Assembly (NCBI GenBank): GCA_913054335.1
Contig: CAJXHL010000002.1
Coordinates: forward strand, 1-58,607
Reading direction: 5' to 3'
Length of the DNA: 58,607 nucleotides
Source of the DNA: an uncultured Gammaproteobacteria bacterium
Lineage (GTDB): Bacteria; Pseudomonadota; Gammaproteobacteria; PS1; Pseudothioglobaceae
Position 1 is the first letter of the stretch; every line of letters starts with the position of its first letter. A model generated the notes under the pieces. That model was given only the letters and a program-made list of their open reading frames with translations. It did no database searches and was not told where the DNA came from. The position numbers were made by a program, and so were the translations under genes. Shown in pieces: positions 1-58,607 of the stretch.

Positions 1-1
1 T

Positions 2-121
2 ATCCAGGCCAGCGCACCGAAGCAATTTACTCAGCACGCTCGCAACCCGGAGAGAGGCGTTGAAATTGGCGGCGATAACATCGTCCTTTCGAAAAACACT
101 TACTACGTTAATTTACCTTGA
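2..121 (+). pseudogene. 3'-truncated MttB-family methyltransferase remnant
   Basis: Reading in frame from base 2 to a TGA at 119-121 gives about 39 residues that include QHARNPERGVEIGGDN. This matches the conserved N-terminal-domain block of the trimethylamine/glycine-betaine methyltransferase (MttB) family. Family members are about 480-520 residues long and this block sits near residue 80-100, so several hundred residues should follow, but the frame stops 19 codons after the block. The next gene starts 13 bp later with its own ribosome binding site. The most likely reading is a gene whose 3' part was deleted or replaced. The 5' part lies outside the window. A sequencing frameshift is less likely because the downstream DNA encodes an intact unrelated enzyme. 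Confidence 0.55.
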
Positions 122-134
122 TGGAGATATAAGA

Positions 135-1232
135 ATGAGTCGTATACCGGTCAAAATGTCAGCCGTTCTACTAACAGGCCATGGTGGCTTTGAGAAGCTG
201 AGATATCAGGAGGATGTTGACGTCCCCAGCGCTGCTGCTGGTAAAGTTCTTATTAAAGTACTCGCAGCTGGGGTAAACAATACTGATATCAATACCCGTA
301 CCGCTTGGTATTCAAAGGCTGTCACTGGAGAAACCAGCACTGGTGGTGCTGAAGGCTTTGAGACAGCTGATGACGATGATGGGTCTTGGTCGGGCACACC
401 CCTGGCCTTTCCTAGAATTCAAGGTGCCGACTGTTGTGGTGAAATTGTTACTGTTGGCGAGGGAGTGGATGATAATCGTATTGGGGAAAGGGTGCTTGTG
501 CGAACCATGCAGCAAGCTGCCGTTGATTACCAGCCTTTTAAATGTTGGACGGTGGGCTCTGAATGCGATGGCGGTTTCGCTCAATATATGCTTGCTTATA
601 GCGCTGAAGCCTTTAAGGTTGAGAGTGATTGGTCTGATATTGAGCTTGCGTCCATTCCGTGTGCATACTCTACTGCTGAAAATTTGCTCGAGCGTGCCAA
701 TGTTACAAGCGGAGAAACAGTGTTTATCACAGGCGCATCAGGCGGTGTTGGTTCTGCCGCTGTTCAGCTGGCTAAGAGGCGTGGTGCAGTTGTTATTGCC
801 CAAACCAGTAAGGAAAAAGTGGCCGAGGTGCGCTCGATTGGTGCAACCCAAGTGGTTACTCGCGAACAAAAATTAACGGACACAGTAGGGACTGAGAGTG
901 TAGATGTTGTCATTGATCTGGTTGCAGGAAATGCATTTCCTGATTTATTAGAATTGTTAAAAACAGGCGGCCGTTATGCCTCGTCTGGCGCAATTGCAGG
1001 GCCAATCGTTGAGCTGGATGTAAGAACACTTTATTTAAAAGACTTAACCTTAATTGGTTGTACTTTTCAAGAGCAAAAAGTTTTTGAGAACCTGATCGGT
1101 TATATTGAGCGCAACGAAATCAAGCCCTTAGTGGCAAAGAGCTATCCATTGAAAGATATTGTTCAAGCCCAACAAGATTTTTTAGCAAAAAAATACGTCG
1201 GCAAGTTGGTATTGGTGCCGCCACAGCACTAA
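135..1232 (+). CDS. MDR-family alcohol dehydrogenase / quinone oxidoreductase-like protein
   Basis: A 365-residue medium-chain dehydrogenase/reductase. The start at 135 is preferred over an upstream TTG at 60 because GGAGAT lies 6 bp before the ATG, and the extra upstream codons overlap the MttB remnant. It has an N-terminal GroES-like domain with the NNTD motif (about residues 48-51) and a Rossmann nucleotide site GASGGVG at about 200-206. The family's structural zinc-lobe cysteines are not obvious, so this is closer to the zinc-independent quinone oxidoreductase branch. The insertion rich in Gly, Thr and Asp at about residues 60-92 is typical of a subset of bacterial members. The substrate is unknown. 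It lies 27 bp upstream of an enolase-superfamily gene and is probably co-transcribed with it. Confidence 0.8.
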   Translation: MSRIPVKMSAVLLTGHGGFEKLRYQEDVDVPSAAAGKVLIKVLAAGVNNTDINTRTAWYSKAVTGETSTGGAEGFETADDDDGSWSGTPLAFPRIQGADCCGEIVTVGEGVDDNRIGERVLVRTMQQAAVDYQPFKCWTVGSECDGGFAQYMLAYSAEAFKVESDWSDIELASIPCAYSTAENLLERANVTSGETVFITGASGGVGSAAVQLAKRRGAVVIAQTSKEKVAEVRSIGATQVVTREQKLTDTVGTESVDVVIDLVAGNAFPDLLELLKTGGRYASSGAIAGPIVELDVRTLYLKDLTLIGCTFQEQKVFENLIGYIERNEIKPLVAKSYPLKDIVQAQQDFLAKKYVGKLVLVPPQH

Positions 1233-1259
1233 TGTTTATTGGATCATCTAAAGCGAAAA

Positions 1260-2366
1260 ATGAAAATTGCAGAAATTGATGTATTTCAGGCACATCTGCC
1301 GTATTCTGGCGGCGTTTACCGATTATCGGGTGGGCGAGAGTATGCTGGGTTTGATGCGACGTTTGTTCGTGTAACTACTGAATGTGGTATTGAAGGTTGG
1401 GGCGAAAGCACGCCTTTTGGCTCAACTTATATCGCCGCCCATGGCGCTGGTGCGCGTGCCGGCATTGCTGAAATAGCACCAAACTTGCTCGGCAAAAATC
1501 CACGGCAGCTAGATCGAATCAACGAAACAATGGATGGCTGTCTGGTCGGCCACAATCATGCAAAAACACCGATTGATGTAGCTTGCTGGGATATTTTTGG
1601 CAAGTCGGTGGATATGCCTGTTTGTGACTTGCTTGGTGGTAGAACGAATCAAGCGTTGCCACTGATATCATCCATTTATGCAGGCGATCCAGAAGATATG
1701 CGCGCTCGGGTGCAGATATACCGTGAAGCAGGTTACCGAGGTCACTCGGTCAAGGTTGGCAGTGAGCCTATGCTCGATGCTGAGTGCATCAAGGCTAGTC
1801 TTGCAGATCGTAAACCCGGCGAATACTTTATTGTTGATGCCAACGGCGGGATGAATGCTGAGAATACTTTGAGACTATTAAATTTATTGCCCAATGACCT
1901 AGATTTTGTTCTAGAGGCGCCTTGCGCCACCTGGCGAGAATGTATGTCAGTAAGACGCCGCACTTCAGTACCCATTATTTGGGATGAGCTTGCGCAGAAC
2001 GAAGAAGATATCATCAATTTGATTTCAAATGATGGTGCTGATGGTATTGGTTTAAAAATATCTAAAAACGGCGGCTTAACGCGTTGTCGTAGACAGAGAG
2101 ATATTTGCATTGCAGCAGGTTACACGATGAGCGTACAGGAGACCACCGGTTCAGATATTGCTTTTGCTGCTATTGTACATTTGGGTCAAACCGTGCCAGA
2201 GAAATATTTAAGGTGTGTCCTAGATTGTCGAGATATGGTTTCACTGAAAACGGCCGATGGTGATTATGTTGTTGAAAATGGCTTCATTTCTGCTCCGCAG
2301 AGCCCTGGTTTGGGTGTCACGCCACGAATGGATGTACTTGGCAAGGCTGTACTGAGCTATAGTTAA
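1260..2366 (+). CDS. Enolase-superfamily enzyme, MLE subgroup (cis-3-hydroxy-L-proline dehydratase-like)
   Basis: A 368-residue protein with the muconate-lactonizing-enzyme arrangement: acid/base Lys165 (HSVKVG), metal ligands Asp193 (VDANGG), Glu219 (LEAP) and Asp242/Glu243 (WDE), and the opposite Lys266/Lys269 in GLKISKNGG. The ATG at 1260 gives the expected start MKIAEIDVF; a TTG at 1239 would add only seven residues. MLE-subgroup enzymes with this look include cis-3-hydroxyproline dehydratases and hydroxyproline-betaine epimerases. The LDH2-type reductase and semialdehyde-type ALDH downstream fit the dehydratase reading, where the product delta1-pyrroline-2-carboxylate is reduced to proline. 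The reaction is inferred; the fold and subgroup are clear. The stop overlaps the convergent cupin gene by 4 bp. Confidence 0.7.
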   Translation: MKIAEIDVFQAHLPYSGGVYRLSGGREYAGFDATFVRVTTECGIEGWGESTPFGSTYIAAHGAGARAGIAEIAPNLLGKNPRQLDRINETMDGCLVGHNHAKTPIDVACWDIFGKSVDMPVCDLLGGRTNQALPLISSIYAGDPEDMRARVQIYREAGYRGHSVKVGSEPMLDAECIKASLADRKPGEYFIVDANGGMNAENTLRLLNLLPNDLDFVLEAPCATWRECMSVRRRTSVPIIWDELAQNEEDIINLISNDGADGIGLKISKNGGLTRCRRQRDICIAAGYTMSVQETTGSDIAFAAIVHLGQTVPEKYLRCVLDCRDMVSLKTADGDYVVENGFISAPQSPGLGVTPRMDVLGKAVLSYS

Positions 2367-2737
2367 ATCGCTCTATTGATACCCCTCATAAAGACCAAAA
2401 GTAAGCAGCCTTTTGGCGAAGATGATGAGTGGCAACTGCCAGGTTCAAAAGTAACAAAGTCACCTTTTTTGAAAACGGTATTATCAAGGTCTATCATCTC
2501 CCCCTCCAAAACCAGAAATTCTTCAAATCCAGTGTGTTCATGCGGGATAGATTGCGCGCCAGGATCTAGCTTTAACACAAAAGTACCGAAGCCAGTTTCG
2601 TTTTCAAAGCTAATTTCATGCCAGCTCATGTTCTCTATTACTGTGCCGTATCTATCGAAAGGCTTAAATTCAACATTAAGTGGGTTTGTTATTTTTCTTT
2701 TGCGCTTTAGGTCTTGGTAAAAATGTTCTTTTTTCAT
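2363..2737 (-). CDS. Small single-domain cupin protein
   Basis: A 124-residue cupin. Cupin motif 1 reads PHEHTGFEEFLVLEGE (His66, His68, Glu72) and motif 2 reads GDFVTFEPGSCHSS (His103), so the four usual metal ligands are present. Such small cupins act as isomerases, dioxygenases or binding proteins, and the substrate cannot be read from the sequence. It is transcribed against the genes on either side. On its own strand a broken reading frame ends 4 bp before its ATG, which suggests it was once the second gene of a small operon. Confidence 0.75.
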   Translation of the reverse strand: MKKEHFYQDLKRKRKITNPLNVEFKPFDRYGTVIENMSWHEISFENETGFGTFVLKLDPGAQSIPHEHTGFEEFLVLEGEMIDLDNTVFKKGDFVTFEPGSCHSSSSPKGCLLLVFMRGINRAI

Positions 2738-2741
2738 ATGC

Positions 2742-2933
2742 TTAATATTCTTGATTTGGTGCTTCCATCGTGGGAATGGTCATTTCGCGGTGAGTAATAA
2801 AATCGAGCAGCTCTTCATTCTTAGCCCTCTTGATAATTATCGAGTAGTTTTTTTGGCGTATACCAAACCGTGCTCAATTGTGTTTTTAATTGGCTAAAAT
2901 GTTTTGCATCACAATCTCGTCACGCAACAGCAT
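2742..2933 (-). pseudogene. Possible broken small gene upstream of the cupin
   Basis: On the minus strand one frame starts with an ATG at 2933 and ends with TAA at 2742-2744, but it contains an internal TAA (codon 16) and TGA (codon 20). After the second stop there are 43 codons with normal-looking protein composition, containing for example NYSIIIKRAKNEELLDF and a tail REMTIPTMEAPNQEY. The terminal stop lies 4 bp before the cupin start, typical of coupled genes. I do not recognise the family. It may be a decayed gene of about 62 residues or chance. Confidence 0.35.
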
Positions 2934-2955
2934 TATTAAATTTAGATTATATTAA

Positions 2956-2965
2956 TTGTATACAA
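2956..2965. promoter_or_regulatory. GTATAC-centred palindrome, GntR (FadR/FCD)-type operator candidate
   Basis: TTGTATACAA is a perfect 10-bp palindrome in the region between the minus-strand cupin and the plus-strand ALDH operon. TNGTATACNA-like boxes are typical operators of FCD-type GntR repressors of catabolic operons. No GntR gene is seen in the window. A TATAAT at 3017-3022 and a TTGACA at 3004-3009 lie downstream, but they are only 7 bp apart and cannot be one sigma-70 promoter. Confidence 0.4.
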
Positions 2966-3045
2966 GTTGTGCATTACAGATATAATTTTATTCGAATTAA
3001 GGTTTGACATCCTGTATATAATTGGCTGCCTCAGAGAGAGGGTGT

Positions 3046-3114
3046 ATGATGAACGATCTTAAATCGGACCAATCGCCTGATAACCCTAAGAAAAATAATT
3101 TATTCACTACTTAA
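3046..3114 (+). other. Short leader ORF (22 codons) directly before the ALDH gene
   Basis: An ATG at 3046 (or 3049) follows a strong purine-rich ribosome site, GAGAGAGGG. It runs 22 codons (MMNDLKSDQSPDNPKKNNLF...) to a TAA at 3112-3114. The ALDH start follows after 6 bp and has no ribosome site of its own, so translation of the ALDH gene may be coupled to this peptide. It is in the same frame as the ALDH gene. It could instead be a decayed N-terminal extension. Confidence 0.4.
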
Positions 3115-3120
3115 TTAATC

Positions 3121-4569
3121 ATGTCCAAAACTTCAAAAAACTACATTGCCGGCGACTGGGTTGAGGGTCCTAGCTCAATTGCCAATACTAACCCATCGGA
3201 CACCAATGATATTATTGGACAGTACGCTCAAGCGAGTTCGGCGCAATTAGACGATGCGCTAAATTCTGCACATATTGCACAAAGACAATGGGCAGCAACC
3301 GGCCTTGAGCAGCGTCAAGCAGTGTTGATGAAAATTGGCGAAGAAATGATGGCTCGTAGTGCCGAGTTGGGCGAGTTACTTGCTCGTGAAGAGGGCAAAC
3401 CTGTTGCCGAAGGCAAGGGTGAAGTTTATCGCGCTGGACAATTTTTTACTTATTACGCAGCAGAAGTCTTGCGTCAAAGTGGCGATACTGCCGATTCGGT
3501 TAGACCTAATATTGAGGTCGATGTTCGCCGTGAGCCAATGGGCACCGTGGCCATTATCTCTCCGTGGAATTTCCCAACAGCAACAGCGAGCTGGAAAATT
3601 GCACCGGCACTTGCGTTCGGCAATGCAGTGATTTGGAAGCCTGCCAACTTAACGCCCGCTAGTGCGGTGGCATTAGCCGAGATTATTTCAAGACAAGAGA
3701 TTCCAAAAGGGTTGTTTAATTTAGTGATGGGCTCCGGAGGCTCAATTGGTCAGGCATTGGTCGAAAGCCCGAAAGTGCACGCCATCAGTTTTACCGGGTC
3801 CTACGATGTTGGTCGTCAGATAGCTCGTGCTGCGGCGCAAAATTTAACCAAGTTCCAATTAGAGCTTGGCTCAAAAAATCCGTTAGTTGTGATGGATGAT
3901 GCGGATATCGATGTTGCAGTTGCTGCAGCAACAGGCGGCGCCTTCGGCTCCACTGGACAAAAATGCACAGCATCATCGCGCTTGGTTGTTCATCAGTCTA
4001 TTCATGACGAGTTTGTCGAGAGAATGACCGCCTCAACTTCAGCTCTTAAAGTGGGTCACGCACTGGAAGATGGCACACAGATTGGCCCTGCGGCAAGCGC
4101 TGAACAATTGGCCTCTAACCTGGACTACATGCAATTAGGGCGTGACGAAGGTTGTGAGGTTGTTTGTGGTGGTGATGCGCTTGAATTGGCGACTCCGGGA
4201 CATTACATGCAACCCGCCTTACTGATTGGCGGTGATAACGCCATGCGCCTTAATCGTGAAGAATTATTCGCACCAATGGCGTGTGTGATTAAAGTTGCAG
4301 ATTACGACGAAGCATTGTCGGTGGCTAACGATACTGATTTCGGCTTGGTTTCTGGCATTATTACCCAGTCTTTGTCAAAAGCTAGCCATTTCCGCAGAAA
4401 CGCAGAAAGCGGCTGTGTGATGGTCAACTTACCTACAGCTGGCACCGATTACCACGTACCGTTTGGCGGCAGAAAGAACTCAAGCTTTGGCCCAAGAGAA
4501 CAGGGTCAATACGCTAAAGAGTTATACACCCAAGTTAAAACATCTTACATCTCATCAGGTAATCCATAA
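3121..4569 (+). CDS. NAD(P)-dependent aldehyde dehydrogenase (semialdehyde type)
   Basis: A 482-residue aldehyde dehydrogenase of normal length. Visible catalytic features are Asn150 in SPWNFP, Lys173 in WKPAN, general base Glu248 in LELGSKNPL and nucleophile Cys282 in GQKCTASSR. It resembles the alpha-ketoglutarate-semialdehyde/succinate-semialdehyde group, which oxidises the C5 semialdehyde made in hydroxyproline or sugar-acid catabolism. It is the first large gene of an operon whose members overlap by one base (stop and start share TAATG). There is no clear ribosome site before the ATG; the short leader ORF just upstream may supply ribosomes. The exact substrate is inferred only from neighbours. 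Confidence 0.85.
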   Translation: MSKTSKNYIAGDWVEGPSSIANTNPSDTNDIIGQYAQASSAQLDDALNSAHIAQRQWAATGLEQRQAVLMKIGEEMMARSAELGELLAREEGKPVAEGKGEVYRAGQFFTYYAAEVLRQSGDTADSVRPNIEVDVRREPMGTVAIISPWNFPTATASWKIAPALAFGNAVIWKPANLTPASAVALAEIISRQEIPKGLFNLVMGSGGSIGQALVESPKVHAISFTGSYDVGRQIARAAAQNLTKFQLELGSKNPLVVMDDADIDVAVAAATGGAFGSTGQKCTASSRLVVHQSIHDEFVERMTASTSALKVGHALEDGTQIGPAASAEQLASNLDYMQLGRDEGCEVVCGGDALELATPGHYMQPALLIGGDNAMRLNREELFAPMACVIKVADYDEALSVANDTDFGLVSGIITQSLSKASHFRRNAESGCVMVNLPTAGTDYHVPFGGRKNSSFGPREQGQYAKELYTQVKTSYISSGNP

Positions 4570-5561
4570 TGGCGCACCCATCTCTTTATATCGATGCACT
4601 TCAATACAATAATTGGAGTGAGGAGGTCTTTAAACAAATTAATGCAGGTGGCCTGAGCGCCATTCACGTTACTATTTGTTATCACGAAGATTTTCAAGAG
4701 ATGGTGCAAAACGTCATCGATTGGAATCGACGATTTGAAGATCATGCGGATTTGATTTTTTTAGGAAAAACAGCGGACGATGCTCTCACGGCGAAAGCGC
4801 AGGGCCGTACCGCTATTTTCTTTGGTTACCAAAACTGCTCGCCAATTGAAAACAATATTGGCTTAGTGGAAATATGCCATCAACTCGGTGCGCGCTTTAT
4901 GCAGCTGACATACAACAACCAGAGCCTACTGGGCACGGGTTGCTATGAGGCGAATGATCCTGGCATTACTCGGATGGGAAAGCAAGTGATTAAAGAGATG
5001 AATCGAGTCGGCCTTGTGGTGGATATGAGTCATTCTGCAGAGCGTTCAACGATGGAGGCGATTGAAATTTCTGAGCGCCCTATTGCAATCACTCATGCGA
5101 ATCCAGTATTCTGGCATGCAGCGCTTAGAAACAAGTCAAATGAGGTTTTAAAAGCCTTGGGCGAGAGTGGTGGTATGCTTGGTTTTTCCATGTACCCGCA
5201 CCACTTAAAAGGCAAGTCAGATTGCACTTTAGAGAGTTTTTGTACGATGATTGCCGATACTGCTGAAGTCATGGGTATTGAAAATATTGGCATTGGTAGT
5301 GATCTCTGTCAAAACCAGCCAGATAGTGTTGTTGAGTGGATGCGTAACGGCACCTGGACTCGAGATCGTGACTTTGGTGAAGGCTCAGCAAGCGCTGCGG
5401 GCTTCCCGGCGCAACCGAACTGGTTTAAAGACAACCGTGATTTTTCAAATCTTGAGAGCGGCCTAAGATCAGTTGGTATGTCTGAAATAGATGTGGCGGC
5501 GGTGATGGGTGAGAATTGGCTAAGATTTTTTGAATCTTCATTTGGACCTGTTAGCGCTTAG
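4569..5561 (+). CDS. Peptidase M19 (renal/membrane dipeptidase) family protein, atypical zinc site
   Basis: A 330-residue TIM-barrel protein of the M19 family. Family blocks seen are GYQNCSPIENN (about 87-97), LTYNNQSLLGTGC (about 113-125), DMSH (His155), THANP (His176) and GIGSD (Asp245). The N-terminal His-x-Asp zinc pair of classical dipeptidases is not visible; the equivalent stretch reads YIDALQYNNW. The binuclear site is therefore probably altered, and the substrate may be a cyclic imide or N-acyl compound rather than a dipeptide. It overlaps the ALDH stop by one base, so it is translationally coupled in a catabolic operon. Confidence 0.75.
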   Translation: MAHPSLYIDALQYNNWSEEVFKQINAGGLSAIHVTICYHEDFQEMVQNVIDWNRRFEDHADLIFLGKTADDALTAKAQGRTAIFFGYQNCSPIENNIGLVEICHQLGARFMQLTYNNQSLLGTGCYEANDPGITRMGKQVIKEMNRVGLVVDMSHSAERSTMEAIEISERPIAITHANPVFWHAALRNKSNEVLKALGESGGMLGFSMYPHHLKGKSDCTLESFCTMIADTAEVMGIENIGIGSDLCQNQPDSVVEWMRNGTWTRDRDFGEGSASAAGFPAQPNWFKDNRDFSNLESGLRSVGMSEIDVAAVMGENWLRFFESSFGPVSA

Positions 5562-5565
5562 TTAA

Positions 5566-7263
5566 ATGCCGTTTAGCGCCACACTTGATGAAGCGATGAT
5601 GCGTCGACCTGAACAGGTGATGCGTCTTGACAGAATGGGCTCGTCATTCCCAACACGATTGAGCTTTATGCGTGCACTAATTCGTCGTATGTCAAAAGAG
5701 CAATGGAAGTTTGAGAAGTTGCGTCAAGACATTGATGCAAATGGTTTTGGTGTCAGTGTTTATGCAGCACATACGCCAGAGCGCACATACTCCTTAGTTG
5801 CCTTTACTCAGGACATTCCTGCCGATATGCGCACCGATCGAGTGATTGCTGAGGTTTGGGATGCAACTTTTAATTTATTCGATGGCGTGCCGACGCAGGA
5901 CGATATCGATTATTTGGCGAAAAATACACCCAAGCAAGAAGGCGGACGGTTTCGTCCAAGCGAGCTTAGCCTGGCTAGAGCAAATAAAAGCTTAAGACTT
6001 TTTGAACACATTGTTTCATCGCTTGCTGAAGGCAAGCAGCCCGATGTTGATTTAGTGGCCTCGGTTGGTTACATCATGCGCACAACTGCGGTCTACGGTA
6101 GTGGTAAATTTGGCTGCGCTGATCGCGCCAAAATTGCTGAGCGCGAAGAGTGCAAGGTGTCGTTCCACATGGAACTGTTGGCGGTTTATTTGATCCGTTG
6201 GTTTACGATTGATTTGGTCGAAACCATTGCAAAGCAAAGAGGTGGTGATAAGGCGGTTACCATCGACCCCCATATACGTCAATTTATTGGTGTCGGTAAT
6301 GCTACCGGTCTCGGCATGGCGCCATTCTTATTAAAACACCCAGTATTAATTCATAATTGGGTTACCGCTAAAGAAACCGCCCTCGCTAGAGTGCGCAGTC
6401 TTGAGACTCCTATTCAAGGCTCTCTTGAGGCATTTATTGAAAGTGTTAATCAAGTGGCGCAACACCTTAAAGAGTGGCGCGTTGCTGACGAGGTGCAAAG
6501 TGCTCGTATTGAGCAACTGGAAGTAGAAGTTGAGCGGTTGTCGCACTGGTGTGACGATGAGACAAATCTGACCAAGCCATACCCTTGGAATGGTATTTAC
6601 CAGTTTGCTGAGGATAACTTTTCTCTGGAATGCCAAGAAATGATGGTTTCGCTTATTATTGAGCCGCATGGCGCATTGGTTGACGATTTGGCCGACACCA
6701 TGTTTGCGACAACCGTGCCACAGTTTGAGGCTAGTATGCCGCTTGCAAGATTGAAAGCGATTGTTAAGGACTACTATGCTTGGGCGACCAGCATTGATTT
6801 TTCTCTGAGTGAGTCACAGTACCATTTTTGGTATTACTCGGAAGATAAACTGGAGCCACGCTTTGGCTCAAAAGGTATTGACGATGGCGTGGATCAGGAA
6901 ATGCCATTGGCCATTGGCAGGGATGCAGATGATTTGAATGAGCAACTAAAAACAGCATCGGATGACGTCACAGTGGGCGAGTTTGCGCTGCAATATCCAC
7001 AATTTAGACACATTATTCGTCGCATTCAAAACACTGCGCGTAGACCTTATGCTGAGGTTCAGGACAATTTACTCGGTGAGACGATGAGACCGTTAGATCT
7101 GTTGCGTTTTAAATTGGCATTTTTTGGCGCCTCTAAATTTGATCCAAAATCAGATTTATGGACAAGAATTTCGATGTATCAAGGCGCACCAATGCCAGAC
7201 CAACTCTCAGATGCCAATCACGATGATTGGGCTTTTCCAATTCGACCAAAAACCACAGCCTAA
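5566..7263 (+). CDS. Conserved protein of unknown function (565 aa)
   Basis: I do not recognise a family. The 565-residue product has no signal peptide or membrane segments, is rich in charged helices, and contains many His and Trp residues (for example HNWV, HWCDD, YHFWYYSED). It starts 4 bp after the M19 gene stop and its own stop shares bases with the start of the next gene, so it is a fixed part of the operon between ALDH/M19 and the LDH2-type reductase. Candidate roles are a cofactor-dependent enzyme or a large partner of the small downstream protein. No catalytic motif can be named. Confidence 0.75.
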   Translation: MPFSATLDEAMMRRPEQVMRLDRMGSSFPTRLSFMRALIRRMSKEQWKFEKLRQDIDANGFGVSVYAAHTPERTYSLVAFTQDIPADMRTDRVIAEVWDATFNLFDGVPTQDDIDYLAKNTPKQEGGRFRPSELSLARANKSLRLFEHIVSSLAEGKQPDVDLVASVGYIMRTTAVYGSGKFGCADRAKIAEREECKVSFHMELLAVYLIRWFTIDLVETIAKQRGGDKAVTIDPHIRQFIGVGNATGLGMAPFLLKHPVLIHNWVTAKETALARVRSLETPIQGSLEAFIESVNQVAQHLKEWRVADEVQSARIEQLEVEVERLSHWCDDETNLTKPYPWNGIYQFAEDNFSLECQEMMVSLIIEPHGALVDDLADTMFATTVPQFEASMPLARLKAIVKDYYAWATSIDFSLSESQYHFWYYSEDKLEPRFGSKGIDDGVDQEMPLAIGRDADDLNEQLKTASDDVTVGEFALQYPQFRHIIRRIQNTARRPYAEVQDNLLGETMRPLDLLRFKLAFFGASKFDPKSDLWTRISMYQGAPMPDQLSDANHDDWAFPIRPKTTA

Positions 7264-7973
7264 TGCCAGAACAGCTAGCAATTTCGCTAAACGAAATTCT
7301 CTTTATCTTCACTCGTGCGGGTTTTGGCGTCAATGCACCCATCGGCATTTCTGAAGATTTTGCACGCAGTAATATGTGGCTGGCAGAGAATGGATTTGAC
7401 CCGTCCTTGTGCAGTATTGCTGCGCTTGACAGCCTTGATGAGGGCAGGAGTTCCTTAGCCATTGAGTACAGTAACGGCCATTTCAGTGGCTCCGGCAAAC
7501 AGTATTTATCCGCTATCCAAGCTTCCGTTAGTGCTCTTGATTGGATTAAGGGCAATCAAGGGTTGGCGTTGACAATTGCCAATGTTGATTCACCCTTATT
7601 GGTACTTGCAGCACTTGGCGCTAATCAAGTAGAAGGCTGGCAAGTGTGTTGGTGTGATGAGACCGATGCAAGTTTTCAAGTAAATTTTGTTGGCAAAGGC
7701 CAATGGCAAATCATCAGTGACGGCAGTACTGCAATTGAGCTGAGTAAAGGTGCAACGATGACGATGAGTCTGTTAGATAACTCAGAGCTGACTTTAAAGG
7801 GCGAGATACAGAAGTTTGATACAGAAATAGAAAAAAATAAAATTCTGAAAACAGGTGTTGCAGTGCATGAACATTGGGATGCGATTTATGCTTATTTTTC
7901 TCGCTGTTTGGTGAAATCAACAGCAGAATCGAGAGCATCGGGCGCAGGCGCTGGCCTCGTCGATACAGATTAA
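7263..7973 (+). CDS. DUF3726-like protein of unknown function
   Basis: A 236-residue protein. The ATG at 7263 overlaps the previous stop (TAATG) and gives an N-terminus SLNEILFIFTRAGFG, followed by a segment on residues of the type WLAENGFD; this pattern is typical of DUF3726. A start at 7227 would overlap the upstream gene by 37 bp and is less likely. The C-terminal half is beta-rich and ends in a Gly/Ala-rich tail. The family has no established function, but linkage to LDH2-type reductases and dipeptidase-like genes suggests a role in the same amino/imino-acid pathway. Confidence 0.65.
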   Translation: MPEQLAISLNEILFIFTRAGFGVNAPIGISEDFARSNMWLAENGFDPSLCSIAALDSLDEGRSSLAIEYSNGHFSGSGKQYLSAIQASVSALDWIKGNQGLALTIANVDSPLLVLAALGANQVEGWQVCWCDETDASFQVNFVGKGQWQIISDGSTAIELSKGATMTMSLLDNSELTLKGEIQKFDTEIEKNKILKTGVAVHEHWDAIYAYFSRCLVKSTAESRASGAGAGLVDTD

Positions 7974-8022
7974 TCGAGGACTGTACACAAACCATTCTAG
8001 ATTTGTAATTAAGGAGTTTTTT

Positions 8023-9024
8023 ATGAGTACAACATTTTTAAACAGAGAGGATATTGAGCAAATCGCGATTAAGGCGCTGATGAGTTCTGGTGCGAGTGAG
8101 GCTGCTGCAAGCGCCCTTGCAAAAGGTGTTGCGGCAGCTGAGATGGATGGTATTGCCAGCCACGGCTTGGTTTATGTGCCAATTTATTGTGAGCATTTGA
8201 CTTGTGGCAAGGTCAACCCAAATGCACAAGTTGTGGTGAATCAAACCGCTCCTAGCGCTATTGTGGTTGATGCAGATAGCGGTTTTGCTCATCCGGCGAT
8301 TGACGCCGGTTTTGATTTACTGATTAAAAGTGCTAAGAAAAACGGTTGTGCTGCGATGTCGGTCAGAAATTCTTATAATTGTGGTGTGCTGGGCTTTCAC
8401 TCGGAGCGTATTGCCCAAGCAGGCATGACGGGTCTTGGTTTTACCAATGCGCCTGCCTCCATTATGCCAGTGGGTGGCGACACTTCAGTGATTGGCACAA
8501 ATCCTTTTTCTGTGGCTGTGCCGGATGGCAAGGGTGGCGTTGCTTTTGTGATTGATCAATCTGCTAGTGTGGTTGCTAAAAGTGAAATTAAAATGCATGC
8601 ACAGGCAGGCAAGCCTATTCCTGAGGGCTGGGCATATGATGCAAATGGCAATCCAACAACAGATGCTGATGCTGCTATGAAGGGCTCTATGGCACCAGTA
8701 GGTGGTTACAAAGGCTTTGGTGCGGGCTTGATGGTTGAAGTCTTTGCTGCTGTTATGGCTGGCGCAACCTTGGGCAAAGATGCCAGTCCGTTTGCTGGGA
8801 CTGCAGGTGGCCCTCCAAGAACAGGCCAATTCTTTTTTGCCGCCTCACCAGATGTGTTTTCGCCAGATGTTTTTGGTGATCGAGTACAATCATTGACTGA
8901 GTCAATTGAGGTGCAGGTAGGTGCTCATTTACCGGGTAGTGGGCGTTTTGCTAAGCGTGCGAAACACGAACAGAGTGGTGTTGAAGTAAGTATTGCTTTG
9001 TTGGAGAAAATCCAAGCGATTTAA
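8023..9024 (+). CDS. LDH2/malate dehydrogenase-family oxidoreductase (imino-acid reductase-like)
   Basis: A 333-residue member of the LDH2 family, which includes sulfolactate, ureidoglycolate and delta1-piperideine/pyrroline-2-carboxylate reductases. The catalytic-histidine block SHGLVYVP is at about residues 46-53, and the nucleotide-binding and C-terminal blocks (GGDTSVIGTNPFSVAVP, GGYKGFG) are intact. AAGGAG lies 6 bp before the ATG. The motif YNCGVLGFHSE resembles that of the imino-acid (DpkA-type) reductases. With the enolase-superfamily dehydratase nearby, reduction of delta1-pyrroline-2-carboxylate to L-proline is the best hypothesis. Confidence 0.75.
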   Translation: MSTTFLNREDIEQIAIKALMSSGASEAAASALAKGVAAAEMDGIASHGLVYVPIYCEHLTCGKVNPNAQVVVNQTAPSAIVVDADSGFAHPAIDAGFDLLIKSAKKNGCAAMSVRNSYNCGVLGFHSERIAQAGMTGLGFTNAPASIMPVGGDTSVIGTNPFSVAVPDGKGGVAFVIDQSASVVAKSEIKMHAQAGKPIPEGWAYDANGNPTTDADAAMKGSMAPVGGYKGFGAGLMVEVFAAVMAGATLGKDASPFAGTAGGPPRTGQFFFAASPDVFSPDVFGDRVQSLTESIEVQVGAHLPGSGRFAKRAKHEQSGVEVSIALLEKIQAI

Positions 9025-9085
9025 TATTTAAAAAACCGACGAATATCCTGCTAATTTTGTTGCTCTCTTAGTCTGATTGGCCAAA

Positions 9086-10339
9086 TTATTCTGTAAAATC
9101 ATCGCGGTGTTTACCGATTTTGATTCTACGAGTCGTACCTTCAAGCTCTTGTTGATAGTCCGCCTCATTCATGCGTTCTTTAAGGACATCGGTTCTCAGA
9201 TCAAGTGTTGAAAGGCCCACTTGTCCAGCCGCCCTCATCCCGGCATATCTCGCCTCTGCAGTTATTTTCTTTCTTACTAGGTGCGGTTGCCAATAGTCCA
9301 AATCGCTAGGTTTCGCATTGCCTTCTAGGCTAAGGTAGTTGGTTTTTATAGCTGCATTAATTATTTCAGCGCCACGAGAGGTGCGACCAATCACAACATT
9401 TGTGCCCAGATCGTTTTCCATCATTTCTAAGGTCGGCTCACAGTTTGGCCACGTGTCTCCAGAAACAATGTCTGCAGCTTCACCAGAGCCATCCGGACAA
9501 ATACGACAGCGCCATGGTATGTGCCACTGTGAGGAGTCTGTGCCCCAGAAGTCCAGATAGGTTTTGCTGATTGTTTCACCGTTTTTGAAGCGAATAGTGG
9601 TTGGTCCAGGACAGCCTTCGCCTCGATAACTAACACTTTCAACATCACTCTCATCGGCGCCAACAGATTTGAGAAATTTTTCCATCGCAAAAGGTGGGAA
9701 AAAGCCGCCACAAATAGGTGTTAATAATGCCTTAATTTGTTGGTCAATTCTTGGATCTTTTTTGCCGAGCAAACGAACTGCCGATATGTCACACGGCTTG
9801 GCGACAAGGGCAATAGTAATGCCAGTATCGAGTATTTTGAGCAAGTTTTCCAGTGGCGAAGTAGAGGCATAGATTGAACTGCAGCCGTTGACGATATCTT
9901 CACTGGTTTGGCTTAATTGCGAATGACCAAAATACGCCTTTAGACCGCCACCAGCAACCTGCAAAATACAATCAACTTGCCCGCTCTCCAGCAAATACAG
10001 GCTGATTGCGGTTAGTCCGCCGCCGGTAGCCGCCTTGTGTCGTATTTTTGCATCACTTGAGTGCGCCCTCACTATTGTTTCTATCGGCCCCCACATTGGA
10101 TCCAGATTTTCTAGGTTTGAGATCTTGTCACTTGGCAAGCCCGAATGCACAACGCCAGGGCAAAAGCTTTGTAGGTGGATATTTTGCTCGGAACTTAATG
10201 GCGTGTTTTCTGAGGGGCGCAGATGTCCGGAGGGCGAAACCTGCATTTGGACTTGACTAGGGAAAACGCCAGCACAGAGCCCACAACCTATACACAGGCC
10301 CTCTTCGATAATTTGTTCTATATTGCTATTTGAGTTCAT
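9086..10339 (-). CDS. FrhB/FdhB-family iron-sulfur flavoprotein (coenzyme F420 hydrogenase beta-subunit-like)
   Basis: A 417-residue protein of the FrhB family. The N-terminus has CIGCGLC (Cys16, Cys19, Cys22), but the fourth position of a classic CxxCxxCxxxCP cluster is Phe26-Pro27, so that cluster lacks a ligand or uses another one. Further Cys-containing blocks are PWRCRICPDGSGE and YRGEGCPGPT. Relatives transfer electrons through FAD and Fe-S clusters, and bacterial homologues lacking F420 are common beside catabolic genes. It lies 11 bp downstream of the enolase-superfamily gene in a minus-strand operon. The redox partner and substrate are unknown. Confidence 0.7.
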   Translation of the reverse strand: MNSNSNIEQIIEEGLCIGCGLCAGVFPSQVQMQVSPSGHLRPSENTPLSSEQNIHLQSFCPGVVHSGLPSDKISNLENLDPMWGPIETIVRAHSSDAKIRHKAATGGGLTAISLYLLESGQVDCILQVAGGGLKAYFGHSQLSQTSEDIVNGCSSIYASTSPLENLLKILDTGITIALVAKPCDISAVRLLGKKDPRIDQQIKALLTPICGGFFPPFAMEKFLKSVGADESDVESVSYRGEGCPGPTTIRFKNGETISKTYLDFWGTDSSQWHIPWRCRICPDGSGEAADIVSGDTWPNCEPTLEMMENDLGTNVVIGRTSRGAEIINAAIKTNYLSLEGNAKPSDLDYWQPHLVRKKITAEARYAGMRAAGQVGLSTLDLRTDVLKERMNEADYQQELEGTTRRIKIGKHRDDFTE

Positions 10340-10350
10340 TTGCAGTCCAG

Positions 10351-11433
10351 CTAAATTAGAAATTGTTTAATCGCCTTGTCATCAAAGGTAAAACCAAGTC
10401 CCGGGCGTTCTGGAATATCAATACAGCCAGCAATAATAGGTATTTTCTCGTTGAACAGAGGCGCGTACCAAGGCATGTGTTCAATTGAAATACAATTCTC
10501 AACTGAGCCGGCTATGCATAGACTTTGTTCGGTGAAAATATGGGTAGAGATTGGTAAGTTGTAAGCTTCGGCTAAATGCGCCACTTTGCGCATCTCGCTA
10601 AGGCCACCGATTCGCTGCAAATCTGGCATAAGGATGTCACAAGCCTTGGCTTCAATCATCGCGCGCATGCCGTAACGAGTGTATTCGGTTTCGCCGGATG
10701 CAATAGGAATATCTAACGCTTGGCGCACTTCGCTATGGCCGACCAAGTCGTATGCCGGTACTGGTTCTTCTAGCCACAGAAGATCAAATTCTTGCAATTC
10801 TTTACCCAGTTTTATTGCTTGTTTTGGCGTTGATGACTGGTTAAGGTCTGCCATCAATTCAACGTCTTGCCCAATCGCACTTCGAAGTTGTCTGATGCGT
10901 TCCACGTCATCTTTGTAGTCTTTAGAGCCAAGTCTAATTTTCATAGAGGTATGACCTTGTTGAAGAAAAACATGGGCCTCTTCGATGAGCTCGTCTATGC
11001 TTTGTGCAAGCCATAAGCCCCCACTGGCATAGGTTTTTATCTTACTTCGACAGGCGCCAAACAATTTGTGTAGTGGTAAATTAGCCGCCTTGCCGACAAT
11101 ATCCCACAGTGCTGTATCAATAGTAGAAAGCGCCGAAATGGTAACGCCTTTGTGGCCAGTAGGATTTATTGCTCTCCAGATATCCTGCCAAATGGCCTCG
11201 ATAAAATGCGGGTCTTTGCCGATTAGATGTGGCGCAAAACCCTTGATCATTTCATCAAAGGCTTTAATGCGTACAGCATTTAACGCAAAAAGATAGGACT
11301 CGCCCGTAATCCCTTCATCGGTTTTAATAGTGAGCAACACACAGCCCACTGAGCCCATATCGTGAATTGCTGTTTTAATTGGTTTTTCGAAAGGAAGTTC
11401 GACAACCCTTGTTGTTAACCCGCTAATGATCAT
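10351..11433 (-). CDS. Enolase-superfamily dehydratase/racemase, mandelate racemase subgroup
   Basis: A 360-residue protein with the mandelate-racemase layout: acid/base motif KIR (Lys165-x-Arg167, a KxR variant of KxK), metal ligands Asp196 (ADLNQS), Glu222 (WLEEPV) and Glu248 (SGET), and the His298/Asp271 dyad (STHIF, MPDLQR). These positions nearly coincide with those of mandelate racemase. KxR members are usually acid-sugar dehydratases. Whether this one makes a 2-keto-3-deoxy acid or racemises a hydroxy acid cannot be told. It is paired with the FrhB-like gene downstream. Upstream, 122 bp separate it from the lysR gene. Confidence 0.75.
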   Translation of the reverse strand: MIISGLTTRVVELPFEKPIKTAIHDMGSVGCVLLTIKTDEGITGESYLFALNAVRIKAFDEMIKGFAPHLIGKDPHFIEAIWQDIWRAINPTGHKGVTISALSTIDTALWDIVGKAANLPLHKLFGACRSKIKTYASGGLWLAQSIDELIEEAHVFLQQGHTSMKIRLGSKDYKDDVERIRQLRSAIGQDVELMADLNQSSTPKQAIKLGKELQEFDLLWLEEPVPAYDLVGHSEVRQALDIPIASGETEYTRYGMRAMIEAKACDILMPDLQRIGGLSEMRKVAHLAEAYNLPISTHIFTEQSLCIAGSVENCISIEHMPWYAPLFNEKIPIIAGCIDIPERPGLGFTFDDKAIKQFLI

Positions 11434-11555
11434 TTATCAGCATGACTGCTATCTAAAAATAAACAATATACCGCTTGAATTAACGAGCACTGTGATAAAA
11501 AACTATAACACCTATCGAAAAAAACGATTTCAACGGGCAGCTATAATTTGCAAAG

Positions 11556-12401
11556 TTAGTGAACGATTCTTCTTAATGCACGAATGGCTGCTTTGTGCAA
11601 TTTTGAATCGATAGCGCTTGTTGGGTAGCCCAAGTAAGTTGGTCGGTGAAAAGTTGGAGAGTTTTCCACCACAAACAATGTTTCGTCTTCGAGCAAGTGC
11701 TTGATGGAGCCCTCGATAAAATAACCTGAGCCACCGTTCTTCAGAATATGATTGAGGGCACTAGTTGCTACGCCAAAAGATATCTTAGGGATGTAGGCCT
11801 TAGGAAATGCGAGGTTGTGTTGGGAGCGGAACTCATGACCCCAGTCCACAAATACATAACCATCTACTCTACCCATTTCAAGAATGCGTGGCTCTGTAGC
11901 CACAAGAATCAGTGGGTCGTCCATCAGCTGCTCTATATGGATATTGGGTTGGTGTATTGGGCGGTAAAGAATGGCCATATCAATATGACCATCGCGCAGT
12001 TGAGCCATCAATGGATCTGAATAATCACTGATTACTCTTGTTGCAATACTGGGCTCGGTTTTCCGCATGATGTCTAGCCATTTGGGAGCGATATAATCCC
12101 AGTGATTCATCTGAATGCCAAAACTAAAGACACCGGTCATATCGTCTGGCAAGGCAATTTCCTGACGCGCCCTTTCCCATGCCTGAACGGCGGCAACGGC
12201 GTGCTTATGAAAAAGTCTGCCAGCGGTTGTCAATTCACAACCGTTACGTTTTCTGATAATAAGTGGTTGGCGGAGTTGTTCTTCTAGCGCCTTGATTCTA
12301 GCGCTGACAGTGGATTGAGTAACGTGTAATTTTTCGGCGGACGCTTGAAAGCTGCCAGAAGAGCTGACCTCTAAAAAAGTGCGCATATGCTCAATATTCA
12401 T
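11556..12401 (-). CDS. LysR-family transcriptional regulator
   Basis: A 281-residue LysR-type regulator. The N-terminal winged helix-turn-helix (MNIEHMRTFLEVSSSGSF, then the ARIKALEEQL block near residues 31-40) is complete and is followed by a substrate-binding domain. It is divergent from the class II aldolase gene at 12560, the usual arrangement for an autoregulated LysR that controls its neighbour. A palindrome with a T-N11-A core at 12468-12484 in the gap is the likely operator, and a nearly identical site occurs before the HyuAB operon. The effector is unknown. Confidence 0.85.
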   Translation of the reverse strand: MNIEHMRTFLEVSSSGSFQASAEKLHVTQSTVSARIKALEEQLRQPLIIRKRNGCELTTAGRLFHKHAVAAVQAWERARQEIALPDDMTGVFSFGIQMNHWDYIAPKWLDIMRKTEPSIATRVISDYSDPLMAQLRDGHIDMAILYRPIHQPNIHIEQLMDDPLILVATEPRILEMGRVDGYVFVDWGHEFRSQHNLAFPKAYIPKISFGVATSALNHILKNGGSGYFIEGSIKHLLEDETLFVVENSPTFHRPTYLGYPTSAIDSKLHKAAIRALRRIVH

Positions 12402-12467
12402 TTAGCACCCCTAAAAACCAAGTTATCCATTGAATATTCTGATTATACAAAACATAGGGGGTAGGTA

Positions 12468-12484
12468 TATCGCTATTTTCGATA
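12468..12484. promoter_or_regulatory. LysR-type operator candidate, TATCG-N7-CGATA
   Basis: A 17-bp interrupted palindrome with five-base arms and a T-N11-A core, the hallmark of LysR boxes. It lies between the divergent lysR (start at 12401) and class II aldolase (start at 12560) genes. The core ATCGCTATTTTCGAT differs by one base from ATCGATATTTTCGAT at 24317-24331. Confidence 0.55.
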
Positions 12485-12559
12485 AGTGTCATAACTTTTT
12501 ATCAACGTACTCCTAGCGCCAAGCGGTATATTTATTCGATTTAGCTGGTTGGAATATCC

Positions 12560-13297
12560 ATGAATGTAGAACAATTAACCCTCGAGCAAGAGATGGAAAA
12601 AGTTAGGATTGATTTGGCGGCTATGTTTCGTTTAACGGTAATGCATGGCTGGGACGATACTGTTTGGAATCACATCACCGCTAGAGTACCTGGTTCCGAT
12701 CACCATTTTTACATGCATCGATTTGGTCTTACCTATGAAGAAGTATGCGCCTCAAATTTAATCAAAGTGGATGAAGAAGGAAATGTGCTAGAGGGTCCGA
12801 GTGATGTGAGTACAGCGGGTTTTATCATACATAGCGCGATTCACCTCAACTACCCAAACAATAAATTTGTGTTTCATGCGCATCCTGCGAGTGCAATTGC
12901 AGCGACAGCCTTTAAGGAGATTCCATTCTTAGTGCAAGACTCCGCGATGCTTTACGGAAAAGTTGGTTATCACGATTGGGAGGGCTTATCGGTAGACCCG
13001 GATGAGCGCTTGCGAATTGCTGATAATTTGGGCGATAACTCTTGCTTGGTGATGCGTAATCATGGCTTTTTGACGGTTGGTGAAACGTCAGGGCAGTGTT
13101 TTATGAATATGTATTACCTGATTCGCCTATGTGAAGTTGCGCTCAGTGCCAAAACATCCAACTTAGAGATAGATTCAGGCCCCGAGCATCTTTGGCCAAT
13201 CGCCTCAAAACAATACGAGGCGTTCTCACCAGGTGTCTATGAATGGCCAGCTTTGCTGCGTCGTTGTGACCGGTTAGATCCTTCATATAAACATTAA
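12560..13297 (+). CDS. Class II aldolase/adducin-family protein
   Basis: A 245-residue protein of the class II aldolase/adducin fold. Zinc-binding histidines are visible in FHAHPAS (about residues 113-119) and in MRNHGF (about 174-179). Family members are fuculose/rhamnulose phosphate aldolases, four-carbon sugar-acid decarboxylases or non-catalytic homologues. It is the first gene of a five-gene plus-strand cluster and is divergent from lysR. With the beta-hydroxyacid dehydrogenase two genes on, a sugar-acid-like route is conceivable, but the oxygenase between them is unusual for that. The substrate is not known. Confidence 0.75.
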   Translation: MNVEQLTLEQEMEKVRIDLAAMFRLTVMHGWDDTVWNHITARVPGSDHHFYMHRFGLTYEEVCASNLIKVDEEGNVLEGPSDVSTAGFIIHSAIHLNYPNNKFVFHAHPASAIAATAFKEIPFLVQDSAMLYGKVGYHDWEGLSVDPDERLRIADNLGDNSCLVMRNHGFLTVGETSGQCFMNMYYLIRLCEVALSAKTSNLEIDSGPEHLWPIASKQYEAFSPGVYEWPALLRRCDRLDPSYKH

Positions 13298-13299
13298 TA

Positions 13300-14184
13300 A
13301 TGTCAGTTATTTCAGCACCTTCAGCCTTTAGTGCTAATGAAATTCAACTGGAGGATTTTCTAGATTTAGAGAGATTTCCTATTCACGATTTAACCAGTAA
13401 AAAAAGGGCCGCTTTGGTTGCTGATTGTCGCAAAGATTTAGAAAAATGGGGTTGCGCTCATGTGCCAGATTTTATTACCCCCTCAGCTACTCAAAAAATG
13501 AAGGAAGAGGCGTTTCGCATTATGGTCGGCGCTCGCAGAGCGCATGCATGGGTGAATCCTTATCTCACCAAAGAAGACACCAGTTTGCCGGAAGACCACC
13601 CTAAGCGTTTTTTTGAAGAAAGAACCTCATCCTTTATTAATTCCGATTTGCTGGAGGCAGATTCAATATTGCGTATGATTTATGACAGTGATGTGATGGT
13701 GCACTTTGTCTCAGATTGCCTGAATGTTGGCCCGATATATCGTTGGGCAGAACCATTGGGGCGTAATCCGTATAGTGTGATGAAAGGCGGCGATTATTTC
13801 CCTTGGCATTTTGATGGCAATGATTTTACTGTTAGTATTTTGGTCAATGAGTCCGAAGAAGGCGGCGATTTTGAGTACGTGCCCGATATTCGCTCTGCCA
13901 ATAATGAGTGTTTTGATGATGTTGGTGCGGTCTTGCAGGGTGCTCGAGAAAAGGTGCGGGTGCTGAGTTTAAAAACGGGCGACCTGCAAATATTTAAAGG
14001 TCGTTATTCGATGCACAGAGTTACAACCACACAAGGTGAGTCGCCACGAATTATTGCCCTACCAACTTATGTCACTAATCCGTATTTGGTCAATAGACCA
14101 CACCATGCTGAAGCGTTTTACGGTCGCTCAATGGCGATTCACCACGAGCGTAATTTAGAGCGTGTTGATAACTTAACCGATTAA
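13300..14184 (+). CDS. BesD/HalD-like Fe(II)/2-oxoglutarate oxygenase
   Basis: A 294-residue protein beginning just after the aldolase stop. The iron triad is seen as His170-Phe-Asp172 (FPWHFDGNDF) and His239 (SMHRVTT), with Arg250 (ESPRIIALPTY) placed to bind 2-oxoglutarate. The blocks WHFD.N.F, GGDFEYVPDIRS and LQIFKGRYSMHRVT match my recollection of the family that contains the amino-acid radical halogenases BesD and HalD. Halogenases have Gly in place of the triad Asp; this one keeps Asp172, so hydroxylation is predicted. The likely substrate is a free amino acid or a similar small polar metabolite, by family analogy. Cytoplasmic; no signal peptide. Confidence 0.6.
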   Translation: MSVISAPSAFSANEIQLEDFLDLERFPIHDLTSKKRAALVADCRKDLEKWGCAHVPDFITPSATQKMKEEAFRIMVGARRAHAWVNPYLTKEDTSLPEDHPKRFFEERTSSFINSDLLEADSILRMIYDSDVMVHFVSDCLNVGPIYRWAEPLGRNPYSVMKGGDYFPWHFDGNDFTVSILVNESEEGGDFEYVPDIRSANNECFDDVGAVLQGAREKVRVLSLKTGDLQIFKGRYSMHRVTTTQGESPRIIALPTYVTNPYLVNRPHHAEAFYGRSMAIHHERNLERVDNLTD

Positions 14185-14196
14185 GGAAAAAATAAC

Positions 14197-15090
14197 ATGA
14201 ATATTGGATTTATCGGTCTTGGTAATATGGGTACTGGCATGGCGCTCAATCTACTCAGGCATTGCCAAGAGTCTGGCGACACACTCATTGTTTTTGATAT
14301 TAATGAAACAGCGTTGACTGATGTGGTTGCCAAAGGCGCGGTTAATGGACAGAGTACTGCTAGGTTATGTGGCCAGTGTGAGGTATTGTTTACTTCGCTA
14401 CCAAGCGCCAAAGAAGTCAATCTTCTAGCTTTTGGAGGTGATGGTATTCTTGCTAATCTTAAAGAGGGAGCGACTTGGTTTGAAACCAGTACCAATGAAT
14501 TATCAGAATGGCAAAAAGTGAAAAACGAAGCGCCGAGTCACTTGACCTTGGTCGATGCGCCAGTCAGCGGTGGCGCCGAAGGTGCATTAGCAGGAACATT
14601 AGCGATATTTTTAGGTATTGATGAAAATGTTCTTACAAAGTTTGAATCTTTACTAGGCGTTTTTGCGGCCAGAGTGGTGCGTATGGGGCCTTCCGGCGCA
14701 GGCTATGTCACCAAATTAGCGCAACTGCATTTAAATTATCTTGTCGCCCAAGGCATTGGTGAAACTTTAATGCTAGGTGCAAAAGCTAACTTAGACTTAA
14801 GTGTGCTACACTCTGTCTTGATGAGTAGCTGTGCTCGTAGTTACGTGGTTGAAAGTTATATCCCAAAAGTGCTCGACGGCAGTTACGATACATCTTTTGC
14901 TCTTGGCTTGGCGGAAAAAGACATGCGGTTGATTACCGAGTTGGGTCAACATCTTGAAGTGAGTATGCCTCTTGGGGATAAGGTCTACAACACATATCAG
15001 CAGGCAAAAAATGCGTATGGCTATGACGCACCTCATCTAAGTGTTGTTCGCTTAATGGAAGAGCAGCACGATCAATTATTACGGAGCTAG
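14197..15090 (+). CDS. 3-hydroxyisobutyrate dehydrogenase-family NAD(P)-dependent oxidoreductase
   Basis: A 297-residue beta-hydroxyacid dehydrogenase. The N-terminus has the Rossmann signature IGFIGLGNMG, the substrate-binding block DAPVSGGAEGA is at about 120-130, and the catalytic Lys is Lys173 in GAGYVTKLAQ. An AAGGA ribosome site precedes the ATG. Relatives act on 3-hydroxyisobutyrate, tartronate semialdehyde, L-threonate or 3-hydroxypropionate. It sits between the BesD-like oxygenase and a GhrA-like dehydrogenase, so it may oxidise a hydroxylated product of the oxygenase. A second, distant paralogue lies at 57316. Confidence 0.8.
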   Translation: MNIGFIGLGNMGTGMALNLLRHCQESGDTLIVFDINETALTDVVAKGAVNGQSTARLCGQCEVLFTSLPSAKEVNLLAFGGDGILANLKEGATWFETSTNELSEWQKVKNEAPSHLTLVDAPVSGGAEGALAGTLAIFLGIDENVLTKFESLLGVFAARVVRMGPSGAGYVTKLAQLHLNYLVAQGIGETLMLGAKANLDLSVLHSVLMSSCARSYVVESYIPKVLDGSYDTSFALGLAEKDMRLITELGQHLEVSMPLGDKVYNTYQQAKNAYGYDAPHLSVVRLMEEQHDQLLRS

Positions 15091-15096
15091 TGATTT

Positions 15097-16029
15097 ATGG
15101 CATTACTTGTTAGTCTTATCGATACGGATATTCAGCCTTGGGTTGAGGTGTTTGAGTCTGAATTGAGTAATATGGACATCAGAATTTACCCTGATGTTGG
15201 CGATGTTAGTGAAATAGAATACGTTGCCGCTTGGCAACACCCATTTGGCGAATATAAAAAATATCCAAATTTAAAAGCCATTCTGTCACTCGGAGCAGGT
15301 GTGGATCATATTATTAAAGATCCAGCATTGCCCAAGGATGTACCTATAGTGCGTATGGCAGATGACTCCCTGATTCGCGATATGTGTTTGTATGCATCGC
15401 ACTGGGTGTTGCATTTTCATAGTGACTATTATCGCTATACCAAGCTACAAGCAAAGAAACTGTGGCTACCGCAAGATTTTGTAGCACCTAAAAATCGATC
15501 GATTGGCATTATGGGTTTTGGCAATATTGGTAAATCCATTGGCGATTTATTGACTACCCAAGGTTTTAAGGTTGTTGGCTGGGGTGCTAGTGAAAAGCAC
15601 ACAACCGGCGGGATTGAGTATTTCTATGGCAAAGATCAAATGAGTGCTTTTTTAAATAAGGCTGAGATTTTGATCAATGTATTGCCACTCACTGATGCCA
15701 CGAGAAGCTTAGTAATGGAGCGTGAATTGCGTCAACTACCCAAAGGTGCTTTTGTGATTAATATGGGCAGAGGCTCTATTATTAATGAGAGCGATCTTTT
15801 GAGTGTTCTCAACAGTTCTCATATCAGTGCAGCAGTGCTTGATGTATTTGACGTGGAGCCCTTGCCTGTTGATGACCCACTTTGGTCACACCCTAACGTC
15901 ACTATTACGCCCCATATTGCTGGCCAAAGTGATGGCAATACAGCGGCGATGTTTATGGTTGAGAATATTCGCAGAATAGAAAATGGTGAGCCGCCTTTTC
16001 CGCTTTATGACGTAACACGAGGCTATTAA
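15097..16029 (+). CDS. D-2-hydroxyacid dehydrogenase, glyoxylate/hydroxypyruvate reductase A-like
   Basis: A 310-residue GhrA-type dehydrogenase. Visible blocks are LSLGAGVDHI (substrate pocket), the Rossmann motif GIMGFGNIGKSIG, NMGRGSIIN, and the catalytic Glu and His in DVFDVEPL and TPHIAG. It reduces glyoxylate, hydroxypyruvate or a related 2-ketoacid, or runs in reverse. It follows the beta-hydroxyacid dehydrogenase after 6 bp and precedes the DddP-like gene by 14 bp, so it belongs to the same transcription unit. Confidence 0.8.
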   Translation: MALLVSLIDTDIQPWVEVFESELSNMDIRIYPDVGDVSEIEYVAAWQHPFGEYKKYPNLKAILSLGAGVDHIIKDPALPKDVPIVRMADDSLIRDMCLYASHWVLHFHSDYYRYTKLQAKKLWLPQDFVAPKNRSIGIMGFGNIGKSIGDLLTTQGFKVVGWGASEKHTTGGIEYFYGKDQMSAFLNKAEILINVLPLTDATRSLVMERELRQLPKGAFVINMGRGSIINESDLLSVLNSSHISAAVLDVFDVEPLPVDDPLWSHPNVTITPHIAGQSDGNTAAMFMVENIRRIENGEPPFPLYDVTRGY

Positions 16030-16043
16030 TTAGCCGTAGTGGG

Positions 16044-17255
16044 ATGAATAGTATGACAACAATATTACCAGAACCACAACTTTCTAAAAATACACTTTGG
16101 GAAATGTTTGATTATCGTTTGGCGAGATTGCGTCAAGTGATGGCAGAGAAAAACGTCAATCTATGCATTTTAGCCAACCCAATTAGTTTGCGATATGCAA
16201 TTGATTTTGATGAGTATCAAGTCTTTCAGGCGCACATCCCCACTTGTTATTTGTTTGTGCCTATCGAGGGCCCACTTGTTATGCACGGTGCTACCAGTAA
16301 CGACTTTCATAATGTTGATGAGTATTGTCGGCCGCGTTTTGTCAGTCCTTTTGATGGTGGTTTGGATTTGGGTGAAAAAACGCGACTTTTTGCAAACGAT
16401 GTAAAAATATTTATTAAAAAGCATCAATTACAGCAAGCTGGCGATAGCATAGCTTTAGAGAGGTTTACGCCTCTTGCAACACAAGCTTTAGAGGCCCTAA
16501 AATTTGACGTGATCGATGCCGATTGCCTTGTAGAGCAAGCCAAGGTCATTAAATCCGACACTGAGATTGAGTGCATCAAGCATTCAATTGCTGTTACTGA
16601 GTACGGCATAAAATTAATGCAAGAAAATACTAGAGCAGGCATGACAGAGCGCCAACTATGGTCAATTTTGCATCAGGTCAATGTTGCCAATAACGGTTGC
16701 TGGATGGAGGGACACATGCTCTCATCAGGGCCAAGAACTAATCCTTGGTTACAAGAGGCCACAGGACGAGTGATTGAAAGCGGCGATATGATTGCTTTTG
16801 ATACTGACCTTATTGGCCCCAGAGGTTATATGGCAGATATCTCTAGGTCTTGGATTTGTGGTGGCGGTACTGGCACGCAAGCCCAAAGAGATGCTTACCA
16901 ACATGCTTTCGATGAGGTGCATTTCAATATTGATATTATCAAGCCAGGAATGCAGTTTTCTGAATTGGTTGAGAGGGCGTTTAAACGCAAAAAAATCTAC
17001 CAGCATAATCACTATGTTTGCGTCTATCACGGCGCGGGTCTTTCCGATGAATATCCCAAGATTTATTATCACGATGATTGGGCTAGAGATGGCTATGACG
17101 GCGTTGTAGAGCCAAATACAGTCTTATGTGTTGAGAGCTACTCCGGCGCATTAGGCGGTGATGTCGGTGTTAAACTCGAGCAAATGGTGTTGGTCAATGA
17201 GGCTGGCGTCGAGGTTTTAAGTCATTACCCATTCGAAGATAGTTTAATTCAATAA
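16044..17255 (+). CDS. dddP: DddP-like M24-family protein (candidate DMSP lyase)
   Basis: A 403-residue M24-fold protein. Several blocks are close to the DMSP lyase DddP: LSSGPRTNPW, FDTDLIG, YHGAGLSDE, LCVES and the tail SHYPFED. All six metal ligands of DddP can be placed: Asp253, Asp255, Asp265, His329, Glu364 and Glu379. DddP cleaves dimethylsulfoniopropionate to DMS and acrylate. The N-terminal part is shorter than in the Roseobacter enzyme (about 446 residues), and the clade assignment needs a tree; a related M24 hydrolase is the alternative. A second ATG at 16053 has better spacing to the upstream GTGGG. A 13-bp inverted repeat overlaps the stop. Confidence 0.6.
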   Translation: MNSMTTILPEPQLSKNTLWEMFDYRLARLRQVMAEKNVNLCILANPISLRYAIDFDEYQVFQAHIPTCYLFVPIEGPLVMHGATSNDFHNVDEYCRPRFVSPFDGGLDLGEKTRLFANDVKIFIKKHQLQQAGDSIALERFTPLATQALEALKFDVIDADCLVEQAKVIKSDTEIECIKHSIAVTEYGIKLMQENTRAGMTERQLWSILHQVNVANNGCWMEGHMLSSGPRTNPWLQEATGRVIESGDMIAFDTDLIGPRGYMADISRSWICGGGTGTQAQRDAYQHAFDEVHFNIDIIKPGMQFSELVERAFKRKKIYQHNHYVCVYHGAGLSDEYPKIYYHDDWARDGYDGVVEPNTVLCVESYSGALGGDVGVKLEQMVLVNEAGVEVLSHYPFEDSLIQ

Positions 17256-17270
17256 TAATTGAATTAAACT
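17241..17270. repeat. Perfect 13-bp inverted repeat over the stop of the DddP-like gene
   Basis: AGTTTAATTCAAT, loop AATA, then ATTGAATTAAACT. The arms are perfectly complementary and wholly A/T-rich, and the stop codon lies at the arm/loop boundary. It is not followed by a T run on the plus strand, so it is not a textbook terminator. It may protect the 3' end of the mRNA or separate this unit from the gcv operon. Confidence 0.6.
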
Positions 17271-17423
17271 AAAAATATCCTTTAGCATATTCAATTGAGT
17301 CTATAATATTATTGATTGAATATAACTAAACATGTTTTGGTTTTATTTTATCAGCTAATGTTAAGTAAATAGCTGTAAATACAAGGCATTGTGAGGTTAG
17401 TAACTAATAATATGGGTCTAGCG

Positions 17424-18548
17424 ATGATAGAAACTATAAATGAATTCACTACGGCGTTTCACCAGATGCATGTTGATGCGGGTGCAAAAATGGTGCCCTT
17501 TGCAGGCTATGACATGCCTGTTAGCTACCCACTGGGGGTAAAGAAAGAGCATATTCACACGCGTGAAAAAGCAGGACTTTTTGATGTTTCGCATATGGGG
17601 CAGGTTAAGTTAATCGGAAAAAATGCAAAAAAAGCACTTGAGAGTTTGGTACCTGTTGATATTATTGATTTAACACTGATGAAGCAACGTTATGCATTAT
17701 TCACTAATGAGAATGGTGGTGTACTGGATGATTTAATGGTCACAAATATTGGCAATGACAGCTTGATGTTGGTGGTTAATGCGGGCTGCAAACAAGCTGA
17801 TTTTGCTCATTTACAGAATTCAATTGGTAGTGACTGTGTAGTCAAAGTGATGGAAGATTATGCGCTTTTGGCTTTACAAGGGCCGCAAGCTGGCGGGGTG
17901 TTGGCAGCATTGGCACCGGAGTCATGTGAAATGACTTTTATGACTGCTAAGGTCTTGATTATTAATGGTATTGAATGTCTAGTGACGCGATCGGGCTATA
18001 GCGGTGAAGATGGATTCGAGATTTCTGTGCACAATAATCAAGCACAACAATTGGCAAAATGTCTTTTGATGCATGAGGCGGTTGAGTGGATTGGCCTTGG
18101 CGCTAGAGATTCGTTGCGCTTAGAGGCGGGTTTGTCGCTTTATGGGCATGAATTGGATACAGAACACAGTCCTGTGGAATCTTCGCTTGTATGGGCCTTG
18201 TCAAAAGCAAGAAGATCTGACGGTGCCCGTGCAGGTGGTTACCCTGGTGCTGACGTCATTATGGATCACATTGAAAATGGTGTTGCACAAAAAATTGTTG
18301 GCCTTCAGCCTGAAGGCAGAGCACCTGTTCGTGACGGTGTGATGATTGTTGACGAGCAAGATAACAATGTTGGCAAAGTGACCAGTGGTGGTTTTGGACC
18401 CACAACAGGAAAACCCATTGTCATCGCTAGAATTAGTACAGAGCTAAGCGATGGCACAAAAAAATTGTTCGCCATTGTGCGTGATAAGAAAATCGCAGTT
18501 GAGGTAGTCAAACTGCCATTTGTAAAACAAAATTATTACCGTGGCTAA
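17424..18548 (+). CDS. gcvT: Glycine cleavage system T protein (aminomethyltransferase)
   Basis: A 374-residue T protein. It takes the aminomethyl group from lipoyl GcvH and makes methylene-THF and ammonia. Typical blocks are FAGYDMPVSYP, LFDVSHMGQ and the RDSLRLEAGLSLYGHELD region, with the folate-binding Asp in NENGGVLDDLM. Starts at 17391 (GTG), 17412 or 17424 (ATG) share the frame; 17424 gives the normal N-terminus and is chosen, though its ribosome site is weak. It is the first gene of gcvT-gcvH-gcvP. I looked for a glycine riboswitch in the 170 bp upstream and saw none. Confidence 0.93.
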   Translation: MIETINEFTTAFHQMHVDAGAKMVPFAGYDMPVSYPLGVKKEHIHTREKAGLFDVSHMGQVKLIGKNAKKALESLVPVDIIDLTLMKQRYALFTNENGGVLDDLMVTNIGNDSLMLVVNAGCKQADFAHLQNSIGSDCVVKVMEDYALLALQGPQAGGVLAALAPESCEMTFMTAKVLIINGIECLVTRSGYSGEDGFEISVHNNQAQQLAKCLLMHEAVEWIGLGARDSLRLEAGLSLYGHELDTEHSPVESSLVWALSKARRSDGARAGGYPGADVIMDHIENGVAQKIVGLQPEGRAPVRDGVMIVDEQDNNVGKVTSGGFGPTTGKPIVIARISTELSDGTKKLFAIVRDKKIAVEVVKLPFVKQNYYRG

Positions 18549-18568
18549 TCGCCATCAAAGGAGATGAT

Positions 18569-18940
18569 ATGACAATTAAATATTCAGAAGACCATGAATG
18601 GGTTGAGCTAGCAGAAGACGATTTGGTTACTATTGGCATTACAGACTTTGCCCAAGAGCAGCTTGGGGATTTAGTGTTTATTGAACTACCCGAAGTGGGT
18701 GACGAAGTCAGTCAGGGTGACAATATTTGCGTTATCGAATCTGTGAAGGCAGCTTCAGATTTGATAGCACCAGTTTCTGGTGAAGTCGTGGCAGTGAATG
18801 AGCGACTTAATGACGAGCCAGAATTAGCTTCCGAAGATCCTACAGGCGAAGGCTGGTTTGTCAAAATGAAACTTTCTGATGTCAGTGAGTTGGACGATTT
18901 GATGGATGAAGCAGCATATCAAGAATTTAGCGAAGAATAA
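18569..18940 (+). CDS. gcvH: Glycine cleavage system H protein
   Basis: A 123-residue lipoyl carrier of the glycine cleavage complex. The lipoylated residue is Lys60 in VIESVKAASD, and the N-terminal motif YSEDHEWVEL is typical. A strong AAAGGAGATGAT site precedes the ATG. It shuttles the aminomethyl group from GcvP to GcvT. The spacing of 20 bp to gcvT and 12 bp to gcvP indicates one operon. Confidence 0.95.
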   Translation: MTIKYSEDHEWVELAEDDLVTIGITDFAQEQLGDLVFIELPEVGDEVSQGDNICVIESVKAASDLIAPVSGEVVAVNERLNDEPELASEDPTGEGWFVKMKLSDVSELDDLMDEAAYQEFSEE

Positions 18941-18952
18941 AGAGAGAGAAAA

Positions 18953-21805
18953 ATGAGCAAAAAGATTGAAGACCTATTAAATAATGACGTTTTTGCCGAT
19001 AGGCATATTGGCTCTTCAGCGTCCCAAAGGCAATATATGCTTGATTTTTTGGGTGTCAGTGATATGGAGTGTTTGTTAGATCAAGTTGTTCCTAGCAATA
19101 TTCGTCGCCAATCGGAGATGAAAATTGACGAGGGTCTTTCGGAATTGGCAGCTCTTAAAAAACTAAGAAATTTAGCGAGAGAAAATAAGCGTCTTAAATC
19201 TTATATTGGTCAGGGTTATTACAACACCATCACACCGCCAGTTATCCAGCGTAATATTTTGGAAAATCCTGCATGGTATACGGCTTATACACCTTATCAA
19301 CCTGAAATTTCACAGGGCCGTTTGGAGGCGATGATCAATTTTCAGACGATGGTTGCAGACTTGACCGGTTTACCGCTTGCCAATGCCTCAATGCTAGATG
19401 AAGCAACAGCATGTGCTGAGGCGATGAGTTTTTGTAAAAGAGTCAGTAAGTCTAAAAGCAACACTTTTTTTGTTGCAAATGATTGTCACCCAAGGAATAT
19501 TGAGTTGGTTCAAACTAGGGCCAAGCCGCTGAACATTGAAATTATTGTCGGTGATCCAATGAGCGACCTTGAATCACTTGATGTATTTGGTGTCCTGCTC
19601 CAGTATCCAAATACTTATGGTGGCTATGCTGATTACTCTAAGATGATTGAAGCCGTTCACAACAAAAAAGCATTGGTTGCGGTGAGTGCTGATTTACTGG
19701 CATTGACACTATTAAAGCCACCAGGTGAAATGGGCGCCGATATTGCTATTGGCAACACCCAAAGATTTGGCGTGCCACTTGGTTATGGCGGTCCACATGC
19801 GGCTTATATGTCCACTCGAGACGAACATAAGAGAGCCTTGCCGGGTCGAATTATTGGTTTGTCCATCGATGCTAATGGCAATCCAGCTTATCGTTTGGCT
19901 TTGCAAACACGTGAGCAGCATATTCGTCGAGAAAAGGCGACCAGTAATATTTGCACTGCACAGGCACTATTAGCTATTATGGCTGGTATGTATGCTGTTT
20001 ATAACGGCGCTGACGGTCTAATCAAAGTAGCTCAAAGAGTGTTTCGATATACAGCAGTTTTTGCCGATGGTCTTAAGCAGTTGGGTCTCAATGTTACTAA
20101 TGAGAGATTTTTCGACACAGTAACGATTGCACTCGACGACTCAAGTGTGGTTATCGAATCTGCTGAAGCCGCCGGCTTTAACATTAATCTTATTTCCGAT
20201 AAATTAGTGTCGGTAGCTTTTGATGAATTATCTACTCCAGAAGATATTGAAGCTTTATGGGGGGTGTTTAATCAAAAATCTGATCTCAGTGCACAGAGTG
20301 TGTTTGAGAAAAATAAGAGCGAGATTGACAAAAACCTAGCAAGAACATCATCTTTCCTAACGCATAAAGTATTCACCTCTCATCACTCGGAAACTCAAAT
20401 GATGCGTTATCTACGTCATCTAGCGGATAAAGATTTAGCACTCGATCGCACAATGATTCCTTTGGGCTCATGCACGATGAAGCTTAATGCGGCTGCTGAG
20501 TTAATTCCAATTTCTTGGCCGGAATTCTCACAAATTCACCCGTATGTACCCCTGGATCAAGTGCCGGGTTATCATAAAATGATTGATGAGCTAGAGCAAA
20601 TGTTGTGCCAAGCAACTGGTTATGACGCTGTTTCATTGCAGCCCAACTCTGGCGCTCAAGGTGAATACGCGGGTCTATTGGCTATCAGTGCATATCACCG
20701 TTCTCGTGGAGATGATGAACGCAATATTTGTCTTATTCCAGCCTCCGCGCACGGCACAAACCCAGCCTCTGCACAAATGGCAGGGATGAAAGTTGTGGTT
20801 GTGAAGACGGCACAAAACGGTAATATTGATTTGCTTGATTTGACGCAAAAATGCGAACAGCATAGCGAAAATATAGCCGCCATTATGATTACTTACCCAT
20901 CGACACACGGTATTTTCGAGCCAGAGGTTCGAGAAGTGTGTGAGATGATTCACGAAGCGGGTGGTCAAGTTTATATTGATGGTGCCAACATGAACGCTAT
21001 GGTTGGTGTTGCAGCGCCTGGTGAGTTTGGCGGTGATGTGTCGCACCTTAATTTGCACAAAACCTTTGCTATTCCTCACGGTGGTGGCGGTCCGGGCGTT
21101 GGCCCAATTGGTGTTAAACAACATTTGGCTGAGTTTTTGCCAACAACGCCTGTTAAAAAGACAACGACAGGCAGTGTCTCTGGCGCCCCATGGGGTTCGG
21201 CGAGTATTCTGCCAATTAGCTGGATGTATATTGCCATGTTGGGCAAAGAGGGCTTATATGACGTCACTACCAATGCTATTCTAAATGGCAACTACATCGC
21301 AACACGTTTGGCTGAATACTATCCTATTCTTTATACTGGGGAAAATGGCAGAGTTGCCCACGAGTGCATTGTCGATCTTCGCCCTATTAAGGACGAGGTT
21401 GGTATTAGTGTTGATGACATTGCTAAGCGCTTAATCGATTATGGTTTTCATGCGCCAACGATGTCCTTTCCTGTGCCAGGTACGCTTATGATAGAACCGA
21501 CAGAATCAGAGTCATTGGAGGAGTTAGATCGCTTTTGTGATGCCATGATTGGCATTAGACAGGAGATCAAACGCATTGAAGTAGGCGAGTGGCCTGTGGA
21601 TGATAATCCACTAATTAATGCTCCCCATACGATAGAACTGGTAACATCTTCTACCTGGAGTTGTTCTTACTCGAGAGAAGACGCGGCTTATCCAGTAAGG
21701 AGTTTGCAAAAAGGCAAGTACTGGCCGCCTGTTGCCCGAGTTGACAATGTTTACGGTGATAAGAATTTAATTTGTTCATGCCCGAGTTTGGATTCGTATA
21801 CATAA
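18953..21805 (+). CDS. gcvP: Glycine dehydrogenase (decarboxylating), P protein
   Basis: A 950-residue full-length homodimer-type P protein, fused N- and C-halves as in most proteobacteria. The PLP lysine is in [17 protein letters not shown]; the glycine-rich stretch after it is the phosphate-binding loop. It decarboxylates glycine and loads the aminomethyl group on GcvH. Length and blocks ([34 protein letters not shown]) are intact. With soxBDAG and creatinase further on, it would oxidise glycine derived from sarcosine. Confidence 0.96.
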
Positions 21806-21831
21806 GTTAGATTCGTAACAATAGGATTAGT

Positions 21832-22347
21832 ATGAAGTCAGTTGTCATAAGTGTACTGGGTGATGATAAACCTGGCTTGATAGATGGCCTATCTAGTATC
21901 GTTGATTTGCACAAGGGTGACTGGGTCGAAAGCAGAATGTCGAAAATTGAAGGCAAGTTTGCCGGCATCCTTAGAATTAATGTGCCTGACGACTGCTTGA
22001 GGGCTCTTGTAGAGGGCTTGGACAGCGCTGATTTGGGGCTAGCTATTGCTTGTGAAGAAGTGCGACCACCTGCTAGCCTTTCTAGATTCAAGAGTTACAA
22101 TATTGAGCTTATTGGTAATAACCACGGTGGCATTATCAGGCAGTTGTCCCATGTTCTAGCCAATCTGGGTGCCAATCTAGAAGAAATGCAAACCGAAGTC
22201 TTCGATGGCTCTATGTCGGGTGAAAAACTTTTCAAGGCGAAGATTCACTTACAGCTTCCTGTTGGAGTGAATGAAGACTTCGTTAGAGCCAAATTAGAGC
22301 AAATTGCTAACGAGATGATGGTTGAAATCTACAGCTACGAAGACTGA
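21832..22347 (+). CDS. Two-ACT-domain protein, GcvR-like
   Basis: A 171-residue protein with two ACT domains (about residues 1-75 and 88-165). The first begins VVISVLGDDKPGLIDGL and the second has NIELIGNNHGGIIRQL. The architecture is that of GcvR, which binds glycine and modulates GcvA control of the gcv operon in enterics. Placement 26 bp after gcvP supports a glycine-sensing role. No GcvA homologue is seen here, so the partner is unknown. Confidence 0.75.
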   Translation: MKSVVISVLGDDKPGLIDGLSSIVDLHKGDWVESRMSKIEGKFAGILRINVPDDCLRALVEGLDSADLGLAIACEEVRPPASLSRFKSYNIELIGNNHGGIIRQLSHVLANLGANLEEMQTEVFDGSMSGEKLFKAKIHLQLPVGVNEDFVRAKLEQIANEMMVEIYSYED

Positions 22348-22385
22348 ACCTTTCACACTCCCTCAGCAGTAAAAAATCAAAAAAA

Positions 22386-23285
22386 TTAGTGGACGACTGG
22401 TGCGTGTTGTTTGCGTGTGGCCAAACCTTGGATGGTAATAGCGCTGAGCATAATCAAACCACCAATCAGAGTATTTAAGTCTGGCACTTCATTAATACCG
22501 ATGATTGGCAACCAAGCCCAAAAAATACCAACCACCACCTCTAGAAGTGAAAGCAAAACAAGCTCTGCAGCGGGCAAGTATTTAGCACCAAGCCCATATA
22601 AAACTAGACCTGCACCAACAATCGTGCCATGAACGACACTTAATTTAATATTTATTGCTGGCATTGTAAAGGTTAAATCGTCACTAGCCAGTACCAAAAC
22701 ACAAGTCACTACAATCCCCATAAGGCCAGAAAGAGCAGGGGTTAATAATTTTGGTGTTTCTGGATTGTGACGAATTGTTATTGTGTACATGGCAAAACAA
22801 AACGCGGCAAACATGCCGTATAGGGCGCCAATAATTGTATTGGAGCTTTCTACGTTCCAAACCATGACAACAACACCAAAAATAACAATAAACATATTGG
22901 CGATGGTGGTTCGACTGAGTTTCTCTGAAAGCAATAGATAGCCAAATATTGCAGAAAAAAGGGGCGCAAGTGCAAGCATAAGTAAAGTGATTGCCACTGT
23001 TGTTATGGTTAACGAATAGATAAAGCCAAACATGCTCAGCATAAGTAGTAGGGCACCAGAAACAGCCCAACGGTCAATGCGCTTAAAGTTGGCAAAAAAT
23101 TCCCGTCTATCACGCAGTAATATATAAAGTGTTATTGTTGCACAAATAGCAAAACCTCGATAAAAAAGGTAAGGGATTTTATAGTTTTCTGCATCCTCCA
23201 TAAGGCGCACAATGGGGGCGCCGAAACTCCAAACAATGCCAGTTGCGCAAACAAGTGTGAAGCCTAGTAAGTATTTGTTTTTCAT
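22386..23285 (-). CDS. EamA/DMT-superfamily transporter
   Basis: A 299-residue protein with ten hydrophobic segments arranged as two EamA repeats, typical of inner-membrane metabolite exporters. The ATG at 23285 matches the N-terminus of its tandem paralogue (MKNKYLLGF against MQNQHLLGF); an ATG at 23294 would add three residues. It shares many positions with the neighbour (VWSFGAPI, YLPAAELVLLSL, GINEVPDLNTLIGG). The substrate is unknown. Confidence 0.85.
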   Translation of the reverse strand: MKNKYLLGFTLVCATGIVWSFGAPIVRLMEDAENYKIPYLFYRGFAICATITLYILLRDRREFFANFKRIDRWAVSGALLLMLSMFGFIYSLTITTVAITLLMLALAPLFSAIFGYLLLSEKLSRTTIANMFIVIFGVVVMVWNVESSNTIIGALYGMFAAFCFAMYTITIRHNPETPKLLTPALSGLMGIVVTCVLVLASDDLTFTMPAINIKLSVVHGTIVGAGLVLYGLGAKYLPAAELVLLSLLEVVVGIFWAWLPIIGINEVPDLNTLIGGLIMLSAITIQGLATRKQHAPVVH

Positions 23286-23319
23286 AATCAACATCTATTG
23301 GTTTGTGAGTATTTCAACT

Positions 23320-24216
23320 TTAAGGCGTGGCTGTTGCATGCGGCTTGCGCGCCTTTAGGCCTTGCAAAATTAGAGCGCCTAATATAAAGACACCACCAAT
23401 TAGAGTATTTCTTTCAGGCGTCTCGTTAATGCCAATAAAGGGCACCCACACCCAAAAAATACCAAAAACTATATCACCAAGAGAAAGCATAACGAGTTCT
23501 GCTGTCGGCAAATACTTTGCTCCTAGAACGTAAAGTATTATTCCCACACTGCCAAAAACTCCATGAAACAAACTTAGCTGGATATTTTTTACAGGCATGA
23601 TGAAAGAGTCGCCGTAATAAAGCAAAATCATTGTGCAAAAAATAGCGGTAATAATCATTGATAAAGCAGGTGTTAAAAGCTTGGGAGTATCTGGGTTATA
23701 TCGCAGGGTAATAGTAAAAAGGGAAAAACCCAATGCAACTAAAAAACCAAGAAAAGCACCTAGTGCAATATTTTCATCGACCGCACCAATGACCATGATA
23801 AGGACGCCAACGATTACCAGTGTGGTGTTCATTATTGTAGTGCGACTCAGCATTTCACCCAATAAAAAATAGCCTAAAATGCCGGACAATAAGGGCGCAG
23901 TAGCAAACATCAACATAGGCACAGCAACACTGGTTATGGTGAGAGCATATATCCAGCCAATTGATGAAAGTGCAAGACACAATGCTCCCAGCAAGGTAAA
24001 GCGATTAATACGTTTCATATTTTTAAGAACATTGCGCCTATCTCGGTAGAGGATATAAAGCAGTATTATTGGGACAGCCGCAAACATACGAGAAATTAGA
24101 TACTGATAGCGATAGAGCTCCACATGGTCTAAAGAGCGTATTATTGGCGCACCAAAGCTCCACATCAGTCCCGCGCAGCAAACCAGAACAAAGCCCAATA
24201 AATGTTGATTTTGCAT
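23320..24216 (-). CDS. EamA/DMT-superfamily transporter, tandem paralogue
   Basis: A 298-residue ten-TM EamA transporter, first gene of the minus-strand pair, with AGGAAA 6 bp before the ATG. It is clearly homologous to the downstream copy throughout (MWSFGAPII, YLPTAELVMLSL, GINETPERNTLIGG), so the two arose by tandem duplication. The pair may act separately or as a heterodimer. It is divergent from the HyuAB-type gene; the LysR-type box at 24317-24331 and a GTATAC palindrome lie in the gap. Confidence 0.85.
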   Translation of the reverse strand: MQNQHLLGFVLVCCAGLMWSFGAPIIRSLDHVELYRYQYLISRMFAAVPIILLYILYRDRRNVLKNMKRINRFTLLGALCLALSSIGWIYALTITSVAVPMLMFATAPLLSGILGYFLLGEMLSRTTIMNTTLVIVGVLIMVIGAVDENIALGAFLGFLVALGFSLFTITLRYNPDTPKLLTPALSMIITAIFCTMILLYYGDSFIMPVKNIQLSLFHGVFGSVGIILYVLGAKYLPTAELVMLSLGDIVFGIFWVWVPFIGINETPERNTLIGGVFILGALILQGLKARKPHATATP

Positions 24217-24316
24217 TTTGATTTCCTTAATAGTACCATCAAATTAGACAGTAATAATATCGCGCATTTTGTTCCTTAGTTAATTAGCTGTCCAATGATA
24301 TTTTTTCACCTGAGTT

Positions 24317-24331
24317 ATCGATATTTTCGAT
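24317..24331. promoter_or_regulatory. LysR-type operator candidate, second copy
   Basis: ATCGATATTTTCGAT: ATCG-N7-CGAT palindrome with a T-N11-A core, identical at 14 of 15 bases to the site between lysR and the aldolase gene. It lies between divergent EamA (start at 24216) and HyuAB-type (start at 24439) genes. Confidence 0.5.
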
Positions 24332-24406
24332 TTAAGAGAACATATATTAAGTGCACTATTAATTTTTTTCCATACTTGTAATTTATATATATAATATGTA
24401 TATAAA

Positions 24407-24416
24407 TTGTATACGT
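24407..24416. promoter_or_regulatory. GTATAC-centred GntR-type half-palindrome
   Basis: TTGTATACGT, eight of ten bases like the perfect TTGTATACAA at 2956-2965, located 23 bp before the HyuAB-type start. A repressor bound here would block initiation. The surrounding bases are A/T-rich (TATATATATAATATG at 24386-24400). Confidence 0.3.
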
Positions 24417-24438
24417 TATTACTTTAAATAATATTATT

Positions 24439-27400
24439 ATGAGCGAAACACTCACTGAAAAGAATAAGAAATGGCAATTTTGGATTGATCGAGGGGGTAC
24501 TTTTACCGATGTCATTGCAAAAACCCCACAAGGGGCGTTGCGCACGCATAAATTATTGTCTGAAAATCCTACCCAATACACAGATGCAGCTATTCAAGGT
24601 ATCCGTGACTTGCTTGGCTTGGAGGCAGGTGAGACAATTCCAATGGATGCAATTGATTCAATCAAAATGGGTACAACAGTGGCTACCAACGCCCTATTGG
24701 AGCGCCAAGGCGAGAGGACTTTATTAGCAATTACGCAAGGCTTGGGTGATATTTTGCGCATTGGTTATCAGCAACGCCCCAAATTATTTGCCCTTGATAT
24801 TCAGCTTCCAGATATTTTGTATAGTAACGTTATCGAGATTGAAGAGCGCATGAGCGCCCAAGGTGAGTGCATTAAGCCACTTGATATCGCAAAAACCAAA
24901 AAACAACTGCAAGAAGCGTTTGATCAAGGATACCGCGCTATCGCCATTGTACTATTACATGGCTATCGCTATCACGAAAACGAAAGCACAATCAAAAATA
25001 TAGCACAGGGAATGGGCTTTGAGCAAATTTCCCTCAGTCATGAAGTTAGCCCGCTAATGAAAATTGTGCCTCGAGGTGATACCACGGTTGTCGATGCTTA
25101 CTTGTCTCCTATTTTGCGTCGCTATGTCAATCAGGTGGAAACTGCGCTGGGCGCCCAGAGTGAAAAAACAAACAAACTGATGTTTATGCAATCTAGCGGT
25201 GGCTTGACCGATGCTCGGTTTTTCCAAGGCAAGGATGCAATCCTCTCAGGTCCAGCCGGTGGCGTAGTTGGCATGGTTAAAACATCTGAACAAGCTGGAT
25301 TTAAGAAACTCATCGGCTTTGATATGGGAGGCACCTCTACAGACGTGTCACATTACGCTGGGGAATATGAACGCACGCTTGAGACGCAGGTTGCCGGTGT
25401 GCGTGTGCGTGCACCAATGATGTTAATTCACACGGTTGCAGCAGGCGGAGGCTCTATTATTCACTTTGATGGCGCGCGCTATCGAGTGGGCCCCGATTCA
25501 GCAGGTGCCAACCCTGGCCCTGCTTGTTATCGAAATGGCGGGCCGCTAACGATTACCGATTGCAATGTCATGCTAGGCAAGCTAAACCCTGAGTTTTTCC
25601 CCAAGGTGTTTGGGGGAAATGCCGATCAAAGCCTAGATGTGCAAATCGTTAAAGAAAAATTCACCCATTTGGCCGAACAAATTACAACTGCAACCGGTAA
25701 AGCTATAAATCCTTTTGAAGTGGCTGAGGGGTTTTTATTGATTGCGGTTGAATCCATGGCCAATGCGATTAAAAAGATTTCGGTTGAGCGAGGCTATGAT
25801 GTTAGTGAATATACGCTTTCTTGTTTTGGTGGTGCTGGCGCGCAACACGCGTGCTTAGTGGCCGATGCTTTGGGCATGAAACGCATTCATCTTCACCCTT
25901 TTGCTGGTGTATTGTCGGCCTATGGCATGGGACTTGCGGATATCCGTACAATTAACGACTTGGCAATCGAATCTGAGCTTAACGAAGCACTTATTCAATC
26001 ATTCGAGCGGAGATTCGACCAGCTAAAGACAAAAGGGCGTGGAGAGTTACTTGCCCAAGGCTTAGATGTAAACAGCATTAGTTATCGGTCTCGGGTGTTT
26101 GTTCGCTATCAAGGATCAGACAGTGCATTGGCGATTAATTTTGCCCCTCTTGCACAACTGAAAGCCGATTTTGAAAAGCGCCATAAAGCGCGCTTTAGTT
26201 TTATTTCGCCTGAAAAAGCATTAATCATTGAGTCTATCCAAGTAGAAGTTATTTGCGAAAATCAGCAAAGCCAATCTGCAGAGGTTCGAGTGAGCCCGAA
26301 AAACACAGAAACAACAGCACTACTTGAGGTGGTGATGAGTGGTAAGTCACAGCAAGTTGCTTTTTATCAACGCGATGCAATCGCCACCAATGATCTGATT
26401 AATGGTCCTGCAGTAATCATTGAGCCCACATCCACGATCGTCCTTGAGCCCGGCTGGCAGGGCCGCATAAGTGATAACAACGATCTTATCCTTGAGCGCT
26501 TTGAGGTGCTCAAAAGAGACTATGCCATTGGCACCGAGGTTGATCCAATTATGCTGGAGGTTTTTAATAATATATTTATGAGTGTTGCGGAGCAAATGGG
26601 TACGGTACTTGAAAATACCGCATCATCAGTCAATATTAAAGAGCGCTTGGATTTTTCCTGCGCATTGTTTTCACCTGCGGGAGAACTTGTTGCTAATGCG
26701 CCCCATGTGCCGGTGCATTTGGGATCAATGAGTGAATCAATCAAAACAATCATTCGCGAGAACAGAGAGACAATGTCTTCTGGTGATGCATTCTTAATAA
26801 ATGCGCCATACAATGGTGGCACGCATCTGCCGGATATCACCTTAATAAAGCCTGTGTATGACGCACAAAACAAGAAGGTAATCTTTTATGTGGCAAGCCG
26901 AGGCCATCATGCTGATATTGGTGGTACCGTTCCTGGATCTTCGCCTGCAGATTCTAAACACATCAGCGAAGAAGGTGTGTTAATTGATAACTTTACATTA
27001 GTTTCTGAAGGGGTGTTTCAAGAACAGGCAGTCTATGATTTATTTGCCTCAGGCGATTATCCGGCGCGTAATATTGCGCAAAATATTGCCGATTTGAAAG
27101 CCCAAGTTGCCGCCGCAGAAAAAGGCGCACATGAATTGTTAAAAGTTGTCGACCATTACTCGCTTGAAGTGGTGCATGCCTACATGCAGCACGTGCAAGA
27201 TAACGCAGAAGAGTCAGTAAGGCGCGTTTTGGATGTGCTTAGCGATTCTCACTATACATACAAAATGGATGATGGTAATCAAATCTCTGTTACTATCAAA
27301 ATCGATAAAGATAATCGTGAAGCGAGTATTGATTTCACTGGTACCAGTGCCCAGCATCCGGGTAATTACAATGCGCCGAGTGCTATTTGTTACGCTGCTG

Positions 27401-28074
27401 TACTTTATGTTTTTCGTTGCATGGTTGATGATGATATTCCACTTAATGCTGGGTGTTTTAAGCCACTTAAACTCATTATTCCTAAAGGCAGTATGATTAA
27501 CCCAGCCTATCCAGCAGCAGTGGTTGCTGGTAACACCGAAACCTCACAGGTAATTGTTGATGCACTATTTGGAGCCTTAGGGGTGGTTGCTGCGTCTCAA
27601 GGTACAATGAATAACTACATTTGGGGTAATGACAAAGTGCAGAATTATGAAACGATTTGCGGAGGCTCGGGCGCCAGTGAAAAACAGGCTGGGTGCAGTG
27701 CGGTACACACCCACATGACGAACACCCGACTGACCGACACCGAGGTATTGGAGTGGCGTTTTCCCGTTCGTTTAGAATCGTTTTCTATACGCCAGCAATC
27801 TGGTGGCGCTGGGCGGAATAAGGGCGGCGAAGGTGTTGATAGGCGGATGCGATTTTTAGAACCAATGATGGTTAATATCATTGCAGGGCATCGCATTGTG
27901 CCTCCGTATGGCTTAAACGGTGGAAAAAGCGGCTCTGTTGGCGAAAATTATGTAATACACGCTGATGGCAGGCGTACAGATTTAGGCACTAAGGGACAGA
28001 TTGAAGTTGATAAAAATGATATATTTGTACTCAAAACCCCAGGTGGTGGAGGTTTTGGGGAAATAAAAAACTAA
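24439..28074 (+). CDS. Fused HyuA-HyuB hydantoinase / 5-oxoprolinase family protein
   Basis: A 1211-residue ATP-dependent amidohydrolase with both halves in one chain, as in 5-oxoprolinase. The HyuA half (about 1-690) has actin-fold phosphate loops DRGGTFTDV and GFDMGGTSTDVS. The HyuB half (about 700-1211) has blocks such as NAPHVPVHLGSMSESI, NAPYNGGTHLPD and SRGHHADIGG. Reactions in the family are ATP-dependent opening of 5-oxoproline, hydantoins or N-methylhydantoin. Since creatinase and sarcosine oxidase follow, N-methylhydantoin (a creatinine-breakdown intermediate) is an attractive substrate, but 5-oxoproline is equally possible from sequence alone. No clear ribosome site precedes the ATG. 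Confidence 0.85.
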   Translation: MSETLTEKNKKWQFWIDRGGTFTDVIAKTPQGALRTHKLLSENPTQYTDAAIQGIRDLLGLEAGETIPMDAIDSIKMGTTVATNALLERQGERTLLAITQGLGDILRIGYQQRPKLFALDIQLPDILYSNVIEIEERMSAQGECIKPLDIAKTKKQLQEAFDQGYRAIAIVLLHGYRYHENESTIKNIAQGMGFEQISLSHEVSPLMKIVPRGDTTVVDAYLSPILRRYVNQVETALGAQSEKTNKLMFMQSSGGLTDARFFQGKDAILSGPAGGVVGMVKTSEQAGFKKLIGFDMGGTSTDVSHYAGEYERTLETQVAGVRVRAPMMLIHTVAAGGGSIIHFDGARYRVGPDSAGANPGPACYRNGGPLTITDCNVMLGKLNPEFFPKVFGGNADQSLDVQIVKEKFTHLAEQITTATGKAINPFEVAEGFLLIAVESMANAIKKISVERGYDVSEYTLSCFGGAGAQHACLVADALGMKRIHLHPFAGVLSAYGMGLADIRTINDLAIESELNEALIQSFERRFDQLKTKGRGELLAQGLDVNSISYRSRVFVRYQGSDSALAINFAPLAQLKADFEKRHKARFSFISPEKALIIESIQVEVICENQQSQSAEVRVSPKNTETTALLEVVMSGKSQQVAFYQRDAIATNDLINGPAVIIEPTSTIVLEPGWQGRISDNNDLILERFEVLKRDYAIGTEVDPIMLEVFNNIFMSVAEQMGTVLENTASSVNIKERLDFSCALFSPAGELVANAPHVPVHLGSMSESIKTIIRENRETMSSGDAFLINAPYNGGTHLPDITLIKPVYDAQNKKVIFYVASRGHHADIGGTVPGSSPADSKHISEEGVLIDNFTLVSEGVFQEQAVYDLFASGDYPARNIAQNIADLKAQVAAAEKGAHELLKVVDHYSLEVVHAYMQHVQDNAEESVRRVLDVLSDSHYTYKMDDGNQISVTIKIDKDNREASIDFTGTSAQHPGNYNAPSAICYAAVLYVFRCMVDDDIPLNAGCFKPLKLIIPKGSMINPAYPAAVVAGNTETSQVIVDALFGALGVVAASQGTMNNYIWGNDKVQNYETICGGSGASEKQAGCSAVHTHMTNTRLTDTEVLEWRFPVRLESFSIRQQSGGAGRNKGGEGVDRRMRFLEPMMVNIIAGHRIVPPYGLNGGKSGSVGENYVIHADGRRTDLGTKGQIEVDKNDIFVLKTPGGGGFGEIKN

Positions 28075-28087
28075 AGAGGAAATACGG

Positions 28088-29239
28088 GTGAGCGTTCATT
28101 TTACAAAAAAAGAATTTAACAGTCGCCAATCAAAAGCAATTGCTGCACTCAATGAACGTAGTCTCGATGGTTTATTAATGTTTCGCCAAGAGAGTATGTA
28201 CTACCTCAGTGGCTATGACAGTTTCGGTTATGCCATGTTTCAATGTCTTTATCTGGGTTCAGATGGGCGGATGGTGCTACTTACTCGTGCGCCCGACCTC
28301 GCCCAAGCAGAGCTTACCTCTATACTTGATGACATTCGCATTTGGAAAGACGTAGCCGGAATGAACCCTGCACAGAACCTAAAACAACTATTAAAAGAAC
28401 TTGGTTGTGAAAACAAAAATCTAGGTATTGAGTACGATAGCGTTGGTTTGACAGCCCACAATTACCGCTTATTAGACAGCGCTTTGGCTGGTTTTTGTAA
28501 GCTCAGTGATGCCTCTGATCTGGTCAACAAGTTACGCTATATTAAAAGTGAGAAAGAGCTTGAATACACCCGCACAGCTGCAGCCCTTGCCGACGATGCC
28601 TATGATGCTGGCATTCAATTAACAAAAGCAGGTGCGTTTGAGGGAGATATACTGGCCGCTATGCAAGGCGCGGTTTTTAAAGGCGGTGGCACTTATGCTG
28701 GCAATGAGTTTATTATCGGTTCGGGCGAACATGCATTGCTGTGCCGTTATCACGCCGGTCCACGTCATCTCGATAAAGTCGATCAAATGACATTGGAGTG
28801 GGCGGGTTGTTATCGCCGCTACCACGCCGCGATGATGCGCACTGTACTTGTCGGCGAGGCTAGGCCAGAACACCACCAAATGCACGCAGTGGCTACCGAT
28901 GCACTACTCGCCTGTGAAGAGAAATTAAAACCCGGCAACACTCTGGGTGATGTTTTTGCTGCCCACGCCAATGTGATGGATTCTAGCGGATTAAAAGAGC
29001 ATCGTTTAAATGCTTGTGGTTATACTATGGGTTGTGCCTACGCACCGATTTGGGTTGATTATCCAATGATTTATAAAAATAACCCAATGGTGATTGAAGA
29101 AAATATGGTGTTCTTTCTGCACATGATTTTGATGAACAGAGATAATCGTCTGGCAATGTGCCCCGGGCATTCTGTTGTTATAGGCTCAGGAGGCGCTGAA
29201 CGACTTAGCCGCACATCACTTAATTTGGAGATTAAATAA
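28088..29239 (+). CDS. M24-family hydrolase, ectoine hydrolase (DoeA)-like
   Basis: A 383-residue creatinase/aminopeptidase-P-fold protein starting with GTG after AGAGGAAA. The motif EWAGCYRRYHAAMMRT (about residues 237-252) resembles the EIAGCYRRYH block I associate with DoeA/EutD-type ectoine hydrolases. Glu237 and His246 stand where metalloproteases have two Asp ligands, so a metal-independent or altered site is likely, as in creatinase. Ectoine-type or N-acyl substrates are possible. It follows the HyuAB gene after 13 bp and precedes a MarR regulator after 3 bp. Confidence 0.7.
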   Translation: MSVHFTKKEFNSRQSKAIAALNERSLDGLLMFRQESMYYLSGYDSFGYAMFQCLYLGSDGRMVLLTRAPDLAQAELTSILDDIRIWKDVAGMNPAQNLKQLLKELGCENKNLGIEYDSVGLTAHNYRLLDSALAGFCKLSDASDLVNKLRYIKSEKELEYTRTAAALADDAYDAGIQLTKAGAFEGDILAAMQGAVFKGGGTYAGNEFIIGSGEHALLCRYHAGPRHLDKVDQMTLEWAGCYRRYHAAMMRTVLVGEARPEHHQMHAVATDALLACEEKLKPGNTLGDVFAAHANVMDSSGLKEHRLNACGYTMGCAYAPIWVDYPMIYKNNPMVIEENMVFFLHMILMNRDNRLAMCPGHSVVIGSGGAERLSRTSLNLEIK

Positions 29240-29242
29240 GTC

Positions 29243-29758
29243 ATGGCCTTACAAGATAACGCTATTGTTTCATCAGCGCACCTTGCACAAGGTTCAGGTG
29301 CTGTACTCTCAGAAGTGGAATACGGGATCATCGTTGCTAATAATGCCATGCAACGTTGGATTGTTCGTTGTATGGTAGCTTCTGGGGGACCAGAAGAGCT
29401 TACCTATACAGATGTCCTTGTGTTGCATAATGTTTACCATCGAAGCCGAGCCAAGCGCCTAGCAGATATTTGTTTCACCCTTAATATTGAAGATACTCAC
29501 ACCGTTGCTTACGCTCTAAGAAAACTCAATAAATTAAACCTAGTTAAAACAGAAAAACGCGGTAAAGAAAGTTTTTACCAAGTAGGCAAAGAGGGAAAAA
29601 AAATCTGTGAAAAATACGCTGACATTCGACAACAGTGTTTATTGAATGCGCTGGGAGATTTGGGCGTTGATGACCAACCACTACACGAGCTGGCACGATT
29701 ATTGCGAACGCTTTCCGGTCTTTACGATCAAGCTGGGAGGGCAGCAACTTCATTGTAA
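29243..29758 (+). CDS. MarR-family (winged-helix) transcriptional regulator
   Basis: A 171-residue DNA-binding protein. The winged helix spans roughly residues 50-115, with RLADICFTLNIEDTHTVAYALRKLNKLNLV as recognition region and KRGKESFYQVGKEGKK as wing. It is embedded in the HyuAB operon, so it probably controls it in response to a substrate. The ATG lies 3 bp after the M24 stop. The operator is not identified. Confidence 0.8.
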   Translation: MALQDNAIVSSAHLAQGSGAVLSEVEYGIIVANNAMQRWIVRCMVASGGPEELTYTDVLVLHNVYHRSRAKRLADICFTLNIEDTHTVAYALRKLNKLNLVKTEKRGKESFYQVGKEGKKICEKYADIRQQCLLNALGDLGVDDQPLHELARLLRTLSGLYDQAGRAATSL

Positions 29759-29779
29759 TGACAATCAATTACTAACACT

Positions 29780-30643
29780 GTGAAATATCATCCACAAAAC
29801 TCTGAGCCACTTGACGTAGCTGAACGTTTAGGTAAACAACAAGTAGTCTGTTATCCTGTTGATAGTCTTCCTTCAGCGGATATGGAGTGTTATCAAAAGG
29901 CAAGAGAAAATCTAACTCTAGTTGATGAAACTATCATTCCGCCAAGGCAGGCAAAAACTTTTTCTGTTCCAGCCGGTCATTTTTTCCGCATTGTTAGTAT
30001 TGAAGGTCCACAAGTGGGTGATTTAAACCTGTGGCATAAAAACAATCTGAATGAGCGCTTTTATAGTGGCAAAACTCGTGCACTGCACGGCACCCATGTC
30101 AGCACTAGTGATCGCCTTTGGAGTAGTTTTCCCTATCTTCGACCAATGGCCACCGTAACCTTTGATACCTTGGACTGGTATGGTTGGGATGAGGATGGTG
30201 GTAGTGTCCACGATGTTATTGGCACACGCTGCGATCCGTATATTCATATGGTTCTAAACAACTATAATTATCATTTTTGCTGTCATTCGAATTTATGTAG
30301 AGCACTCGCTTCGTATGAAAAAAAATCCATTGATAAAATTGAACATTTAATCCATGATGTCTTGAATGTTTTTATGTGTACTGGCTTTACTAAGGATACT
30401 CACCAATATTTTATGAAAGCAAGCCCTGTTCGCCCAAGCGACTTTATAGAGTTCTTTGCCGAGATTGACTTATTAGGCGCCCTCTCCGCTTGCCCAGGAG
30501 GAGATTGCAGCAGCAGCCACTCGAGTGATGCAGCTGTATGCTATCCTCTTAAAGTTGAAATTTACAAGCCACATCAAGAAGCACTAATCGACTGGTCGTC
30601 GCCAGAAGTCAATAGCTATTCAGGTGAGCACGGTATCAAATGA
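29780..30643 (+). CDS. DUF1989 (urea carboxylase-associated / CgdAB-like) family protein
   Basis: A 287-residue DUF1989 protein. Conserved blocks are TSDRLWSSFPYLRPM, GTRCDPY, CCHSNLCRAL and ALSACPGGDCSSSHSSD; the Cys and His residues in these are probable metal or catalytic positions. Some DUF1989 proteins are subunits of carboxyguanidine deiminase, so activity on guanidino compounds is known for the family. The neighbouring creatinase acts on the guanidino compound creatine, which makes a related substrate plausible. The GTG start at 29780 has no clear ribosome site; no better in-frame start exists nearby. The stop overlaps the next ATG (ATGA). Confidence 0.8.
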   Translation: MKYHPQNSEPLDVAERLGKQQVVCYPVDSLPSADMECYQKARENLTLVDETIIPPRQAKTFSVPAGHFFRIVSIEGPQVGDLNLWHKNNLNERFYSGKTRALHGTHVSTSDRLWSSFPYLRPMATVTFDTLDWYGWDEDGGSVHDVIGTRCDPYIHMVLNNYNYHFCCHSNLCRALASYEKKSIDKIEHLIHDVLNVFMCTGFTKDTHQYFMKASPVRPSDFIEFFAEIDLLGALSACPGGDCSSSHSSDAAVCYPLKVEIYKPHQEALIDWSSPEVNSYSGEHGIK

Positions 30644-32319
30644 GTTCTTCTAAAGAAGAAGGTGCAACGAAAGTGAAAGGAAATACCCCTAAAACAAGCT
30701 ATTATGATTATATTATTATTGGCGCTGGCGCAGCGGGCTGTGTGTTAGCCAACCGATTAAGTGAAAACCCAGAAAATAGTGTCTGCTTAATCGAAGCGGG
30801 CGGTAGTGACAAGAGTCCATGGATTCAAATACCTGCCGGTATTTTTGGGCTTTATGGCAATAAAAAATACGATTATGCTTATAAAAGCGTGTCGCAGAAG
30901 CATTTGAACAACCGCACGATAACGATTAATCGTGGTAAATGTTTGGGCGGTTCCACTGCCATTAATTCCATGGTTTACATCAGGGGCAGTAATGAAGACT
31001 ATGACCATTGGGCCGATCTTGGCTGTGAAGGCTGGTCTTATGAAGATGTTTTACCTATCTTTAAAGACCTAGAAAACGACCAAACTGGCGGCGATGCCAA
31101 CTTTCACGGTGTTGAGGGTGAGTTATCGGTTGTCAACCCACAAGATGTTAACGAGGCATCCAAGCGCTTTGTACGCGCAGGCGCTGAAGCAGGCTTGTCA
31201 GAAAATTCTGACTTTAATGCCGGCTCACAACTGGGTTTGGGAATTTATAAAGTCAAGCAAGCTAGAGGTAAACGAGTCAGTGCTTATTCGGCCTTTATAA
31301 AACCCATTAAAAGAAGACAAAATCTTAGAGTACTTAGTAATACAAAAGTACTATCCATTGATATCGATGGGGGTGTTGCCAAAGGTGTGAACATTAAAAT
31401 CGATACTTTTGATTACAAAATAACTTGTCGTGAGGAGGTTGTACTTTGTGCGGGCGCCATTGATTCTCCCAGATTATTGTTAAGCTCAGGTATTGGTAAT
31501 AAACAAGAGCTTGATGAATTAGGTATTGAGTGCAAGCAAAATCTCATCGGCGTTGGCGAGAATCTACAAGACCACCTAGATGCCATGGTAACAGTCAGAT
31601 CCACGGTGCCAGAATCCATTGGCATCTCTTGGCGAACACTATTGAATCATGTTGTTCCATCACCTTTTCAGTATTACTTGCAAAAAATGGGTTGGTGGAC
31701 GACCAATTATGTTGAAGCGGGTGGTTTTGCCCAAACCAAATATGCAAGCGGTAATGCACCCGATATTCAGTTTCACTTTACCCCCATTTTTAGAAGCCAT
31801 CGAGGCAAGAAATTTGAGTTTGGACACGGCTATTCGTTGTTTACCTGTCTGTTACAACCCCAAAGCGTGGGCAGTGTTAAATTAACCAGAGAAGGCTCAC
31901 AATTAAAACTTCGGATAGACCATAATTTTCTAGCATCTTCACAAGACGAGCTTGTCATGATTGAGGCCATAAAAAAAGCCAGAGAGGTTTTTGCTTCAGC
32001 CGAGTTTGATTCTGTTCGCGGTAATGAGATGGCGCCAGGAGGCAATGTGCAAAGCGATGAGCAAATATTGGAATACTTGCGCGCTACGACGAGTACTGTT
32101 TTTCACCCTGTAGGCACTTGCAAGATGGGTAACGACGACTTAGCAGTTGTCTCACCTAAAGACTTGAAAGTCAAAGGCATGAGAAATTTACGTGTTATTG
32201 ACGCTTCAATTATGCCAAGCATTATCAGAGGCAATACTGCCGCCGCAACGATGATGATTGGCGAAAAAGGCGCACGGATGATATTGGCTAATCAGCAGTC
32301 TAAACAAGAAGAAACTTAA
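30640..32319 (+). CDS. GMC-family FAD oxidoreductase (choline/alcohol dehydrogenase-like)
   Basis: A 559-residue GMC oxidoreductase. The FAD-binding Rossmann motif IIIGAGAAGCVLANRL is at about residues 24-39, the GMC signature GAIDSPRLLLSSGIG at about 273-287, and the active-site His in FHPVGTCKMG at about 487-496. It oxidises an alcohol to an aldehyde or ketone. Choline dehydrogenase BetA is a close relative, but the substrate cannot be fixed from sequence. The ATG overlaps the DUF1989 stop. It ends the operon; an A/T hairpin with a T run follows. Confidence 0.85.
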   Translation: MSSSKEEGATKVKGNTPKTSYYDYIIIGAGAAGCVLANRLSENPENSVCLIEAGGSDKSPWIQIPAGIFGLYGNKKYDYAYKSVSQKHLNNRTITINRGKCLGGSTAINSMVYIRGSNEDYDHWADLGCEGWSYEDVLPIFKDLENDQTGGDANFHGVEGELSVVNPQDVNEASKRFVRAGAEAGLSENSDFNAGSQLGLGIYKVKQARGKRVSAYSAFIKPIKRRQNLRVLSNTKVLSIDIDGGVAKGVNIKIDTFDYKITCREEVVLCAGAIDSPRLLLSSGIGNKQELDELGIECKQNLIGVGENLQDHLDAMVTVRSTVPESIGISWRTLLNHVVPSPFQYYLQKMGWWTTNYVEAGGFAQTKYASGNAPDIQFHFTPIFRSHRGKKFEFGHGYSLFTCLLQPQSVGSVKLTREGSQLKLRIDHNFLASSQDELVMIEAIKKAREVFASAEFDSVRGNEMAPGGNVQSDEQILEYLRATTSTVFHPVGTCKMGNDDLAVVSPKDLKVKGMRNLRVIDASIMPSIIRGNTAAATMMIGEKGARMILANQQSKQEET

Positions 32320-32335
32320 TGAAATAATTTGAATT

Positions 32336-32358
32336 AAAGATAATTAAATCTTTTTTTT
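32336..32358 (+). terminator. Weak rho-independent terminator candidate after the GMC gene
   Basis: AAAGAT, loop AATTAA, ATCTTT, followed by a run of T to 32358. The stem has only six pairs and is A/T-rich, but position and T tract fit termination between the HyuAB operon and creatinase. Confidence 0.4.
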
Positions 32359-32377
32359 ATTTTGTTAAAGAAAAAAC

Positions 32378-32406
32378 TTGCTATCTATCCAAAACTTGAT
32401 TAATAT
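32378..32406 (+). promoter_or_regulatory. Sigma-70-like promoter candidate for creatinase
   Basis: TTGCTA (32378-32383) and TAATAT (32401-32406) are separated by 17 bp and lie 30 bp before the creatinase ATG, directly after the putative terminator. GGGAAAGG is the ribosome site. Confidence 0.5.
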
Positions 32407-32435
32407 CCGCTTTTTTTGACCAACTGGGAAAGGTT

Positions 32436-33644
32436 ATGAACATGCCAAGAACAAAATTCATTCCAAACGGTGACAAGATCGTTCACACGTTTAGTGATGC
32501 TGAGTATAAAAATAGACAAGAGCGCTTAAGGCAGCATATGGCTGCAAATAATATTGAAGCAGTCATTTTTACTTCTATTCATGGTATTAACTATTACAGT
32601 GATTTTCTTTACTGCTCATTCGGCCGTCCTTATGCATTGGTTGTTACTCAAGACAAGGCAACGACTGTCACAGCTAACATTGATGGTGGACAGCCATATC
32701 GCCGTACTTTTGGTGAAAATCTGGTTTATACCGACTGGCAAAAAGATAGCTTTTTTTACGCCCTACAAACACTGGTTGCAAACAAGGGAAAAATTGGTAT
32801 TGAGCACGATCACATCACCATGGAGCGCCTAAACAAATTGCAAGATGCTTTTGATAAAGCACAACTTATCGATGTTTCTGTTGATTGTATGAATATGCGA
32901 TCAATTAAGTCTGACGAAGAAATTGCCCATATTATTCATGGCGCTAATATTTGTGATATTGGTGGTGCTGCATTGGTCGAAGCCATTAAAGAGGGTGCAC
33001 CGGAGCATGAAGTTGCGCTTCACTCTACACAGTCAATGATCAGAGAAACAGCAAAAAGGTTTCCAAATTCCGAACTGATGGATACTTGGACTTGGTTTCA
33101 ATCAGGCATCAATACCGATGGCGCGCATAACCCAGTCACCACTCGACAAGTGCAAAAAGGCGACATTCTAAGTCTAAACTGCTTTTCAATGAATTCTGGT
33201 TATTACGTCGCCCTTGAGCGCACATTGTTTTTCGATCACGTTGATGATGCTTCGTTAAAGCTTTGGGAAGTGAATGTTAAGGTGCACGAAGAAGGCATGA
33301 AGCTCATCAAGCCTGGCGTGGCTTGTAAAGACATTTCGCTTGAGCTTAATAAGATATTTGAAGAATATGGTTTGCTTGAGTCTCGCACTTTTGGTTATGG
33401 CCACTCGTTTGGTGTTCTATCACACTACTACGGCCGTGAAGCTGGCGTGGAGTTACGCGAGGACATCGACACCGTTTTGCAAAAGAACATGGTAGTCTCT
33501 ATGGAGCCGATGATTATGATCCCAGAAGGGCAACCAGGTGCGGGCGGATATCGTGAGCATGACGTGATGGTAATCACTGAAGATGACGCCTATGATATCA
33601 CTGAGTTTCCGTACGGTCCCGAGCACAATATCATCACTGATTAA
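32436..33644 (+). CDS. Creatinase (creatine amidinohydrolase)
   Basis: A 402-residue M24-fold hydrolase that splits creatine to sarcosine and urea. It closely follows the Pseudomonas creatinase sequence: INYYSDFLYCSFGRPYALVV, ANIDGGQP, MDTWTWFQSGINTDGAHNPV and TFGYGHSFG. Catalytic His231 and the substrate-binding Arg64, Glu261, Arg334 and Glu357 are all in place. There are no metal-ligand aspartates, as expected for creatinase. It is a single-gene unit upstream of the GbcB-like and sarcosine oxidase genes, which would consume the sarcosine. Confidence 0.95.
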   Translation: MNMPRTKFIPNGDKIVHTFSDAEYKNRQERLRQHMAANNIEAVIFTSIHGINYYSDFLYCSFGRPYALVVTQDKATTVTANIDGGQPYRRTFGENLVYTDWQKDSFFYALQTLVANKGKIGIEHDHITMERLNKLQDAFDKAQLIDVSVDCMNMRSIKSDEEIAHIIHGANICDIGGAALVEAIKEGAPEHEVALHSTQSMIRETAKRFPNSELMDTWTWFQSGINTDGAHNPVTTRQVQKGDILSLNCFSMNSGYYVALERTLFFDHVDDASLKLWEVNVKVHEEGMKLIKPGVACKDISLELNKIFEEYGLLESRTFGYGHSFGVLSHYYGREAGVELREDIDTVLQKNMVVSMEPMIMIPEGQPGAGGYREHDVMVITEDDAYDITEFPYGPEHNIITD

Positions 33645-33731
33645 CTGCATGGTTTATTTCGATTTTATCAATTGAATAATGTCATCGTACTACTGAAGCT
33701 TCACTGATAAAATTCGCAATTTTTACAGCTG

Positions 33732-33827
33732 CTTGAACTCAATTAATTGAGCTGCTGTTCAAGAGTTGGTTTGTAACGCTTATAAAGGCACCTCAAAAGA
33801 GGTACTGATGTTGTTAGGCTGCTACAA
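33732..33827 (+). promoter_or_regulatory. Candidate structured leader RNA before the sarcosine oxidase operon
   Basis: Inverted repeats cluster here: CTTGAAC (33732-33738) with GTTCAAG (33757-33763); the perfect palindrome CTCAATTAATTGAG (33739-33752); an outer pairing TTGTA..GC (33771-33779) with GCTACAA (33821-33827) enclosing the hairpin ACCTC-AAAA-GAGGT (33790-33803). The first two compete, as in a switch. I cannot match it to a known riboswitch class; it lacks the glycine riboswitch core. Confidence 0.35.
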
Positions 33828-33861
33828 TGATGTTTTGTTCGTGTTGTCTTGTAGAGTGAAT

Positions 33862-34971
33862 ATGAGTTCAATAAATTTTCCAAATATTGATCATGAAAAT
33901 TTGCCAAAGTGGGAAGGAGACTTAGCACCCCTTGAGTGTATAGAGGTCATAGAAGAAACACATAACGTCAAGAGCTTTAGGTTTAAATCAAAAAAAGATG
34001 CTTGGTTTCAATTTTTGCCAGGTCAGCACACTACACTTTTTTTGAATATTAATGGCACGGATGTGATGCGCACCTACACTATTGCCTCCAGCCCAACTAG
34101 ACCCCACACCATCACCATTACTTCAAAGCGCATGGATGGTGGTATTGTGACCAATTGGATGCACGACAACCTCAAAGTGGGTGATTGTATCGATGCACTC
34201 AATATTGGTGGCTCTTTCAGTGTGGCCCTTGACAAACCTAGACGCAAAGTCTTACTGATGTCGGGTGGGAGTGGTATTACGCCAATGCTGTCGATGACAC
34301 GTTACTTTGTTGACTTGGCAATTGATGTCGATATTGTTTTTGTTTATAATGCACAAACGCCCGAAGATTTAATTGGCAAATACGAATTGGATTATTATGC
34401 TCACCACCAAACTAATTTTGATTTACATTATGTTTGTGATAAAGCGGATTCGAGTTGGCAGGGTGAAAGTGGTTTTTTAGATTCAAAAATGTTGACTCGT
34501 TTGGTGCCAGACTTTCTTGAGAGAGAGGTGTATTGTTGTGGCCCCGAGGCTTATATGGTGAATGCTCAAGACCTACTTGACAAAGGTGGCTTTGATATGA
34601 GTTGTTACCACCAAGAGAGTTTTGATATTGAAAGCTCAACAGCGCAACAAAATATGGCTGAGCCACATGAGGAGCCTTTAGATGTACCTGAATTTAGTGG
34701 CGAGGTTGTCGAGTACATCGTGACATTAAGTGAAACTGGCAAAACAATCCCTTGTCAAAGCAATACTACTATTTTGGATTCAATTCAAAAGCAAGGTATT
34801 GGTGTGCCATTTGCCTGTTCGATGGGTATGTGCGGTACGTGCAGAGCGAAAATGACCAAGGGTACGGTTGACATGGATGCTCAGGGCGGACTATTGAAAT
34901 CCCACGAGGAAGAGGGATACATTCTAACCTGTTGCTCACACCCTACAAGCGATGTAGTGCTTGATTTATAG
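33862..34971 (+). CDS. GbcB-like hybrid-cluster flavin reductase with C-terminal 2Fe-2S domain
   Basis: A 369-residue electron-transfer protein. An FAD domain (LPGQHTTLFLNI...RTYTIASSP, about residues 58-85) and an NAD domain (MSGGSGITPMLSM, about 133-145) are followed by a plant-type ferredoxin domain with CSMGMCGTC and a later Cys. The ATG at 33862 gives the family length; a longer form from 33766 would reach into the structured leader. Relatives are the reductases of Rieske oxygenases that demethylate glycine betaine (GbcB) or related compounds. No Rieske oxygenase is encoded in this window, so its partner must lie elsewhere. It is 21 bp before soxB. Confidence 0.8.
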   Translation: MSSINFPNIDHENLPKWEGDLAPLECIEVIEETHNVKSFRFKSKKDAWFQFLPGQHTTLFLNINGTDVMRTYTIASSPTRPHTITITSKRMDGGIVTNWMHDNLKVGDCIDALNIGGSFSVALDKPRRKVLLMSGGSGITPMLSMTRYFVDLAIDVDIVFVYNAQTPEDLIGKYELDYYAHHQTNFDLHYVCDKADSSWQGESGFLDSKMLTRLVPDFLEREVYCCGPEAYMVNAQDLLDKGGFDMSCYHQESFDIESSTAQQNMAEPHEEPLDVPEFSGEVVEYIVTLSETGKTIPCQSNTTILDSIQKQGIGVPFACSMGMCGTCRAKMTKGTVDMDAQGGLLKSHEEEGYILTCCSHPTSDVVLDL

Positions 34972-34992
34972 AATTTTAGATAGAGTTATATT

Positions 34993-36243
34993 ATGCAAAA
35001 AAAATATTCTTGGTATTCGTTATTAAAAGCAGGCTTAAGCGGCCAAGACTGGGATCAGGCGATTCCATTAGTCGAACCTAAGTCGAAATACGACGTCATT
35101 ATTGTTGGCGGTGGTGGTCATGGTTTGGCCACGGCTTATTATTTGGCAAAAGAGTGTGGCATTACTAATATTGCTGTTCTCGAAAAAGGCTATATTGGTG
35201 GTGGTAATACCGCCAGAAATACCACCATCATACGCTCGAATTATTTAAGAGACGAGGCTTCAAGCCTGTACGAACACGCAATGAAATTGTGGGAAGGTAT
35301 AAGTGAAGATTTAAACTTTAACGTGATGTTTTCGCAGCGCGGTGTTTACAACCTGGGTCATACATTGCAGGATATGCGCGATATCGAGCGTCGAGTGAAC
35401 GCCAATGTGCTAAACGGCATTGATGCTCAAGTGGTGACTGCTAAAGAAATTAAAGAACAAATTCCAATTATTAACACGTCGCAAAATGCCCGCTACCCTA
35501 TTATGGGTTCTTCTTATCAGCCTCGTGGAGGTGTTGCGAGACACGACGGCGTTGCCTGGGGTTTTGCCAGAGCAGCCGCAATGCTAGGTGTGGATATTAT
35601 TCAAGACTGCGAAGTTGTTGGAATCGAAGTTGAAGAGGGCCGTGTTAAAGGCGTTAAAACCACTCGTGGGGATATTATGGCGGATCGTATTGGCTGTGTC
35701 AGCGCGGGTCACTCCTCTGTTTTGGCAAAAATGGCTGGCCTAAGATTGCCAATCGAAAGCCATCCTTTGCAAGCCTTTGTATCTGAAGCAATGAAGCCAG
35801 TTTTACACACAGTTGTGATGTCAAATGCGGTTCACGGTTACATCTCTCAAAGCGATAAGGGCGATTTAGTTATTGGTGCGGGGATAGATGGCTACAGTTC
35901 GTATGCACAGCGTGGCGCTTCTCGAGTCATTGAGCATTCTGCAGCTGCAATATTAGAAATGTTCCCGATATTTTCACGTGTTCGTATGAACCGACAATGG
36001 GGCGGTATCGTTGACGTATGTCCAGATGCTTGTCCAATTATTAGCCCAACAAAAGTTCAGGGCTTGTACTTTAATTGCGGTTGGGGCACAGGCGGCTTTA
36101 AGGCAACACCTGGATCGGGTCACGTGTTTGCACATACGATTGCACAAGATAAGCAACACCCTCTAGCAGTACCATTCCATTTAGACCGTTTCACCACTGG
36201 CGCACTCATTGATGAGCATGGCGCTGCAGGTGTGGCACATTAA
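34993..36243 (+). CDS. soxB: Sarcosine oxidase beta subunit
   Basis: A 416-residue flavoprotein subunit of heterotetrameric sarcosine oxidase. The FAD site [21 protein letters not shown] starts at about residue 34. The RHD motif (residues 183-185) in [16 protein letters not shown] carries the histidine that binds FMN covalently. It oxidises sarcosine to glycine; the methyl group goes to THF in the alpha subunit. The gene order soxBDAG is canonical, with spacings of 14, 5 and -8 bp. Confidence 0.95.
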
Positions 36244-36257
36244 TAAGGATAGATATT

Positions 36258-36533
36258 ATGTTTTTAATTCATTGTCCATATTGCAACGAAGAAAGAGAGC
36301 AGGAAGAGTTTTCACCTGCAGGTGAGGCGTTTATTGCTCGCCCTGTGGAGCCTGAAGGTATTAGTGATGAGGCTTGGGCGGATTACGTTTTTTATCGTAC
36401 AAACCATAAGGGCTATCATTGGGAGCAATGGGTACACAGCAACGGCTGTCGCAAGTACTTTATGGTTGAGCGCTCAACCATAACCCACGAAATTTTAAAA
36501 GTCGCTGCTTTTGGCGCGGATATTAGCGAGTAA
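36258..36533 (+). CDS. soxD: Sarcosine oxidase delta subunit
   Basis: A 91-residue zinc-binding subunit. The Cys6-x-x-Cys9 pair in IHCPYCNEERE and a C-terminal His/Cys set (HWEQWVHSNGCRKYF) form the zinc site typical of SoxD. It lies 14 bp after soxB and 5 bp before soxA. Confidence 0.95.
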   Translation: MFLIHCPYCNEEREQEEFSPAGEAFIARPVEPEGISDEAWADYVFYRTNHKGYHWEQWVHSNGCRKYFMVERSTITHEILKVAAFGADISE

Positions 36534-36538
36534 GTATT

Positions 36539-39500
36539 ATGAGAGTTGAGCAACTAACGAGCAATCAAATCGATCGTTCGAAACCACTTACTTTTATTTT
36601 TAATAATAAAAAGTATAAAGGTTTTGAAGGCGATACTTTGGCTTCAGCTTTAATTGCAAATGACGCACTGTTGTTTGCCAGAAGTTTTAAATATGGCCGC
36701 AAACGTGGTTTGATAGCGGCCGGTGTTGAAGAACCTAATGCATTGGTTTCTTTAGAAATGGGCGGGCGTTATACGCCTAATCTGAAAGCAACAGAAATTC
36801 CTCTTTATGATGGTCTTAGCGCTAAAAGTGCAACCAATCCGAACAGCTTTGATTTGCGTGCCTTTATCAAGCCGTTGCACCGCTTCATGCCGGCTGGTTT
36901 TTACTATAAGACATTTATTAAGCAAGCGGTTTGGGCAAAAGTAGAAGACAGTCTGCGAGCCCTCTCTGGCTTCTCTGAAGCGCCAACGGAAGAGGATGTT
37001 GATGTCTATGATCATGTTCACCATCACGCTGAAATACTCATTATTGGCGGCGGTGTGGCCGGTATGTCAGCAGCCTTGGAGGTGCTGAAAAGTTCAGATA
37101 ATGAGCGTGTTATTTTGGTGGATGAGCGCTCTAGATTGGGTGGCGAGATATTTAATGAATTTTCCTCTGACGAGCAGTCTCTGAAGTGGTTTGAGGAAGC
37201 GGTTGCTGATTTGTGTGGTTTTGCTAAAGAGCAAAGAGATCGATTTATGATGCTAACTCGCGCTACGGCCTTCGCTTGGCACGATCAAAATTATGTTGAA
37301 GTACTAGAGACGCATGCTACGGGCGAGAGTTTATCTTCAGATGGCAGCCAAGTGAGAAAAACCCTTCATAAAATTCGCGCTAAAGAGGTGATTCTAGCAA
37401 CAGGCGCTCACGAACGCCCAATGCTATTTGAGGCAAACGATTTGACCAATATTATGCTCAGTCAGTCGGTCAGAAGATACTTAAATGAATTTGGCGTTGT
37501 ATCGGGCAAAAAAGTTGTTGTTTATGGCAACAATGATAGTATTTATCAAACGGCCAAAGACCTACACAGCAGCCGTATTGCTTGCACAGTGATTGACGTA
37601 AGATCTGCAGAGCCTTTAAATACACACGCGGAAAAGCTAAAACAAAGCGGTGTTAAAGTATTACAGGGTTATGCAATTGTTAAAGCATATGGTTCTGACA
37701 AGGTTGAGGGTATTGACATTGCTTTGGCAACACATCAAGGCACAAGCTGGGAAATTATCGGTGATAGCGAATCATTAAGTTGTGACTTATTGGTAACATC
37801 TGGTGGTTTTAATCCGGTTGTTCACCTAGATTGTCATACGGGAGCTAAGGCTACTTTTGACGAAACTTCGCAAGCATTTTTGCCGGAAAAAGAGCGTGCA
37901 AATCGTCAAACTTGCGGCGCTGTTAGCGGCGTCGGCGCATGGCAAGATACTATTATTGATGGCAAAAACAAAGCACAGTTAACGCTACAATCCTTGGGTG
38001 TTGTTAGTGAAACGAATGGCGCTGACTTGAGTGAAAACCATGCAAACTATTTTAACGTTAGCGAATTTTTTACGCCTAAGTCCATCATTAACCGTCCAAA
38101 AGTTTTTCTTGATTTACAAAACGACGTCACTACATTAGACGTGGCGCTTTCAATTAGAGAGGGTTACCGCTCAATAGAGCACATCAAGCGCTATACCGCT
38201 ATGGGCTTTGGCACAGACCAAGGTAAAACGGGCAATATCAATGGCATTGCTGTTGCGGCCACTATTCTTGGTAAAACAATGGCTGAAGTTGGCACAACCA
38301 CTTTCCGCCCTGCCTATACGGGTGTTGATTTCGGCGCTTTAGCTGGTCGAGAAAATGGTGGATTATTTGATCCACAGCGCTTTACTACGATCCACGATTC
38401 TCATGTCGCCAAAGGCGCTGAGTTTGAGATTGTTGGTCAATGGTATCGCCCATGGTATTATCCAAAAGCTGGCGAAGATATGCATCAAGCTGTCCACAGA
38501 GAGTGTTTAGCTGCAAGAACTTCATTAGGCATGATGGATGCTTCTACGTTGGGAAAAATTGATGTACAAGGCCCTGATGCGAGGGAGTTTTTATCGAGAG
38601 TGTATACCAACGCTTGGATGAAGCTTGCACCTGGAAGTTGTCGTTACGGACTTATGTGTAACGAAAAGGGCATGATTATCGATGACGGCGTGTCAACATG
38701 TATTAGAGAAAATCACTTTATTATGACCACTACAACGGGTGGTGCTGCCAGTGTTTATTCAACACTGGAGATGTGGCTACAAACAGAGTGGAGTCATCTA
38801 GACGTTCATCTTAATAGTGTGACCGATCATTATTCTACTGTTGCTGTTGTAGGACCTAATGCGCGTAATCTGATGAAATTACTCTGCCAAGATGTTGATT
38901 TTGATCGTGAAAATTTCAAATTTATGCAATGGCGTGAGGGCGCAGTTTGCGGTGTTAAAGCACGCATTATGCGCATCAGTTTCTCTGGTGAGCTTGCTTA
39001 TGAAATCAATGTGGAGGCTAATTACGGTCGCTACATTTGGGATCAAGTGGCAACCGTCGGTGAAAAATACAGTATTACGCCGTACGGCACCGAGTCTATG
39101 CACGTCCTTCGTGCGGAAAAAGGCTATATTATTGTTGGCCAAGACACCGATGGCTCAATGACACCAGCTGATGTTAATATGAATTGGATTGTAGCAAACA
39201 ACAAGCCGTTTTCATTTATTGGTCAGCGCTCGCTCTCTATTGCCGCGCTCAGTGCTGAAAATCGCTTTCAATTAATTGGTCTATTAACAAAGGATGCTGC
39301 CCTGGTTCTGCCAGAAGGAGCACACATTGTCGACAGGGGTGGTAAATCCATTGGCTATGTAACTTCAAGTTACTTTAGTCCAATATTGGGTAGATCAATC
39401 GCGATGGCGCAAATGCAGGGCGGTTTGAGCAAGATTGGTGAGACAACTATTGTAAAAATAGTACAGGAAAAACAAGGCCTTAAAGAAATTCCTTGTGAAG

Positions 39501-39556
39501 TATCGAGCAGTGTTTTTTATGATATTAACGGTGAGAGAGTAAACGGTAATGACTAA
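36539..39556 (+). CDS. soxA: Sarcosine oxidase alpha subunit
   Basis: A 1005-residue subunit. The N-terminal part has a ferredoxin-like region with KYGRKRG, then an NAD-binding Rossmann domain (LIIGGGVAGMSAALEVL, about residues 163-179), and a C-terminal GcvT-like THF-binding domain (about 600-1000; block YTNAWMKLAPGSCRYGLMCNEKG). It passes the sarcosine methyl group to THF as methylene-THF. It overlaps soxG by 8 bp. Confidence 0.95.
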   Translation: MRVEQLTSNQIDRSKPLTFIFNNKKYKGFEGDTLASALIANDALLFARSFKYGRKRGLIAAGVEEPNALVSLEMGGRYTPNLKATEIPLYDGLSAKSATNPNSFDLRAFIKPLHRFMPAGFYYKTFIKQAVWAKVEDSLRALSGFSEAPTEEDVDVYDHVHHHAEILIIGGGVAGMSAALEVLKSSDNERVILVDERSRLGGEIFNEFSSDEQSLKWFEEAVADLCGFAKEQRDRFMMLTRATAFAWHDQNYVEVLETHATGESLSSDGSQVRKTLHKIRAKEVILATGAHERPMLFEANDLTNIMLSQSVRRYLNEFGVVSGKKVVVYGNNDSIYQTAKDLHSSRIACTVIDVRSAEPLNTHAEKLKQSGVKVLQGYAIVKAYGSDKVEGIDIALATHQGTSWEIIGDSESLSCDLLVTSGGFNPVVHLDCHTGAKATFDETSQAFLPEKERANRQTCGAVSGVGAWQDTIIDGKNKAQLTLQSLGVVSETNGADLSENHANYFNVSEFFTPKSIINRPKVFLDLQNDVTTLDVALSIREGYRSIEHIKRYTAMGFGTDQGKTGNINGIAVAATILGKTMAEVGTTTFRPAYTGVDFGALAGRENGGLFDPQRFTTIHDSHVAKGAEFEIVGQWYRPWYYPKAGEDMHQAVHRECLAARTSLGMMDASTLGKIDVQGPDAREFLSRVYTNAWMKLAPGSCRYGLMCNEKGMIIDDGVSTCIRENHFIMTTTTGGAASVYSTLEMWLQTEWSHLDVHLNSVTDHYSTVAVVGPNARNLMKLLCQDVDFDRENFKFMQWREGAVCGVKARIMRISFSGELAYEINVEANYGRYIWDQVATVGEKYSITPYGTESMHVLRAEKGYIIVGQDTDGSMTPADVNMNWIVANNKPFSFIGQRSLSIAALSAENRFQLIGLLTKDAALVLPEGAHIVDRGGKSIGYVTSSYFSPILGRSIAMAQMQGGLSKIGETTIVKIVQEKQGLKEIPCEVSSSVFYDINGERVNGND

Positions 39557-40136
39557 TTCAACAACAAATTTCAAGCCGGTTTTTGCCTCAACATTCGAGT
39601 CTATGACTGATGATGAGGGCTATTTAATTAACCAAGAAGGTCTTTCGTGTCTTGAGATTTGTGATAAAGCCATTGTTATTTTGCGAGCATCTAAAGACCT
39701 TGAACAAACAAAAAAAACCGCTAAAGAGAACTGGGGCGTTGACCTGCCCGAGCCACTTTGCATTTCGCAGGGCAATGACAGCATTCAGTGTTTTTGGATT
39801 AGTCCAGATGAATATTGGCTAGTACATTCTCAATTTCAAAGAGACGTTTTATGGCAAAAACAAGCTACCCTACCTGAAGATATGTCATTAGTTGACAATA
39901 CAGGCGCTTATGGCGCTTTGCACTTCAAGGGTGATAATGTGCACAAGCTTTTGTCTCGCTGGATGGGCTATGATCTAAGTGGCAAGCTTAATATAGGCAA
40001 AGTTGTGTCAACCACTCTAGGTCAGGCGCCGGTGGTTGTTTACCGTGAAACAGAGAGTGAGTTGATGATTTTGGTTAGGCATTCATTCTCTCATTATGTT
40101 GCAGGTCTTTTGACAGACAGCGTAAAACGTCTTTAA
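39549..40136 (+). CDS. soxG: Sarcosine oxidase gamma subunit
   Basis: A 195-residue subunit of heterotetrameric sarcosine oxidase, distantly related to GcvT. Blocks such as WISPDEYWLV and HSFSHYVAGLLTDS are typical. It overlaps the soxA stop by 8 bp, so it is translationally coupled. Confidence 0.9.
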   Translation: MTNSTTNFKPVFASTFESMTDDEGYLINQEGLSCLEICDKAIVILRASKDLEQTKKTAKENWGVDLPEPLCISQGNDSIQCFWISPDEYWLVHSQFQRDVLWQKQATLPEDMSLVDNTGAYGALHFKGDNVHKLLSRWMGYDLSGKLNIGKVVSTTLGQAPVVVYRETESELMILVRHSFSHYVAGLLTDSVKRL

Positions 40137-40162
40137 TAAGATAAATTGAACGGAGAAGTCGG

Positions 40163-40750
40163 ATGCAGAAAGTAAGCTTTACTAAAATGGAAGATGGCAC
40201 TGCCGAGGATTACGCTTTTCTTGATACTTTAGAAGATCAATACAAAGCCGCATTACCGACTAGGTTGATTGAGACTTTAAAAGGCTTGAGCGCAGGCCTT
40301 TCGGGTTATCAAATTTCTCGCCTAGATCACAGTCTTCAAGGTGCGACTCGTGCTCATCGTGCTGGTGAAGACCTAGAACTTGTGATGGCCATTCTATTTC
40401 ACGATATTGGCGACGAGCTTGCGGTTTATTCTCACTCTGAAATGGCAGCGGCTATTTTGCGCCCTTTTGTCTCAGAGAAGGTTTACTGGATCATTAAGCA
40501 CCACGGCGTTTTCCAAATGTATTACTACGCTCATCACTGTGGTGGTGATAGAAATATTCGCGAAATGTTTAGTGGCAGCCCTTGGTATGAAGAAGCGATT
40601 CGTTTTTGCCATGAGTACGATCAAAACTGCTTTGATCCTATCTATGACTCAGAGCCTTTAGAGTTCTTTGTACCCATGATTGAACAATTCTTTTCCGCAC
40701 CAAGAGCCGATGACGCTGAAGAGCTTGCTAGGTATGGCAATAGAGCGTAG
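40163..40750 (+). CDS. HD-domain protein, PhnZ-like (putative mixed-valent diiron oxygenase)
   Basis: A 195-residue HD-fold protein. Metal-ligand candidates are His56 (LDHSLQGATRAHRAG), His80-Asp81 (FHDIGDE), His91, His113 or His114 (IIKHHG) and Asp153. The spacing and the tyrosine-rich segment YWIIKHHGVFQMYYYAHH resemble the PhnZ/TmpB group of diiron oxygenases rather than nucleotidases. Some of these act on quaternary-amine phosphonates. It follows soxG by 26 bp with its own ribosome site GGAGAAG, and probably shares the operon. Its substrate is unknown. Confidence 0.7.
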   Translation: MQKVSFTKMEDGTAEDYAFLDTLEDQYKAALPTRLIETLKGLSAGLSGYQISRLDHSLQGATRAHRAGEDLELVMAILFHDIGDELAVYSHSEMAAAILRPFVSEKVYWIIKHHGVFQMYYYAHHCGGDRNIREMFSGSPWYEEAIRFCHEYDQNCFDPIYDSEPLEFFVPMIEQFFSAPRADDAEELARYGNRA

Positions 40751-40862
40751 CATAAGATAGTTTAATATCTGAAGTAGCGGTTTTTGGCCGGCTATTTATC
40801 CCCTTGTTTTAATTACCTTATGGTAAGATTGTTCATTCTTTCAACTGATTAGGGGCGATCTG

Positions 40863-41378
40863 TTGGGTGTTCTTTTTAGTAAGTTTACGGTGCGTCAAAT
40901 TCATTTATTAATTTTTTTGTCGGTTGGCGGGCTCATTGGCTATGCAGCTTATAGCATCAAGATTTTAGGTTTAGAGGCCTGTCCGCTGTGCATCACCCAG
41001 CAGTTTTTTTATTGCATTATTGGCATAATCGCTTTTAGCGCTTTTCTACACAACCCAAGAGCCAGAGTGTATCGAATTTATGCAGGCATTATTTTCCTTG
41101 CCTCTGGTTTTGGCACTTGGATTGCTGGTCGTCAAGTTTGGTTACAAAGCCTTCCAGAAGATGAAGTGCCACTTTGTGGCCCGCCTTTGGAGTACATTTT
41201 GGAAGTGTTTCCATTCGCTGATTTGTTAAACGCTCTGTTTATGGGTGATGGTAATTGTGCTGAAATACCGTGGACATTCTTGGGTGCCAGCATGGCACTT
41301 TGGTCTTTGCTTTGTTTTATTGCTTTCTTGTTATTAAGCTTTATTGTAATGATGAGATCTAATTCTATTTATCGGTAA
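40863..41378 (+). CDS. dsbB: Disulfide bond formation protein B
   Basis: A 171-residue four-TM inner-membrane protein. The first periplasmic loop has Cys40-Pro-Leu-Cys43 and the second Cys105 (VPLCGPP) and Cys132 (GNCAEIPW), so all four redox cysteines are present. It reoxidises DsbA and passes electrons to quinone. Translation starts at TTG (40863), with AGGGG about 8 bp upstream. Confidence 0.9.
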   Translation: MGVLFSKFTVRQIHLLIFLSVGGLIGYAAYSIKILGLEACPLCITQQFFYCIIGIIAFSAFLHNPRARVYRIYAGIIFLASGFGTWIAGRQVWLQSLPEDEVPLCGPPLEYILEVFPFADLLNALFMGDGNCAEIPWTFLGASMALWSLLCFIAFLLLSFIVMMRSNSIYR

Positions 41379-41391
41379 ATAAGGAGTCCTT

Positions 41392-41430
41392 ATGTTAAGA
41401 TTCCAGTTGATTTCAAACTACTCAAAATAA
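41392..41430 (+). other. Short leader ORF (12 codons) before cfa
   Basis: An ATG at 41392 preceded by AAGGAG encodes MLRFQLISNYSK and stops at 41428-41430. The cfa GTG start follows after 6 bp without its own ribosome site and is in the same frame. This mirrors the leader ORF before the ALDH gene. Confidence 0.35.
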
Positions 41431-41436
41431 CGATTC

Positions 41437-42570
41437 GTGGCTGATTTTAAACAAACAGTTCAGGGCTTATTTAATGCTGTTGATGTTCAAATTAACGGTT
41501 CTAGACCATGGGATGTTCATATACATAACGAAGGCTTCTACGCACGCATCCTTACCCACGGCTCCTTAGCATTTGGTGAAAGCTATATGGATGGCTGGTG
41601 GGATTGTGAGGCTCTAGATCAATTGTTTGAGAGGCTGCTGTCTGGCCGTATAGACAAGCGAGTAACAGCAAAAGACCCTTCCTTTTTATTGGTGTTATTG
41701 AGGGCGTATATTCTTAACGCCCAAAGTATCAAAAGAGCTTTTATGGTGGGCGACCAGCACTACGATATAAGTAACCGTCTTTTTTCCTTGATGCTTGACG
41801 AGGGAATGAATTATTCCTGTGGCTATTGGAAAGACGCCAAAGATTTGAACCAAGCACAAGTTGATAAACTCGATTTAATCTGTCGAAAAATGCATTTAAA
41901 GCCAGGAATGAGCGTTCTTGAGATTGGCTGTGGTTGGGGTGGTTTCGCAAAATATGCCGCTCAAAATTATGGTGTTAGCGTTCATGGTGTCACAATCTCC
42001 AAAGAGCAGATGCGATACGCCGAGGATGTTTGCCAAGGTTTAGATATTAGTATTGAATTGAAGGATTATCGAGAACTCAATAAAGAGTACGACCGTATTG
42101 TATCAATTGGCATGTTCGAACATGTGGGCTATAAAAATTATCGCAATTATATGACAGTTGTGCAACGTTGTCTTAAAGACGACGGTTTGTTTTTGCTGCA
42201 TACGATTGGCAGAAACAACTCCGACCGAACAACGGAAGCTTGGATTAATAAATACATTTTTCCAAACGGTATGACGCCTTCAGTGCAACAAATTGGCAAA
42301 GCAACAGAAAGCCTATTTATCATCGAAGACTGGCACAGTTTTGGTCAGGATTACGACAACACTCTAATGGCTTGGCATGAAAACTTTCAAAACAATTGGC
42401 ATAAGTTAGAGCAGACTTACGATGAACGTTTTCATCGTATGTGGCAGTATTATTTGTTAATGTGTGCGGGTAGTTTTCGGGCTAGGCGCAACCAATTGTG
42501 GCAACTGGTGTTATCCAAGAAGGGTATAAAGGGTGGTTATACTTATAAAAACAACCTAAGATTTGAGTAG
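41437..42570 (+). CDS. cfa: Cyclopropane-fatty-acyl-phospholipid synthase
   Basis: A 377-residue SAM-dependent enzyme that methylenates unsaturated acyl chains of membrane phospholipids. The SAM site VLEIGCGWGGFAKYAA is at about residues 165-180; the bicarbonate-region blocks IGMFEHVG and WHENFQNNW are present. The GTG start lacks a ribosome site; a leader ORF with a strong one ends 6 bp upstream. A GST gene follows by 33 bp. Confidence 0.92.
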   Translation: MADFKQTVQGLFNAVDVQINGSRPWDVHIHNEGFYARILTHGSLAFGESYMDGWWDCEALDQLFERLLSGRIDKRVTAKDPSFLLVLLRAYILNAQSIKRAFMVGDQHYDISNRLFSLMLDEGMNYSCGYWKDAKDLNQAQVDKLDLICRKMHLKPGMSVLEIGCGWGGFAKYAAQNYGVSVHGVTISKEQMRYAEDVCQGLDISIELKDYRELNKEYDRIVSIGMFEHVGYKNYRNYMTVVQRCLKDDGLFLLHTIGRNNSDRTTEAWINKYIFPNGMTPSVQQIGKATESLFIIEDWHSFGQDYDNTLMAWHENFQNNWHKLEQTYDERFHRMWQYYLLMCAGSFRARRNQLWQLVLSKKGIKGGYTYKNNLRFE

Positions 42571-42603
42571 TTTTTTTAACATTTAGTTCATTAAAGGAGC
42601 GCC

Positions 42604-43305
42604 ATGTCACTTAAGCTCGTCAGTTTCAAAGCCTGTCCCTTTGTCCAAAGAGTTGTAATCGCTCTCGAAGTAAAGGGCATTGATTACGACATTGAATATA
42701 TTGATTTAGCTTGCCCGCCAGACTGGTTTTTAGCCATCTCACCACTTAAAAAAGTACCGTTGTTGATCGTTGAAAATCAGGTTATTTTTGAATCCAGCGT
42801 TATTAATGAGTACATTGATGAAGCCTTTCCAGTCAATCAGCTTCATCCAAAGGATCTTCTATTGAGGGCGCAAAACCGTAGTTGGATGGAGTTCTGTAAT
42901 GGTATTTTTATGGCAACCTTCCGGCTCACGATTAATGAATCTCAAGCCGAATTTGAACAAACTCTTTCTACACAGATGAATGACTTTGATCAACTTGAAA
43001 AAAACCTTATCAACAAGCCATTTTTCAATGGAGAGAATTTTTCGTTGGTTGATGCGACATATGCGCCTACTTTCCAGAGGCTTAATTATTTGCATCAACT
43101 TCATGGCGCGATTTTCGATAAAAAACGTCATCCACGAATTGTCCAATGGAAGAATAAATTGTTAAATTTGGCGGAAGTAAAAAGATCGTGTGTTCCTGAA
43201 ATTGAGGAAATATATTACAAATTACTGTGGACACGACAAGGCTATATTACACAGTTTATGAACGAGTCTGAATTTGGTGAAAAACCCAATAGAAGCATTT
43301 ACTAG
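42604..43305 (+). CDS. Glutathione S-transferase family protein
   Basis: A 233-residue GST. The N-terminal thioredoxin-like domain (about 1-78) has ACPFVQRV and the KKVPLLIVENQVIFESSVINEYID glutathione-binding block; the C-terminal helical domain includes NGENFSLVDATYAPTFQRL. It starts 33 bp after cfa with AAAGGAG. The substrate is unknown. Confidence 0.85.
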   Translation: MSLKLVSFKACPFVQRVVIALEVKGIDYDIEYIDLACPPDWFLAISPLKKVPLLIVENQVIFESSVINEYIDEAFPVNQLHPKDLLLRAQNRSWMEFCNGIFMATFRLTINESQAEFEQTLSTQMNDFDQLEKNLINKPFFNGENFSLVDATYAPTFQRLNYLHQLHGAIFDKKRHPRIVQWKNKLLNLAEVKRSCVPEIEEIYYKLLWTRQGYITQFMNESEFGEKPNRSIY

Positions 43306-43315
43306 CATCAGTAGC

Positions 43316-43606
43316 ATGATCGTAAGAATATTCAGAGTCAGAATCTACCCACAAATGCGTGAAGAGTTCGAGGAAAGGTTTGCCTCCATTTCGATTAATG
43401 CCGTTAATAATGCCAAAGGCTCGATTGCAGTAACAATGGGTATGCCAACAAAATGGTCACCGAATGAATATTCAATGATTTCCCACTGGAAAGATACGAA
43501 TTCCTTAAAAGCTTTTGCTGGCAACGATTGGTCGCAGCCGCATATCCCAGAAGGGATGGCTAAGTTTGTAGATAAGATGTGGGTGCATCATTTTGAGTCA
43601 AATTGA
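43316..43606 (+). CDS. Small monooxygenase-fold (ABM-like) protein
   Basis: A 96-residue protein of the dimeric alpha-beta barrel type (MIVRIFRVRIYPQMREEFEERF, then SMISHWKDTNSLKAFAG). This resembles antibiotic-biosynthesis-monooxygenase/DUF families. The ATG at 43316 is preferred over an upstream TTG at 43274 that would overlap the GST gene. Its role is unknown. Confidence 0.6.
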   Translation: MIVRIFRVRIYPQMREEFEERFASISINAVNNAKGSIAVTMGMPTKWSPNEYSMISHWKDTNSLKAFAGNDWSQPHIPEGMAKFVDKMWVHHFESN

Positions 43607-44054
43607 AAATTTGCCAAATTTTCATATTCTCCAATTGTGAACGTTGGTCTAGCGTTTAAAAATGAATTAAATCAGTGTTTTTAAGCTCAATAATGGCGTT
43701 ATTTGGTCTTTTTGAGTAAGGAAGTTCCCTTCTAAGTGGTGTTTTATAGGCCATTTCGAAAATTTCTGAAATTTTTGGCGAAACCCTTTTTTGGAAATTT
43801 ATCAAATTTCCTCTTTTAGGCTTTGTCACCTTTCTGAGTGCCCAGAAAGGTAACCGAAAGAAGGCATCCTGTGCGTGGCCTACCCATGGGTGCAAAACAA
43901 TCTCAATCTTTCTAATCCCACTCCACTAGTTTTTCTGAACTCGTTGACCTGCTGTGAGCGTTGCGAGGGAATGCCCTCGGGGTGCAAACAGACGAAAAAC
44001 TTAGCGTTTCGTTTCAATAAGAATGATTTGATTTGGTTTTGTAAGGGGAAAGTC
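43607..44054. repeat. Non-coding region with stem-loops, putative dispersed repeat element
   Basis: About 450 bp hold no convincing gene. A long hairpin is at 43828-43851 (ACCTTTCTG, loop AGTGCC, CAGAAAGGT), extended by two more pairs; another perfect hairpin is at 43964-43979 (CGAGGG-AATG-CCCTCG). A 38-nt segment at 43741-43778 matches 57178-57215 at 31 of 38 bases. The GTNACC...GGTAAC layout recalls a family of repeats scattered in proteobacterial intergenic DNA. A 72-codon frame at 43875-44093 runs through it and into the terminator and is not called. Confidence 0.45.
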
Positions 44055-44087
44055 AAAAACCCCAGTGGGTTGACCAGTGGGGTTTTT
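44055..44087. terminator. Bidirectional rho-independent terminator
   Basis: AAAAACCCCA (44055-44064) pairs perfectly with TGGGGTTTTT (44078-44087), with an inner TGG/CCA pairing. T runs on both strands suit convergent transcripts: the plus-strand repeat region and the minus-strand cupin remnant. Confidence 0.8.
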
Positions 44088-44099
44088 GAATAATTAAGA

Positions 44100-44412
44100 G
44101 CTATACACTTCCATCTTTTTCAACAACTAATATCCTCGCTTCACCAATGGGATGAGCCACATGTTCTGTGCCGATGGAAGCGTAGAAGATATCTCCAGTA
44201 TTGAGTATCGTTGGTTCTTCTTTTCCCTCTTTTTTATAAAGCATATTTACTCGACCTTCTAAAACAACAAACACTTACTCACTGTCATTGGTATGCCATT
44301 TATAAGGCTTATCAGTCCAATGTAAGCGCGTTGTAATACCGCCCATATTGGCAATATCTAGGGCATCCTAAGCTTTCGTTGGTTTGAATTCTTTACTACG
44401 GATTATTTTCAT
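44100..44412 (-). pseudogene. Cupin gene broken by two in-frame stops
   Basis: On the minus strand from an ATG at 44412 the frame reads MKIIRSKEFKPTKA, stop (TAG), then DALDIANMGGITTRLHWTDKP..., a second stop (TAA) after TNDSE, then VFVVLEGRVNMLYKKEGKEE... and a tail ending EKDGSV. The protein is a cupin of about 100 residues. In the nearby second copy of the 5' end the first stop is TGG (Trp), so TAG arose by a point mutation; the second stop replaced a likely Glu codon. It is a decayed gene. Confidence 0.75.
44344..44412. repeat. 69-nt direct repeat, copy 1 (5' end of broken cupin)
   Basis: It matches 44990-45058 at 66 of 69 bases. The repeat begins exactly at the cupin start codon and covers its first 23 codons. 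The two copies flank the acetyltransferase gene. Confidence 0.85.
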
Positions 44413-44449
44413 GCTTGCTCACTTATTCATAAGGAGTAATAGCTGGTGG

Positions 44450-44932
44450 CTAGGATTCTGCCAAGTTTCTTAGTTCCTCTCCAGACAGTCGATAGGTTAT
44501 CCACTCATTTTGAGGTTTGGCTCCAAGTGAGTCATAGAATTTAATTGCAGGCTGATTCCAGTCGATTACACTCCATTCAAACCTACCACAACCTTTAGAA
44601 ACTGCCAACTGAGCAAGATATTTTAACAGGGATTTTCCGGCGCCACTTCCACGCTCAGTAGCGGATACATAAAGATCTTCAAGGTATAAACCGTGCCTCC
44701 CAAGCCAAGTTGAGTAATTGAAAAAATAGACGGCAAACCCAATGGGGATCCCGTTTTTCTCACAAACAATGGCCTTAGTTGAAGATCCAGAATTAAAAAG
44801 TGAGTTTGCTATGGATGATTCTGTGGCAATTACTTCATTCTCGGCTTTTTCATACTTGGCCAGTTCTTTAATAAATCCTAGAATAATATTTGAGTCTTTT
44901 TTAGTTGCCTCTCTGATGGTAATATTTGACAT
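44450..44932 (-). CDS. GNAT-family N-acetyltransferase, spermidine/diamine acetyltransferase-like
   Basis: A 160-residue GNAT enzyme. The acetyl-CoA-binding block is in ERGSGAGKSLLKYLA (about residues 94-108), and the motifs NYSTWLGRHGLYLEDLYVS and FEWSVIDWNQPAIKFYDSLGA are typical of the SSAT-like branch (diamine/thialysine acetyltransferases). Intact, unlike the cupin gene beside it. It is bracketed by the 69-nt direct repeat, which suggests that it moved as part of a duplication or insertion. Confidence 0.85.
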   Translation of the reverse strand: MSNITIREATKKDSNIILGFIKELAKYEKAENEVIATESSIANSLFNSGSSTKAIVCEKNGIPIGFAVYFFNYSTWLGRHGLYLEDLYVSATERGSGAGKSLLKYLAQLAVSKGCGRFEWSVIDWNQPAIKFYDSLGAKPQNEWITYRLSGEELRNLAES

Positions 44933-44989
44933 TGAAACTTCCTTGTAATAATTAATATGGTCTCATTGGGTGATTTATTTTTTACCACA

Positions 44990-45058
44990 CATATTGGCAA
45001 TATCTAGGGCACCCCAAGCTTTCGTTGGTTTGAACTCTTTACTACGGATTATTTTCAT
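44990..45058. repeat. 69-nt direct repeat, copy 2 (cupin 5' fragment)
   Basis: On the minus strand it reads ATG..., MKIIRSKEFKPTKAWGALDI, with Trp at the codon that is a stop in copy 1, then runs into unrelated sequence and a stop after about 27 codons. It is a truncated duplicate. Confidence 0.85.
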
Positions 45059-45078
45059 GAGCGTCTTATAAATATCTT

Positions 45079-45654
45079 TTAAATAATTAAGCTCATCACA
45101 AGATAACTGGCAAGGCCATACATAGCTAAAAGACTTAAGCTCATAAATAATCCTCTGGCATTGTCTTTGCCATAAAGATAGCTATAAGTGTAACCCAATC
45201 GTGCAACTGCAAAGCCAACGAGCCATACCGTTGCAACAATGGTAGGTGGCGAAGAAAAGACAAAAATCAATGCCAATAGAACGTAATAAACGACATTCTC
45301 TGTGGTATTTTGGTGTGTACTATGATGGCGCTCAAGTTCGCTAATGCCTTTTTTGGTTGCATCTTCTCTATTCGTGCCACTTGCCAACCACTCCTCTGGC
45401 GTTGAATACATCTTAAATCGAGCACGGGTTAGCTCGGTGGCTGTCATCAGCCAAGTATGGTTAAGCACCAGTAAAACTGTGGCAATGATTAGCGTTTGAA
45501 ATAATTCATTAGATGGTAAAGTTACAACGAAAGGATGCACTTCAAAAACAAAAATATTCAGAGCCACACTCAAAAGAATTACAACTATTTGATAAATCAC
45601 CACAATACTCATGGTGCGCTTTTGGCGTTTCATTTCTTCGGTGTTTAGAGTCAT
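45079..45654 (-). CDS. MAPEG-family membrane protein
   Basis: A 191-residue protein with four hydrophobic segments. The segment ERHHSTHQNTTENVVYYVLLALIF is the MAPEG signature region; relatives are microsomal glutathione transferases and prostaglandin E synthases. It overlaps the GFA-family gene by 4 bp (ATGA), so both are one transcript. Both families have glutathione links. Confidence 0.8.
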   Translation of the reverse strand: MTLNTEEMKRQKRTMSIVVIYQIVVILLSVALNIFVFEVHPFVVTLPSNELFQTLIIATVLLVLNHTWLMTATELTRARFKMYSTPEEWLASGTNREDATKKGISELERHHSTHQNTTENVVYYVLLALIFVFSSPPTIVATVWLVGFAVARLGYTYSYLYGKDNARGLFMSLSLLAMYGLASYLVMSLII

Positions 45655-46079
45655 GAGTTGTCCTTATGAAGTAGTGTGGTCAATTCTTCTAAAGTGGGTT
45701 TTGTTTTGTATTGAGTGCCTTTACTTGAAACAATATCCCACTCGGCTTTTGAGTCAATGAACAGGTGGGCTCTTACTTCCAACTTGCTCGTGTCGTCAAG
45801 TGTGCCAGCGGGAATCCAATAATAAGATGCGCCACTTTTATTGGGCACGGAAGAGCCGCAATGTTTGCAAAATGCACTGTGGTAGCCTGATTTCTCAATG
45901 TACGAAGTAACTTCTGCTTCACCAGAGCTCCATTTAAAATCGTCAGCTTGAGTAAAGCAGCCTGCATTGAAAGCAGAGCCGGTTAATCTTCTGCACTGTG
46001 AACAGTGGCAATGGTAAATTCCAAGTCTTTCGCTCGCGACTTCAAACGTCACCTTCCCGCATAAGCATTGACCCTTCAT
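45651..46079 (-). CDS. GFA-family zinc protein (glutathione-dependent formaldehyde-activating-like)
   Basis: A 142-residue protein. The zinc motif CLCGKVTFE (Cys5, Cys7) with HCHCSQCRRLTGSAFN and FCKHCGS completes the two zinc sites of the GFA/CENP-V fold. Close members catalyse or assist glutathione-formaldehyde conjugation, but many have unknown roles. Formaldehyde is a possible by-product of N-demethylation in this genome. It overlaps both neighbouring genes (1 and 4 bp). Confidence 0.85.
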   Translation of the reverse strand: MKGQCLCGKVTFEVASERLGIYHCHCSQCRRLTGSAFNAGCFTQADDFKWSSGEAEVTSYIEKSGYHSAFCKHCGSSVPNKSGASYYWIPAGTLDDTSKLEVRAHLFIDSKAEWDIVSSKGTQYKTKPTLEELTTLLHKDNS

Positions 46080-46651
46080 TACTCGCCTAGTCTAAAGGGC
46101 GGATATTCGTCGGTGGTTAACAAAATTGCGTAAGCAGTCACTCTTAAAGACCAGCGCAAGACACCTTCGACAAAATCAAATACCCCTTTTGGGTATCGTC
46201 CGGTGAAAAGAATTGCGAACCAAACGAAAACACTGCAAAGCACGACGCCAATCTCTAAAAAACAAAGAATAATTATATGCGGTATAGCGAGAAACCACTT
46301 GTACAGAGGCTTCCATTTATCAAGGTCTTTTTCAACATCTGGATAAGGGATATCCACATGCACCGCCTGATCTTCATCACTTGAGGGGTATTCGTCTCTC
46401 ATCAACAATCCATAGGCAATAACGCGAAGCGAAAAGTTTGTCAACGCTACATTCCAATCAAACCACCATTTCGGGTATTTTTGCTTAAATAGGATCAATA
46501 ATAACACAGGGAAAAGCAATGCCCCAATTGAGGAAAGCATGCCAAGCACTATCAAAACTGGAATTACTAGAATTAATCGAATGAATGCGGTTGATTTGTC
46601 GGATGTTTCTGAATAGTCAATACTTAGGTTGACGGGGTATTTATTCATCAT
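46079..46651 (-). CDS. DUF4389 membrane protein
   Basis: A 190-residue protein (start at 46651, AGGGC site upstream). Two internal repeats, each a hydrophobic hairpin followed by P-K-W/G-[WV]-F-D and a TDEYPP-like loop, are typical of DUF4389. Function unknown. It is the first gene of a three-gene minus-strand operon with GFA and MAPEG. Confidence 0.8.
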   Translation of the reverse strand: MMNKYPVNLSIDYSETSDKSTAFIRLILVIPVLIVLGMLSSIGALLFPVLLLILFKQKYPKWWFDWNVALTNFSLRVIAYGLLMRDEYPSSDEDQAVHVDIPYPDVEKDLDKWKPLYKWFLAIPHIIILCFLEIGVVLCSVFVWFAILFTGRYPKGVFDFVEGVLRWSLRVTAYAILLTTDEYPPFRLGE

Positions 46652-46817
46652 TAGTGCCCTATAATGCCAAAAACACATATCATACCAACCTTTAATTAAC
46701 TAAAATTAGCACCATCTTGCTCAAATGGATTATTTTAAACTATAAGATTAGAAATACTGAGTTATCCTTTTTGTTTAGATTATATAAGCCTAACTGAGCT
46801 GATAGAGGAATAGTTTT

Positions 46818-47306
46818 ATGGCATCAGAATTAATAGATAGTACAAGTCGTGTGCGAGATTTCCTTTTTTCTAGGGGCTTGTCTATTCATATTAAAGAGTT
46901 TTCCAGTCACACGAGAACAGCGCAAGAGGCGGCTGATAGTATTGGCTGCTCAGTATCTCAGATTGCCAAATCTTTAGTGTTTAGAGAAGAAACAACCGAT
47001 TTACCAATTCTCGTCATTGCCTCTGGCTCGAATCGAGTGGATTTGAAAAAAATACAACAAGCCACAGGTTTAAAGCTGGGCAGAGCGAACGCAAAATATG
47101 TCAAACAAAGAACCGGTTATACAATTGGAGGAGTGCCGCCAGTTGCGCATAATAAACCCTTGGAAACCTTGTTGGATTTAGATCTTAAAAAACACGCAGT
47201 AATTTGGGCTGCAGCAGGTACACCTTTTGCTGTTTTTCAACTAAAGCCTGATGATTTAAACCTTCTTACAAAAGGCACGTGGGTTGATTTATCGGAAGAA
47301 GTATAA
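46818..47306 (+). CDS. YbaK/EbsC-family aminoacyl-tRNA deacylase
   Basis: A 162-residue YbaK-fold protein; family members hydrolyse misacylated tRNA (Cys-tRNAPro or Ala-tRNAPro). The lysine in IAKSLVF and the motifs GSNRVDLKK and YTIGGVPPVAH are typical. It is preceded by AGAGGAAT and convergent with thiE. Confidence 0.85.
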   Translation: MASELIDSTSRVRDFLFSRGLSIHIKEFSSHTRTAQEAADSIGCSVSQIAKSLVFREETTDLPILVIASGSNRVDLKKIQQATGLKLGRANAKYVKQRTGYTIGGVPPVAHNKPLETLLDLDLKKHAVIWAAAGTPFAVFQLKPDDLNLLTKGTWVDLSEEV

Positions 47307-47359
47307 ACAAATATCGGTTCTTCGAAGCAGTCACAATTTTACAAATGAATATATAAACG

Positions 47360-47950
47360 TCAACAATATTCAAACATACCTTTAACCATCGCCACAGCAT
47401 CACAACCCGCATCGAGGGCCAAATGTTGATTATCGAAGGTGATACCGCCAATACCAACAATAGGCAAACTTAATTTACTTTTCGCTTGCTCTATCACTGA
47501 CAAGGGGCAATGCTTTGCATTGGGTTTAGTGGACGATGCGAACAACGCACCAAAAGCAACATAGCTTGCGCCTTCACTCTGTGCTTTGATGGCTAAATCG
47601 AGCTGATTGTAACAAGAAACACCAATAATGGAGTTTGCCCCTAATTGTGTTCTTGCTATGTGAACGGATGAATCGCTTTTACCGAGATGAACGCCGTCAG
47701 CGCCAACTTTTTGACAGAGGTTAATATCATCATTGACTATAAATAAAGTATTATGTGTGGAGCATAGTTCGCGTAACTGCACTGCTTCATGATATTTCAG
47801 TTGCTCGTTTTCAGTTTTGTGGCGGTATTGGAGAATAGTAACTTTATGCTTGGTTATCGCATCTTCAATCAGTGCGATATCTACTTTTTTATTCGGCGTG
47901 ATTGCGTATAACCCTTGTATTTTTTGAGTTGAGACCTTTGTACAAGCCAT
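47360..47950 (-). CDS. thiE: Thiamine phosphate synthase
   Basis: A 196-residue TIM-barrel enzyme joining HMP-PP and thiazole phosphate. Blocks: LYAITPN, QYRHKT, FIVNDDINLCQKVGADGVHLG, IGVSCYNQLDLA, YVAFGALFASSTKPNA and GIGGIT. The first phosphate-site motif is QYRHK rather than QxRxK plus N, still functional-looking. The 261-bp gap upstream holds phased A-tracts at 47970-48002. Confidence 0.88.
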   Translation of the reverse strand: MACTKVSTQKIQGLYAITPNKKVDIALIEDAITKHKVTILQYRHKTENEQLKYHEAVQLRELCSTHNTLFIVNDDINLCQKVGADGVHLGKSDSSVHIARTQLGANSIIGVSCYNQLDLAIKAQSEGASYVAFGALFASSTKPNAKHCPLSVIEQAKSKLSLPIVGIGGITFDNQHLALDAGCDAVAMVKGMFEYC

Positions 47951-47968
47951 TTAAAATTTGCTGAGTGA

Positions 47969-48002
47969 TAAAAATGAATAAAAAATGTGTAAAAATGCGA
48001 AA
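47969..48002. other. Phased A-tracts (curved DNA) upstream of thiE and lptC
   Basis: A-tracts are centred at about 47972, 47982, 47993 and 48001, spaced about 8-11 bp. Such phasing produces intrinsic curvature. It lies between the divergent thiE (start at 47950) and lptC (start at 48212) genes. Confidence 0.5.
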
Positions 48003-48211
48003 TTAATAGTATTGACTATTGATGAAAATTTTTCTGCACTTTTTAACATTTTTGGTTTCAGCCCTTTGGGATAGGAGATTTTTGCCACTTTCCTGCGTTA
48101 AATTTTATCACTTGACAACAAGTAGATTTTCTAAAAATTATGCCTTGAAAAATAACAAAAATCCCACTATCAGATTTAAAATGTTTTATACAAAGGTCTC
48201 GATTTAACATA

Positions 48212-49168
48212 ATGGCTTTTTTTCAATCCCGGAAAATGCAATCGTTTGCGACTTTTATTATAATCGCTGTTATCGCACTGTGGATGAATCAAGACGTCTT
48301 CTTGACTGTCGATGTTGTTGCAGATACAAATAGCGAAAATGAGTCCATCAAAGAACAAATTAAGGTAGCGCCGTATCTTGAGAAAATTGAAAACTTTTCC
48401 CTAGAAGAGTACACCGAAGATCAATTATTGTCACATTATATTGAGGCTGAAACCTACTATAATTTTGAAAATTCACCCATTCTTTTATTAAATATTAAAG
48501 TGACGACATACGATGAACTTGGCAACGAAGGTTTTATTTTATCCTCGAACCGTGCCAACTTTTTGCGCTCAGGCGAAGTGTTTTTTAATGGTGAAGTCAG
48601 CATTCAGTCTAGGAGTGGTGTAGCACACGAGATTTACACTGAGTCGCTAATTGTTCGTGAAAAAATGAAGCAAATCAAGAGTGACAGGGATGTTGTTTAT
48701 CTGGGTGAGGGCTCTAAGATTCATGCACAGGGTATGCTGATGAGCGCTGATGATGATACAATGGAGCTCAAGGGTGAAATCCGTATCGAACAGGATTCTG
48801 GTGCAGTGATTAAAACCAAGAATTTATATGTTGACCAGTCTGATGGACAAAAATACTATCGCACTAGCGAACCTACAGTTTATGTGTCGGAGGGGAGTAC
48901 CATCAATGCTTACAAAGGCATGGATTTAGACATGAATAAGAACTATATGCAGCTATTGGGAAAAGTGGAAATTTTGCAAAATTCAGGGAGTAAAATAGTT
49001 AGCCATGATCTTATTATTGATCAATCTAACGGCGGTGAGATTTACAAGTCAGACCACCGAACGCATTATCAATCAAAAGCGACTGACATTAAGGCGAAAA
49101 GCTTATATTATGATGCAAAAACACAAATCATTGAATTGACGGGAGGCGTAACAGGCGTTTATGAATAA
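48212..49168 (+). CDS. lptC: LPS export protein LptC, elongated
   Basis: A 318-residue protein with one N-terminal membrane anchor (about residues 9-28) and a periplasmic beta-jellyroll that carries LPS from LptBFG to LptA. It is much longer than E. coli LptC (191 residues): after the first OstA-like unit there are further repeats (IKTKNLYVDQSDGQKYYRTSEPTVYVSEGS and IVSHDLIIDQSNGGEIYKSDHRTHY), so the jellyroll is extended. It overlaps lptA by 8 bp. lptB is not in this window. Confidence 0.85.
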   Translation: MAFFQSRKMQSFATFIIIAVIALWMNQDVFLTVDVVADTNSENESIKEQIKVAPYLEKIENFSLEEYTEDQLLSHYIEAETYYNFENSPILLLNIKVTTYDELGNEGFILSSNRANFLRSGEVFFNGEVSIQSRSGVAHEIYTESLIVREKMKQIKSDRDVVYLGEGSKIHAQGMLMSADDDTMELKGEIRIEQDSGAVIKTKNLYVDQSDGQKYYRTSEPTVYVSEGSTINAYKGMDLDMNKNYMQLLGKVEILQNSGSKIVSHDLIIDQSNGGEIYKSDHRTHYQSKATDIKAKSLYYDAKTQIIELTGGVTGVYE

Positions 49169-49646
49169 AAGTATTGTATTGATGTTGGTTTGCCTATCTA
49201 CGCTTGTCCTTGCATTGCCAGAAGATGCCGATCAAGCGATTGAAATTGAGGCACAAACTGTTGTTGTTAATGAGAGCACTGGGTTTAATGAGTTCACGGG
49301 TAACGCCGTCGTAAAACAGGGCTCGCTTGTTTTGTTGGCAGAGGTGATTCAAGTACAAACTAACGATGATGGGGTTGTCAGTATGATAGCCAAGGGCACT
49401 GCAGAAAATCCAGCGAAGTATAGCCAAATTCAATCGAATCGAGCGCGTGCTATTGAGGCATCGGCTATTCTAATCACTTATGATGTTAAAAAAGGAATGA
49501 TTTATCTGGTTGGGGATGCTTACTTGATGCAAGGTTTTGACTCATTTAGCGGAGAAACGCTGGATTATGATATTGATAATGATAAGGTGCTCGTCAAAGG
49601 CTCAGAAGATGGCACAAAGCGAGTCAAGTTTATAATCAAAATGTAG
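49161..49646 (+). CDS. lptA: LPS transport periplasmic protein LptA
   Basis: A 161-residue OstA-fold protein with a signal peptide (about residues 1-18, ending near LVLALP). The motif FNEFTGNAVVKQGSLVLLAE is typical of the LPS-bridge protein. It is coupled to lptC by an 8-bp overlap. Confidence 0.9.
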   Translation: MNKSIVLMLVCLSTLVLALPEDADQAIEIEAQTVVVNESTGFNEFTGNAVVKQGSLVLLAEVIQVQTNDDGVVSMIAKGTAENPAKYSQIQSNRARAIEASAILITYDVKKGMIYLVGDAYLMQGFDSFSGETLDYDIDNDKVLVKGSEDGTKRVKFIIKM

Positions 49647-49649
49647 CCA

Positions 49650-49925
49650 ATGAGTTGTGCGATCAATGCGAGAATTCTTGGCAGAGTTCAGGGCGTATTC
49701 TTTCGATCTGCAGCACAAACTGAAGCAATCAAACTAGGCATAACAGGTTGGGTAAAAAATACCGAAGAGGGTGATGTATGTGTTGAGGCCGAGGGCGACG
49801 AGAAAAATATAGAGCAATTTATACTCTGGTTGCACACGGGCCCGAAATTTGCCAAAGTAGAGCAGGTCATTATCGAAAGCAGAGAAGCTTCCGGTTCATT
49901 TCAAGGCTTTGATATTCGCAACTAG
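49650..49925 (+). CDS. acyP: Acylphosphatase
   Basis: A 91-residue acylphosphatase. The catalytic Arg19 is in GRVQGVFFRSAAQ and Asn37 in GWVKNTEEG. It hydrolyses acyl phosphates. It begins 3 bp after lptA and is convergent with adk. Confidence 0.93.
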   Translation: MSCAINARILGRVQGVFFRSAAQTEAIKLGITGWVKNTEEGDVCVEAEGDEKNIEQFILWLHTGPKFAKVEQVIIESREASGSFQGFDIRN

Positions 49926-49934
49926 CTTGTATTA

Positions 49935-51853
<1,919 letters not shown>

Positions 51854-51956
51854 ATTAAGTTGGCCTACTGTTTGCTTGGGATGAATTTTAATGGTTTATA
51901 CAGAGATCTCAATAAACCTCTGTCAATTATTTTATAGTATGGTTTAGTTATTTTGC

Positions 51957-52661
51957 CTATAAAGTAGCCATTTTGATTGGCAAAATTTCAGAAAAATCCA
52001 CAATATTGACAAAGCCGGGCAAGGTTTTTGATTTCTTCTGAGAGCTTGGCTTGCTAATGGCAACAATGTGCTTTATCTCAGATTGCCTAGCAGATTTTAG
52101 AACATCTAAAGAGTCGTCAAAGAAGATTGTACGCTCTTTGTTTAGATTGAGTTCTGCTACAAGTTGTGACCAAAACCCTTGCTCTTGCTTGGCAAAGCCA
52201 TAATCGTGTGAGGAAATAATGTCGTCAAAATACCCCTCCAGCGGAGCTATTGACATTTTTAGCTTGATAGTTTTTCGGTGGGCGTTGGTGGCTAAAATAA
52301 CTTTTTTATTATTGATTTTGGCCTGTTTGAGAAATTCTTCAACGTGAGGCAGCACTTGAATTAAATGAGATATATTTTGCTTGAGTTGGATAATGTCCAT
52401 GTCGAATTTATCTTGCCAATAATCCAAACAATACCAACTGAGCTTGCCCATCTCAGCATTAAGCATTGGCCTAATGATGTTTTTGGCCTCTTGGTGGCTG
52501 ATATTGTGCTTCTCGGAATACACCAATGGCAAATACTCCAACCAAAAGTGCAAATCAAAATTAAGATCGAGTAGTGTGCCATCTAGATCAAGCAGGATGG
52601 TGTCAATTTTCTGCCAATCGATAATGGATTGTTCGTTATTTTCTTCGCCAAGTCGTGCCAT
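51957..52661 (-). CDS. HAD-family hydrolase, YrfG-like nucleotide phosphatase
   Basis: A 234-residue HAD phosphatase. Motif [10 protein letters not shown] (near residue 20), motif [10 protein letters not shown] and motif [11 protein letters not shown] are intact. The sequence around motif I matches GMP/IMP nucleotidase YrfG. The ATG at 52661 (26-bp overlap with cysS) is chosen over 52688 because it fits the family N-terminus. Confidence 0.8.
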
Positions 52662-54024
52662 TAGAACCATCTTCAAGAATAATATCAAGCGCCATTAATT
52701 CATCTCTAATTTGATCTGACATGGCAAAGTCTTTAGCCGCTCTTGCGTCGTCTCTTTGGCAAATTTTACCGTCAATTTCGGCATCGGAAAGTGAAACTCC
52801 TTGCTTAAAAAATACCTCTGCATCGCATTCGAGGATGCCGATATAGCCACCGAGTTTTCGCAGAAGTTGCGCAAGGGCACCCGCTTGGCCAGGGTCGTTC
52901 TCGCGTTCGTTGTTGATGTGTTTGGCAACTTCGAAAAGAATACTGAGTGCAATTGGAGTGTTAAAGTCATCGTCCAGTGCAGCGTTAAAACGATTCTCAT
53001 AGTCAAAGCGCATTGCCACTTGGGTCATAGCTGGATTACTTGCGTTTAAACCGCGCACAGCTGTGTAGAGGCGCGTCAGTGCTGTTTTGGCATTGGAAAG
53101 ATTTTCGTCACAGAAGTTCAGCGGTGAGCGGTAGTGACTGCTCATAATAAAGTAACGTAGCGATTCGCCGTCATATTTTTCTAACACACCACGAATGGTG
53201 AAAAAATTGTTCAGCGATTTACTCATTTTTTCATCATTAATTTTAAGGAAGCCGACATGCATCCAAGTGTTGACAAAAGTACAGTCATTTGCACCTTCTG
53301 ATTGCGCAATTTCATTCTCATGATGTGGAAATGTTAAATCCACTCCGCCGCCATGAAGATCAAAATGATTGCCCAAATGATGTGTTGCCATCGCCGAGCA
53401 TTCAATATGCCAGCCTGGGCGGCCATCACCCCAAGGCGATTGCCATTTTGGCTCGTCTGGCTTGGCCATCTTCCACAAAACAAAATCCAAGGGATCGTTT
53501 TTGTTGCTCTCGACATCAACACGAGCGCCAGCCACTAAGTCATCCAAGTTTTTGCTAGAAAGTTTGCCGTAATTCTCAAAATCTCTTACTGAGTAATAAA
53601 CGTCTCCGTTTTTGCCTTGATACGCAATGCCTTTGTTGATAAGGGCTTTAATCATATAAAACATTTGATCGATTGACTCGGTGGCTCTTGGCTCGACATC
53701 GGGCTCAAGTACACCGAGTGCTCGCTCATCTTCGTGCATTGCATCAATAAAACGCTGTGTGAGGGTAGAAATATCCTCGTTGTTTTCAATCGCGCGATTG
53801 ATAATTTTGTCATCAATATCGGTGATATTTCTAACGTATTTAACCTGTGGGAAATTACGGCGTAAGTGCCTGGTAATTACATCAAACGCTACCAGAAAGC
53901 GCGCATGGCCCATATGGCAATAATCGTATACCGTCATACCGCAAACGTAGATCCCAATATTCTCGGGATTAATCGGCTGAAAAGTTTCTTTTTGATTGGT
54001 TAGGGTGTTGTAAATCTTGAGCAT
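52636..54024 (-). CDS. cysS: Cysteinyl-tRNA synthetase
   Basis: A 462-residue class I synthetase. The zinc/HIGH region reads [18 protein letters not shown], further zinc ligands are in [10 protein letters not shown] and FPHHENE, and KMSKSLNNF is the second signature. The C-terminal tail overlaps the HAD gene by 26 bp. It is divergent from the peroxiredoxin gene. Confidence 0.97.
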
Positions 54025-54091
54025 TAAGGAAACACTTGTTACAGAGGTTTATGACATTTTATACAGGTTTGTCCTAAATATTAGTAAGTCG

Positions 54092-54139
54092 AGCGCTAAA
54101 GGGGCTAAAGCATTCAATTTGTAAGGGTTTTTTAGCGCT
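54092..54139. promoter_or_regulatory. Inverted repeat AGCGCTAAA...TTTAGCGCT before the peroxiredoxin gene
   Basis: AGCGCTAAA (54092-54100) and TTTAGCGCT (54131-54139) are perfect inverse copies 30 bp apart, each containing the palindrome AGCGCT. A TATAAT-like box (54160-54165) follows 20 bp after. The pair may be an operator for the peroxiredoxin gene or for divergent cysS. Confidence 0.4.
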
Positions 54140-54199
54140 TATATTAAGTCAAATAATTGTATAATTATCGGGTTTTTCAAATTAATTCAGGAGCAAACC

Positions 54200-54799
54200 A
54201 TGAGCGTATTAGTAACACAACAAGCACCAGACTTTACAGCAACTGCTGTTTTAGCAAACGGCGCAATCGTAGAAGACTTTCAACTGTCTAGCCTTAAAGG
54301 TAAAAAAATCGTATTATTCTTCTACCCACTAGACTTTACTTTTGTTTGTCCATCAGAAATTTTGGCACACCATCACCGTGTTGCAGCATTTGCTGAGCGT
54401 GGCGTTGAATTGGTTGGCGTTTCAATCGACTCAAGATTCACTCACAACGCGTGGCGTAACACAGCAATCAATGATGGCGGTATCGGCGTGATTGATTTCC
54501 CATTGGTTGCTGATATGGATCATTCAATCATGGAAGCATACGGTGTTGTTCATCCTGACGGCATCGCGCTTAGAGCATCTTTCCTAATTGATGAAAACTT
54601 TGATGTACGTCATCAAGTGGTTAACGATCTTCCTCTAGGTAGAAATGTTGATGAGATGTTACGTATGGTTGACGCGCTTGAATTCCACACAAGCAACGGC
54701 GAAGTTTGCCCAGCGGGTTGGACTAAAGGCGACGCAGGTATGGATGCATCGCCAGATGGTGTTGCGGCTTACTTGTCAGAAAACGCTGACAACCTATAA
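54200..54799 (+). CDS. Typical 2-Cys peroxiredoxin (AhpC/TSA family)
   Basis: A 199-residue peroxiredoxin. The peroxidatic Cys50 is in FTFVCPSE and the resolving Cys170 in EVCPAGW. It reduces peroxides. A GGAG site precedes the ATG. A strong terminator follows, then a rubredoxin gene. Its reductant is unknown; rubredoxin adjacency is suggestive. Confidence 0.92.
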   Translation: MSVLVTQQAPDFTATAVLANGAIVEDFQLSSLKGKKIVLFFYPLDFTFVCPSEILAHHHRVAAFAERGVELVGVSIDSRFTHNAWRNTAINDGGIGVIDFPLVADMDHSIMEAYGVVHPDGIALRASFLIDENFDVRHQVVNDLPLGRNVDEMLRMVDALEFHTSNGEVCPAGWTKGDAGMDASPDGVAAYLSENADNL

Positions 54800-54815
54800 G
54801 GGTTGTCAAGCTAAT

Positions 54816-54845
54816 AAAAAAGGGGAGTTAAAACTCCCCTTTTTT
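54816..54845 (+). terminator. Rho-independent terminator after the peroxiredoxin gene
   Basis: GGGGAGT, loop TAAA, ACTCCCC, with an A run before and a T run after. It is a classic intrinsic terminator. Confidence 0.9.
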
Positions 54846-54880
54846 GTCTCCGGAAACGAATTATACAAAGGGCTTTAATA

Positions 54881-55045
54881 ATGAAAACATACGAATGCAT
54901 TATTTGCGGCTGGGTTTACGATGAGACCAAAGGCGCACCTGACGAAGGCCTTGCACCGGGCACACGCTGGGAAGACGTTGCTGAGGATTGGGTTTGTCCT
55001 GATTGTGGGGCTAGTAAAGAGCAGTTCGAAATGGTTGAAATCTAA
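54881..55045 (+). CDS. Rubredoxin
   Basis: A 54-residue rubredoxin. The two iron-binding pairs are CIICG (Cys6, Cys9) and CPDCG (Cys39, Cys42); the block WVYDETKGAPDEGLAPGTRW is typical. It lies 36 bp after a terminator. A weak AAAGGG site is upstream. It carries single electrons, possibly to a peroxide- or oxygen-handling enzyme. Confidence 0.92.
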   Translation: MKTYECIICGWVYDETKGAPDEGLAPGTRWEDVAEDWVCPDCGASKEQFEMVEI

Positions 55046-55223
55046 TAACGATCATCTTTTTCGCTATAACTTTGTTAAAGATTTCACAATAAGCACTCAT
55101 TTACTAATTGTAAACTCGTACTCATTGATCAACCTTTGCCTTGTTATAACAAAAAATATTTCTCGTAAAACTCTCCTAGTAAAAAGTAAAATGCACACAC
55201 AGTTATTAATTCAGGATTAAGTC

Positions 55224-56294
55224 ATGTCAAAAATATTAGTTTTGCCGGGTGACGGTATTGGTAAGGAAATCGTTGCACAAGCATTAAAAGTGATCGATTC
55301 ACTGAATGCCAATAACAATCTGGGTATGAATCTTGTTCACGGCCTAATTGGTGGCAGTGCTTATGACGAAACCGGCTCGCCATTACCGCAAGAGACACTA
55401 AAGGTAGCCAAAGAGTGTGATTCTATTTTGCTTGGTGCCGTTGGTGGTCATCAGTGGGAAGCTTTAGACAGGCCGCTTCGTCCAGAGCGAGGCTTACTTG
55501 GCCTTAGAGCGGAGATGGATTTATTTTCCAACCTTCGCCCTGCGATTCTTTACCCACAATTAGCAGCAGCCTCATCCCTTAAAGAAGAGATTGTTTCGGG
55601 CTTGGACTTGATGATTGTACGTGAATTGGTTGGTGGTATTTACTTTGGCGAGCCTCGCGGCATCGAGGTCAAAGATGGCCAACGTTTTGGCATTAACTCT
55701 GCAACCTATTTCGAATCAGAAATTGCTCGCATCGGTCATTCCGCATTCCAAATTGCACAAAAAAGAGACAAGCGCGTTTGTTCGGTTGACAAAGCCAACG
55801 TGCTGGAAGTGTGTGAGTTGTGGCGCGAAGTGATGGAAGAAGTGTCCAAGGACTATCCAGATGTTGAGCTTTCTCATATCTATGTTGATAATGCCGCAAT
55901 GCAATTGGTTAAAGCGCCAAAACAATTTGACGTGATGGTGACAAGTAATTTATTCGGCGACGTACTTTCAGATTGTGCCGCAATGCTAACAGGCTCGATT
56001 GGCATGCTGCCTTCAGCCTCGCTTAACAAGGACAACTTCGGTATGTACGAGCCAATTCATGGTTCTGCACCAGACATTGCTGGCAAAGACATTGCTAATC
56101 CATTGGCAACGATTCTTTCGGTTGCAATGATGTTGCGTTACTCCCTTAACCAGACGGATTTAGCTGACAAGATTGAAGCGGCAGTAAATACCGTACTTGA
56201 TCAAGGCTATCGTACTGGCGATATTGCTGCTGATGGTGATACGGCAATTGGTACAGAAGAGATGGGTGACAGGGTCGTTGCAGCCCTAAAATAA
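55224..56294 (+). CDS. leuB: 3-isopropylmalate dehydrogenase
   Basis: A 356-residue NAD-dependent dehydrogenase of leucine biosynthesis. Blocks: [62 protein letters not shown] and [10 protein letters not shown]. No leuCD is adjacent in this window. A 178-bp gap precedes it. Confidence 0.95.
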
Positions 56295-56407
56295 GCTAAA
56301 TTTTGTCGATATTATTGTTGTCGAGCCTCTCAAAACCAGTCACTTATTAAATATAAGCGCCTACTTTTTCGAGACTCTTACACCTCTATCTAGACAAAAT
56401 TTAAGCT
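56295..56407. repeat. Element with terminal inverted repeats after leuB
   Basis: TAAATTTTGTC (56297-56307) and GACAAAATTTA (56393-56403) are perfect inverse copies; with one indel the match extends to AGC/GCT outside. They enclose about 85 bp. Size and layout suit a small MITE-like element or a long stem-loop. Confidence 0.4.
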
Positions 56408-56462
56408 AATTTATTCAGGTGATCCCACCGTTTCAGGTGGTGCATAGTCAACAAGACGCCAA

Positions 56463-57074
56463 TCAATTGTCGATTGAGCACCATAAGAATAGCGCGGCAA
56501 TCGTTCGGTAGGGCTTCCATTGGTTTGAGATTTCTATAATTTCACTCATTTCCAAGGCATTTTCGCTGTTTGAGTAGAGTTGGTTAATCGCTCTGATAAT
56601 GCCGATATCTTTCAGTGGAAAGATGTCTTTTTCTTTTAAGTAGAACATCCCAAACATTTCTATAGTCCATGGCCCAACGCCCTTTATTTGGATTAACTCC
56701 TCGTATATTTCAGCGTAATCACGATCATCCCAATAGGCTTCATTGTTAATTGTATGAGTATGAAAGTGCTCGGCAATATTGATAAAGTATTGGGCTTTTT
56801 GATTGGAAAGTCCACAAGATCTAAGATTGTCAGCGCCAACAGCAAGTACGTTTAATGTTGTTATTTTGCCAACGAGATCAATAATTCTTTTCCAAATACT
56901 GGCCGCAGCTTTGACCGATATTTGCTGCGAGACAATTGAGCCCAGTAGAGATTCCAATGCACTTTTTTCTGTACTGAAAACATCGTTGTTATATTTATTG
57001 ATGATTTCTGCCATCTTATGGTCTTTTTGGCATAAATAATCGAGTGATTCTTGCCAATAATCTGGTTTTTTCAT
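56463..57074 (-). CDS. AlkA-like DNA-3-methyladenine glycosylase (HhH-GPD)
   Basis: A 203-residue HhH-GPD base-excision repair protein. The helix-hairpin-helix LIQIKGVGPWTIEM is at about residues 127-140 and the catalytic Asp156 in FPLKDIGI. No Fe-S cysteines; it is the short AlkA type without the N-terminal domain. It removes alkylated bases. A weak CCACC-GTTTCA-GGTGG hairpin follows its stop on the minus strand. Confidence 0.85.
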   Translation of the reverse strand: MKKPDYWQESLDYLCQKDHKMAEIINKYNNDVFSTEKSALESLLGSIVSQQISVKAAASIWKRIIDLVGKITTLNVLAVGADNLRSCGLSNQKAQYFINIAEHFHTHTINNEAYWDDRDYAEIYEELIQIKGVGPWTIEMFGMFYLKEKDIFPLKDIGIIRAINQLYSNSENALEMSEIIEISNQWKPYRTIAALFLWCSIDN

Positions 57075-57082
57075 AAATATTG

Positions 57083-57151
57083 TAAAAAAAAGTTAAAAAA
57101 TAGTAAAAAATGACTAAAAAACATCAAAAATAGCAAATTTATATCAAAAAA
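57083..57151. other. Phased A-tracts (curved DNA) upstream of the glycosylase
   Basis: A-tracts are centred at about 57087, 57097, 57107, 57118 and 57128, nearly exactly helical spacing, with further weaker ones to 57151. This is a textbook curved segment in the divergent gap between the glycosylase (start 57074) and the hydroxyacid dehydrogenase (start 57316). Confidence 0.65.
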
Positions 57152-57177
57152 CAGCCATTTCTATTCAAATTTAGCCA

Positions 57178-57215
57178 ATTTTATACTCCATTTTGAAAAT
57201 TTCTCAATTTTTTAG
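57178..57215. repeat. 38-nt dispersed repeat, second copy
   Basis: It matches 43741-43778 at 31 of 38 bases (core CATTTYGAAAATTTCT). Both copies are intergenic. Confidence 0.4.
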
Positions 57216-57315
57216 TGGTGGTTTAGGCGATTGTTATTGAATAGTTTATTGTATCTGGGTGTGATGCTGACAAACATCGTCGTATAATCTGCACAAATAC
57301 AATTAAGGGCTTATT

Positions 57316-58200
57316 ATGAATAAAAAAAGAAACGTCACTTTTATCGGTCTGGGTACTATGGGTTATCACATGGCTGGACATTTAGCTAATTCTGGATTGG
57401 CAAATGTTAAGGTTTACAACCGAACCAGTGAGAAAGCAGAAAAATGGCTGGTTGATTTTGAGGGCGAGATGGCTACTACACTTAAAGAGGCGGTATCTGA
57501 TGCCGATGTTATTATCACTTGTGCTGGCAGAGATGAAGATATGATGGAGATTGTCTTTTCTGAAAACGGACTGCAGCCTCATTTAAAAGAGGGTGCAATA
57601 TTTGTTGATCATACAACTACGTCGTTTAAATTGGCAAAACATTTGAGTGAAACTCTAAAAGAGAAAAATATTTGTTTTATCGATGCGCCAGTTAGTGGTG
57701 GCGAAGCGGGCGCTGTTAATGGCGTGCTTAGTGTGATGGCGGGTGGCAATAAAGGGGCATTGGAGTGTGCTACAACGTTAATCGAGTCTTACTCAAAAAA
57801 CATCAGCTATATGGGTGAGTCGGGCTACGGTCAGCTGGCCAAAATGGTCAATCAGATTTGTATTGCTGGGCTGTTACAAGGCCTATCTGAGGGCTTATTG
57901 TTTGCCGAGTCAGAAGGCATGAATATGGATAGCTTGCTGTCAGCTATCTCGGGTGGTGCAGCACAATCTTGGCAAATGGACAATCGAGCAAGTACGATGC
58001 ATAAGAGAGAGTTTGATTTTGGTTTTGCCATCAAGTGGATGGTCAAGGATTTGGGTTATTGCCTTGATCGTGCAAAAGACAACAAGTCTCAACTGGACTT
58101 TACTCAAGAAGTTTATGATCGCTACATCAATCTAATGGACAAAGGACACACGTATAGCGACACGTCGTCATTGATGACATACAACGAACTTAATAAGTGA
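57316..58200 (+). CDS. 3-hydroxyisobutyrate dehydrogenase-family oxidoreductase
   Basis: A 294-residue beta-hydroxyacid dehydrogenase. The Rossmann motif TFIGLGTMG, substrate block DAPVSGGEAGA (about 123-133) and catalytic Lys176 (YGQLAKMVNQ) are intact. Relatives act on 3-hydroxyisobutyrate, tartronate semialdehyde or 4-hydroxybutyrate. It is a distant paralogue of the enzyme at 14197. It begins after a curved-DNA region with its own promoter space. Confidence 0.85.
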   Translation: MNKKRNVTFIGLGTMGYHMAGHLANSGLANVKVYNRTSEKAEKWLVDFEGEMATTLKEAVSDADVIITCAGRDEDMMEIVFSENGLQPHLKEGAIFVDHTTTSFKLAKHLSETLKEKNICFIDAPVSGGEAGAVNGVLSVMAGGNKGALECATTLIESYSKNISYMGESGYGQLAKMVNQICIAGLLQGLSEGLLFAESEGMNMDSLLSAISGGAAQSWQMDNRASTMHKREFDFGFAIKWMVKDLGYCLDRAKDNKSQLDFTQEVYDRYINLMDKGHTYSDTSSLMTYNELNK

Positions 58201-58239
58201 TTGTTTTTAAGATCGCTAAATAGTTATGTCTGCTGAACA

Positions 58240-58607
58240 GTGGTGGTTTTTATAACCGCTTGTACCATTCTAAACATCGCACCTGGGCCGGATACGATGT
58301 ACATCATGTCGAAAACTATCGCCCAGGGCCGAAGGGCTGGCCTACTGTCCTCTGTCGGCGTTTGCAGTGGTGCAATGGTGCATGCTAGTTTGGCAGGTTT
58401 GGGCTTATCGGCCATTCTTACGACTTCTCCCGCAGCGTTTAGTGTTATTAAATGGGTCGGTGCGTTCTATTTAATCTACTTGGGTTATGTAACAATTGCC
58501 AATACACTGAAGGTGAGAGAAGACCCGTCATCAAATTCAAATAATGTTTTAAGACTTGTGTTAATAACAAATGCACTGATCATTGAAATTGGTTTGGTGT
58601 CGGTTGG
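58240..58607 (+). CDS. LysE/RhtB-family amino-acid exporter, partial (runs off the window)
   Basis: The frame encodes LNIAPGPDTMYIMSKTIAQG, the N-terminal signature of LysE/RhtB exporters, then hydrophobic segments up to the edge. In its own frame the first start is GTG at 58240. An ATG at 58226 reads MSAEQWWF, which looks like the normal N-terminus, but is one base out of frame at a run of five T (58247-58251). So either GTG starts the protein or a one-base deletion broke it. The C-terminal part is outside the window. Confidence 0.7.
   Translation, partial: MVVFITACTILNIAPGPDTMYIMSKTIAQGRRAGLLSSVGVCSGAMVHASLAGLGLSAILTTSPAAFSVIKWVGAFYLIYLGYVTIANTLKVREDPSSNSNNVLRLVLITNALIIEIGLVSV

Follow-up and report, generated by a model that had tools for sequence, protein, structure and literature searches.

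A DddP-like M24 protein placed outside the DMSP-lyase clade, in a hydroxylase-containing operon of a Thioglobus-like marine bacterium

INTRODUCTION

Of the DMSP-lyase genes counted in marine metagenomes, dddP is the most abundant (PMC10686828). Its product has an M24 fold; a Trp and a Tyr bind the DMSP sulfur and an Asp serves as base (PMC5395565), and the two His of M24 peptidases have become Asp and Phe (PMC5395565; PMC4108388), the loss of both being held to abolish peptidase activity (PMC5395565). Fungal DddP shows activity although only 32% identical to RdDddP (PMC4108388). In the metabolism of methylated amines, marine bacteria use MttB-type proteins to demethylate glycine betaine, and this system is present in SUP05-clade genomes (PMC12478193).

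Here we describe a DddP-like M24 gene in a stretch of 58,607 nucleotides (positions 1 to 58,607 of contig CAJXHL010000002.1, hereafter the window). The source genome (1.7 Mb, 104 contigs; GCA_913054335.1) is that of a Candidatus Thioglobus-like marine gammaproteobacterium, a bacterium of the sulfur cycle. An initial annotation, made from the sequence, had proposed possible DMSP cleavage by the encoded protein, as DddP or as a near relative with another substrate.

FAMILY ASSIGNMENT

The gene is an intact open reading frame encoding 403 aa (Table 1). Relatives' proteins begin at M4, so the true start is probably at 16053 and the protein may be 400 aa long. The closest named relatives come from a Candidatus Thioglobus MAG (84% identical) and an uncultured gammaproteobacterium (83%).

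The protein matches Peptidase_M24 (PF00557; 84.5 bits, cut-off 23). Its full-length PDB match is the DddP of Ruegeria lacuscaerulensis (RlDddP, 4rzy; E = 2e-65), and a second DddP structure, RdDddP (4b28), matches at E = 9e-62. The best peptidase structure reaches only E = 6e-14; in bits, peptidases score 55 or less against 224 for DddP. Profile matches to PepQ and DoeA are weak. There is no match to Creatinase_N (PF01321) in this protein, unlike the creatinase-type M24 proteins encoded at 28088 and 32436. An AlphaFold model built from three alignment rows had a pLDDT of 42, too low for use.

With NCBIfam NF043017, the curated DddP equivalog model, the score is 275 bits (E = 1e-81), less than half the cut-off of 600. 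Identity to RlDddP is 33% (126/382), and the alignment opens at residue 18, equivalent to RlDddP 52. A shortfall of about 40 residues relative to DddP had been remarked in the initial annotation and is real; what is missing is mainly the N-terminal loop-helix extension.

ACTIVE-SITE RESIDUES

All six metal ligands listed in that annotation are present (Table 1), aligning in order with RlDddP D295, D297, D307, H371, E406 and E421. Y324 and D335 correspond to DddP Tyr366 and Asp377, so that both are kept. The sulfur-binding Trp of DddP, which we take to be residue 95, is replaced by Phe61. Asp377 stands in DddP where M24 peptidases have a His, and the window protein has Asp there too. Position 278, which our own reading of the alignment suggests as the site of the second peptidase His, is Phe in DddP but Leu (L236) in the window protein.

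Across 76 DddP-like proteins compared, the six ligands and Tyr366 were invariant (76/76 each). Asp377 was kept in 70, the other six having Gly and all belonging to one clade, and an aromatic residue occupied position 95 in 73. That residue was Trp in 19/19 rows of the DddP clade and Phe, within an FQxHIP motif, in 17/17 rows of the inner clade of the window protein. Because the ligands are invariant even in a clade without the catalytic base, they are not diagnostic for DddP. The catalytic set is thus wider than DMSP specificity and, judged by alignment, the ligands, Tyr366 and Asp377 mark the DddP-like subfamily rather than DMSP cleavage; an onium-type substrate stays plausible, given the aromatic residue so widely kept at position 95.

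The Gly377 clade (L049, L052, L061, L062, L064 and L065) combines the six ligands with Tyr or Phe for Trp95; at two of its loci (L195 and L198) the gene immediately upstream is of HalD type.

PHYLOGENY AND PARALOGUES

In a maximum-likelihood tree the window protein fell in a 13-member clade (bootstrap 100, SH-aLRT 98), and RlDddP, the roseobacter-type DddPs and the Oceanisphaera DddP in a separate 30-member clade (100/100). The split persisted after alphaproteobacterial members were added. Uniting the seven-member group of the window protein with the DddP clade was rejected (log-likelihood 133 lower, AU p = 6e-5). The trees comprised no fungal DddP, and the creatinase-type M24 outgroup rows were too distant (branches over 6), leaving the family tree without a fixed root.

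Phylogeny with ratified DddP had been set beforehand as the test, and it put the window protein outside their clade, so by that criterion the DddP reading fails and the suggestion of DMSP cleavage is left unsupported. The other half of the initial proposal, a relative with another substrate, is supported by the low equivalog score, the lost Trp and the separate clade. On this sequence evidence we assign the protein to the DddP-like M24 subfamily, outside the DMSP-lyase clade.

NF043017 scores in the genus and family form three classes: 639 bits (one genome), about 455-480 bits (most genomes of the genus) and about 270-294 bits (short proteins, including that of the window). The genome with the 639-bit DddP, G029 of the same genus, carries a window-type protein as well, which shows that these are separate genes. 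This Thioglobus-type DddP (L143, G029:C1:63000-80500, 8183-9523) adjoins an MttB-type gene and lies near a dimethylglycine-dehydrogenase-like gene, a setting unseen at nine other over-cut-off DddPs.

OPERON AND NEIGHBOURHOOD

The M24 gene ends a five-gene operon with intergenic gaps of 2, 12, 6 and 14 nt (Table 1). Its direct neighbours are the GhrA-like reductase gene, 14 nt upstream, and gcvT; glycine cleavage genes lie downstream of the operon, whose 3' end is marked by the inverted repeat. By its motif the HalD-type oxygenase has a hydroxylase-type rather than a halogenase-type ligand set. HalD-family enzymes are known for acting on free amino acids, and the genome has three genes of this type.

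Table 1. Coordinates and properties of the M24 gene and surrounding features
Feature	Position	Strand	Evidence or details
FrhB/FdhB-type flavo-iron-sulfur reductase	9086..10339	-	
Mandelate racemase/enolase-superfamily enzyme	10351..11433	-	nearest solved: talarate/galactarate dehydratase
LysR-type regulator, divergent	11556..12401	-	158-nt shared intergenic region
Class II aldolase/adducin-family, first gene of operon	12560..13297	+	NF005451 245 bits, cut-off 207
HalD-type Fe(II)/2-oxoglutarate oxygenase	13300..14184	+	PF23169 49 bits, cut-off 26; HxD...H (WHFD)
Beta-hydroxyacid dehydrogenase (HIBADH / tartronate-semialdehyde-reductase type)	14197..15090	+	
GhrA-like D-2-hydroxyacid dehydrogenase (glyoxylate/hydroxypyruvate reductase type)	15097..16029	+	GhrA 214 bits, cut-off 403
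DddP-like M24 protein	16044..17255	+	D253, D255, D265, H329, E364, E379; Y324, D335; F61; L236
Perfect 14-bp AT-rich inverted repeat	17240..17271	.	spans M24 stop codon

The initial annotation placed the gene beside a hydroxylase rather than acrylate-use genes. This is right in substance: the operon includes the HalD-type gene, three genes before M24, and no acrylate-use gene adjoins the M24 gene. On other contigs of the source genome (C21 and C42 of G000; L153 and L150) are the DMSP demethylase DmdA (422 bits, cut-off 410) and the acryloyl-CoA reductase AcuI/YhdH (415 bits, cut-off 297); demethylation is thus a possible route of DMSP use in the lineage.

Three pathway assignments were considered and rejected. 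A role of the 10351 enzyme as HpbD, acting on hydroxyproline-betaine, was set aside on account of its nearest structure. Such an assignment would better suit the enolase-superfamily protein at 1239-2366, which by sequence is related to structures of the cis-3-hydroxyproline dehydratase and hydroxyproline-betaine epimerase type (2ps2, 2pce, 4mgg and 4e8g). An L-sulfolactate/sulfonate pathway was rejected because the Ldh2 protein at 8023 scores 185 bits to sulfolactate dehydrogenase (cut-off 500). Finally, for the hydroxylase and aldolase we considered cleavage of hydroxy-trimethyllysine (carnitine type), to which the gene types alone point.

CONSERVATION AND PAIRING WITH HALD-TYPE GENES

Related genomes within the genus (L038-L042) keep the operon together with the LysR gene and the racemase-type gene, and a FrhB-type reductase gene often directly adjoins the M24 gene there; one locus (L037) retains only the M24-FrhB pair. 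The regulator is kept at 52-97% in corresponding clusters elsewhere. A paralogue of the FrhB-type reductase encoded at 9086 lies directly beside M24 in four relatives, on a Pseudomonas plasmid and in one alphaproteobacterium. The plasmid, of Pseudomonas sp. MPC6 (L105), has homologues of the LysR, M24, FrhB, GhrA and racemase-type genes and two HalD-type genes, at 37-60% identity; the racemase-type enzyme is 60% identical to the 10351-11433 product. This cluster adjoins a glycine-betaine ABC transporter.

Outside the genus, five loci (L105, L136, L192, L195 and L198), spread over at least three branches of the family tree, have a HalD-type gene immediately beside a DddP-like M24 gene. All five neighbouring proteins exceed the PF23169 cut-off and have the HxD...H ligands. 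The chance of five such neighbours in 54 loci is about 1e-5, assuming a 0.5% background, for a post hoc comparison of loci that are partly related. None of the 10 DddP loci over the cut-off had a HalD-type neighbour, and a literature search found no paper mentioning DddP together with a halogenase-type enzyme.

METHYLATED-AMINE CONTEXT

The second DddP-like clade of the genus is accompanied by a dimethylglycine-dehydrogenase-like oxidase in 13/13 loci and by an MttB-type methyltransferase in 10/13. MttB also occurs near DddP-like members in Mesorhizobium, Parasedimentitalea and others. It was found near 0/9 of the over-cut-off DddP loci outside the genus, and is absent from the surroundings of the window M24 gene and of its closest relatives. 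For the window gene the betaine link is one of context, drawn from the wider window, from loci on plasmids and from other clades.

Elsewhere in the window, an island of methylated-amine type (24439-40136) includes an oxoprolinase/hydantoinase (24439), the two creatinase-type M24 proteins mentioned above, DUF1989, a GMC oxidoreductase (30640), an FAD/2Fe-2S reductase (33766) and sarcosine oxidase beta-, alpha- and gamma-type subunits (34993, 36539 and 39549).

At the left end of the contig (1-114) an MTTB-coding stretch (8-94, E = 1.5e-6) runs into the exact C-terminus of the second paralogue in another frame (PFEKHLLR-stop, 88-114). Relatives have the order mttB, M24, zinc ADH; some 2.5 kb is thus absent from this contig, whether truly deleted or lost as an artefact of the contig end. 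The source genome held no other copy of this second paralogue.

DISCUSSION

The separate branch, the loss of Trp95 and the hydroxylase-centred operon make another small methylated molecule likelier than DMS production. We give about even chances to the window protein being a lyase or hydrolase with a di-metal M24 site that acts on another carboxylate, probably of onium or betaine type; a compound of the methylated-amine (betaine) type is the most likely substrate. The dimeric di-metal enzyme would bind a small zwitterionic substrate by its carboxylate at the metals, with the onium group held against Phe61 and Tyr324. Asp335 would then take the alpha proton, and an amine, rather than dimethyl sulfide, would leave by elimination; alternatively, the C-N bond would be cleaved by hydrolysis. 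The HalD-type enzyme may hydroxylate the substrate or product of the M24 enzyme. The aldolase, the mandelate-racemase-type enzyme and the two dehydrogenases could pass the carbon skeleton to glyoxylate, hydroxypyruvate or glycine, a flow that the neighbouring glycine cleavage genes might meet.

More tentatively, the DddP-like M24 subfamily may be mainly betaine- or onium-cleaving, often paired with HalD-type or with MttB/dimethylglycine-dehydrogenase modules, DddP being one specialised offshoot and the window operon an undescribed pathway, dependent on hydroxylation, by which marine bacteria of the Thioglobus type handle a methylated-amine osmolyte.

That the protein is instead a lyase or hydrolase in a pathway for non-methylated hydroxy- or keto-acids (sugar-acid type), with no onium substrate, is doubtful. 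Its partners suit such a pathway, namely the racemase-type enzyme closest to talarate/galactarate dehydratase, the class II aldolase, the tartronate-semialdehyde-reductase-type enzyme and GhrA; yet HalD-family enzymes are known to act on free amino acids, Tyr366 and an aromatic position 95 persist across the family, and a betaine ABC transporter marks the end of the Pseudomonas cluster.

An ordinary M24 peptidase or amidohydrolase (prolidase, creatinase or ectoine-hydrolase type, annotated as Xaa-Pro peptidase) is unlikely. The fold, the weak PepQ and DoeA matches and the label 'Xaa-Pro peptidase family protein' on plasmid relatives fit that description, but DddP is by far the better structural match, both M24 His are replaced (by Asp and Leu), a loss held to abolish activity (PMC5395565), and the Creatinase_N domain found in the two creatinase-type M24 proteins of the window is absent.

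Least probable, and in our judgement very unlikely, is a true though divergent lyase of DMSP (or DMSOP) using DddP chemistry with Phe for Trp95: the ligands, Tyr366 and Asp377 are conserved, some ratified DddPs (fungal, 32%; PMC4108388) are equally far from RdDddP so that 33% identity to RlDddP is compatible with DMSP cleavage, the lineage meets DMSP to judge by its own DmdA and AcuI, and Phe could still form a cation-pi contact with the sulfonium, but against these stand the tree test, the equivalog score, the replaced Trp, an operon of hydroxylase, aldolase and 2-hydroxyacid enzymes with no acrylate-use gene next to M24, and a separate over-cut-off DddP in one genome of the genus.

For annotation, the residues usually used to recognise DddP are common to a far wider M24 subfamily. 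Thioglobus-type bacteria have up to three DddP-like paralogues. Of these a single one, present in one of the genomes searched, exceeds the DddP cut-off, and similarity searches with loose criteria can therefore make the capacity of these bacteria to produce DMS look larger than it is. The repeated pairing with HalD-type and quaternary-amine genes offers a concrete, assayable guess at the function of the rest of the family.

COMPARISON WITH KNOWN SYSTEMS

Creatinase, prolidase and ectoine hydrolase have in common with the window protein the pita-bread M24 catalytic domain; their matches are about 55 bits or less, and the window protein differs from them in having no Creatinase_N match and in having Asp and Leu for the His residues of creatinase/prolidase-type peptidases.

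Nearer are the F61-clade 'Xaa-Pro peptidase family' proteins on plasmids of Pseudomonas sp. MPC6 and Mesorhizobium, which belong to the same clade, with the FQxHIP motif, at 44-46% identity. The Mesorhizobium copies lie beside MttB, proXV and SDR genes, without HalD.

The second DddP-like clade of the genus (L139-L142, L144, L145 and L181-L187) has the same ligands, Tyr366 and Asp377, but its proteins are 438 aa long, keep Trp95, score about 455-480 bits (below the cut-off) and are distant from the window protein in the tree; its neighbours are the MttB-type methyltransferase, the dimethylglycine-dehydrogenase-like oxidase and a zinc ADH.

DddP itself (RlDddP, 4rzy/4s00/4s01; RdDddP, 4b28) resembles the window protein in its full-length M24 fold, six ligands, Tyr366 and Asp377. 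It differs in the N-terminal loop-helix extension (RdDddP residues 10-50, PMC4108388), in Trp95, N99, A103 and F278, where the window protein has F61, I65, Y69 and L236, and in its separate clade, whereas the window protein belongs to a hydroxylase/aldolase operon.
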